DNA of 35,466 bases from Tabrizicola sp. TH137 (GTDB lineage: Bacteria > Pseudomonadota > Alphaproteobacteria > Rhodobacterales > Rhodobacteraceae), in NCBI RefSeq assembly GCF_002855575.1, contig NZ_PKRQ01000010.1, positions 1-35,466 on the forward strand. Reading direction: 5' to 3'. Below are positions 1-35,466 of the stretch, one piece after another. Below the pieces are notes generated by a model that was given only the letters and a program-made list of their open reading frames with translations, was not told where the DNA came from and did no database searches. Both the position numbers and the translations under genes were made by a program. The first letter of the stretch is position 1. Each line of letters opens with the position of its first letter.

Positions 1-94
1 GTCAGCCAGAAAAGCTCGCCCATGATCCCTCCCCAAGTTGGGAGCTTGAATCATGCCGCGCGCCGTCGCTCAAGCAGATTTATGGGTCCTGACT

Positions 95-568
95 CTAATA
101 CTCATGTCGTACGTCAAACTCGATCATCCCCAAGTGTTGGAACCTTTGTTCTTGGCCTTTTGAAATGTGTTTTCCAAAGATCTGTAGCCCGGCAGTTCTC
201 TTCATTTTCCGAAAGGTACCGCCTCTCGAGTTGGATCCGTCGGTAATGAAAAGACTACTCTCAGCCATCATCTTTTCGAGGATAAGCGGCATGATTTCTC
301 TTCCAAGAACGAATATGCCGCTGCCGCCCTCTGACGTTCCGTCGCGTCTGTAGAAGAACACGTCGATGCGAGGGATCTGACGCAGAGCATCTCGGACGTC
401 TTTCTGCCAGAAGGTGCGCCGTGGCCCGCTGCCGCCAACCAGTGATGGATCATCGCGAAGGTGCGTGCTGACGTCGCAATAGATGATTTCATCTGCAATT
501 CCGGTCAGGGCCAAAGCTGGCTGCCGGATGTCATTGGCCCAGCAAGGATAGAAAGCAATGCGCTCCAT
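95..568 (-). CDS. Hypothetical protein, partner of the HEPN-like gene
   Basis: A 157-residue protein of no family I recognise. It opens with MERIAFYPCWANDIRQP and has short hydrophobic strands (IADEIIYCDV, IDVFFYRRDG, SLFITDGSNSRGG) that suggest an alpha/beta fold. The central and C-terminal parts are charged. I see no signal peptide, membrane segment or metal-binding motif. Its ATG lies one base after the stop of the HEPN-like gene upstream, so the two almost certainly form one transcription unit. Codons are less GC-rich at the third position than in the adjacent phage head genes, which fits a separately acquired cargo pair. A role as partner or neutraliser of the HEPN protein is inference from position only. 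Confidence 0.6.
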   Translation of the reverse strand: MERIAFYPCWANDIRQPALALTGIADEIIYCDVSTHLRDDPSLVGGSGPRRTFWQKDVRDALRQIPRIDVFFYRRDGTSEGGSGIFVLGREIMPLILEKMMAESSLFITDGSNSRGGTFRKMKRTAGLQIFGKHISKGQEQRFQHLGMIEFDVRHEY

Positions 569-569
569 G

Positions 570-1352
570 TCAGGCTACTCGGTCAAGTTGATCCAGTGCG
601 TCCAGTCCCGGTACTAGTATGAGCGCCTTCCAGTCCTCCCAGAAGGTCCGCAAGGCAGTGAGGCCAAATTCCATTACGATCCAGCCGAGATCGTCCTGTA
701 TCGAGTCCCCGGTCCACTTCGAAACGAAATAGACCCGGTCGATATGGCGAGCGTCATGAAGCTGATTTGCAGACGGTCTGATACGTTGCCCGGCTTGAGA
801 GGGCGACATCGGCAAAATGCCACCATGTGCAAAGGAATTTCGCATCGCCCACATGACCGCGTCGAGCTTCAGCCCATCAGAAGGGATTTCTTCCGCCTTA
901 CGAAGGCACTGGACGACATTGTAGGCGGAAAGCTGTCCGCTAGCTGCCTCTCTTGAGACGCGAAGATAGGTCCAGTCCCGCGATGTACGAAAATCGTCGA
1001 AAAACACTTGCCCGTTTAGCGAGATCGGTTTGTCCAACCTGCTCTTGCAGGCCTTTTGAACATCTTTCCACGGACTTGCTCCCCGCAGTCGCCCATCGTT
1101 CGCATCATTCCAATAGCGAATTCTGTCGCGAACAAGCGCAAACCCGGTGTTCAGAACCAGAAGAAGCCTCGTCACATCAAGTTCGTCAGGTCGATCCAAA
1201 GGCAGCAATTTTTCGCTTCGATCGATCAGCGTTGAAATGAAGCCGTGATATTCCATGGAAGTGTATCCTCGATCGCTGACCGGAGTTCCAGATGCGCGGT
1301 CTAGGTGCAGCGTAGCGAAAAGCCCTCGCCCCTTGAACCGACAACTTAGCAT
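570..1352 (-). CDS. HEPN-like protein (R-x4-H motif)
   Basis: The main clue is AMRNSFAHGG at about residues 169-178: R171-N-S-F-A-H176 matches the R-x4-6-H catalytic motif of HEPN domains, many of which are RNases in toxin-antitoxin and anti-phage systems. The surrounding sequence is mostly helical and has no membrane segment. The reading frame is open to 1391, overlapping the DUF6441 stop. I chose the ATG at 1352 because CGGGAG precedes it at good spacing; an ATG at 1256 is also possible. It sits in the phage late operon and is followed one base later by an unknown gene, an arrangement like a two-gene toxin/partner module. RNase activity and a defence role are inference. Confidence 0.6.
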   Translation of the reverse strand: MLSCRFKGRGLFATLHLDRASGTPVSDRGYTSMEYHGFISTLIDRSEKLLPLDRPDELDVTRLLLVLNTGFALVRDRIRYWNDANDGRLRGASPWKDVQKACKSRLDKPISLNGQVFFDDFRTSRDWTYLRVSREAASGQLSAYNVVQCLRKAEEIPSDGLKLDAVMWAMRNSFAHGGILPMSPSQAGQRIRPSANQLHDARHIDRVYFVSKWTGDSIQDDLGWIVMEFGLTALRTFWEDWKALILVPGLDALDQLDRVA

Positions 1353-1375
1353 GTTGCTCCCGTCTTTGGCTGAGC

Positions 1376-1999
1376 TTACGCCTCCACCCATCCCGCCACG
1401 ATCCGCCCCGGTACGCCATCGATGGCCCGCTCAGCATCCCGCGCCAGATCGAGCCGCTTGCGCAGCTTGACCTGCGGCACAAGAAGGAAGATCGGTACGG
1501 TGGTCAGGCCACGGCCAGACTTCGCGCGTGACGCCACCGCCCGGCCCTTGCTGTTCAACCGCCCCTCCGCCACCAGCAGGCTAGGGCCCCGGCGCCGGTA
1601 GATGAAGCGCAGGCGCAGTCCCGTGCGGCGTTCCCATTCGCCGGGGGTGATGCGACCTCCGCGTGTGGATTTACCCGCGGCCGGAGTGGGGATGGCCAGC
1701 CAGAACCCGTTGCTTGTCCGGATCAGCGGCCCAGTGTCATGCGCGCCGACGATCACTGGGGCGTTCGACCAGACCAGCGCCGCGGCGTTCAGGCTCTCGC
1801 TGCCCTTGGGATAGGTCGCGAGGCGGATCGAGTTGCCAAGCCGGGTGCCGAGGCCTGCGCCGGTGATCTGGCCGCGCCAGGCGGATTTCAGGCCCGCGCC
1901 GGCCTCGCGCATGGCAGTCGCGACGGCCTTCTCGCCCGCAGTGATTTCGGCCTGCATCAGGGCGGCGAGGTCGGGGTCGATGGTGAGCTTCAGCTTCAT
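1376..1999 (-). CDS. DUF6441 family phage protein (neck/tail-joining region)
   Basis: A 207-residue basic protein with an N-terminal helical segment (EKAVATAMREAGAGLKSAWRGQI). Conserved-looking motifs follow, including VWSNAPVIVGAHDTGPLIR, GFWLAIPTP and TGLRLRFIYRRRGPSLLV. I recognise the pattern as the DUF6441 family found in prophages of Rhodobacterales, placed just after the head-tail joining gene. A structural role in neck or tail completion is inferred from gene order, since no biochemical function is established. The start codon lies 4 bases after the stop of the gpFII-like gene, so it is translated within the same late operon. The next genes downstream are not phage-like. Confidence 0.75.
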   Translation of the reverse strand: MKLKLTIDPDLAALMQAEITAGEKAVATAMREAGAGLKSAWRGQITGAGLGTRLGNSIRLATYPKGSESLNAAALVWSNAPVIVGAHDTGPLIRTSNGFWLAIPTPAAGKSTRGGRITPGEWERRTGLRLRFIYRRRGPSLLVAEGRLNSKGRAVASRAKSGRGLTTVPIFLLVPQVKLRKRLDLARDAERAIDGVPGRIVAGWVEA

Positions 2000-2003
2000 C
2001 GGA

Positions 2004-2318
2004 TCACGCCGAGCGCAGATCGAGGGTCCAGATCAGCCGTTCCCGGTCGCGCAGCGGTTCCCCCTGGATCACATGGCTGTCTGCGCCGATGACGATCACG
2101 TCGCCCGGGCGCGGGGCGGGGAGGTCCGCCACGCGCACGTCCACCACCGTCGTGTCGCTGACAAAGCGCCCCGCGCCGAAGTCGGTGACGCGATCGGGCG
2201 CACGGCGGATGATGCGGATCGGGCGCTCCTCGGATGTGGTGGCGGAGATCCAGAGGGCCGAGGCCGCCATGGAGGCATGGGTGAAAATGCGGTCCATGGC
2301 GGCGGCAAAGATGGACAT
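2004..2318 (-). CDS. Head-tail joining protein, gpFII-like
   Basis: A 104-residue protein made mainly of beta-strand segments (PIRIIRRA, TTVVDVRVADLP, GDVIVIGADSHVIQGEP, ERLIWTLDL). The length, the motif GDVIVIGADSHVIQGEP and the site immediately after the major capsid gene match the lambda FII-type head-tail connector family, which caps the filled head and receives the tail. The start is 11 bases after the capsid stop and the ribosome-binding site is weak, so translation probably depends on coupling. A downstream ATG at about residue 8 is an alternative start. Confidence 0.65.
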   Translation of the reverse strand: MSIFAAAMDRIFTHASMAASALWISATTSEERPIRIIRRAPDRVTDFGAGRFVSDTTVVDVRVADLPAPRPGDVIVIGADSHVIQGEPLRDRERLIWTLDLRSA

Positions 2319-2329
2319 GGGTGGGGCCG

Positions 2330-3355
2330 TCAGTTCGACGTATGCAGTCGGATCGCCATCCGGGGCCGCTTGTTGACCGGCAAGATCGAGGCTTCGGTCA
2401 TGACATCGATCCAGCGGCCCTTCTCGTCGAGATGCTGGCGGGCGTAGAGCGGCAGGCCGATGGTGTTGGCGGTCTCCAGGAGGTTCGCCGGGCCGCCATA
2501 GGTGGTGAAGGTGTCCATCGTGCCCAAGGGGAAGGCGATGCCCTCGTTCGCGGGAACCAGCCGTTCGGTAGCCTTAGTCGAGAGGGTGACGGTGCCGGAA
2601 TACTCCTCGAAGAGGATCCCGCCGAAGGGGAAGTTGCGGCGGACATCCTCGCGCAGCGGTTGGGCGCCGGTCGAGGCGTAGAACTTGTAGGCCTCTTCCG
2701 TCTTCGGGTGCGCGATCAGCTTGTCGAAGAACTCGCGGCTGACGAGGGCGTGCACGCTGGTCATGGCCTCGCCAAGCAGGTTGTCCTCGATGGCGCGCAG
2801 CACCTCGCGCACCTTGCCCTGCACGTTCGTGCCCGCGGTGCCGAGGACGAAGTCCACCGAGATCTGCGCCAAGCCGAATTCGGTGAAGTAGTTGTAGAGC
2901 GTGGTTCCGGCCCCATCCTTCACGATGCCGCGGAGCGCGTTCATCTCCATGTATTCGCGGGTCTGGGCATGCTTGCGGCGCATCAGGAGCAGCTTGCGGT
3001 TCATCACCTCGACGAGGGGATCGGCCGCATCGAACGCGCCGCCCAGCGCGGGCTGTCCTTGGATGTCGGCAGGCAGGACCACGTCGTCATGCGGGATCCA
3101 CGGCAGTGCGAAGCTGCGCATGGACCGACCCTCGCGGGTGCCGACGGTGGCGGGGCCGCCGAGGGGGACCGAGGGCAGGAGGCTCAGAACACCCTCGTAC
3201 TGCTCGATGATGACCGAGCGCTGGCTGACCCCTTCGAAGCGGAAGAGGCCGATCTGGGCGAGGCGCGTGTAGAGGTTGGGCAGGATGTTGATGGCCTGCG
3301 TCATCTCGGCCAGCGAATAGCCGCCAGCGTCGAAGGGATTGCGGACGAGGGTCAT
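2330..3355 (-). CDS. Major capsid protein, lambda gpE family
   Basis: A 341-residue protein beginning MTLVRNPFDAGGYSLAEMT, typical of the lambda-E type (Phage_cap_E) shell protein. Supporting segments are IGLFRFEGVSQRSVIIE near the N-terminus, the central AREYMEMNAL-like stretch (TREYMEMNALRGIVKD), and a C-terminal half with HALVSREFFDKLIAHPK and FEEYSG. The open frame continues upstream, but the ATG at 3355 has GGAG at proper spacing and gives the family N-terminus. It follows the decoration-protein gene, the usual order protease-D-E. The product forms the icosahedral head shell, to which gpD trimers bind after expansion. Confidence 0.92.
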   Translation of the reverse strand: MTLVRNPFDAGGYSLAEMTQAINILPNLYTRLAQIGLFRFEGVSQRSVIIEQYEGVLSLLPSVPLGGPATVGTREGRSMRSFALPWIPHDDVVLPADIQGQPALGGAFDAADPLVEVMNRKLLLMRRKHAQTREYMEMNALRGIVKDGAGTTLYNYFTEFGLAQISVDFVLGTAGTNVQGKVREVLRAIEDNLLGEAMTSVHALVSREFFDKLIAHPKTEEAYKFYASTGAQPLREDVRRNFPFGGILFEEYSGTVTLSTKATERLVPANEGIAFPLGTMDTFTTYGGPANLLETANTIGLPLYARQHLDEKGRWIDVMTEASILPVNKRPRMAIRLHTSN

Positions 3356-3380
3356 GGGGTGCTCCGAGGGATGAGGGGGA

Positions 3381-3761
3381 TCAGACGCCGTCGCGGGCGA
3401 CGATGCCTGCGGCGGCCAGCTGGCCGATCTTGGTGGTGATCTTTGCCCCGTCATCGACGGTGGCGTCGTAGGCGAGACCCGCGCGCGAGACGATTGCCGG
3501 GCCACGGGCCACGACGATGCCGATGGCGTCCGCGAGGGTTGCGTCCACGGCATAGAGCAGGACGGCCGAGGCAGTCTGCGCGCCATCCGTGCCGCCGCTG
3601 GTCGCGAGTTTGTATTTGCCGCTGGCAGTAATGCGGCCGAGGACCGCGCCGACGGGATAGGGCATGCCCGCGAGCAGCGTCACCACTTCGCGGGTGTAGT
3701 TCGGGTTGACCTCATATTTGATGACATCGCCCATGCTGGGCGGTTCCGTCAGGACGGGCAT
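3381..3761 (-). CDS. Head decoration protein D (gpD family)
   Basis: A 126-residue protein with the gpD (HDPD) signature near the N-terminus, SRE-like YTREVVTLLAGMPYPVGAVLGRIT. It then shows GKYKLATSGGTDGAQTASAVLLYAVDAT and ends in a small beta domain. In lambda, trimers of this protein cap the capsid lattice at threefold positions and stabilise the expanded head. A good GGAG ribosome-binding site precedes the ATG. The gene lies between the maturation protease and the capsid gene, exactly as in lambda-type head operons. Confidence 0.9.
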   Translation of the reverse strand: MPVLTEPPSMGDVIKYEVNPNYTREVVTLLAGMPYPVGAVLGRITASGKYKLATSGGTDGAQTASAVLLYAVDATLADAIGIVVARGPAIVSRAGLAYDATVDDGAKITTKIGQLAAAGIVARDGV

Positions 3762-3815
3762 GGTTCAGTCTCCAGGATGATGGGGGATGGGGGCGCCCGA
3801 TCCGGGCGGTGCGCG

Positions 3816-4190
3816 TCAGCGCGAGGCGGCGGCCGACTTTTTCGCGGCCGCGACAATGGGGCTTTCCTTCGCGCCCGCCGCCGGTGCGGTGGCGATGATG
3901 CCCGCGGCATCGCTGCGGGCGGCAAGATCGGCCAGGACCCTGGCGCGCAGCGCCTCGGGCTTAACGCTCTTGGCGACCGCGTCTGCGGCGTCAATCTGGA
4001 TGCCGAGGCGCGCAGCTTGCGCGCAGACCTGTGCGACCTCGGCCGCCTCGGCGCGGACCGCTTCAAGCGCCAAGGCCGTGGCTTCCGACTGCGGCGGCGC
4101 GACTGCCGCGGGCGCGGCCGGTTCCGGCGGGGGGCTGGCGGCAGGCGCGGCAGCAGGCTGCGCATGATCTTCGGGGGCAGTGGTCATCAT
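3816..4190 (-). CDS. Nested capsid scaffold (lambda Nu3-like)
   Basis: This is an in-frame internal reading start within the protease gene. Two adjacent ATG codons (4190-4188 and 4187-4185) are preceded by AGAGGAAAGGG, a much stronger ribosome-binding site than chance would give in mid-gene. The product would be 124 residues: a low-complexity Ala/Pro linker, then amphipathic helices rich in Ala, Glu and Lys, as expected of an assembly scaffold. In lambda, gene C contains Nu3 in just this way. The protein would nucleate capsid assembly and be degraded. The internal start is inferred from sequence. Confidence 0.65.
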   Translation of the reverse strand: MMTTAPEDHAQPAAAPAASPPPEPAAPAAVAPPQSEATALALEAVRAEAAEVAQVCAQAARLGIQIDAADAVAKSVKPEALRARVLADLAARSDAAGIIATAPAAGAKESPIVAAAKKSAAASR

Positions 4191-5129
4191 CAGGCCCTTT
4201 CCTCTGGGGGTGGTTGTGCCGCGGGGTGCGGCGGCGAAAGCGCGGAAGGCGGTGACCGGATCGGCCACCTCGTCGGCAAGACCGGCGAAGACGGCCGCCT
4301 CGCCGCGGAAGACGGCGGCTTCGGTGCCCAGCGCCCGTAGGGTGTCGAGGCGTCGGCCGCGCCCTTCGGCGACAGTTTCGGCGAAGAGCTGGCGCAGGTC
4401 CTCCAACTCCCCCGTGATCCGGGCGCGGACGGCCTCGGGCAGGGGTTGGTAGGGGTTCGCATCGATCTTGCGGGCCCCGGCATGGATTAGCGTGACGGCG
4501 ATGCCCTTTTGATCGAGCGCTCCGCTCATGTCGCTGTGCATGGCCACGACACCGATGCTGCCGACAGCGCCGGTGCGGGGCAGGACGATCCGGTCAGCCT
4601 GGGAGGCCAGCGCATAGGCGGCCGAGAGGGCGTGATCGGCGACGAAGGCATGGACTGGCTTCTGCGTCCGAGCGGCCCGGATGCGGTCGGCGAGGTCAAA
4701 GGCCCCGGCCACCTCGCCACCGAAGCTGTCGATATCGAGGGCGATGCCGCGGATCGCAGGATCGGCCAGTGCCGCTTGCAGCTGGGCGGCAATGCCCTCG
4801 TAGGAGGTCAGCCCCGAGGATTGCCCGATCCAGGCGCCGCGATGCACCAGCGTGCCCGCGATCTCGATGACAGCGATCCCGTCCTCCACAGCGAAGGGCA
4901 GGGTTCCGTTCCGCCCCCGGTGGTTGGTCAGGTCGTCGCCAAAGAGCGAGGCGCGGGCAGGCAGGGTGGCGGTGGCCTGATCCTCTACCGTGACCTCCAG
5001 CCCGTCGACGCTGATCTCCCTTCCCGTGATCCGCGGCCCCAGCCCGGTCAGGAAGGCCAGCGCCTTGGCGGGGTCGACCATCAGAGGCGTGTTGAAGACG
5101 CGCTGGGCGATTTGGGTGTGGTGCATCAT
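3816..5129 (-). CDS. Head maturation protease, S49 family (lambda gpC-like)
   Basis: A 437-residue S49 (SppA/ClpP-like) peptidase. Residues about 85-260 form the protease core: GIAVIEIAGTLVHRG, GIALDIDSFGGEVAGA, the nucleophile Ser169 in DHALSAAYALAS, and the base Lys221 in HAGARKIDANPY. Spacing between Ser and Lys agrees with lambda gpC. From about residue 300 the protein becomes Ala/Pro-rich and then helical, which is the scaffold part. It processes portal and scaffold during prohead maturation. Its ATG overlaps the portal stop by 4 bases (ATGA), so translation is coupled. It also carries an in-frame internal start that yields the scaffold. Confidence 0.9.
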   Translation of the reverse strand: MMHHTQIAQRVFNTPLMVDPAKALAFLTGLGPRITGREISVDGLEVTVEDQATATLPARASLFGDDLTNHRGRNGTLPFAVEDGIAVIEIAGTLVHRGAWIGQSSGLTSYEGIAAQLQAALADPAIRGIALDIDSFGGEVAGAFDLADRIRAARTQKPVHAFVADHALSAAYALASQADRIVLPRTGAVGSIGVVAMHSDMSGALDQKGIAVTLIHAGARKIDANPYQPLPEAVRARITGELEDLRQLFAETVAEGRGRRLDTLRALGTEAAVFRGEAAVFAGLADEVADPVTAFRAFAAAPRGTTTPRGKGLMMTTAPEDHAQPAAAPAASPPPEPAAPAAVAPPQSEATALALEAVRAEAAEVAQVCAQAARLGIQIDAADAVAKSVKPEALRARVLADLAARSDAAGIIATAPAAGAKESPIVAAAKKSAAASR

Positions 5130-6637
5130 GCGTCCTCCGCGGGCCTGGGCTCCCGGTCCTCGCCGTCGTCTTGCTGATCGCTGCTGTCCTGCTGATCCTG
5201 CTGCTGGCCCTCGGCATCACCCGGCGCAGCGCCGCCACCCGCCGCCTGCGCGGGTGATCCCGGCCGCCGGAAGTCAAGGCCCAGCGCGGCCTCGCGTTTG
5301 CGTTCGGCCGCGATTTCCCGGTCGACCTGTTCGGCGTCGTAGCCGCGCTCGGCGATGGCCTGCGTGCGGGATTTGAGACCCGCCTCGATCTGCAGGATCT
5401 CCGCCGCGGCATCCTTTGCCGGGTCTATCCAGTCCCACTTGGTGGGCAGCCAGTCGCAGGCGAGGTATTGGCGCCGGTCGGTGGCATAGCCCGGCAGATC
5501 GATGGCCCCTGCCAGCACGGCCATATCCATCCACCGCGTCCAGACGGCCCGGCACATCTGGTAGACCATCACGGAATGCTGGAAGGCCGAGACGCGGCGG
5601 CGGAAATCCACCAGCGCGATCCGCGTGTTGGAGAAGTTCCCCTTGGCAGTATCGCCGGTCAGATAGCCGTAGGGCACGCCCAGCGCCGCGCCGATCTGCA
5701 AGAGCGTGCGGTACTGGAAGGGTTCATAAGTGCTGCCCGAATCCGGGGTGGACGGCGTCGTGACATCTTCGCCCGGGTCAAGGCGCACCACCTGGCCCGG
5801 TTCCACCTCCAGATCGTCCTCGGCCGGATCGAGAGCGGTTTCCGGGGCAGGGGAGGTGATGAACATCGCGAACATCGCTGCGGTCTTCTTCCGCTCCAGT
5901 TCCGCATCGTCGTAGAGGTCCAGCGTGAACAGCTTCACCACGGCCGCCGCAAAGCGCGATACGCCGCGCAGCTGGCCTGCCTCGACGGGGTCGAGGATGT
6001 GGATCACCTCGGACGCGGGCACGCGCACCGTCTCGCCCGCCAGCCCCGGATCGGTCATGTCGCCCGGATGGCGGCGGAGGAAGTGATAGGCCACGCGCCG
6101 CCCGATGCCGTCGAACTCGATGCCCTGCCGGATCGATCCCGCACCGGGCAGGACGCGCGTCATGTCCTGGGGCAGCATCTCCGAGGGCAGCATCTGCAAC
6201 TGCATCGGCACCGTCAGACCATCTTCGGGACGCCGCGTGCGGATGCGCAGGAAGACCTCGCCTGCCAAAAACACCTCGCGTGCCGCCCTGCGCTGCAGAC
6301 CGAAGAAGTCGGTCAGCCCTTCGGCATCGGCCTCGTCGGTCCAGGCGAGCCAGAGCTTCTGCAACTCCTCCTTCTTCGCGGCCTCGGCGATCTTCGACGA
6401 GGGCTTGATGCCGTCGCCGACGACATGGTTGGCGAAGGCATCGACCGCGTTCGCGGCATAGCCGTTGTTCCTGACCAGCCAGCGCGCCCGGGCGGTGATG
6501 GTCTCGCCCGAGGCGGCGATCAGCGTGTTCACATGCGCCCGGGTGGCGCGGAAACCGCGCATGCGGCGGTGGGACTGCGCCGCATCGAACCCGCCGATGA
6601 TGCTGCCGATGCGCTGGCGGAAGGCGTCGAGACCCAT
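5126..6637 (-). CDS. Portal protein, lambda gpB family
   Basis: A 503-residue lambda-type portal (Phage_portal_2). Typical segments are ITARARWLVRNNGYAANAVD and FANHVVGDGIKPS in the N-terminal third, EVFLAGEVFLRIRTRR, HILDPVEAGQLRGVSRFA, and GAALGVPYGYLTGD with NFSNTRIALVDFRR in the second half. The C-terminal 40 residues are rich in Gln, Asp and Ser and look disordered. The dodecameric portal is the DNA entry vertex. I placed the start at the ATG at 6637, with GAAGGG upstream. A TTG at 6643 that overlaps the gpW stop by 4 bases is an alternative. Confidence 0.92.
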   Translation of the reverse strand: MGLDAFRQRIGSIIGGFDAAQSHRRMRGFRATRAHVNTLIAASGETITARARWLVRNNGYAANAVDAFANHVVGDGIKPSSKIAEAAKKEELQKLWLAWTDEADAEGLTDFFGLQRRAAREVFLAGEVFLRIRTRRPEDGLTVPMQLQMLPSEMLPQDMTRVLPGAGSIRQGIEFDGIGRRVAYHFLRRHPGDMTDPGLAGETVRVPASEVIHILDPVEAGQLRGVSRFAAAVVKLFTLDLYDDAELERKKTAAMFAMFITSPAPETALDPAEDDLEVEPGQVVRLDPGEDVTTPSTPDSGSTYEPFQYRTLLQIGAALGVPYGYLTGDTAKGNFSNTRIALVDFRRRVSAFQHSVMVYQMCRAVWTRWMDMAVLAGAIDLPGYATDRRQYLACDWLPTKWDWIDPAKDAAAEILQIEAGLKSRTQAIAERGYDAEQVDREIAAERKREAALGLDFRRPGSPAQAAGGGAAPGDAEGQQQDQQDSSDQQDDGEDREPRPAEDA

Positions 6638-6639
6638 GG

Positions 6640-6852
6640 TCAAAGACCCTTCGTCGCGACCGTGCCCCAGCGGCGACGACGCGGGGTGGCGGAGGCGGTG
6701 GCAATCCGTCCCTCCAAGTCCCGAATGGCTGCGGCCAGTTCGGCGTCCGAGCCATAGGTCACCGTCTTGCCTTCGTAGCTGACGCTGCGCAGCCCGGCGA
6801 AGCGTGCTTCCTGCAGCGCCGTGAGCAGGGCCTGCATGCGTTCCAGGTCCAT
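6640..6852 (-). CDS. Head-tail joining protein gpW
   Basis: A 70-residue protein closely matching the size and layout of lambda gpW (68 residues). It has an N-terminal helix (DLERMQALLTALQEARFAG), a beta hairpin (RSVSYEGKTVTYGS), a second helix (DAELAAAIRDLEGRIA) and a basic tail (PRRRRWG). gpW binds below the portal and closes the filled head before the tail attaches. Its ATG overlaps the TGA of the large terminase gene by one base, so it is coupled to packaging gene expression. Confidence 0.85.
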   Translation of the reverse strand: MDLERMQALLTALQEARFAGLRSVSYEGKTVTYGSDAELAAAIRDLEGRIATASATPRRRRWGTVATKGL

Positions 6853-8906
6853 CAGTCCCTCATGAAGTTCGGGGTGTAGGCCCGCCGCTTCCGGCGCGGC
6901 GTGGTCAGGGTTCCGGCCTTGGGTTGGGCCGGGTCAGGTGGTGTGGCATCGGCTGGAACAGCCACCGGCATGCGCGTTTCGACGCCCGCCTGTGCTTCCA
7001 GTCGCCGCCATGTGGTTTCGTCCCACCGGTCGGCGCCGAGGATCCACGCCGCGGCACGAGCATAGACCCGGCAGTCCAGCGCCTCGTTCCGTTCGCGCAT
7101 CTTCTGCCATTCCTGATGGGCATAGCCGCGCTTGTTACGGATCGTGACCAGCTGCTCGGCCACCAGCTGCTTCAGCCATTCGGTCTCGGCCCATCCAGGC
7201 AGGTGGATCGTGCCGGGGGCATCGAGCATCCCGGCGGCGCGGTCCTCGTCGGAGGGCCGGTCGATCCGCAGGAAGCGGTAAGTCTCCGCCTTGAACGTCG
7301 CCGTGGCCACCGACCAGAGCCGCGCGCCCCGGCGCAGCCGTTTGCCGCCGATTGTCGCATCGACATAGGTCGGGCCTGAGACAGGCGCGGCGCGGTTGAA
7401 CCCTTCGAGGCCCTTCAGCGGTGCCACCTGTTCAAACCCGACCTTGCGCGACCATGCGTAGACGGCCGCGGCCTCGTAACCGGTGTCGATGCCAAGCCGT
7501 GCCAGGGTCATGAAGGCGCCGTTGGCATGTTGCCAGCTGCGCCCGAGCAAGGCGGTCAGCTTGTCCCACGCCGCCGGATCGTCGGGGCCGCCCGGGATGA
7601 CGATGTGATCGACAAGCCAGGACTCGAGACCCCGGCCCCAGGCCCAGATGTCGACCTCGATACGGTCCCTCTGGACGTCGGCCCCGGCCGTCAGAAACAG
7701 GCCAGCCAATGGCACGGTGCCCGGCTTCCAGGATTCCCGCCGATCCGCCAGCCGCTGCCATTCCGGTGCATCGCCGCTTTCGACCCATGTCTCGCCCAGA
7801 AGCGTGTTGCGCGCCGCGCGCAGCGTCTCGTCCGAACCTTGGGCTGCCAGCCATTCCCGCGCGACGTCGGACCAGCTTTTCCAGCCCAAGGGCGAGTAGA
7901 GTGCCGAGAGGTGGAAGCCGATGGCCTTCGAATCCCTGGAAACCGCTGTCGCCCGCCATTCGCCTTTGGCCAGCATTTCGGTCTTGTGGTGCTCGGCGAT
8001 GGCGCGTTCGCAGCCCTCGCAGTGATAGGCGGCGGTTTCCGGTCGGCCCTTCGCCCAGCGCAACCGGTCGAACTGCAGCCATTGCATCGTGCCGCAGTGC
8101 GGGCAGGGCACGAAGTAGCGCCGCTGGTCGGAAGCCTCGAATTCCCGCTCGATGCGCGACAGCCCCCGGATCGTGGGCGTCGAGACCATGAACACCTTTC
8201 GCCGGTGCGAGAAGGTGGTGGTCCGCGCCTCGACCAGCGTGACCGGATCGCCTTCCTCGTCGGCAGAGGCCGGATAGGCGTCGACCTCGTCCAGAAACAC
8301 ATAGCGCGCGGGCATCGACCGCAGGCCGGTCGCCGAATTTGCACCGGTCAGCACCAGGATGCCGCCGGGGAATTCCTTCGACAGCATCGAATTCCCGGCG
8401 TCGCGCGACCGGGCCGGGTTCACCCGTTCCCGCAGGGCCGGGCTGTCCGCGATCAGGGGATCAAGACGGCCCCGCGAGGTGCGCTTCGCCAGTTCCAGGC
8501 TCGGCAGCACTGCCAGCATCGGCCCCGGCGCGTGATGGATGACGAAGCCGATCCAGTTGTTGCCGGCCTCGGTCGCCCCCACCTGCGCCGCCTTCATGAA
8601 GGTGATGCGCTGGGCGGGATGCCCGGGCGACAGCGCATCCATGATCTCGCGCAGGTAAGGGGCCCGGGCGGTGCGATACCGCCCCGGTTCCGCCGCGCCG
8701 CGCGAGGACAGCCAGCGATGCTGATCTGCCCATTCCGACACCGTCAGGTTCGGATCGGGGCGCAGCCCCTGCCGCCAGACCCGCAGCAGGTCCTCGGCAC
8801 CATCAAAGCCGAGGTCGAGGCCCGCGGTCAGATCATTGTCGGCAAGATCATCGTCACCCGAGGGAAACCCTGAGGTCGGCGAGGGCGTCGAGCTGTTCGC
8901 GGACAT
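6852..8906 (-). CDS. Terminase large subunit, GpA family
   Basis: A 684-residue packaging motor of the lambda GpA type. The N-terminal ATPase domain shows LTVSEWADQHRWLSSRGAAEPG (typical opening), a Walker A-like KAAQVGATE near residue 110, and Walker B YVFLDEVDAYP near 205. Two CxxC pairs (CPHCG and CEGC) near residues 270-300 form a putative zinc knuckle seen in this family. The C-terminal half is the nuclease domain, with AGADVQRDRIEVDIWAWG and GIDTGYEAAAVYAW carrying acidic metal ligands. It cuts concatemers and drives DNA into the prohead. The start overlaps the small-subunit gene by about 50 bases. Confidence 0.93.
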   Translation of the reverse strand: MSANSSTPSPTSGFPSGDDDLADNDLTAGLDLGFDGAEDLLRVWRQGLRPDPNLTVSEWADQHRWLSSRGAAEPGRYRTARAPYLREIMDALSPGHPAQRITFMKAAQVGATEAGNNWIGFVIHHAPGPMLAVLPSLELAKRTSRGRLDPLIADSPALRERVNPARSRDAGNSMLSKEFPGGILVLTGANSATGLRSMPARYVFLDEVDAYPASADEEGDPVTLVEARTTTFSHRRKVFMVSTPTIRGLSRIEREFEASDQRRYFVPCPHCGTMQWLQFDRLRWAKGRPETAAYHCEGCERAIAEHHKTEMLAKGEWRATAVSRDSKAIGFHLSALYSPLGWKSWSDVAREWLAAQGSDETLRAARNTLLGETWVESGDAPEWQRLADRRESWKPGTVPLAGLFLTAGADVQRDRIEVDIWAWGRGLESWLVDHIVIPGGPDDPAAWDKLTALLGRSWQHANGAFMTLARLGIDTGYEAAAVYAWSRKVGFEQVAPLKGLEGFNRAAPVSGPTYVDATIGGKRLRRGARLWSVATATFKAETYRFLRIDRPSDEDRAAGMLDAPGTIHLPGWAETEWLKQLVAEQLVTIRNKRGYAHQEWQKMRERNEALDCRVYARAAAWILGADRWDETTWRRLEAQAGVETRMPVAVPADATPPDPAQPKAGTLTTPRRKRRAYTPNFMRD

Positions 8907-9390
8907 GGGCTTCCAGCACCCTCTGCATGATCGCGGTCTCGATCGTCACCGATGCCCCGGATTGCCGTTCCACCTCCGCCATGATCTGCGCCGCCATAAG
9001 TGCTGCCACCCGTCCGGGCCAGGTCACCCAGACATCCCGTTCCTGCCGCGCCAGACGGAAGACGAGGGTCTCCGCTCGCGCGCGGTCGACCAGCGTGCCC
9101 TTCTTCTTCTGAACGGCCAGCTGGCGTTCTTGCGCCGCATAGACCGTCAGCGCCGTGCGGGCCTTGATGTAAGACGTCGTGTCGCCGGGGCCATTTGCCA
9201 GCCCATCGCCACCCAGACTGCGGCGTTGCTGGTCGGGGTCCGTCATCTCCGCCCGCCGTAAGTCCGAGGCCGCGGCGTTGATCGACCCGTCGTCATGGAC
9301 CACCAATCGCCCGTTCTTGCGCGCCTTCTGGACCCCGCCGCGCGACAGGCCGGAATGCGCCGCATACTCGCGTTCGCTCATGCCCTTCAT
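8854..9390 (-). CDS. Terminase small subunit-like DNA-binding protein
   Basis: A 178-residue protein with an N-terminal helix-turn-helix (MSEREYAAHSGLSRGGVQKARKNGRLV) followed by a charged linker and helices rich in Ala, Glu and Arg (YAAQERQLAVQKKKGTLVDRARAE; VEAHVREQLDALADL-like end). This matches Nu1-type small terminase subunits, which recognise the packaging site and recruit the large subunit. It is the first gene of the late leftward operon and overlaps the large terminase. An ATG at 9381 is an alternative start. AT-rich DNA precedes it. Confidence 0.75.
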   Translation of the reverse strand: MKGMSEREYAAHSGLSRGGVQKARKNGRLVVHDDGSINAAASDLRRAEMTDPDQQRRSLGGDGLANGPGDTTSYIKARTALTVYAAQERQLAVQKKKGTLVDRARAETLVFRLARQERDVWVTWPGRVAALMAAQIMAEVERQSGASVTIETAIMQRVLEAHVREQLDALADLRVSLG

Positions 9391-9505
9391 GGCGCAGACA
9401 ATCCGATTAAGATGATGATATCGCTATATAATCAGTTGATTAGAGGGCGCGACAGAGCGAGTCTGAACCCAAGGGAACGATGCAACTCACCAGAGGAACC
9501 CCGCC
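9391..9505. promoter_or_regulatory. Divergent promoter region between packaging operon and rightward genes
   Basis: These 115 bases separate the leftward terminase genes from a rightward gene and are clearly more AT-rich than the surroundings between 9400 and 9440. A perfect TATAAT lies at 9427-9432 on the plus strand, about 75 bases before the rightward ATG. I see no convincing -35 box at standard spacing, so an activator may be needed. The same AT-rich patch could hold the late leftward promoter. GAGGAA at 9492-9497 is the ribosome-binding site for the gene at 9506. Confidence 0.4.
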
Positions 9506-9733
9506 ATGACCCGCCGCACCGCCCAGCCGAACGACAAGGCCCTCGACGCATTCATCGCCGCCAAGGCCGAGATCGACGTGATGCTGGAGCGCCTGAAGGC
9601 CCTGAGCGACGACCACTTCGAGACCCATCCCGACGAGATCCATTGGGGGCATGTCGGCACGCTGAAGCACTACGCGAGCCTGCTGCGCCAGATCAGCGAC
9701 AGCGCCTTTAAGGAAGGCGAACACGCCGCCTGA
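9506..9733 (+). CDS. Small hypothetical phage protein
   Basis: A 75-residue, mostly helical acidic protein (ALDAFIAAKAEIDVMLERLKALSDDHFE; TLKHYASLLRQISDSAFKEGEHAA). It is preceded by a good GAGGAA ribosome-binding site and has the strong third-position GC bias of the host, so I regard it as real. I do not recognise the family. It is the first of two rightward genes opposite the packaging operon. There is no HTH, membrane or signal feature. Confidence 0.7.
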   Translation: MTRRTAQPNDKALDAFIAAKAEIDVMLERLKALSDDHFETHPDEIHWGHVGTLKHYASLLRQISDSAFKEGEHAA

Positions 9734-9828
9734 CGCGCCCACAGCGCGCGACGGCCGCCCCGTCCGAGGATGGGGCTAGCCTCCGTAGAAGGCGCGCATA
9801 CCGCGCGCCCAAAGCCACGGAGGCCCCG

Positions 9829-10389
9829 ATGACCACCCCATCCGACACTCAGACCATGATCTTGTCCCGCGCCGCGACCCGGCCCGGCAACCTCGCTCTG
9901 CCGCTGCCCGAGGGGCTGGTTGGCGCCGCAGCCAAGAAGGTGGTCGGCAAGATGATCGCCCGCGGCTGGCTCGAGGAGATCGAGGCCAACTTGCGCCGCG
10001 GCGAGCCGATGTGGCGCGAGACCGGCGACGGACACGGCACCACGCTGATCGCCACCGAGGCCGGGCTGGAGGCCATCGGGATCGAGCCAGTGGTGGCCAG
10101 CGCCGTCGCCAGCGTGCGGAAGGCGAGGCCGAAGCCGGAACCGGTGCAGACGCCCGACGACACCGACACCGCGAAACCGGTCGCCATCCGCGCTGGCACC
10201 AAGCAGGCCCAGATCATCGCCATGCTCCAGCGTCCCGAGGGAGCGACGGTCGCCGAGATGGTCGCGGCGACCGGCTGGTTGGCCCATACCGTCCGCGGCT
10301 CGATCTCGGGCGCCCTCAAGAAGAAGCTAGCCCTGCCCATCGCTGCCGAGAAGGCCGAGGGCAGGGGGATGGTCTACAAGCTGCCCTGA
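9829..10389 (+). CDS. DUF3489 domain protein
   Basis: A 186-residue protein. The C-terminal part from about residue 122, GTKQAQIIAMLQRPEGATV, then AEMVAATGWLAHTVRGSISG and a short KKK-rich helix ending GRGMVYKL, is the DUF3489 domain. That domain looks like a winged-helix DNA-binding fold common in alphaproteobacterial prophages and plasmids. The N-terminal 90 residues resemble a second degenerate winged helix (GLVGAAAKKVVGKMIARGWLEEIEA). A DNA-binding or regulatory role is inference from the fold. It lies about 95 bases after the preceding rightward gene; the gap contains GC-rich dyads. Confidence 0.85.
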   Translation: MTTPSDTQTMILSRAATRPGNLALPLPEGLVGAAAKKVVGKMIARGWLEEIEANLRRGEPMWRETGDGHGTTLIATEAGLEAIGIEPVVASAVASVRKARPKPEPVQTPDDTDTAKPVAIRAGTKQAQIIAMLQRPEGATVAEMVAATGWLAHTVRGSISGALKKKLALPIAAEKAEGRGMVYKLP

Positions 10390-10403
10390 TCAGGATTGCA
10401 GCC

Positions 10404-10799
10404 TCAGACCCTTCTGGCACCCGAACCCGGGCCGACAGCGTTGCTGATGTCTCTCAGTTGCGCGGCCAGCCATTTCCCATTTGCCATCCTCTCTCGGACC
10501 CTTGCGCGATGGATGTCCGGGGAGGGTGGCTCCTTCCTGTGATGCCGCCTTGTGTTGCAGTACCAGCAGGCAGCGACGATGTTCGCTGCCACGTTAGCAC
10601 CGCCGTCGGAGCGGGGGTGCAGATGCTCTGCCGTGCAGCGGAGGTACTTCCGCATGGCTGGTGCCCGGCAGATTTCCGGCAGGGCATTGTCCAGCTCCGG
10701 ATCCCACATCGGCAGGTTGCAATAATAGCACCGGCCGCCCTGCGCCAACATCTTGGTTCGACGAATATTCGACAGCTTTCCCATCCAAGGGGTCTCCAT
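10404..10799 (-). CDS. HNH endonuclease
   Basis: A 131-residue HNH nuclease. Zinc-type CxxC pairs occur at GRCYYCN and ACWYCNTRRHH, and the catalytic core runs CTAEHLHPRSDGG (the first His), then ANVAANIVAAC (central Asn) and the terminal CNTRRH. Such small HNH proteins are often found close to terminase genes in lambdoid and HK97-type phages, where in some systems they are required for packaging cleavage. Here it lies about 1 kb from the terminase on the same strand. The start could be the ATG at 10799 or the one at residue 6, which has GGAG upstream. Confidence 0.8.
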   Translation of the reverse strand: METPWMGKLSNIRRTKMLAQGGRCYYCNLPMWDPELDNALPEICRAPAMRKYLRCTAEHLHPRSDGGANVAANIVAACWYCNTRRHHRKEPPSPDIHRARVRERMANGKWLAAQLRDISNAVGPGSGARRV

Positions 10800-11012
10800 T
10801 CAACTTCGTGAGAAGCGAATGCGCGGCGCCTTGGAGGGGCGCTCCCCGGCGGGAAGCTTATGCTCGCGCGAGACCCGATCGTTCGTGGTTCCGCAGTCCG
10901 TACAACGATGCCGTCAGGGTTTTCACTGCCGACCTGAGGGGGCTTATGCCGCCGTCAAAGCTCAATTTCGAGCCTTCGTTTGACTGGACGGTAGAGGACT
11001 GTGGATTTTCCG
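10800..11012. other. Non-coding gap after methyltransferase remnant
   Basis: No convincing gene. The reverse strand is open in one frame through most of this stretch but shows no family resemblance and has irregular codon use. It probably represents decayed DNA left when a second ParB-methyltransferase gene was lost, because a stump of that gene ends at 11013. Confidence 0.4.
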
Positions 11013-11108
11013 TCAACGGCGTCTCTCTAGCAGACTGCGCAGCAAATAGGGCCGGAGGCGGGCCAGCGGCCAGTGCTCGATCTGGCCGGACAGGAGGGGC
11101 GCGTTCAT
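11013..11108 (-). pseudogene. N-terminal stump of a second ParB-type methyltransferase
   Basis: A 31-codon reading frame starts at an ATG that overlaps the stop of the methyltransferase gene by 4 bases (ATGA) and ends at TGA. It reads GQIEHWPLARLRPY near its start, which aligns with SQVESWPIARLRPYARN at residues 8-24 of the neighbouring methyltransferase. After RLRPY the similarity stops abruptly. I read this as the surviving 5' end of a second ParB-methyltransferase gene whose body was deleted, the ATGA coupling having been kept. The fragment is too short to be functional. Confidence 0.6.
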
Positions 11109-12367
11109 GCCGCGAGCCGCTTGGCCTTGAGGGCGGCGAAACGCTCGCCCGTTTCCGCCAGCACGGCCTCTTGGCCGGTAAAGGACTGCCAGCGCTCGAT
11201 GGCGACATCGACATAGGCCGGGTTCAGTTCCGCGCCGAAGCAGATCCGGCCCGTGGTTTCGGCCGCGATCAGCGTGGTGCCGGATCCCATGAAGGGTTCA
11301 AAGACGGCTTGGCCGGGGCTGGAATTGTTCAGGATCGGCCGCCGCATGCATTCGACCGGTTTCTGCGTGCCATGCACGGTATCGGCGTCCTGATCCCGGT
11401 TTGCGATCTGCCACAGCGTCGTCTGCTTGCGGTCCCCCGCCCAGTGACCTTTGCCCTTGGCGCGTACAGCATACCAGCAGGGTTCATGCTGCCAGTGATA
11501 GTCGCCGCGGCTGAGGACCAACCGGTCCTTGGCCCAGATGATCTGCGACCGGATGGCGAAGCCCGCAGCCACCAGGCTGTCTGACACCGTCCCGGCATGC
11601 AGCGCGCCGTGCCAGACATAGGCGACGTCACCGGGAAACAGCGCCCATGCCTCGCGCCAGTCGGCACGGTCGTCGTTCAGCACCTTGCCGGTGCGCTTGG
11701 TTTTGGCCGCGCCCGCGGCGTTGCGCCAGGAGGGGTCATACTCCACGCCGTAGGGCGGATCGGTGACCATCAGCAAGGGCCGCACATCTCCGAGCAGCCG
11801 CCCCACCACATCGGCCGAGGTGCTGTCGCCGCAAATCAGGCGATGCGCCCCCAGCTGCCAGAGGTCTCCCAGCACTGACGCCGGAGTGATCGGCAATTCC
11901 GGAACGTCGTCCTCGCCCTCGACCGGACCATCGCCGCCCAGCGCCTCGGGGTCCCGCAACAGGGCGTCCAAATCCTCGTCGCTGATGCCCAACAGAGTCA
12001 GGTCGAAATCCTCGGCCAGCAGCCCCGCGATCTCGTCGCGCAGCAGGGCCTCATCCCATTCGCCCAGCTCGGTCAGCTTGTTGTCGGCGATCCGGTAAGC
12101 CCGGCGTTCCGCCTCGTCGAGGTGGCTCAGCCGGATCACCGGCACCTCGGTCAGCCCCAGCATGGTCGCGGCGAGTACCCGGCCATGGCCCGCGATCAGC
12201 TCACCATCGTCGGCCACCATGCAGGGCACGGTCCAGCCGAACTTGGCCATGCTAGCGGCGATCTTCGCCACCTGGTCGTCCCCGTGCATCTTGGCATTGC
12301 GGGCATAGGGGCGCAGCCGGGCAATCGGCCAGGACTCTACCTGGCTCGGCGCGAAGACGAGGTCCAT
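11105..12367 (-). CDS. ParB-domain N6-adenine DNA methyltransferase
   Basis: A 420-residue fusion. Residues about 8-125 form a ParB/Srx-like domain (VESWPIARLRPYARN; ELIAGHGRVLAATMLGL; YRIADNKLTELGEWD). The rest is a beta-class amino-methyltransferase with catalytic DPPYG near residue 206 and the AdoMet-binding FEPFMGSGTT near 355, plus HGTQKPVECM. Such fusions are common orphan phage methyltransferases that probably protect phage DNA from host restriction or affect packaging. No cognate nuclease lies next to it. It heads a short leftward block with the stump of a second copy and an HNH gene. Confidence 0.9.
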   Translation of the reverse strand: MDLVFAPSQVESWPIARLRPYARNAKMHGDDQVAKIAASMAKFGWTVPCMVADDGELIAGHGRVLAATMLGLTEVPVIRLSHLDEAERRAYRIADNKLTELGEWDEALLRDEIAGLLAEDFDLTLLGISDEDLDALLRDPEALGGDGPVEGEDDVPELPITPASVLGDLWQLGAHRLICGDSTSADVVGRLLGDVRPLLMVTDPPYGVEYDPSWRNAAGAAKTKRTGKVLNDDRADWREAWALFPGDVAYVWHGALHAGTVSDSLVAAGFAIRSQIIWAKDRLVLSRGDYHWQHEPCWYAVRAKGKGHWAGDRKQTTLWQIANRDQDADTVHGTQKPVECMRRPILNNSSPGQAVFEPFMGSGTTLIAAETTGRICFGAELNPAYVDVAIERWQSFTGQEAVLAETGERFAALKAKRLAA

Positions 12368-12780
12368 GGGATGGGGCTCGGGATGTGAGGGAGGGGAAAT
12401 GAAAAGCGCCCGCGAGGGTGTTCCTCCGGACGCAATTCTTCGATGATCAATGGGTAGGTCAATGGGGGCAGGTCTGTCAACTCGAAAAATGAAGTGGATT
12501 CAACGGCTTCTAACGAACTGGCATCCTGTGGTGGCTTCCGGCCACCTGGCTTCCCCGGAGGTGGCTTCCCTGGCTTCCCGACGGGAATCCACCCCAGCCA
12601 GATCGTGATTCCGCAAGCCGCTGATCTGACTCAAGATTTCCGGCATCAGCGCGCAAGGTGGCTTCTGCCTGGCTTCCCCGGTGAAAACGCCTCACGCTAG
12701 CGAACCGCCGCGCTGCGCCCCCCCGCATACGTTCACGGCCGGGGAGGAACCAAAGGAGGGGGGCGGTCCGACCGCGTCGG
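12368..12780. other. 413-base intergenic region between methyltransferase and RM island
   Basis: No protein gene is supported. The leftward methyltransferase promoter should lie in the right-hand part near 12370-12480, which is less GC-rich. The middle holds a cluster of TGGCTTCC direct repeats, listed separately. At 12768-12780, directly after the stop of the helicase gene, CCGAC and GTCGG form a small dyad but no T-run follows, so it is at best a weak terminator. Confidence 0.5.
12532..12677 (+). repeat. TGGCTTCC direct-repeat cluster
   Basis: Five exact copies of TGGCTTCC start at 12532, 12547, 12562, 12571 and 12670. One near copy (TGGCTTCT) starts at 12659. The first three are spaced exactly 15 bases apart. 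The repeats lie outside any gene, between the methyltransferase and the restriction island. They could be protein-binding sites or a recombination scar; nothing in the sequence decides between these. Confidence 0.65.
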
Positions 12781-14871
12781 TCAGTTGCCCTTGAGGAAGT
12801 CGTCGACGAACTCCGACACGGGAGTTACGCCGGTCACCAGCAGGTGATCCCTCGCCCTTGTGCAGGCAACATAGAGCAGGTGCCGTTCCGTGTTGTAGAC
12901 TTCCTCGAGGTCCGCGTCGTCAGCCACTGACTCGATCCGCTCTGATTGCGGGATCACTTCGTCGTCGCAGGCCATGACCACCACCGACCGGAACTCCAGC
13001 CCCTTCGCGAAGTGCATTGTACTGATGGCGACTGCCCCGTCCTCCACTTCGACCTTTTCACTCAATTCGACCGCGCGAACGCCCGCAGCTTTCGCGGCAG
13101 CACGCGCACGTTTCAGTTCCGCGTCAGACCTGACGAAAATACCAACCTCGCGCGGTGCGCAGCCCTCCTTCAGTCGATCCGTGATCCATCCTGCAACCGC
13201 GCGGCATTCGTGACCCTCATCGTTGCAGGCCAAGACCATCGGCGGAGGTCCGTCGAACATCGACACAGTGCCGCGCCGCCCTTCCGTGTTGCCATCCACA
13301 TCCGAAACGGTTGACGGCAGGAGTCGATCGGCATGTGTGCGGATCTGATGTGACGTGCGGTAATTGATGCGCAGGGTGAAAGAGCGGCCGCGGACATCAA
13401 GGCCAAGCGCCTTCCAGGAAAAGGGCTGTTGAAAGATGCGCTGGCCAAGATCTCCGGCGAAGAAGAGACCGTCGCTTCGCCCTGCTGCCATGGCGGCGAA
13501 GAACCGCGCCTCCGTCACACCCAGGTCCTGCGCCTCGTCGATCACGGCGAAGTCGTAAGGGCGTGCGCTGCCTTGGCCGAAACTGTCTGCCAGACGGCCG
13601 AAAACGTCCGACCATGTTACAACGCCGCGTTCCCTTAGCCCAGCACGGACGCGTTCAAAGATGGTCCAAAGGGCTTCGCGCTGTTTGCCGCCGATCCGAG
13701 TCTTCCTACCGAGCCGCGAGACGTCACGGTAATCTTCCCACGACCGAAGCTGCCAGGCGTCCACGACGTCGTTCCACTCTCCGATCAGGAACTGGGTCGA
13801 GAACCTGTGTCCTTCGACTTCAGCCGCTGCTTTCGCGATCAGCGACTTGACCAATGCAGCAGGTGCGATCTGCGGCTGCCCAAACCGCTCGGAATAAAGG
13901 TCATACCCAACTGCCGAGACCGCCTTCACGACAATCCGCGCCGAAACCAAGGGCTCATTGCCCACGAGGCTGGCCAACTTGCTGCGCAGGGCATTCGCCA
14001 GCGGCTTGGAGAACGTCGTCAGCAAGACCTTGGCAGAAGGATTGGCGCGGGCAAGATGGACCGCACGATGCAGCGCCACGATGGTTTTTCCTGTCCCGGC
14101 CGAACCCGAAACTCGGGTCGGACCGGAGAAGGATCGCTCGACAAGGTCAGCCTGGGCCGGATGCAGAAAGACCGCCCACTTGTCCCACGGATAGTCGAGC
14201 GCCTGCTTCAGTTCTTCTGCGTTGGCCAGAACGCGGAAGCGGCGCTGGGCGTCCGGGTGAGCAAAGGGATCGGCTTCGACCGGAGCAGGTTCGGGCGGTT
14301 GCGGTTTCTCGCCCACAGCCAGTTTCAGCAGAGCTTCCTGTGCCTCTTGGGGCAAGTGCTCGATGATGTCGAACAGCGTGTCCTCGGTGGCCGCCCGGAC
14401 GTCATTCACCCATTCCTCGGGCACGCCAAAGGCCATCAATTCGAACTTGCGCAGATTGTCGAACAGTCGGGCTGCGGGCGTGGTGGCAAGCGCGGGTGTT
14501 GCGGCCACCTCCTTGGCCTTGAAGATTTCCACCTCTTCGACCCGCTCGCGCACCTCGACCAACTGCATGGCGCCCGTCGTCGGGTGGCGCTCGATCTTCC
14601 GCCGTTCAGCCCATTTGTAGGCGTCGTCGTGGTGATCGACATAGACCAGCAAGATGCTGGCGGGGGTGCGATGTACGATGATTCGGATGTCAGCATTCAC
14701 CCGCACCGACCAGAAGTTCGAGTCCTTGGCGCGGTCCAGCTTGTGAAAGGACAGGCCCGGTGCCGAAGGGTTGATCTGAAGATCAAAGGCAGTCGTCTTA
14801 ACAGCTTTCTGCTCTTGAGCAGTCAAGCGGCCAAGGCTGCCTGTGAAGGTGTCGGCTATCCGGAAATTCAT
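12781..14871 (-). CDS. RelE-like domain fused to UvrD-like SF1 helicase
   Basis: A 696-residue fusion. Residues 1-95 look like a RelE/ParE-type toxin fold (TAQEQKAVKTTAFDLQINP; FHKLDRAKDSNFWSVRVNADIRIIVHR; YVDHHDDAYKWAERRKIE). From about 235 onward it is a superfamily 1 UvrD/Rep-like helicase: Walker A SGSAGTGKT near 255, Walker B VIDEAQD near 440, a motif IV-V region LRINYRTSHQIR and STMHFAKGLEFRSVVV, and motif VI LLYVACTRARDHLLVTG. It would be an ATP-driven DNA translocase. The ATG overlaps the GIY-YIG gene stop by 4 bases, making it the last gene of the restriction island. Whether the RelE-like part cuts RNA is unknown. Confidence 0.85.
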   Translation of the reverse strand: MNFRIADTFTGSLGRLTAQEQKAVKTTAFDLQINPSAPGLSFHKLDRAKDSNFWSVRVNADIRIIVHRTPASILLVYVDHHDDAYKWAERRKIERHPTTGAMQLVEVRERVEEVEIFKAKEVAATPALATTPAARLFDNLRKFELMAFGVPEEWVNDVRAATEDTLFDIIEHLPQEAQEALLKLAVGEKPQPPEPAPVEADPFAHPDAQRRFRVLANAEELKQALDYPWDKWAVFLHPAQADLVERSFSGPTRVSGSAGTGKTIVALHRAVHLARANPSAKVLLTTFSKPLANALRSKLASLVGNEPLVSARIVVKAVSAVGYDLYSERFGQPQIAPAALVKSLIAKAAAEVEGHRFSTQFLIGEWNDVVDAWQLRSWEDYRDVSRLGRKTRIGGKQREALWTIFERVRAGLRERGVVTWSDVFGRLADSFGQGSARPYDFAVIDEAQDLGVTEARFFAAMAAGRSDGLFFAGDLGQRIFQQPFSWKALGLDVRGRSFTLRINYRTSHQIRTHADRLLPSTVSDVDGNTEGRRGTVSMFDGPPPMVLACNDEGHECRAVAGWITDRLKEGCAPREVGIFVRSDAELKRARAAAKAAGVRAVELSEKVEVEDGAVAISTMHFAKGLEFRSVVVMACDDEVIPQSERIESVADDADLEEVYNTERHLLYVACTRARDHLLVTGVTPVSEFVDDFLKGN

Positions 14872-15359
14872 TGGTCCTCGTCGTCAATGCCGTCGTCGTC
14901 ATCGTCGACAAACTGAATATATCTTTCGACCTCTTCCCCAAATCGGCCTCGCTGAAGATTGAGAGGGGGTTCAGCCGATGCAATAAGAATTGCCTCTATA
15001 TGGTTGAGGATCTCGTTGATGGCTGGCGGCCTAACCGCAGCATTAAGGTCGAGTTGACCGCCAGCAACAGGAGAAGTGCCGAACCATGAAAATCGGCTCC
15101 ATCTCTGTGCAAGGTGATCGAATCTATGATTTCTTAGCCTCACCAAGAGCCTTTGGTTGCCTGCTCCTGTTTGGCCTATGTAGACGATCTTGAAGTTGTC
15201 GTCATAGAGGACGTAAATGCCTCGCTGCTGCCGAAAATCAACAGCAGCAGCGCCCCTTCGGCCAGTCCAGCCCAAAAGTTGTCCGCCATTACCACGGCCA
15301 CGACCGCCCCAGTCGACGTCGTCTCGGACCCAAAAGAGACCGTAGTTCCTGATCAGCAT
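14868..15359 (-). CDS. GIY-YIG nuclease
   Basis: A 163-residue protein with a GIY-YIG core near residue 50: RGIYVLYDDN, then KIVYIGQTG and the catalytic-arginine region LLVRLRNHRFDHLAQRW. A downstream glutamate in EAILIASAEPPLN fits the metal ligand. The C-terminus is very acidic (VDDDDDGIDDEDQ). I chose the ATG at 15359, four bases after the Mod stop, because GGAGTGAGGG precedes it. It sits between the Mod and helicase genes and overlaps the helicase start by ATGA, so it is an integral part of the operon. A second nuclease in addition to the Res subunit is unusual for a type III system. Confidence 0.85.
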   Translation of the reverse strand: MLIRNYGLFWVRDDVDWGGRGRGNGGQLLGWTGRRGAAAVDFRQQRGIYVLYDDNFKIVYIGQTGAGNQRLLVRLRNHRFDHLAQRWSRFSWFGTSPVAGGQLDLNAAVRPPAINEILNHIEAILIASAEPPLNLQRGRFGEEVERYIQFVDDDDDGIDDEDQ

Positions 15360-15363
15360 TCCC

Positions 15364-18267
15364 TCACTCCACCGCAAACACCTTCATCACCTCGTCCCCG
15401 AGGTGGTTGATCACCTTCACCGCGATCCGCCCCGACTTCGGCTTTGGGAACGGCCGCGATGTGTCGGAATACAGGCTCTCCCAGGCCTCCTCGTCGATCT
15501 CGGCCTTCAGCGTGGTCTTCAGCGCCTTGTAGGGGTCGTTGGCGCCGAGGAAATAGGCGTGGCGGACGAAGAAGGATTCCTCGTTGTAGTCGGTGTCCAG
15601 CATCCACAGGGCGATGCCGTCGGTGCCTTCGCTCTGCACCTCACCGGTCTGCGGCTTGAATACGTCCACGCCGAAGACCTGGACCTGCACCATGCCATCC
15701 CCCGCATCGGTGATCCGGATGTCCGGCTCACCGAAGATCACGAACAGGTTGCCCGCGCCGGTGGATTTCAGATCACCGCCCATGTGCAGGTCGGGGTTCA
15801 TCCGGGCCTTCAGCACGCGGATGCGGCCCAGCTTGTCGAACTCGCTGCTATGGGCGTCGTAGTTGAAGGCGCAGCAGATCAGCACGTCGAAACCGGCGTC
15901 GCCCGCCTCGCGCGCGGCGGCGACCAGATCGGGGCGGGAAACCGTGCCGAACTCCGGCCCGATGAACACGCCCGCGCGGCGCTGGGTGTCGCCTTCCATG
16001 AAGGTGCCCTCGGCTGCGATCCAGTTGCCGGGCCACCCCTTCAGGCTGGTGAAGGTGATCCGGTCCTCCTTGTGCGCCTGCTGCACGCCTGCGGCTTTCA
16101 GGTTTTCCAGGATCATGTGGGCGAAGTCGGTGAAGTCGCGCGGGGCCTCGGCCGCCTTGCGCTTGCCCTCGGCGGCCTCATAGGTGTCGATCAGCTCGTC
16201 ATCCCAATCGACGGCGAGGGTGCGGTGGGGCGACAGGCTTTCCACGGTGAAGGGACCTGCGACGCGGGTCTTGGTATTGTCGATGAAGGGCTTGTCGTAG
16301 AGGTATTCGAAATCCGCCTTGGCCGCGATGCTGGCGTCGATCTCGCGCTGGCGGGCGATGCGCGCCTCCCAGAACCGTTTCAGGGCGGCTTGCGCTGGGG
16401 CGGGCCAGCCTTGGGGGGCCTCGCGCGGGATTTCCCATTCCATGAAACCGTTTGCCGGGGCCATTTCGCCGGAGGGGAGCTTGACCTGCCCGCTCGCAGT
16501 GAAGTCGATCTTCGCGCCTGCGCGGCCGCCGGTTTCCACCTTGAAGGGGGTGGAATGGCCCGCAAGGGCGGCGTTCAGGGCTGTGATGGCGTCCTCGACG
16601 GCGGGCTGGAGCCGGTCCCAGATCACGTCGATCTCGGCGTTGTTGGCGATGGATTTCAGCGTGATGTGCGGCACGCGGTCATAGACGAAGCCCTGGCGGA
16701 TGCTGCCGTGGGTGGGGGTGGATTTGGGGACGGAGCGGGTGACCTCGGCCTCTTTCTGTTGGCCTTCGGGGCTGTCGGCCAGCAGGTAATAGGGATAGCG
16801 CGCGCCCATCAGGCGGGACCGGGCCAGGGCCACGGCGACACGAGAGGTGTCGATGGTGATCCAGCGCCGCCCCCATTGTTCGGCGACATAGGCCGTGGTG
16901 CCAGAGCCGCAGGTGGGATCGAGCACCAGATCGCCGGGGTCGGTGGTCATCAGGATGCAGCGTTCGATGACCTTTTGTGAGGTCTGCACGACATAGATCT
17001 TATCCTCGTTGAAGCCAGCGAATGCCGTGTCGCTCCAAAAGTTATTCCTGCGACGGGTGCTGCTGTCGTCGAAATACTTTACGAAGACCAAGGTATTCCC
17101 GATTACGTCCAGTCGGTTAGCTTTCCTGAGCTGCTCCATTCCTTCCGGAGTAGTGCCGAACCACCGTTTGTTCGGTCCAAAGAAACGGCCCTCCATGGGA
17201 AACTCGAATTTGCGACCCGGTCCCGGTTTTGTCAGGTTTTCGGGGCGGAAGAACCTCGCGCCTTCCGAGGTTGCCGTTTCGCGATCATTTTCTTTCTTGA
17301 TGAAGCTGTGTCGCGTTCCATCGGGAAGAACGAACTTCCGATATGAAGATGCTTCTTCTTCAATATCCAACTGGGTGAACAGCTCTCTATACTTCGATTT
17401 GACTGCATCTTTGGCGAACCAGAGGATGTAATCGAAGTTGGTTGCCAGCCTATCCTTTGAGGCAAGGCCTGAAGTTTTGCTGAAAGCGATTTGGCCTAAG
17501 ACGTTGTCTTCACCAAACACCTCATCCATCAGCGCCCGCACGCGGTGGACGTTCTCGTCGCCGATCTGCACGAAGATGCTGCCGGTCTCGCTCAGCAGAT
17601 CGCGCGCCACGGTCAGCCGGTCGCGCAGGTAGGTCAGGTAGGAATGGATGCCGTCCTTCCAGGTATCGCGAAAGGCGCGGACCTGTTCGGGTTCGCGCGT
17701 CACATGGGTCTTGTCGCCATCCTTCACATCGCGCGAGGTGGTAGACCACTGGAAGTTGGAGTTGAACTTGATGCCATAGGGCGGGTCGAAATAGATGCAC
17801 TGCACCTGCCCGCGCAGCCCCTCACGCTCGGCGAGGCTGGCCATCACCGACAGGCTGTCGCCCGAGATCATCCGGTTCGACCAGTGCTGATCGTGCTGGT
17901 AGAACTCGGTCGCGGCCTCGGCATCGGGCAGGCCGTTGAAATCGGCGAACATGTCGAACTGCGGGGCGTCCTTGGCCGCCTTGGCGCGGTTGGCGGATTC
18001 GCGTTTCAGATCGTCGATGATGACCTTGGGGTGGACCTTTTCCTGAATATACAGCGGCGGGGCCTGAACGATCAGGTCGGACCAGTCCTGCTCATCCTTG
18101 CCGCGCCAGACCAGCTGCGGGTCAAGGTCGCGGTTGCGACGTTCGTAGGCCAGCTGGATGGGCGTCTTGTCCTGATCGCGCATGAGGCTTTCGAACTCAG
18201 CCGTCGGGATGTTCTTGCGCGTGGCGTCGTGGGTGAGGGTTTCGACCTCGATGGGTTTCTTGGCCAT
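15364..18267 (-). CDS. Type III-like restriction-modification methyltransferase (Mod)
   Basis: A 967-residue beta-class N6-adenine methyltransferase: catalytic DPPYGIKFNSNFQ near residue 160, AdoMet-binding LVLDPTCGSGTTAYVAEQWG near 450, and a long target-recognition region between them (VGDENVHRVRALMDEVFGEDN; GQIAFSKTSGL). The C-terminal half (about 500-967) is longer than in classical Mod proteins such as EcoP15 and probably recognises DNA or binds Res. It methylates the recognition sequence and guides cleavage. The recognition-domain part (about 17000-17500) is visibly less GC-rich than the flanks, which suggests recombinational exchange of specificity. It is followed by the GIY-YIG gene 4 bases later. 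Confidence 0.9.
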   Translation of the reverse strand: MAKKPIEVETLTHDATRKNIPTAEFESLMRDQDKTPIQLAYERRNRDLDPQLVWRGKDEQDWSDLIVQAPPLYIQEKVHPKVIIDDLKRESANRAKAAKDAPQFDMFADFNGLPDAEAATEFYQHDQHWSNRMISGDSLSVMASLAEREGLRGQVQCIYFDPPYGIKFNSNFQWSTTSRDVKDGDKTHVTREPEQVRAFRDTWKDGIHSYLTYLRDRLTVARDLLSETGSIFVQIGDENVHRVRALMDEVFGEDNVLGQIAFSKTSGLASKDRLATNFDYILWFAKDAVKSKYRELFTQLDIEEEASSYRKFVLPDGTRHSFIKKENDRETATSEGARFFRPENLTKPGPGRKFEFPMEGRFFGPNKRWFGTTPEGMEQLRKANRLDVIGNTLVFVKYFDDSSTRRRNNFWSDTAFAGFNEDKIYVVQTSQKVIERCILMTTDPGDLVLDPTCGSGTTAYVAEQWGRRWITIDTSRVAVALARSRLMGARYPYYLLADSPEGQQKEAEVTRSVPKSTPTHGSIRQGFVYDRVPHITLKSIANNAEIDVIWDRLQPAVEDAITALNAALAGHSTPFKVETGGRAGAKIDFTASGQVKLPSGEMAPANGFMEWEIPREAPQGWPAPAQAALKRFWEARIARQREIDASIAAKADFEYLYDKPFIDNTKTRVAGPFTVESLSPHRTLAVDWDDELIDTYEAAEGKRKAAEAPRDFTDFAHMILENLKAAGVQQAHKEDRITFTSLKGWPGNWIAAEGTFMEGDTQRRAGVFIGPEFGTVSRPDLVAAAREAGDAGFDVLICCAFNYDAHSSEFDKLGRIRVLKARMNPDLHMGGDLKSTGAGNLFVIFGEPDIRITDAGDGMVQVQVFGVDVFKPQTGEVQSEGTDGIALWMLDTDYNEESFFVRHAYFLGANDPYKALKTTLKAEIDEEAWESLYSDTSRPFPKPKSGRIAVKVINHLGDEVMKVFAVE

Positions 18268-18270
18268 GGG

Positions 18271-18684
18271 TCAGCCCTTCTGTTCCGTGCCGGTCACCCG
18301 GCGAAAATGATTACCATCCTGCGTCAACCAAGGTGCAAGCCGCGCACTGCCAGCGTCAGTCAGCACAAACCAGCGGCGCTCGTCCTTCACCAAGCCACCG
18401 GCATGAAGCGAACGCATCACGGCCCGGTCAAGGTGAAGATATCCGTTGAAACAGAAGTAGATGCCCCGCATCGGAATGCGCGGACCGGCGAGTTCGACGT
18501 AGGCCGCAAGATACGCGATGTTGCGCGGGGTGTCAGGATTGTGCGCTGCCGGGGCCGCATACCACCAGGACAGCCTGTCAGCTTCGAGCCTTGGCCTTGT
18601 CTCGATCTTGCACGTCGAGGGAGGTTTCCCGTCGATACGTTCACACCAATACTTCAGTGTCGTCCAGGCGCGATGGTTGTTCAT
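18271..18684 (-). CDS. Hypothetical protein between Res and Mod
   Basis: A 137-residue protein with many aromatic residues (WTTLKYWCERIDG; ADRLSWWYAAPAA; RGIYFCFNGYLHLDR). The C-terminal segment AVMRSLHAGGLVKDERRWFVLTDAG has the look of a winged-helix DNA-binding unit. I do not recognise the family. The ATG overlaps the Res stop by 4 bases (ATGA) and its stop lies 3 bases before the Mod start, so it is translated as part of the restriction operon. A role as specificity or regulatory accessory is inferred from position only. Confidence 0.75.
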   Translation of the reverse strand: MNNHRAWTTLKYWCERIDGKPPSTCKIETRPRLEADRLSWWYAAPAAHNPDTPRNIAYLAAYVELAGPRIPMRGIYFCFNGYLHLDRAVMRSLHAGGLVKDERRWFVLTDAGSARLAPWLTQDGNHFRRVTGTEQKG

Positions 18685-21600
18685 TCGATCAAGGCCCCTT
18701 GCCGGGCCGGGCCCGCGCCGAGGGATTCGAGCAGTTTGTCGAACTCATCCTCCATCTCGTAGACCGCTGTGAATTCCGCGAATTCCCAGCGACCGAACTT
18801 GCCGAGGTTGTTGACGCCCGGCACCCAATAGGCGCGCATGGTGTTCGCCTTGTCCTTCGCATCCTCGCCGCGGTAGCCCTTGATCTCGACGATCAGGTTC
18901 AGCGGGTCGGGCTTGCCGTCGTCGACCTGGACGATGAAGTCGGGCAGGTATTTGCGCGGGGTGGAGCCGGAGAGGTAGGGCACCTCGAGGCCAAGCCCCT
19001 GGTTCTTGACGTAGGACAGAACGCGCGGGTGGCTTTCGGCGACGCGGGCGAACTCGGCCTCCCAATCGCTGTCGCAGACGACCCAGTTGACGTGGGACTT
19101 GTCGGGGCGGGTCTGCCAGCGCAGCGCCTTGGAAGTGGTGAAGTTGACGTAGGCGGTCGTGCCGGTGGGATTATAGGCGTCGAGGATCGCCTTGATCTGG
19201 TTCTCGCCCTTGAGGGATTCCGTGATGGCCGCCTTGATCCGCTCGGCCGCCATGTCGGCGATTTCCGGATAGAGAACCTGGCCCATGTGGGTTCCGCCTG
19301 TGCAACGCAGGTAGCCGCCATCTAGCCATTGGCGTGTGATGCGCTTCATCTGGCCGAAGAGGTGAAGTTTCGGGGCCTCGCCATGGTCGCGATACTTGTG
19401 AGTGATCAGGTGGCGTGCGAGGCGGAACATGATGGTGGAAGGGCGCAGGTCCTCCGGCTGCTCCAGGGTCAGGTCAACGCCTTCGCCGATGATCCCCTGG
19501 TTAGTGGTTGTGGAGGGGCCGAGAAGCTGCGGGGTCAGTTCCAGGATATGGTCAGGGCTGAAACTTGCCTCAAGCCGTTCATCCGGCAATTCGACCCGAT
19601 AGCCTTCGACACGGGGGAAGGTGATTTCCAGCGCGTCGCGATCAGGCTTAACGGCGTGGACGCGGACGGTTTCGCGCGGAGCCGCCGGGGGGGAGATTAC
19701 CGGTTTCGCGGTGAAGTCGAATGGAATGCCCAGGACATCGGCATATTCGACGTTGAAGAGCCCCTCGTCGTTCAGTTCATAGGATTGGCGGCGCAGCGCG
19801 CGGCCGATCACCTGTTCGCACAAGAGCTGCGTGCCGAAGGCGCGGACGCCAAGAACGTGGGTGACGGTGTTCGCGTCCCACCCTTCGGTCAGCATGGAGA
19901 CCGAGACTACACAGCGGATCTGTTCCCCGAGGCGACCCTTCTTGCCGACGGTGTTCATGACCTCGCGCAGCAGGGTGGATTCGTCGATCTTGTCGCCAGC
20001 CGTGATGTCGCCCGTCCGCTCGACCATCTCGCGCTTGAACTGCTCGATTTCGACAGCCGCCATTTCGCGGAAATCCTTGTCGAGCGCCTCGCCGGACTCG
20101 AGCTGAGCGCTATCGATCAAGATTGTGTTCGGCCGCGGCATGCGGTTGCCGAAGTCGTCGTAATTCCGGAACAGGGCAAGGCGGCCATTCTCAAGGGTGG
20201 TCTCGGTGCCGTCGTCGCTGACCCGATCAAAACCCGAGATGTATTTGTAGATCAGTTCTGAAGTCGCCGTGTTGTTGCAGACGACGATGAACACCGGCGG
20301 TACGCCGATCCCCTTGTCCTGCCAAAGCTGGAAGGTCTTTTCGTAATGACCGTAGAGGGCTTCCAATGCGGTCAGCAGCTCGACCGGCAGGCTGAACGGA
20401 TCAAGCGCCTTGCCTGCCGCACGTCCCTTTTTGGGGAGCTTCTTGCCGATGTGGTCCCAGAGATTGCGGAACTTTGGCGTATCGCCGCCCGGCACGTTGT
20501 CTGCAATCGGCACGCGCGGCAACTTTACGATCCCGCATTCGATGGCGTCCATCAGCGAGAAGTCGGACATCGTCCAGGGAAACAGCGTGCCTTCGATGTA
20601 TCCTGAGCCTCGAAGGAAGAACGGTGTGGCCGACAGGTCGTAGACGAGGCTGATGCCAAGCTTCCGCTTGACCGCTTCAAGGCCGGATATCCACATGCGG
20701 GCGGCCTCGTTGTTCTCCTTGGCCTCGCTTTTTTCGTCGCCCTTCAAGTCGTCTTCGGTTTCGCCAACGGCATCCTTTACCCGCTCGCGATAGCAGTGAT
20801 GCGCCTCATCGTTCAGAACGACGATGTTCTTCTGGCCCATCAGGTCACCCATGACCCTTTGGATCATCTCGCCCTCGGTCTCCAGCGTCTGGACTTTTTC
20901 GCCGCGCCAGCCCTCCAGTGCCTGCCTGGTGCCTTTGGCGATCACCAGTTTTTCGCGCAGCTTGAATGCGTGATAGTTTGTGATCACGATTTTGGCTGCC
21001 TGGATGTCGCGCAGCATGTCGGGCGGCGTGATCTCGCGCGAACGATAGTAGCTTTCAGGGTCGTTCGGCAGCAGGACGCGCAAACGGTCCCGGATCGTGA
21101 TGCCAGGCGAGACGATCAGGAACCGGCTGGAGAACTGCTTGCTGTTCGGGTGTCGCACGGCGTTAACCGTCTGCCACGCGATCAGCATCGCCATGACGGT
21201 GGTCTTGCCCGCCCCGGTCGCGAGCTTCAACGCAAGGCGCATCAGTTCGGGATTGGCCTGCTCATTGGCTCCCTTGATGTGCGCCCAGAACTTGGCGACG
21301 CGCGGCCCCATCTTCGGCGCGACCTCGGTCAACCAGATCGCGGTTTCGACGGCTTCGATCTGGCAGAAGAAGGGGCGGACGCCCTCGAACTTGTGGTGTC
21401 GCCAATGTTGCAGCAGTCGGGCTGTTTCCGGTGTCACGAGCCACTGGTCAGGGTTCGGAAGATTGCGCCACGTTTCGACATATCCCCGAACCTCGTTGAT
21501 GATCGGGGTGGGGTTGTACTCCTGATCTGCGGTCGAAAGATCGTCATCGGCACCGAGCAGCAGAGCGCCCTGCTTCTGGCTTTGCCGTTGCTTTTTCGTT

Positions 21601-21746
21601 TTGGGGACCGGCGTAATCAGGTCTGAGCGGCGCCTGGTCTCGATGATGCGGTTCGTCGGCTGACCGTCAGTGTCTAGTTCCCAATGGCGGCCGGGGTATT
21701 CGTAGGGGGAATTCAGGATCGGCTTTTCGAAGAACTGTTCAGACAT
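18681..21746 (-). CDS. Type III-like restriction endonuclease (Res), helicase-nuclease
   Basis: A 1021-residue SF2 helicase with a C-terminal nuclease, of the BPTD_3080-like type III group. The motor has Walker A LATGAGKTTVMAMLIAW near residue 178, the DEAH box VVLNDEAHHCYRERV near 310, SATPFFLRGSGY (motif III) and motif VI QVIGRALRRQSYE. The nuclease is PD-(D/E)xK: LPDFIVQVDDGK near 937 and LIVEIKGYRGED near 953. It would cut DNA lacking Mod methylation after ATP-dependent translocation or signalling. The ATG overlaps the upstream HTH gene by 8 bases and has AAGGA at good spacing. Confidence 0.9.
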   Translation of the reverse strand: MSEQFFEKPILNSPYEYPGRHWELDTDGQPTNRIIETRRRSDLITPVPKTKKQRQSQKQGALLLGADDDLSTADQEYNPTPIINEVRGYVETWRNLPNPDQWLVTPETARLLQHWRHHKFEGVRPFFCQIEAVETAIWLTEVAPKMGPRVAKFWAHIKGANEQANPELMRLALKLATGAGKTTVMAMLIAWQTVNAVRHPNSKQFSSRFLIVSPGITIRDRLRVLLPNDPESYYRSREITPPDMLRDIQAAKIVITNYHAFKLREKLVIAKGTRQALEGWRGEKVQTLETEGEMIQRVMGDLMGQKNIVVLNDEAHHCYRERVKDAVGETEDDLKGDEKSEAKENNEAARMWISGLEAVKRKLGISLVYDLSATPFFLRGSGYIEGTLFPWTMSDFSLMDAIECGIVKLPRVPIADNVPGGDTPKFRNLWDHIGKKLPKKGRAAGKALDPFSLPVELLTALEALYGHYEKTFQLWQDKGIGVPPVFIVVCNNTATSELIYKYISGFDRVSDDGTETTLENGRLALFRNYDDFGNRMPRPNTILIDSAQLESGEALDKDFREMAAVEIEQFKREMVERTGDITAGDKIDESTLLREVMNTVGKKGRLGEQIRCVVSVSMLTEGWDANTVTHVLGVRAFGTQLLCEQVIGRALRRQSYELNDEGLFNVEYADVLGIPFDFTAKPVISPPAAPRETVRVHAVKPDRDALEITFPRVEGYRVELPDERLEASFSPDHILELTPQLLGPSTTTNQGIIGEGVDLTLEQPEDLRPSTIMFRLARHLITHKYRDHGEAPKLHLFGQMKRITRQWLDGGYLRCTGGTHMGQVLYPEIADMAAERIKAAITESLKGENQIKAILDAYNPTGTTAYVNFTTSKALRWQTRPDKSHVNWVVCDSDWEAEFARVAESHPRVLSYVKNQGLGLEVPYLSGSTPRKYLPDFIVQVDDGKPDPLNLIVEIKGYRGEDAKDKANTMRAYWVPGVNNLGKFGRWEFAEFTAVYEMEDEFDKLLESLGAGPARQGALIE

Positions 21747-21948
21747 TGGGGGAGTCCTTTGCAGCGTTCCCCTTCACCACCGCCTTCTGTTCGTCGATCC
21801 ACTGATCAATATCGTCGTGCTTGAACCGCCATTGGCCTCGAACCTTGAACGCCGGGATCTGGCCTGTTTGCGCCATCGTGTAGACAGTCTTCTCTGCAAC
21901 CTTCAACAAAATGGCGACCTCTGGCAAAGTGAGAATGGGGTCCGTCAT
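21739..21948 (-). CDS. Excisionase-type helix-turn-helix protein heading the RM operon
   Basis: A 69-residue MerR/excisionase-like HTH (TLPEVAILLKVAEKTVYTMAQTG; IPAFKVRGQWRFKHDDIDQWIDEQ), the form common in AlpA and Xis regulators. It is the first gene of the six-gene restriction operon and overlaps Res by 8 bases. GAGAGGGAGC lies just upstream of the ATG. It is well placed to act as transcriptional controller of the restriction genes, analogous to C-proteins, but this is inference. The 120 bases upstream (21949-22068) are relatively AT-rich and must hold the operon promoter; I cannot fix its boxes. Confidence 0.8.
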   Translation of the reverse strand: MTDPILTLPEVAILLKVAEKTVYTMAQTGQIPAFKVRGQWRFKHDDIDQWIDEQKAVVKGNAAKDSPNV

Positions 21949-22068
21949 GGACCTGCTCCCTCTCGAATGTGATGAGGGGGAGCGTGCCAGACTTCGCCAA
22001 ACATTACTAGGATATGATTGCTACAGGTTGCGCGCAGGCCAATCAGTTTCTTCGAGCCTACGATCCCC

Positions 22069-22731
22069 TTACCTCAGCCACGGCCGCGCCTTCGGCATCG
22101 CCACCGTCACCTCGACCTCGCGTAGCATCCCGCCCGCGATAAGTCCCTCGCGGACCCAGCCCAGCGCTTGCCACCAGTCGTCATAGCCGCGACGGGCAGC
22201 GTCGATCTGCTGCGGGTGGGGAGAGAAGGTGACGGGGCAGGCCAGGATATCGACGGTCTTCCACGTGGCGCGCGCGCCCGGGCCGCGCACGCAGACGCGC
22301 TCGGTACCTACGACGATGGCGCCCGCGTGCGTGCCGTGCTGGTTCTGCTTGACGATGGTCGGCACGCAGCGCGGGACGGCGCCGGGCATCCAGTCCGGGG
22401 TCAGCCCGGCGCGGGCCAGTTCGGCGACGCGGATCGCCATGCGCTTGCCGCCGAGGCTGTCGGGGATCCCGGCAACGGTGGCCGCGATAACCTCGGCGTC
22501 TTCGTGGGTGTAGCCGCCGATCTTGTGCTGGCCGCCGTCGATCTTGCAGCCCAAAGCGGCGCGTTGGAGGAGGACATATTCGAGGCCGAAGCCAAAGCCC
22601 TCCTCGGTGACGTCCTTGGGAAGGGGCAGTTCCAGCTGCGCCTGCTCGATCCGGAACGCCCATTCCAGCGCCGCTTGCACGCCCAGCGCGCGCTTGATCC
22701 TGGTGCCGCTGACGCGGCCGTGGAAACTCAT
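22069..22731 (-). CDS. Hypothetical phage protein, last gene of replication operon
   Basis: A 220-residue protein that I do not recognise. Visible features are an N-terminal helical region (RIKRALGVQAALEWAFRIEQAQLELPLP), a central Gly-rich stretch (EEGFGFGLEYVLLQRAALGCKIDGGQ) and a strand-rich C-terminal half with HAGAIVVGTERVCVRG and VDILACPVTFSPHPQQIDAAR. The host-like third-position GC bias marks it as a long-resident phage gene. Its ATG overlaps by 4 bases the stop of the second-frame methyltransferase reading (22728), which supports that frame as the authentic gene end. It is probably a conserved early-region protein of Rhodobacterales phages. Confidence 0.7.
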   Translation of the reverse strand: MSFHGRVSGTRIKRALGVQAALEWAFRIEQAQLELPLPKDVTEEGFGFGLEYVLLQRAALGCKIDGGQHKIGGYTHEDAEVIAATVAGIPDSLGGKRMAIRVAELARAGLTPDWMPGAVPRCVPTIVKQNQHGTHAGAIVVGTERVCVRGPGARATWKTVDILACPVTFSPHPQQIDAARRGYDDWWQALGWVREGLIAGGMLREVEVTVAMPKARPWLR

Positions 22732-23300
22732 GACTGCAATCCTTCAAGGAAATCCATCTGCGCCGGGCGCTGGGCCTGGTCCGTCGGCCGCCAGATCCAC
22801 GGGCCGGAGGCCATGGGCAGCTGCGAGAGAGCGCCACGCATGTGCTGCTGCCAAAGGGTGAACTCCGTTGCCGAGCACGCGCAAAGCGCGTGCCCGATGG
22901 GCCAGCCCATCAGCCATCCGACGAAGAGCGGGTTCAGCCGCCGCCGCGCCCGGCCCTTCAGGATCCGCCGCGAGACGGCGCGCCCATGCGAGGCAATCAT
23001 CGAAGCCCAGAGCGGGCGCGAGATCGGGGCGTGCGGCAAGGATCGCGGCCCATCGGGCGAGGTCGCCGGGGCCGGGGGGGTGAAGCCCTGCTCCGCCCGG
23101 TAGTGCAGCAGATCCATCCGGGATTTGCCGTCGCTGCGGGTGACGCTGGCCTCCGAACTGCCCTTCCAGTTCTGTGCTGCCGGGGTCGGCCAATGGTTCG
23201 GCAGGGCCTTCGCGATGCCCAGCGCCAGCGCTTCCGCCTTCCTCGTGAAGTCGCTGTTCCCGGCCGGGTTGTAGCGGCCGGTGCCGGGATGCAGGCTCAT
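22728..23300 (-). CDS. Second-frame C-terminal half of the cytosine methyltransferase
   Basis: This frame (one base ahead of the first) has strong third-position GC bias from about 23300 down to 22728. It reads as a target-recognition and C-terminal region typical of phage C5 methyltransferases: NHWPTPAAQNWKGSSEA, SDGKSRMDLLHYRAEQGF, and LNPLFVGWLMGWPIGH. Its TGA overlaps the ATG of the next gene by 4 bases, as do all other junctions of this operon. It has no ribosome-binding site at 23300, so it is unlikely to be an independent gene. Either a single-base frameshift split one methyltransferase gene, or the ribosome changes frame near codon 173. Confidence 0.6.
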   Translation of the reverse strand: MSLHPGTGRYNPAGNSDFTRKAEALALGIAKALPNHWPTPAAQNWKGSSEASVTRSDGKSRMDLLHYRAEQGFTPPAPATSPDGPRSLPHAPISRPLWASMIASHGRAVSRRILKGRARRRLNPLFVGWLMGWPIGHALCACSATEFTLWQQHMRGALSQLPMASGPWIWRPTDQAQRPAQMDFLEGLQS

Positions 23301-23820
23301 TGGTGTGGGCCAGGATGAAGATGCGCAGCCGCTCATGCGGCGCGCCGACCTCTGCCGCCGAGAACAGGCCCGCCGCAGGCGAATAGCCCAATCCCCAAAG
23401 CTCTCGCAGGACGGTTTCAAGGCCGAGAGTGACGTGACCGGCGACGTTTTCGAGGAAGACCCATTCGGGGCGGAGCTCAAAGATGACGCGGGCGACATCA
23501 GGCCAGAGATGGCGGGGATCGTCGGCGCCGCCGCGCTTCCCGGCCGCGCTGAAAGGCTGGCAGGGATAGCCTGCGAGGACGGCATCGAAGGCGCCGTGGA
23601 AGGGAAGGGCGTCGAACGTCCGCAGGTCGGTCCAGATCGGGGCCGGGGCGAAGTATCCCGCGCGCTGGGCGGCGATGAGGACCGCCCTTGGCCAGTCCTC
23701 CCATTCGACGAAGGCGCGGGTGTGATAGCCGGGTTCGGCGAGCATGAGGCCCAGATCAAGGCCTCCGCCGCCTGCGCAGAGGGAGAGTCCGTGCCGGGGA
23801 CGAAGCACCATGCCATTCAC
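22744..23820 (-). CDS. C5-cytosine DNA methyltransferase, first frame
   Basis: The N-terminal half is a clear C5 methyltransferase: motif I LSLCAGGGGLDLGL (12-25), catalytic GYPCQPFSAAG (Cys87), ENV in VFLENVAGHV (124-126), and motif VIII VGAPHERLRIFILAH (158-172). This frame also ends with a motif X-like RVLGNGVHPLAAAHAW. Between residues about 175 and 300, however, it loses the host codon pattern while the frame one base ahead gains it. The start is a GTG whose GTGA overlaps the upstream stop; an ATG at 23811 is the alternative. As an orphan phage methyltransferase it would protect phage DNA. See the second-frame entry: the true product is probably a composite or the gene has a frameshift. 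Confidence 0.7.
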   Translation of the reverse strand: MNGMVLRPRHGLSLCAGGGGLDLGLMLAEPGYHTRAFVEWEDWPRAVLIAAQRAGYFAPAPIWTDLRTFDALPFHGAFDAVLAGYPCQPFSAAGKRGGADDPRHLWPDVARVIFELRPEWVFLENVAGHVTLGLETVLRELWGLGYSPAAGLFSAAEVGAPHERLRIFILAHTNEPASRHRPLQPGREQRLHEEGGSAGAGHREGPAEPLADPGSTELEGQFGGQRHPQRRQIPDGSAALPGGAGLHPPGPGDLARWAAILAARPDLAPALGFDDCLAWARRLAADPEGPGAAAAEPALRRMADGLAHRARALRVLGNGVHPLAAAHAWRSLAAAHGLRPVDLAADGPGPAPGADGFP

Positions 23821-24824
23821 CGCACCCCGCGCTCGCGCAGGCGTTCGACTGTCACCAGCCCCCGGGCCAGCATGGCATCGCGCATGGTGTTGCTGATCGC
23901 GCTGACCGGCAGGTAGCGGTCGGAGTTGACCAGATCGGCGTAGAAGGCGGGCAGGTCCGTGATCGGCTTCGTAGCCGGGGCGGGGGCTGCCTTGGGCTTC
24001 CGGCGCTTCCGCCCGGCATCCTCGACCTTGCGCTGGGCTGCGCGCTGCATCGCCCGGTCCAGCGCCTTCGGCCCGTCTGGCGGTTCGGGATGCTCATCGC
24101 GGGATGCCTCGGCTGCAGCGATGATCTCCGCCTCGGTCAGTCCCAGTTCGTCGCGCCAGCGCTGAACGTGCAGCCGGGGCGGCCAGCCTTGCCACCAGCC
24201 GGGCAGCGCGCCCGGGTCGAGGCCCAGCGCATCAAGCAGGTCCCTGAAAACCGCATCAGAAATCGCCGCGCGCGCCTGCGCACCCTCCTCCTCCTTTACT
24301 GGTTTACTTAGAGGTTCCCTTACAGGGTTAGTGTCCGAAATCCGGACACGGCTTTCGGCTTTTTCCGGACACGGCTCGTCCGAAAAATCGGACACGGCTC
24401 TCGCGTCGTTCCCGTGTCCGAAATCCGGACACGGCAAGGCATCGGCCATGCCGTCATCGTCACAAACATCGGTACTGTCGCGGCTTTCTACGCCCTGATC
24501 CTGTCCGTGTCCGATTTCTGGACACGGTACCACCGCTACAGGTGTGAAGCCCGGCTCGAACCCCAGGATGTAGCGGGTCGGCAGCTGTCGCTTAGTCGCG
24601 GGGTCAAGCCGCGGCACCCGCCGCAATAGGCCCACCGCCTCCAGCTGTCCAAGGTGGTCGTTCAGCGTGGACCGGCTGATCTCGCAGTCATGCGCCAGCC
24701 GGTCCTGCGAGGGGAAGCAGCCGTAATCCGGGTTGAACCGGTCGCAGAGGTGCCAGAGCACGATCTTGGTCGTCGGCTTCAGCCCGCGCTGCTTGATGGC
24801 CCAGTTGGTGGCCTCGTGGCTCAT
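23817..24824 (-). CDS. Phage replication initiator, O-like helix-turn-helix protein
   Basis: A 335-residue protein. Residues 1-100 form a winged HTH of the HTH_36 type (KPTTKIVLWHLCDRFNPDYG; QDRLAHDCEISRSTLNDHL; LEAVGLLRRVPRL). The middle is a Cys-Pro-rich, low-complexity linker with CPEIGHG, CPDFGHG and EPCPEKAE, encoded by DNA dyad repeats. The C-terminal part is basic and helical (AMQRAAQRKVEDAGRKRRKPK) and ends with a second folded region. Layout and embedded repeats match lambda gpO-type initiators, which bind iterons within their own gene. It is coupled to the VRR-NUC gene upstream and the methyltransferase downstream by 4-base overlaps. Confidence 0.75.
   Translation of the reverse strand: MSHEATNWAIKQRGLKPTTKIVLWHLCDRFNPDYGCFPSQDRLAHDCEISRSTLNDHLGQLEAVGLLRRVPRLDPATKRQLPTRYILGFEPGFTPVAVVPCPEIGHGQDQGVESRDSTDVCDDDGMADALPCPDFGHGNDARAVSDFSDEPCPEKAESRVRISDTNPVREPLSKPVKEEEGAQARAAISDAVFRDLLDALGLDPGALPGWWQGWPPRLHVQRWRDELGLTEAEIIAAAEASRDEHPEPPDGPKALDRAMQRAAQRKVEDAGRKRRKPKAAPAPATKPITDLPAFYADLVNSDRYLPVSAISNTMRDAMLARGLVTVERLRERGVR
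24331..24527 (+). repeat. Five dyad iterons inside the O-like gene (probable replication origin)
   Basis: Five related units lie in 197 bases: 24331-24352, 24364-24375 (right half only), 24378-24398, 24411-24435 and 24505-24527. The full unit is CCGTGTCCG, a 5-base AT-rich centre, then CGGACACGG, an inverted repeat of 9 bases. The right arm GGACAC followed by GG is invariant. A less GC-rich stretch (24287-24330, with TTTACT and TTACTTAG) adjoins the left side, as an unwinding element would. The position within the initiator gene mirrors lambda ori in gene O. Confidence 0.7.
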
Positions 24825-25216
24825 GGCGCGGGCCTCCGCGGGGCAGGGGCGATGCGCGTGGTGAACCCGTGATCGGCCAGCGCGCCCAGCGCATCGTCGA
24901 GACTGCGCACCAGCGCCCAGCCGAACCCTTGCGCCAGAACGGCATCACGGAATGCCTCCTGTTCCGGCCGCAGGCGCCCCTTCGGCGCCTTCAACTCGAG
25001 GAACAGGACGCGGCCGTCGCTCAGGACCATCAGGTCCGCGAACCCGGCATGGACGCCCATGCCGACAAGGATCGCTTGGCGCTTGGCCCCGCGGGACCCG
25101 GCCTCGGTCACCTCGTTGGCGCAGTGATGGATGATGGCGGTGCGGGGCAGGGCGATGCGCAGCGCCTGCACGACGGCGCGCTGCAGATCGGCTTCGGGGG
25201 TGCCACGGCGCATCAT
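24821..25216 (-). CDS. VRR-NUC domain nuclease
   Basis: A 131-residue PD-(D/E)xK nuclease of the VRR-NUC type: TPEADLQRAVVQALRIALP at the N-terminus, HHCANEVTEAGSRGAKRQA, then GVHAGFADLMVLSDGRVLFLELKAPKGRLRPEQ, carrying the acidic metal ligand (D of FADLM) and ELK. In phage early regions such proteins serve as Holliday-junction or flap nucleases during replication and recombination. ATGA overlaps link it to the genes on either side. The first ATG at 25216 overlaps the upstream stop and is the better choice of the two adjacent ATGs. Confidence 0.88.
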   Translation of the reverse strand: MMRRGTPEADLQRAVVQALRIALPRTAIIHHCANEVTEAGSRGAKRQAILVGMGVHAGFADLMVLSDGRVLFLELKAPKGRLRPEQEAFRDAVLAQGFGWALVRSLDDALGALADHGFTTRIAPAPRRPAP

Positions 25217-25452
25217 CTCGCGGCCCTCCCCTGATCTTCGCGCTGGGCACGCGCTACCCCCCGCCGCGCATCGACGACCACCAGCAGGCGCTGGGCATCG
25301 GCGCGCTCACCCGGGGTCTCGCCATGCTGGGCGAGCACATTGCAGGCGAGGCGGATGAGCAGATCGCTGTGATGCGCGACATCGGCGATGACAGCGCGGG
25401 CCTCGGCCACTCGGTCGGAGGGCCAGGCGGAATTGCGAGGGTGGATGGTCAT
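25213..25452 (-). CDS. Small hypothetical early protein
   Basis: A 79-residue, mainly helical protein beginning MTIHPRNSAWPSDRVAEAR and containing ADVAHHSDLLIRLACNVLAQHG. Its frame runs open further upstream, but the ATG at 25452 overlaps the stop of the HTH gene by 4 bases, the rule in this operon, and is chosen for that reason. I do not recognise the family. Codon use is host-like. Confidence 0.65.
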   Translation of the reverse strand: MTIHPRNSAWPSDRVAEARAVIADVAHHSDLLIRLACNVLAQHGETPGERADAQRLLVVVDARRGVARAQREDQGRAAR

Positions 25453-25697
25453 GACCGCCCCCGCGTCTTGCGCACCGGATGGGCCTGTTCCTGCGACCGG
25501 ATCCACTCCTGGATGGCGGCGCGGCGATAGAAGGTCTTTCGACCTATGCGTGTGCAGGGCGGTCCCTGGCGGCGGGCTTCCCACCGGGACAGCGTGTCGG
25601 CCGTCAGGCCCAGCGCCCGGGCCAGCTTCTCGCGGCTGATCCAGTCGGCCAGCAGGTCGGGGAAATCTTCGTCGGGATCGGTCAGAATGTCTTTCAT
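25449..25697 (-). CDS. AlpA/excisionase-type helix-turn-helix protein
   Basis: An 82-residue protein with WISREKLARALGLTADTLSRWEARRQGPPCTRIGRKTFYRRAAIQEWI, a typical MerR-like HTH of the AlpA/Xis class. It is the first gene of the leftward replication operon and may control it or assist excision. I chose the ATG at 25697 because ATGGAGCAGCCC upstream gives a GGAG at proper spacing; an ATG at 25709 is also in frame. A 27-base repeat shared with the integrase leader lies 65 bases upstream. Confidence 0.8.
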   Translation of the reverse strand: MKDILTDPDEDFPDLLADWISREKLARALGLTADTLSRWEARRQGPPCTRIGRKTFYRRAAIQEWIRSQEQAHPVRKTRGRS

Positions 25698-25761
25698 GGG
25701 CTGCTCCATTCGCGCGGCACCCCTCTTGCGGGGGTCAATCCAGCGAAGCAGAGCGCGAGGA

Positions 25762-25788
25762 CCGGAAGACAGGCGGAAGATGGAATTG
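25762..25788 (+). repeat. 27-base direct repeat, copy 1
   Basis: Contains ACAGGCGGAAG and TGGAATTG with one base between them. It matches the copy at 28271-28297 at about 25 of 27 positions in the same orientation. It lies 65 bases upstream of the start of the leftward replication operon. Confidence 0.6.
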
Positions 25789-25992
25789 AAGGTGGAGGAC
25801 CTATTCCGCCCCTGTTTTCATTGTGTTTTGGGGCTTGTGGGTGGTCGATGCTACTGCACGCAGCCGCCTCCACGGCGATCATCCGAGGCGGCTCCGGGCG
25901 GTGAACTGTGCGCGTGCGTTACCACTCCCTCCGGGCCGGGCGATCTGACCGGCTTTCGGACGGATTGGCCGGTCCTGACGGGGCCGGAATTG

Positions 25993-26011
25993 CCGGAACG
26001 TGCTGTTCCGG
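25993..26011. promoter_or_regulatory. Perfect 7-base inverted repeat, possible operator
   Basis: CCGGAAC and GTTCCGG flank a 5-base spacer in the divergent control region. The size and symmetry suit a dimeric HTH repressor. No second copy is obvious nearby, so the assignment is tentative. Confidence 0.35.
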
Positions 26012-26320
26012 TCGGGTTCCGAAGGCGCTCGATGATATCCACAGGTTCTTTCTTTGTTCGTGGCGAGCAGCACAGGTTTGTGGTTGCGCGCTCGCCTTCT
26101 GGATGCGTAATTTCTTGGTTGAGCAGTCCATAAGAATCGAAAAGACGAACACAGTCGGATGCACGCGCCGGTGACGGTGCGGCTCTGGCTTACAGGCGGT
26201 TTTCCTCGACGACGTGCTCTCCACCCCGTGGGCCCGCGCGCCTCGCGCGTCGGGTCATTTGTAACCTGCATGCCGACGGCCCTGGCCGAAGGATGCCGCA
26301 TGTCTGAAAGGAGTTTCCCG

Positions 26321-26923
26321 ATGCCCCTGCCGCCTGTTGCCTTCCACTCCATCTACGAAATCGCCGTGCGCTGGGGTTGTCCCCCTGCCGATGTGGCGGG
26401 CTGGGCGGCGGCGGGCCATCTGCACGTCGTGGTGGGCATACCCCCGGTCGTCTGCGGTGCGGAGACGGTGGCCGGAATGGTTCAAGTGCCCATGGCTGAA
26501 CTGATGGGCATGTTCCGGCGGATCGGCCCGAGCGATGAACAGTCGAGGCTCAGGCGGGTCATGCCATTCGGCAGCAAGGCCTGGCTCACGATCACCGATC
26601 CGGCCGAGGGCTTGCTGGTCCGGTCCTCCGACCTCCTCCTCGATGCCGGAACGCTGCAGGCCTTCGAGGAAGAGCGCGATCTGCTGCGGCGCCCGGCTTC
26701 CTCAGTTGGGGCCAGCCCGCGGTACGATTGGGATGCGATGTACGCGTGGCTGACGTGGTTCCTGTTCGAGAAGGGAGTGCCCGACACCCAGACCGCGCTT
26801 GTCTCGCTGGTGCAGGACTGGTTCGTCCAGAACTCGAAATCGGGCGAGGTGCCGGATGAAAGCACCATCCGCAAGCGGCTGTCTTCGCTCTGGCGCAGGT
26901 TGCGCGGCGAGGATGCCGCGTGA
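26321..26923 (+). CDS. Hypothetical phage protein next to integrase
   Basis: A 200-residue protein I cannot name. The N-terminal part (SIYEIAVRWGCPPADVAGWAAAGHLHVVVGIP) looks like a short HTH. The C-terminal part (DWDAMYAWLTWFLFEKGVP; QDWFVQNSKSGEVPDESTIRKRLSSLWRRLR) is helical and of a type often seen in proteins encoded beside alphaproteobacterial integrases. The open frame begins at 26159, but the ATG at 26321 has AAAGGAG at ideal spacing and starts the region with normal codon use. It converges on the integrase with a 3-base gap between stops. A regulatory or excision role is possible but not shown. Confidence 0.75.
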   Translation: MPLPPVAFHSIYEIAVRWGCPPADVAGWAAAGHLHVVVGIPPVVCGAETVAGMVQVPMAELMGMFRRIGPSDEQSRLRRVMPFGSKAWLTITDPAEGLLVRSSDLLLDAGTLQAFEEERDLLRRPASSVGASPRYDWDAMYAWLTWFLFEKGVPDTQTALVSLVQDWFVQNSKSGEVPDESTIRKRLSSLWRRLRGEDAA

Positions 26924-26926
26924 GCG

Positions 26927-28198
26927 TCAGGCCGATTTCGGCAGGTCAACCCCGTCCTGCGCCGCGTCATGCACAAGGCGCGGCCGCGGGCGCAGGAGGC
27001 TGGCCACCGTGTCTACGCCTGCACGTAGCGGCGAATCCATCAGGTGCGCATAGCGCTGGGTGGTCTGCATCTGGCTGTGGCCTAAGAGCTTGCCGATCAT
27101 TTCCAGCGACGCGCCGCCGCTGACCAAGAGCGAGGCAAAGGTGTGGCGCAGGTCATGGATGCGGACGTCGGCCAGCCCGGCGTCCTTCTGTGCCTTGGCC
27201 CAGAAGCGGCGGATTTCCCGCACGGGCTGGCCGACAGTGTCGCCGGGGAACAGCCACGGGTTCCCGCGTGGCACCGCCTGCTGGCGCAGCCGCACGATGG
27301 CCGCGACGTCCTGCGAGATCGGCACGCGGTGGATCTTGCGCTGCTTGGTGGTCGAAGCGGGCTTCGACCAGATGGCATAGTCGAGGTTGAACTGTTCGAA
27401 CCGCGCTGTTCGGACCTCGCCCACCCGGGCGCCGGTCAGCATGCACATGCGGATGATCGCCGCAGCGCGTTGATCCTCGGCGGCATCCAGCACGGCCGCC
27501 AGCCGGGTCAGTTCTTCCGGTGACAGGAACCGTTCGCGGGCGTGTTCGATGCGCCGATAAAACCCCTGCGCGGGGTTGTCCGTCCGCCATTCCCATTCCA
27601 TCGCCAGCGTGAACATCTTGCGCAGCACCTCGCCCATGCGGTTGGCGCGGATCGGGGTGGGCTTGTGACCCTGCAGCTTGCGGGCCCGGTTGTTGGGCTT
27701 TGCCTTGCAGGGACGTGGCCGCCCCTCGGCCACGAAATCGAGGAACTTCGCGACGTCGGACTTGGTGATCTCCGTCACCAGCCGGTTCCCCCAGGCCGGT
27801 TCGACCATCTTCTTCAGCATCGAGACCTGATCGCCCGCATTGGTCTTGGCCAGTTTCGGCAGATGCTCGGCGATGTAGCGGTCGATCATGTCCGTGACGC
27901 GCGGGGCCCCGCGCCACTCGTCGCGCGCCGCCAGAGGATCCTGCCCCTCGTCAATGGCGCGGCGCAGTTCCTTGGCGCGTTCGCGCGCGGCCGTGACGCT
28001 CCATTCAGGCCAGCGCCCGATGGTCATCCGCCGCTGCCGACCGGCATGCCGGTAGTCGATGGTGAAGGTCCGCGCGCCCGAGGCCTGCACCCGGGCGGCG
28101 AAGCCGATCACCTCTGTGTCGAAGATCTGATAGCTGACGCCGGGCTTGGGTTCCGCCTCGCGCAGGGTTTTCTCATTCAGTTTCAGTCGTTTGACCAT
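26927..28198 (-). CDS. int: Tyrosine-type site-specific integrase
   Basis: A 423-residue tyrosine recombinase. Residues 1-100 form an arm-binding DUF4102-type domain (LNEKTLREAEPKPGVSYQIFD; RHAGRQRRMTIGRWPEWSV). A core-binding domain occupies about 105-220. The catalytic domain shows Arg in TGARVGEVR (about 254), Lys in STTKQRKIHR (about 285), HDLRHTFASLL (about 343-353), GHSQMQTTQRYAH with His and the nucleophile Tyr (about 381). All key residues are present. AAGGAGG lies 8 bases before the ATG at 28198. It integrates the prophage, probably at the tRNA-Met gene whose fragment lies 4.7 kb to the right. Confidence 0.93.
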   Translation of the reverse strand: MVKRLKLNEKTLREAEPKPGVSYQIFDTEVIGFAARVQASGARTFTIDYRHAGRQRRMTIGRWPEWSVTAARERAKELRRAIDEGQDPLAARDEWRGAPRVTDMIDRYIAEHLPKLAKTNAGDQVSMLKKMVEPAWGNRLVTEITKSDVAKFLDFVAEGRPRPCKAKPNNRARKLQGHKPTPIRANRMGEVLRKMFTLAMEWEWRTDNPAQGFYRRIEHARERFLSPEELTRLAAVLDAAEDQRAAAIIRMCMLTGARVGEVRTARFEQFNLDYAIWSKPASTTKQRKIHRVPISQDVAAIVRLRQQAVPRGNPWLFPGDTVGQPVREIRRFWAKAQKDAGLADVRIHDLRHTFASLLVSGGASLEMIGKLLGHSQMQTTQRYAHLMDSPLRAGVDTVASLLRPRPRLVHDAAQDGVDLPKSA

Positions 28199-28541
28199 CC
28201 ATCAAGCCTCCTTGCCCGACGACACAGGCGTAGACCCGCGCCACTAGCAAGTCGGACCACGGGGCCGGGGCCGGAATACAGGCGGAAGGTGGAATTGGGG
28301 GGGGATGAGCGTTCCGGGCCAGAAGACACAGGGGTTGAGCGAACTGGACCAGTGCGCTGGGATAGTAGCTATGTGTTTGCCTTAAGTTGTGAATGGATCG
28401 AGGCTCACTCCGGTAGTTGCAACTCGGATGGTTGCGGCCCATGCTCCGCGGCATGATCATTGGGCTAGGAACACCCCTAAATATTCGAGATGTCGATATC
28501 CTCTCGGCGGTACTCCGCCCTAAAAGAGATGACTGACCACC
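28199..28541. other. 343-base region between integrase and cargo genes
   Basis: No gene is supported. Contains the second copy of the 27-base repeat at 28271-28297 and the integrase leader with its strong ribosome-binding site. The right part (28360-28535) is less GC-rich and should contain the promoter of the two-gene cargo. CATGC and GCATG flank CTCCGCG-type sequence near 28438-28455 as a small dyad. I cannot define promoter boxes. Confidence 0.45.
28271..28297 (+). repeat. 27-base direct repeat, copy 2
   Basis: Second copy of the element at 25762-25788, in the same orientation, with differences at two positions. It lies 73 bases upstream of the integrase start codon, a distance like that of copy 1 from its operon. 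Confidence 0.6.
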
Positions 28542-29330
28542 ATGGTAATTGCGCTGACGCCGATCCGAGAGGGTGAGCTATGGACTGGGTCTACCTGGAG
28601 GATCGAAGACGAAAATGCGTTGGCTGGGCTGCTTTCTCGAGTGGCCATCGGCCAAGCCCGAGTTGCCGAGCGCATTCTGCACGAGGATGGTCTGGTTCAA
28701 ATTGGCTACCCATTGGGCGGTTACGAAGGTGCGCGCAACCTCCTCAAGGTCGGCCCAAGTGGTGACCCGTCACATCGTGATGGATGGATGTTCCAGGTCA
28801 TCTCTTGGATCGCCGCTCACCGCGCAGGCAGGTCGGCCTTGATCCGCTCGCCACATATGCGGCACGCAGACAAGGGCCTCGATGGCCTCTTGGTAGAGTT
28901 TGACGACACGGAAATCGCACGCGTCGTGATCTCTGAGGAGAAGGCAACGGGTAATGCTCGAACCATGGTCCGGGATCGGGTTTGGCCCGAGTTTCGAGAC
29001 TTTGAGACGGGCAGACGGGATGCCGAACTCGTCGATGGTGTCTCAACGTTGCTTGCGGGTGCTGGGCATCCCAATCCCGATGCCGTGGTGGCCGCCATCT
29101 TGTGGACGGAGAAGCGGGCCTACAGGGTTGCGGTAACGATCGACGACACACACGCTTCGGAGAAAGGCCTCAAGGCTCTCTACAAGGGCTACGAGGCGGC
29201 AGTCTCCGGCGCGATCGACCGTCGCCGGGCGGAGGCCTTCCAAGTTCGGAATCTCCGGCCGTGGTTCGAAAGCATCGCCGTCAGGGCAACCGCCATCATC
29301 GATGCCGAGGAGGCCGCCATCAATGTATGA
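28542..29330 (+). CDS. HamA-like DUF1837 nuclease (Hachiman-type defence)
   Basis: A 262-residue protein resembling DUF1837/HamA. The centre has KGLDGLLVEFDD followed by ARVVISEEKATGNART, giving Asp114 and E132-x-K134 spaced as in PD-(D/E)xK nucleases of the HamA/Cap4 type. The N-terminal part is helical and the C-terminal part has TIDDTHASEKGLKALYKGYEAAVSGAIDRR. In Hachiman, HamA forms a complex with the helicase HamB, which releases HamA to destroy DNA upon infection. Here the helicase gene follows with an 8-base overlap. Codons are less GC-rich than in phage genes. The assignment rests on motif and gene order. Confidence 0.6.
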   Translation: MVIALTPIREGELWTGSTWRIEDENALAGLLSRVAIGQARVAERILHEDGLVQIGYPLGGYEGARNLLKVGPSGDPSHRDGWMFQVISWIAAHRAGRSALIRSPHMRHADKGLDGLLVEFDDTEIARVVISEEKATGNARTMVRDRVWPEFRDFETGRRDAELVDGVSTLLAGAGHPNPDAVVAAILWTEKRAYRVAVTIDDTHASEKGLKALYKGYEAAVSGAIDRRRAEAFQVRNLRPWFESIAVRATAIIDAEEAAINV

Positions 29331-32300
29331 CGAGAGGACGGCCGATCTGATCCGATCCGCCCCAGACCTTCCCGGCCTCGATCGAGATCGGTTGCCGGAA
29401 CAACTGTCGCAAGCGTTTGCTGAGATCGTGTCGGCCCGCATCGCATTGCGCGATACCGAGACCCCTGCGGGCGACATCAGCGAGACCATCGCGTTCGCGC
29501 GTAAGCTCGCCGCGACCAATGAGGTGTTGGTTACGACGAGTCCTGAGCGCGAAAACCGTCGTGCTGCAAGCTTCGTGGCAGCGTCCGCGCATCAACTTGT
29601 TCACCAGGCCGAAGCTCTTCTCGGCTTGGCTTCGAGGACTACTACATTCACAGCGGACGCGATCAGTTCCGACGTGTCTGCAATGCTGCTTTTTTTGATC
29701 GCAGGCTCGTCTGCCGACGCCACCGAGGTCGCGCGGGCGCTTCGGTCACCGGCGGAAGATCGGCTTCAGCACGAACTCGTACTGAACCTCGGCTGGTTAG
29801 CGCGTGGAATGATTGGGACAATCCTCAACCAGGAGCGACGTCCGGCCACCGAGCTGGTCGCTGGCGAAGGCGTCGATGGCACGCGAGCCGCGAATGCGTT
29901 GTACCATCGACTTCTCGAAGGCGTCCGTGCCCTCGCGGCTGTCTTGGGAGGCATTCCGGACGCGGATCGGGACCGACCTGCCGCGATCTTTCGTGGCGTC
30001 GCCAGGTCAGCGAAACCAGACGATGCCATTGCAATCGAAGGCTTGCCACCGATGCCGATCGCCTCGTTTCCAGGTCCGTTCCACCTGGCGCGGCTTCTCG
30101 AAACGGCGACTTCGGCACTTCTCGAGGCGGCAGTCATAAATATCAACCCGCCGAACGGTGTGCCTGCGGATCGCTGGCATCATTCGATGGCACGAATCGC
30201 GAAGAAGAGGCCATACCTCTGGACTAACCATCTTGCCGCAATCAGGGCAGGCTATCTCGAACCAGGTACATCCTGTGCTGTTGGCTTTCCGACAGGCGCA
30301 GGTAAATCGACTACCGCTCAACTGAAGATCCACGCAGCTCTCCTGCGAAACCTGAAGGTGGTTTTCCTCGCGCCGACCCATGCGCTGGTCGATCAGACGG
30401 CCCGGGATCTGCGGGCTGCCTTCCCGAAAACCAATGTTAAAGGACAGCGAGCAGAGGAGTTTGAGGAAGGCACGCTGCTCGAAGAGCTGCCAGACATACT
30501 TGTTATGACCCCGGAGGCATGCCTCTACGCGAGTCACATCGAGCCTGATAGCTTCGCGGACGTCGGATTGCTGATCTTCGACGAATGCCATTTGATTCAT
30601 CCGAAGACTGACGGGGATCGGCGAGCCATCGACGCGATGCTCTGCCTAATTCGCTTCACGCGAGTCGCCCCGGAGGCTGACCTCGTCCTCCTATCGGCGA
30701 TGATGAAGAACACGGCTGAAATCGCTGAATGGCTTGGGGAGCTGACTGGGGGAGAACTGAAAGGGCGTAGATCAATCCCCCTTGACGACGTTTGGAAACC
30801 AACCCGGCAGTTGCGGGGCTGCGTCGTCTATCAGGCAAACGAAATCGAACATCTGAACCTGAAAATAGGGGAGGCCTGGAGGAATAAGACGACAAAATTT
30901 CCTCCTGTGGGGCTCAAGAGGGATCTACACGCGTCCCCATTAGGACTGTTCAGTCTGAAACAGACATGGGCCTCGATGAAACGCGACGATTACGCCCTGC
31001 TCTCGCTCTTGGATCATCAGGTTCTGCTAACTACGAACGACCGCTGGAGCCTCACCCCAAACTCGGGTGAGCTTGCGTCGCACATCGCGGCATCGGCATC
31101 AAAGGCTGGACTCCGGACCCTTGTATTCTCCCAGTCAATCCCGAACGCATGGTCGATCGCCAAAAAGGCATCGGCACTCATCGACGCTCCACCGACCGAA
31201 CTCACTACAGCCGAAAAGGAACTATACGAGACGGCAGTCGATGAAATGGGCGACGCGGGTGATGTTTATCTCGCCGTCGAGAGCGATCTTCTGCAAAGCG
31301 CCGCGACGGCACATCATGGCCTTTTGCTTCCCTACGAAAGAGATTTGGCGGAGAGGCTTTACGGTAGGGACGACGGCCTGCGGGTACTCGCAGCGACCCC
31401 GACCTTGGCGCAGGGGATGAATCTACCTGCTGATTTGGTGATCATCGCTGAAGACAGCCGCTTCGATCGTGAAACGAACCGTCGCGACCTTCTCGATGCC
31501 GCTGCGTTGCTGAATGCCGCTGGGCGGGCAGGACGCGCGGGTCAAAGTGCGTCGGGTATAGTGCTGATTGTTCCTGGAAAGGTTGTTCCCCTGTCAGATG
31601 AAGAGGGAACGATTGGTGAGCAATGGACGCAGCTCCGGGAGGTCTTCAGCCAGTCCGATCAGTGCTTGGTGCTCGAGGACCCATTCGAAGCCGTTATGGA
31701 CCGTGTCCATCACAAGGCGGAGGACGCCGGAGATCTGGAACGGTATGTCGTCAGCCGTCTAATGGAAACGCCCTCAGAGGGCGAAGACGGAGGCTCGCCT
31801 CGGGTCGATCTGTCCCGGAGTCTCACGGCGTTCCTAAAGCGTAAGGCGGGTGACGAACAGTGGGTCGCGAGCCGTACTGAGGCCGCCCTGTCTGTCATGT
31901 CCGGCGCCGATGAAGATGCTGTCGTGCTGCATCAGAGATACCGAGACCTCGCCTCCATGGTGGGTCTCCCAGAGGACGTGCTCAAAGCTTTGTCCGACGC
32001 GCTTGCCGCCGCCCCAGATGACATGGCAAGCACGGTGGCAGGGATCTGCGAGTGGATGTTCTCATGGGTGGAGGCCAATCCAGGCCACCTTTTCCGAATG
32101 ATTAAGCCCTCGACCTTCGAAGATCTCTTTGGGAAGACCTACGGAGGCCTGGCATCTGATGCAGAAAAAGCGAAGTACGCGGTCCCCAAGATTAAGGCGG
32201 CTCTGCGACAATGGATGGACGGCGCGCCACTGAAAGAAATCCAGCCGACGATATCGCAGAATGGGGCTTCGGCGGAGTTCTCGCCTGACGCCCGCAAGTT

Positions 32301-32670
32301 TGTCATTCGCATGATCCCCGACCTGGCGCACGTGATGGGTTTGCCTTCTCGTATGATGCAGATATTCACCCCAGGAGGATCTGAGCCAAATACGGTGGAG
32401 GGTGCGGGCCCCCTCCTCCTCGCTCATGTCTGCGTTCGACGAGGGCTTCGAGATGCAGAGATGGCAGCATTTTCGATGTCGGGGGGAGCCTTGCCTCGAA
32501 GGGCGACCCATCGGGCGTTCGATGAGGTGCGCCCGCATGTGGCTGCAGCAAAAAGCGGCGAGACGCTTGAAAATCTCAAGGAAAGGGTTCGCGCGGGGAA
32601 GGAGCTCAAACAGGCAATAGAGGCGTTCTCGAATATTGACCTGGGTCCGTTCGACAGCAACCAGTTGTGA
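29323..32670 (+). CDS. HamB-like SF2 helicase (Hachiman-type defence)
   Basis: A 1115-residue Ski2-like DExH helicase. The N-terminal 310 residues are helical with no clear motif. The motor contains Walker A VGFPTGAGKSTTAQ near 320, FLAPTHALVDQTARDLR, a DECH box in LLIFDECHLIHP near 420, SAMMKNTAEIAEWLG, LAATPTLAQGMNLPADLVII (motif V) and AAGRAGRAGQ (motif VI) near 734. The C-terminal 380 residues are helical accessory sequence. The ATG at 29323 follows GAGGAG at good spacing and overlaps the HamA-like stop, so the two are made together. Size and pairing agree with HamB. AbpB-type or other Ski2-like defence helicases are close alternatives. Confidence 0.65.
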   Translation: MYDERTADLIRSAPDLPGLDRDRLPEQLSQAFAEIVSARIALRDTETPAGDISETIAFARKLAATNEVLVTTSPERENRRAASFVAASAHQLVHQAEALLGLASRTTTFTADAISSDVSAMLLFLIAGSSADATEVARALRSPAEDRLQHELVLNLGWLARGMIGTILNQERRPATELVAGEGVDGTRAANALYHRLLEGVRALAAVLGGIPDADRDRPAAIFRGVARSAKPDDAIAIEGLPPMPIASFPGPFHLARLLETATSALLEAAVININPPNGVPADRWHHSMARIAKKRPYLWTNHLAAIRAGYLEPGTSCAVGFPTGAGKSTTAQLKIHAALLRNLKVVFLAPTHALVDQTARDLRAAFPKTNVKGQRAEEFEEGTLLEELPDILVMTPEACLYASHIEPDSFADVGLLIFDECHLIHPKTDGDRRAIDAMLCLIRFTRVAPEADLVLLSAMMKNTAEIAEWLGELTGGELKGRRSIPLDDVWKPTRQLRGCVVYQANEIEHLNLKIGEAWRNKTTKFPPVGLKRDLHASPLGLFSLKQTWASMKRDDYALLSLLDHQVLLTTNDRWSLTPNSGELASHIAASASKAGLRTLVFSQSIPNAWSIAKKASALIDAPPTELTTAEKELYETAVDEMGDAGDVYLAVESDLLQSAATAHHGLLLPYERDLAERLYGRDDGLRVLAATPTLAQGMNLPADLVIIAEDSRFDRETNRRDLLDAAALLNAAGRAGRAGQSASGIVLIVPGKVVPLSDEEGTIGEQWTQLREVFSQSDQCLVLEDPFEAVMDRVHHKAEDAGDLERYVVSRLMETPSEGEDGGSPRVDLSRSLTAFLKRKAGDEQWVASRTEAALSVMSGADEDAVVLHQRYRDLASMVGLPEDVLKALSDALAAAPDDMASTVAGICEWMFSWVEANPGHLFRMIKPSTFEDLFGKTYGGLASDAEKAKYAVPKIKAALRQWMDGAPLKEIQPTISQNGASAEFSPDARKFVIRMIPDLAHVMGLPSRMMQIFTPGGSEPNTVEGAGPLLLAHVCVRRGLRDAEMAAFSMSGGALPRRATHRAFDEVRPHVAAAKSGETLENLKERVRAGKELKQAIEAFSNIDLGPFDSNQL

Positions 32671-32941
32671 CACAGAGGTACAATGACTGACGAGAAGATG
32701 AAGTTTACGCCAGTTCTCCGCCCTTCGCGTCATGACCGGTCAACGTGACATAGAGATGGTGTATCGCCTTTGATGAACATCGCTTGTCAACGTCTGGTCA
32801 ACCCGCGAATGCGTTCCTAGGCGGACGTCTAGCCGTCGAAATCCGACCAGAGACGCCAAGCATTCTCGAAATACCACGCAATTTCAAAGACGTGTTCGCT
32901 AAGTTGCTGAAATCAAAGGGGTCATAGAAATCAAGAGGTTC
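32671..32941. other. Gap between cargo helicase and tRNA fragment
   Basis: No gene, RNA or clear terminator is seen. The sequence is relatively AT-rich after 32830 and belongs to the right arm of the integrated element. Confidence 0.45.
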
Positions 32942-32988
32942 GGCTCATAACCTGAAGGCCGCAGGTTCAAATCCTGCCCCCGCAACCA
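32942..32988 (+). other. 3' half of a tRNA-Met (CAU) gene; probable attachment site
   Basis: The stretch begins GGCTCATAACC, the anticodon loop with CAU, and continues through GCAGG-TTCAAAT-CCTGC (T arm) to CCCCGCAACCA, including an encoded CCA. The 5' half of the tRNA is missing: upstream DNA does not pair with the acceptor or D arm. A partial tRNA ending exactly at the 3' terminus is the usual mark left where an element integrated into a tRNA gene. It is read as attR of the prophage. The intact tRNA should lie at the other end, outside the window. Confidence 0.8.
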
Positions 32989-33513
32989 GCAAAACCCTAC
33001 ACAGGCCACCGTCCGCGGTGGCTTTTGTGTTTTGCGCCCCCAGCGCGAAATCCAGGATCGATGCCAAGGCGCCGTAAAGCGTCACCTGGGCCTCTCCCCG
33101 CTTTGCGCCGGGCGCTACCTCGATCCGCTGCACGAGGCTCCGGATGATCTCCATCGCCTGAGGTCGCGAGGCCTCATGGGTCAACAAGGTGCCGATGTCT
33201 TGCACTTTCCTGCTATAGAGTTCGCCGAGGTTCGGGTGGAACTCGAGGACTGGGATGGGATCTGCCTGTGTCAGCTGGCGCTCAAGGTCACGTTTGCGCG
33301 TCTCAAGCTCCTTGAGCTTCGCGCGGACACTGCCCGGGTCACCATCACCTTCGAGGATGAAGGCTAAAGCACGCTCGATGCTGCGCGAGACCTTCTCCAA
33401 CTCCTTCTGCAGGGCGGGGCGGTTGTCGGTCCGGCTTCGGCGCTGCCGTTCCACTTCCGCGCGGAAACTTCCGGCGAACTCGGCAATCAGTTCGTCACGC
33501 CCGAGCAGGAGAT
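32945..33513 (-). pseudogene. Serine recombinase, C-terminal remnant cut by IS21-family element
   Basis: About 190 codons with the coiled-coil and C-terminal pattern of large serine recombinases: ELIAEFAGSFRAEVERQRRSR, LQKELEKVSRSIERALAFILEG, KLKELETRKRDLERQLTQ, and LYSRKVQDIGTLL with MEIIRSLVQRIEV. The catalytic N-terminal resolvase domain is absent, replaced by the IS end at 33514. The reading frame runs on through the terminator and into the antisense of the tRNA fragment, ending VAGAGFEPAAFRL, a tail typical of recombinases reading into a tRNA-Met attachment site. It marks a second integrated element to the right. Confidence 0.75.
33005..33034 (+). terminator. Rho-independent terminator after the tRNA
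   Basis: GCCACCG (33005-33011) and CGGTGGC (33016-33022) form a 7-base-pair stem around the loop TCCG, followed by TTTTGTGTTTTG. It lies 17 bases after the tRNA CCA end and is probably the native terminator of the tRNA-Met gene. Confidence 0.8.
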
Positions 33514-33609
33514 TGTTGATTTCCACTGAGAGCTGACCCGGGTTTTCCATCGAGAAGTGACCCACCTTTGATTATGGATTTTGTGTCATGCTTGGGTCAA
33601 TGCACGGTT

Positions 33610-34380
33610 TCACTCCTTCTTCTTTCGGGCTGCTGCGGCTGAACTTGCTTTGAAGCGGAAGCTGTCGTTTCCGGTTTCGAGGATGTGGCAGCGGTGTGTG
33701 AGACGGTCGAGCAAGGCCGTAGTCATCTTGGCGTCACCGAAGACCGTGGCCCATTCGCTGAAGCTGAGATTGGTGGTGATGGCAACGCTGGTGCGCTCGT
33801 AAAGCTTGCTCAGCAAGTGGAACAGCAACGCCCCGCCCGAGGCGCTGAACGGCAGGTATCCGAGCTCGTCGAGGATCACGAGGTCGAGCTTGGTCAGGCT
33901 TTCGGCAATCTGGCCTGCTTTACCCTTGGCCTTTTCCTGTTCGAGGGCATTGACCAGTTCGATGGTGGAGAAGAAGCGGACCTTGCGGCGGTGATGCTCT
34001 ATGGCCTGGATACCAAGAGCCGTCGCGACATGTGTCTTGCCGGTGCCCGGTCCCCCAATCAGGACGACATTCTGCGCGCCGTCGAGGAACTCGCAGCGAT
34101 GCAGCGTCCGGACAGTGGCCTCGTTGATCTCGCTTGCGGCGAAGTCGAAGCCCGAGAGGTCCTTGTAGGCTGGGAAGCGGGCCGCCTTCATGTGATAGGC
34201 GATGGAACGCACCTCTCGTTCGGCCAGTTCGGCCTTCAGCAGTTGCGACAGGATCGGGATGGCAGCTTCAAATGCAGGTGCGCCCTGTTCGATGAGATCC
34301 TCAACGGCTTGGGCCATGCCATACATCTTCAAGCTCCGAAGCATGATGACAATGGCACCTGCGGCAGGGTCATGACGCAT
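33610..34380 (-). CDS. istB: IS21-family ATP-binding helper IstB
   Basis: A 256-residue AAA+ protein with Walker [16 protein letters not shown], Walker [14 protein letters not shown] and the IstB-typical [25 protein letters not shown] with sensor-type [14 protein letters not shown]. It hydrolyses ATP and delivers target DNA to the IstA transposase. I set the start at the ATG at 34380, which has AGGAGG upstream and overlaps the istA stop region by 11 bases. The C-terminus is basic (AAARKKKE). Confidence 0.93.
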
Positions 34381-35466
34381 GGCGACCTCCTGCGGCGATC
34401 TGGCTGCGCAGGGCGTCATAGCGTTCCACATTGGCCTTGGGTTCACGCCGTAGGATCAATGCTTGTGGAGTATCCAGTGGCGGACCACCGATCACCTTGC
34501 CGTCGACAAGGCGGTGCAGGAGGTTCAACACATGGGTCTTGGTGGGCACGCCCTCGGCCAAGGCCAGTTCCACGGCGGTCAGCACGGCCTGCTCATCGTG
34601 CTGCAAGACGAGTGCGAGGATGTCGACCATCTCGCGATCACCACCGGGCTTACGGAGCATCTGATCCTGCAAATGCCTGAAGGCAGATGGCAATTCCAGA
34701 AAGGGGGCGCCATTGCGAAGAGCCCCGGGCTTCCTTTGGACAACCGCCAGATAGTGCCGCCAGTCATAGATCGTCTTCGGGGGCGACTTGTGGCTGCGCT
34801 GGATCAGGCGGACATGCTCGCACAGGATGTTGCCCTCCGCCGCCACGACCAACCGGTCTGGATAGACCCGCAGACTGACAGGTCGGTTCGCGAATGATGC
34901 CGGAACGCTGTAGCGATTGCGCTCGAAGCTGATCAGGCAGGTGGGTGAGACACGCTTACTCACCTCGACAAAGCCGTCGAACGCCACTGGCAGAGGCATC
35001 AAGGTCCTCTGTTCCGCCGCCCAGACATCGGCGATGGTTCCGGGCAGCGTGCCATGGGCGGTCTCATGCCACAGGTCGTGGCAGCGTTCTTCCAGCCAGG
35101 CGTTCAGTCCCGCAAGATCAGAGAAGTTTGGCATGCACTGCAACATCTGGTGACGGGCGTCACGGACATTCTTCTCGACCTGCCCTTTCTCCCAACCCGC
35201 CGCCGGATTGCAGAACTCGGGCTCGAATACATAGTGGTTCGCCATCGCCAAGAAGCGGATGTTGACCTCACGGGCCTTTCCGCGGCCCACACGATCCACC
35301 GCCGTCTTCATATTGTCGTAGATGCCCCGTTCCGGCACGCCGCCGAAGACCCGGAACGCGTGCCAGTGGGCATCGAACAGCATCTCATGGGTCTGCAAAG
35401 GATAGGCGCGCAGGAGAAAGGCCCGACTGTGCGACAGCTTGATATGGGCGACTTGAAGCTTCGTGC
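34370..35466 (-). CDS. istA: IS21-family transposase IstA, N-terminal part missing at window edge
   Basis: The C-terminal 365 residues or so of a DDE transposase. The visible part of the catalytic core includes [26 protein letters not shown] (second Asp) and [17 protein letters not shown] (Glu of the DDE set). The C-terminal domain holds [21 protein letters not shown], a typical IS21 transposase beta-barrel signature, and the end [10 protein letters not shown]. The frame is open to the right edge, so the HTH and the first catalytic Asp lie outside. It is coupled to istB by overlap. Confidence 0.92.

What the first reader, a model, noticed from the sequence alone, without database searches (positions are those of the whole stretch)
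12781..21948. Six-gene restriction island with extra GIY-YIG nuclease and RelE-helicase fusion
Six leftward genes overlap or lie within 4 bases of each other: HTH regulator, Res (DEAH helicase plus PD-ExK), unknown protein, Mod, GIY-YIG nuclease and a RelE-like/UvrD-like helicase. Classical type III systems need only Mod and Res. Tight coupling of three additional proteins, two with nucleolytic or translocase potential, suggests a composite defence system in which restriction may be backed by a second attack mechanism. I know of no named system with exactly this gene set.
Basis: partly seen in the sequence, partly recalled or inferred. Interest (0 to 1): 0.8.

Follow-up and report, generated by a model that had tools for sequence, protein, structure and literature searches.

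The report
Phage-borne restriction operon with swappable cargo
A bacterial prophage carries a DNA-restriction operon whose cutter, methylase and a toxin-like helicase are found together in many bacterial groups, while the genes between them change from strain to strain, so the operon looks like a chassis for exchangeable anti-phage modules.

Summary
The six leftward genes exist as described. They are of two kinds. Core: a BPTD_3080-family Res, a type III-like Mod, and a UvrD-type helicase with a RelE/HigB-like N-terminus. Of 385 alphaproteobacterial genomes, 12 have helicase and Res, always linked; about 1 expected. The order Res-Mod-helicase holds in 62 of 64 three-gene loci, from eight groups by record title. 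Helicase and Res distances correlate (Mantel r 0.87). Cargo: the 137-aa and GIY-YIG genes occupy two hypervariable slots; relatives with 95-97% identical Res and helicase carry other genes there. Across loci the slots include GmrSD, NYN, SIR2+HerA and IetAS-like proteins; 174 slot ORFs make 107 families, and 30 of 32 recurring ones keep to one slot. The Mod recognition domain is a third swap point. The operon lies in a prophage conserved in Rhodobacterales. The helicase resembles ArmD of ARMADA type II, in another setting. Ten paper searches found no description.

The parts
21739..21948 (-). HTH_17 / excisionase-family regulator, 69 aa; scores above the NCBIfam MAD1 cut-off
   Evidence: relatives directly upstream of Res in 9 of 64 Res loci at E<1e-17 plus one weak (L103, 2e-4), window included
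18681..21746 (-). Res: SF2 helicase plus PD-ExK nuclease, 1021 aa, BPTD_3080 family
   Evidence: G-G-K-T of Walker A, D-E and H-H of DEAHH, SATPF, P935-D936, E954 and K956 in 51 of 51 aligned loci
18269..18680 (-). Cargo slot X (between Res and Mod)
   Evidence: nucleotide alignment to L057, L072, L060 and L061 stops near the 3' end of Res and resumes at the 5' end of Mod
18271..18684 (-). Slot X cargo in this genome: 137-aa protein, no family
   Evidence: relatives only in the same slot
15364..18267 (-). Mod: beta-class-like N6/N4 methyltransferase, 967 aa
   Evidence: DPPYG in 51 of 51; 'beta-class' recalled from motif order
17000..17510 (-). Target-recognition domain inside Mod (about residues 250-425), third swap point
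   Evidence: unaligned at DNA level against relatives; identity to five relatives falls to 10-62% per 50 aa there, mostly above 70% elsewhere
14870..15362 (-). Cargo slot Y (between Mod and helicase)
   Evidence: alignment break in L057, L072, L058, L060, L061, L073 but not L065
14868..15359 (-). Slot Y cargo in this genome: GIY-YIG nuclease, 163 aa from the ATG (169 aa from the TTG at 15377)
12781..14871 (-). RelE/HigB-like domain (about residues 1-92) fused to UvrD-type SF1 helicase, 696 aa, ArmD-like
   Evidence: R63, H80, H81, Y85, K262, D445, E446 in 51 of 51
26927..28198 (-). Tyrosine integrase of the host prophage
   Evidence: PF00589 3.6e-24
22069..25216 (-). Prophage genes on the integrase side (phrog_9306, phrog_27243, HTH_36, VRR_NUC-like)
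   Evidence: collinear up to about 24100-24980, where the fetched loci end, in L057, L060, L061 and L073
2330..8906 (-). Prophage head genes: major head protein, S49 protease, portal, large terminase
   Evidence: collinear, as far as the fetched loci reach, in L057, L060, L061, L062, L065 and partly L073
11105..12367 (-). N6/N4 methylase (PADLOC type II MTase) between the operon and the head genes
   Evidence: collinear in relatives

Best explanation
A prophage-carried, type III-like restriction-modification operon with a RelE-UvrD (ArmD-like) helicase as third core component and two exchangeable cargo slots. Proposed working: Mod, whose recognition domain is swapped freely, methylates resident DNA; Res, guided by Mod, translocates on unmethylated incoming DNA and cuts it with its PD-ExK domain; the helicase then works on cut or stalled DNA, with its RelE-like domain adding RNase or nucleic-acid-binding activity. 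Slots X and Y hold additional effectors (here the 137-aa protein and a GIY-YIG nuclease) expressed with the core, acting on phages that survive or block restriction. The HTH gene probably regulates the operon. Shown here: gene content, motif conservation, linkage, correlated divergence of the three core genes, slot and recognition-domain swapping, prophage location. Inferred: every biochemical step, co-transcription, and that cargo cooperates with the core.
For: Linkage: 12 of 385 genomes (own genome included) have both helicase (18) and Res (22) at E<=1e-60, all 12 within 9 kb on one contig; hypergeometric p 6e-13, ignoring kinship between genomes. Order: Res-Mod-helicase on one strand in 62 of 64 three-gene loci, the two others being Tistrella loci with Mod-Res convergent to the helicase; 83 helicase loci have Mod upstream on the same strand (counts include the window). 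Correlated divergence over 51 loci: helicase-Res r 0.872, helicase-Mod core 0.850, Res-Mod core 0.905, helicase-recognition domain 0.023; also within 31 alphaproteobacterial loci (helicase-Res 0.890) and 20 others (0.712). Catalytic residues kept in 51 of 51. Slots (gap of 250 nt or more): X filled in 42 of 62, Y in 67 of 83; of the 62, 36 both, 6 X only, 16 Y only, 4 neither. 174 slot ORFs of at least 90 aa, 107 families; 30 of 32 families seen in two or more loci keep to one slot (shuffle mean 14, 0 of 5000 reach 30). Cargo matching defence families: GmrSD_N 5 of 48 X members; IetA 7, IetS 5, HerA 3, SIR2 3 of 126 Y members. ArmD precedent: deletion of any ARMADA II gene, or ArmD Walker A K266A, abolished protection, while ArmD D454N lost it only partly (PMC12458937, passages); the E. 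coli plasmid relative L011 has K266 and D454.
Against: 13 Res loci have no helicase match; several are cut by contig ends, broken or distant, but L153 and L157 are not, so Res/Mod can occur without it. Three helicases at 51-62% identity (L006, L105, L129) have 7.7-10 kb of upstream sequence and no Mod match. The RelE-like call is weak by profile (best PDB RelE match E 0.053), and a profile comparison with one annotated RelE/ParE protein failed. Of ten slot proteins from closer relatives scanned singly only two (both NYN) reached a Pfam cut-off. The slot-purity and Mantel tests do not remove shared descent. No expression or activity data.
Confidence: 0.55

Rival explanations
1. The restriction core works alone; the slots are insertion-tolerant gaps where unrelated defence genes hitch-hike for shared transcription and mobility, with no functional tie to restriction.
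For: Extreme diversity, 74 singleton families of 107; recognisable stand-alone systems such as SIR2+HerA and AAA+subtilase inside slot Y (that these work alone is recalled); 4 of 62 loci have both slots empty; the GIY-YIG family also occurs away from Res/Mod.
Against: Families keep to one slot (30 of 32), which a neutral landing site would not predict unless it is shared descent; the slots stay between the same genes in distant lineages.
Confidence: 0.35
2. The helicase too is merely the most persistent cargo, at the 3' end, and Res plus Mod is the whole restriction system.
For: Res/Mod loci without the helicase, for example L153 and L157; the same helicase type serves ARMADA II.
Against: Its distance matrix tracks Res almost as well as Mod does (0.872 vs 0.905), unlike the recognition domain (Res-recognition domain 0.063); its place after Mod is kept in 62 of 64 three-gene loci; it stays linked even where the order is rearranged (Tistrella).
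Confidence: 0.25
3. The operon mainly serves the prophage: superinfection exclusion and stabilisation (loss of Mod kills the cured cell), with cargo as further stabilising or toxin-like modules.
For: Collinear prophage in three named Rhodobacterales genera and two unnamed bins; 23 viral-contig hits with the helicase, two of them records already seen; tail proteins present in a relative.
Against: The same operon also sits on plasmids and in many loci whose surroundings I did not check for phage genes; not exclusive of the best explanation.
Confidence: 0.2

Closest known systems
Type III restriction-modification (EcoP15I, EcoPI)
   Same: Two-gene core of Mod with an internal recognition domain and Res with SF2 helicase plus PD-ExK; Mod matches solved type III Mod chains 6k0w (1.4e-18) and 4zcf EcoP15I (1e-12)
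   Different: Res comes first (mod-res order of classical systems recalled); Res has no PDB sequence match at E<=0.01 and only weak PADLOC type III scores (6e-6); Mod is 967 aa against 618 and 644 aa for those two chains; a recurrent third helicase gene and two cargo slots
ARMADA type II, ArmD (PMC12458937, passages read)
   Same: [quoted passage not shown] P0001 is 32% identical to the ArmD-like protein of L011
   Different: ARMADA has ArmA (BrxHII-like), ArmB (PglX-like) and ArmC (YprA-like) partners; none is found among the six genes here
Gabija (GajB)
   Same: UvrD-type helicase; PADLOC GajB models match (best 9e-24; the top PADLOC model is a NERD+UvrD one, 2e-26)
   Different: No OLD-family GajA partner (GajA as OLD nuclease recalled and in the listing); extra RelE-like domain
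Campylobacter type I hsd loci with rlo/mlo intervening ORFs; PrrC in EcoprrI
   Same: Variable accessory genes between restriction subunit genes; PrrC is activated when its host restriction enzyme is inhibited (PMC5183652 and PMC12707154, passages; Miller 2005 seen only as cited)
   Different: Type I machinery; here a type III-like core, a recurrent third helicase, and slot-specific families in many bacterial groups
MADS (methylation-associated defence system)
   Same: The HTH protein passes the NCBIfam MAD1 cut-off
   Different: No other MADS component among the displayed hits for the six genes

Membership tests
Type III restriction-modification | Mod: N6/N4 methylase with recognition domain between motif IV (DPPY) and motif I | tested here: met
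   PF01555; DPPYG at 161 in 51 of 51; in DPTCGSGTT at 450 the G-S-G is in 51 of 51, the last T in 46; hypervariable stretch between them; motif order recalled
Type III restriction-modification | Res: SF2 helicase fused to PD-ExK nuclease | tested here: met
   Residues; PF04851 above cut-off, RE_endonuc below it (20.7 vs 23.4)
Type III restriction-modification | Res recognisably homologous to characterised type III Res | tested here: inconclusive
   PADLOC REase_III 6e-6; no PDB chain at E<=0.01
Type III restriction-modification | Asymmetric site, one-strand methylation, need for two inverted sites and ATP | not testable with these tools
   Needs methylome and biochemical data
ARMADA type II | ArmD-like RelE-UvrD helicase | tested here: met
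   RelE part weak by profile
ARMADA type II | ArmA, ArmB and ArmC partners | tested here: not met
   Partners are Res (NF046055) and type III-like Mod; no BrxHII, PglX or YprA call among displayed hits for the six genes (PADLOC lists cut at 25)
Gabija | GajA OLD-family nuclease next to GajB | tested here: not met
   No such call among displayed hits for the six genes
MADS | Full mad gene set | tested here: not met
   Only the HTH gene matches, among displayed hits (PADLOC lists cut at 25)
RelE/HigB toxin superfamily (helicase N-terminus) | Sequence profile match and conserved C-terminal Arg/His/Tyr residues | tested here: inconclusive
   23 of 25 listed for PF05015 at E<=1, best 4e-5, window copy below the curated cut-off; R63, H81, Y85 invariant; PDB RelE3 only at 0.053; comparison with one annotated RelE/ParE protein failed; fold not modelled
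GIY-YIG nucleases | GIY, YIG, Arg, Glu and Asn motifs in order | tested here: met
   Pfam score below cut-off; motif set recalled

The most novel reading that the evidence does not exclude
A widespread modular immune platform not yet described in the papers I could search: a type III-like Res/Mod plus ArmD-like RelE-UvrD core acts as a chassis whose two slot-specific bays accept whole defence modules by recombination in the conserved flanking genes, with the cargo triggered by, or guarding, the restriction core, and with temperate phages as one of its carriers.
Probability: 0.33. Interest if true: 0.82.

Novelty: new variant of a known kind. Interest (0 to 1): 0.62.

Why it matters
It joins two separately known ideas, restriction loci that host accessory genes and the RelE-UvrD helicase of ARMADA, in one recurrent operon. 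By record title all three core genes are found in alpha-, gamma- and deltaproteobacteria, planctomycetes, acidobacteria, Nitrospirota, a Dehalococcoidia bin and a Clostridiales bin; Mod plus helicase also in Nitrospinota, Latescibacterota and Verrucomicrobia bins cut off by locus or contig ends or without a Res match. The fixed slots could serve as a trap for new anti-phage genes: 74 of 107 families seen there occurred once in my set. Pairs with near-identical Res and helicase and different cargo are natural experiments for asking whether restriction and backup effectors are coupled.

Tried and rejected
Six-gene fixed system: rejected, because cargo changes between loci whose Res and helicase are 95-97% identical (L057, L072, and L058 by its helicase alone). 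Cargo as a specificity factor exchanged with the Mod recognition domain: not supported; 29 same-X-family pairs have mean recognition-domain distance 0.67 against 0.685 for all pairs, and L060/L061 share X, Res (distance 0.01) and helicase (0.02) but differ by 0.69 in the recognition domain. Membership in MADS, Gabija or ARMADA: rejected on missing partners. Phage satellite: not favoured, since the prophage of the Palleronia relative continues with a tape-measure match and a 1322-aa protein matching a gene-transfer-agent tail protein (6tba), and ORFs of like size (808-815 and 1322-1345 aa) follow in two other relatives; those two were judged by size only. In free phage genomes: no Res match in the phage collection, helicase only partial at 26-28%. 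RelE by profile against one annotated RelE/ParE protein: no meaningful match. Paper searches without a matching system; the passages of PMC2292703 describe MORC-associated restriction operons, not this one, and the passages of PMC3702460 and PMC5512222 were of no help.

Rows left out before counting, and limits: L001 and L014-L056 (short stretches, regions mostly fetched again as L137-L163; L016 is the same contig as L098); L170 and L171 are the same records as L065 and L057, and L170-L192 were not added to the 83/64/62/51 counts; L068 was dropped from A7 for an internal stop; ORFs under 90 aa were left out of family counts; slot ORFs come from a simple longest-ORF script, so some may not be genes. 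All 51 loci entering the Mantel tests had the three core genes at 85% coverage or more, out of 64 three-gene loci. Alpha and other groups were assigned by me from record titles; many records are metagenome bins and may be misassigned (for example L068, titled Exiguobacterium, and L120, titled Klebsiella).


Full report
Observation. Family searches name four of them firmly: HTH_17 (above the MAD1 cut-off), Res (NF046055, 1361 bits), Mod (PADLOC MTase_III, 1260 bits) and a UvrD-type helicase. The GIY-YIG assignment rests on motifs and a sub-threshold Pfam match; its likely start is the ATG at 15359, because the 96%-identical Paracoccus lutimaris copy has a stop upstream of it. The 137-aa protein matches nothing in Pfam, PADLOC or NCBIfam at E<=0.001. 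The RelE-like N-terminus of the helicase is supported by weak HigB-like matches (23 of 25 sequences at E<=1, best 4e-5) and by invariant R63, H81 and Y85, but its fold could not be modelled.

Setting. The operon is inside a prophage: integrase at 26927-28198, further phage-type genes at 22069-25216, head genes at 2330-8906. As far as the fetched loci reach, prophage genes outside the operon are collinear, at about 73-92% nucleotide identity, in Tabrizicola (L057), Palleronia (L060), Paracoccus (L061, L065) and two Rhodobacteraceae bins (L062, L073). In the Palleronia relative the genes beyond the window include a tape-measure match and a 1322-aa protein matching a gene-transfer-agent tail protein, so this looks like a tailed prophage rather than a satellite. 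A scan of viral contigs found 23 with the helicase, two of them records already held; the annotated phage collection had no Res match.

The core. Helicase and Res were searched in the same 385 alphaproteobacterial genomes, own genome included. The helicase matched in 18 at E<=1e-60 (one of them at 32% identity, one partial), Res in 22 (two of them at 35-36%); 12 have both, on one contig within 9 kb, where about one would be expected. The scan of genome contigs with a helicase alignment kept the best 80 of at least 549 relatives, so it is not a census. Over the loci counted, 83 helicase genes have Mod upstream on the same strand and 62 of these also have Res, in the order Res-Mod-helicase; two further three-gene loci, both Tistrella, have Mod-Res convergent with the helicase. 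Of 20 helicase loci without a counted Mod, 16 have less than 5 kb of upstream sequence; L006, L105, L129 and the distant Thermus L012 have more. 13 Res loci have no helicase match. Distances of helicase, Res and the Mod core correlate strongly in 51 loci and within two subsets, while the recognition domain is uncorrelated. Key catalytic residues of all three proteins are kept in all 51.

The slots. Between near-identical cores, DNA alignment breaks at three places: between Res and Mod, inside Mod at the recognition domain, and between Mod and helicase. The window's nearest relatives by Res and helicase (95-97% identical) carry other genes there: L057 a 279-aa NYN protein in X and nothing in Y; L072 a NYN protein in X and a 95-aa ORF in Y; L058 (helicase only comparable) a 280-aa protein in Y. 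L065 has a 38%-identical relative of the 137-aa protein in X and a 96%-identical GIY-YIG in Y. Of 62 three-gene loci 36 have both slots filled, 6 only X, 16 only Y and 4 neither. The 174 slot ORFs of at least 90 aa make 107 families, 74 seen once; 30 of 32 recurring families keep to one slot against 14 expected from label shuffling, though shared descent contributes. Pfam and PADLOC matches include GmrSD, NYN, HATPase and PD-ExK proteins in X, and AAA+subtilase (IetAS), SIR2+HerA, SNF2, KAP, TIR and Schlafen proteins in Y (for the Y Pfam scan and both PADLOC scans only the 25 commonest families are shown). Against this, of ten slot proteins from closer relatives scanned singly only two reached a Pfam cut-off. 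I ran no matched control on flanking genes, so I claim that the cargo includes defence modules, not a measured enrichment.

Comparison. The restriction pair is type III-like: Mod matches solved type III Mod proteins and Res has the right parts, but Res has no solved relative by sequence at E<=0.01 and comes first in the operon. The helicase is ArmD-like. In ARMADA type II, ArmD has the same domain plan; [quoted passage not shown] Residue numbers indicate that the E. coli plasmid relative L011 is such an ArmD next to an ArmC. Accessory genes inside restriction loci have precedents in type I systems: PrrC (PMC12707154, passages) and Campylobacter rlo/mlo ORFs (PMC5183652, passages). I found no paper describing this combination in ten searches; most subscription papers are not held.

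Reading. The best-supported account is a restriction core of three genes with exchangeable recognition and exchangeable backup cargo. The correlated divergence of the three core genes and the swapping of the rest are shown; what the helicase does after cleavage, what the RelE-like domain cuts or binds, and whether cargo is triggered by the state of restriction are inferences. The strongest rival is that slot genes hitch-hike. I rate it a new variant of a known kind.

Noticed in passing
window 28542-32670 (+): A 262-aa protein with no family, overlapping a 1122-aa helicase matching PADLOC HamB (1.3e-32): a possible Hachiman-like pair just beyond the integrase end of the prophage.
   Followed up: no
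window 34370-35398 (-): Mu-type transposase C-terminal domain (PF22483).
   Followed up: no
window 12000-12331: Part of the phage methylase gene matches twice in L057, L062, L065 and L073, suggesting a duplicated methylase segment in relatives.
   Followed up: no
L060 and L061: Palleronia and Paracoccus operons with Res 99% and helicase 98% identical and the same slot X family, but a Mod recognition domain 69% different.
   Followed up: partly
L105:10001-15193: A 62%-identical helicase without a Mod or Res match within the 10 kb held upstream, followed by a 1027-aa RapA/SNF2-like protein: the helicase type may serve further systems.
   Followed up: partly
L006:5787-17757: On a Qipengyuania plasmid the helicase (51%) sits next to a 1900-aa DUF4011 protein and near a RecB-like nuclease, without Res/Mod.
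   Followed up: no
L153:8415-8921 and L193:8001-8486: GIY-YIG relatives after Mod where the helicase is absent, and on a Methylorubrum megaplasmid without a match to any of the operon's other genes within 8 kb.
   Followed up: partly
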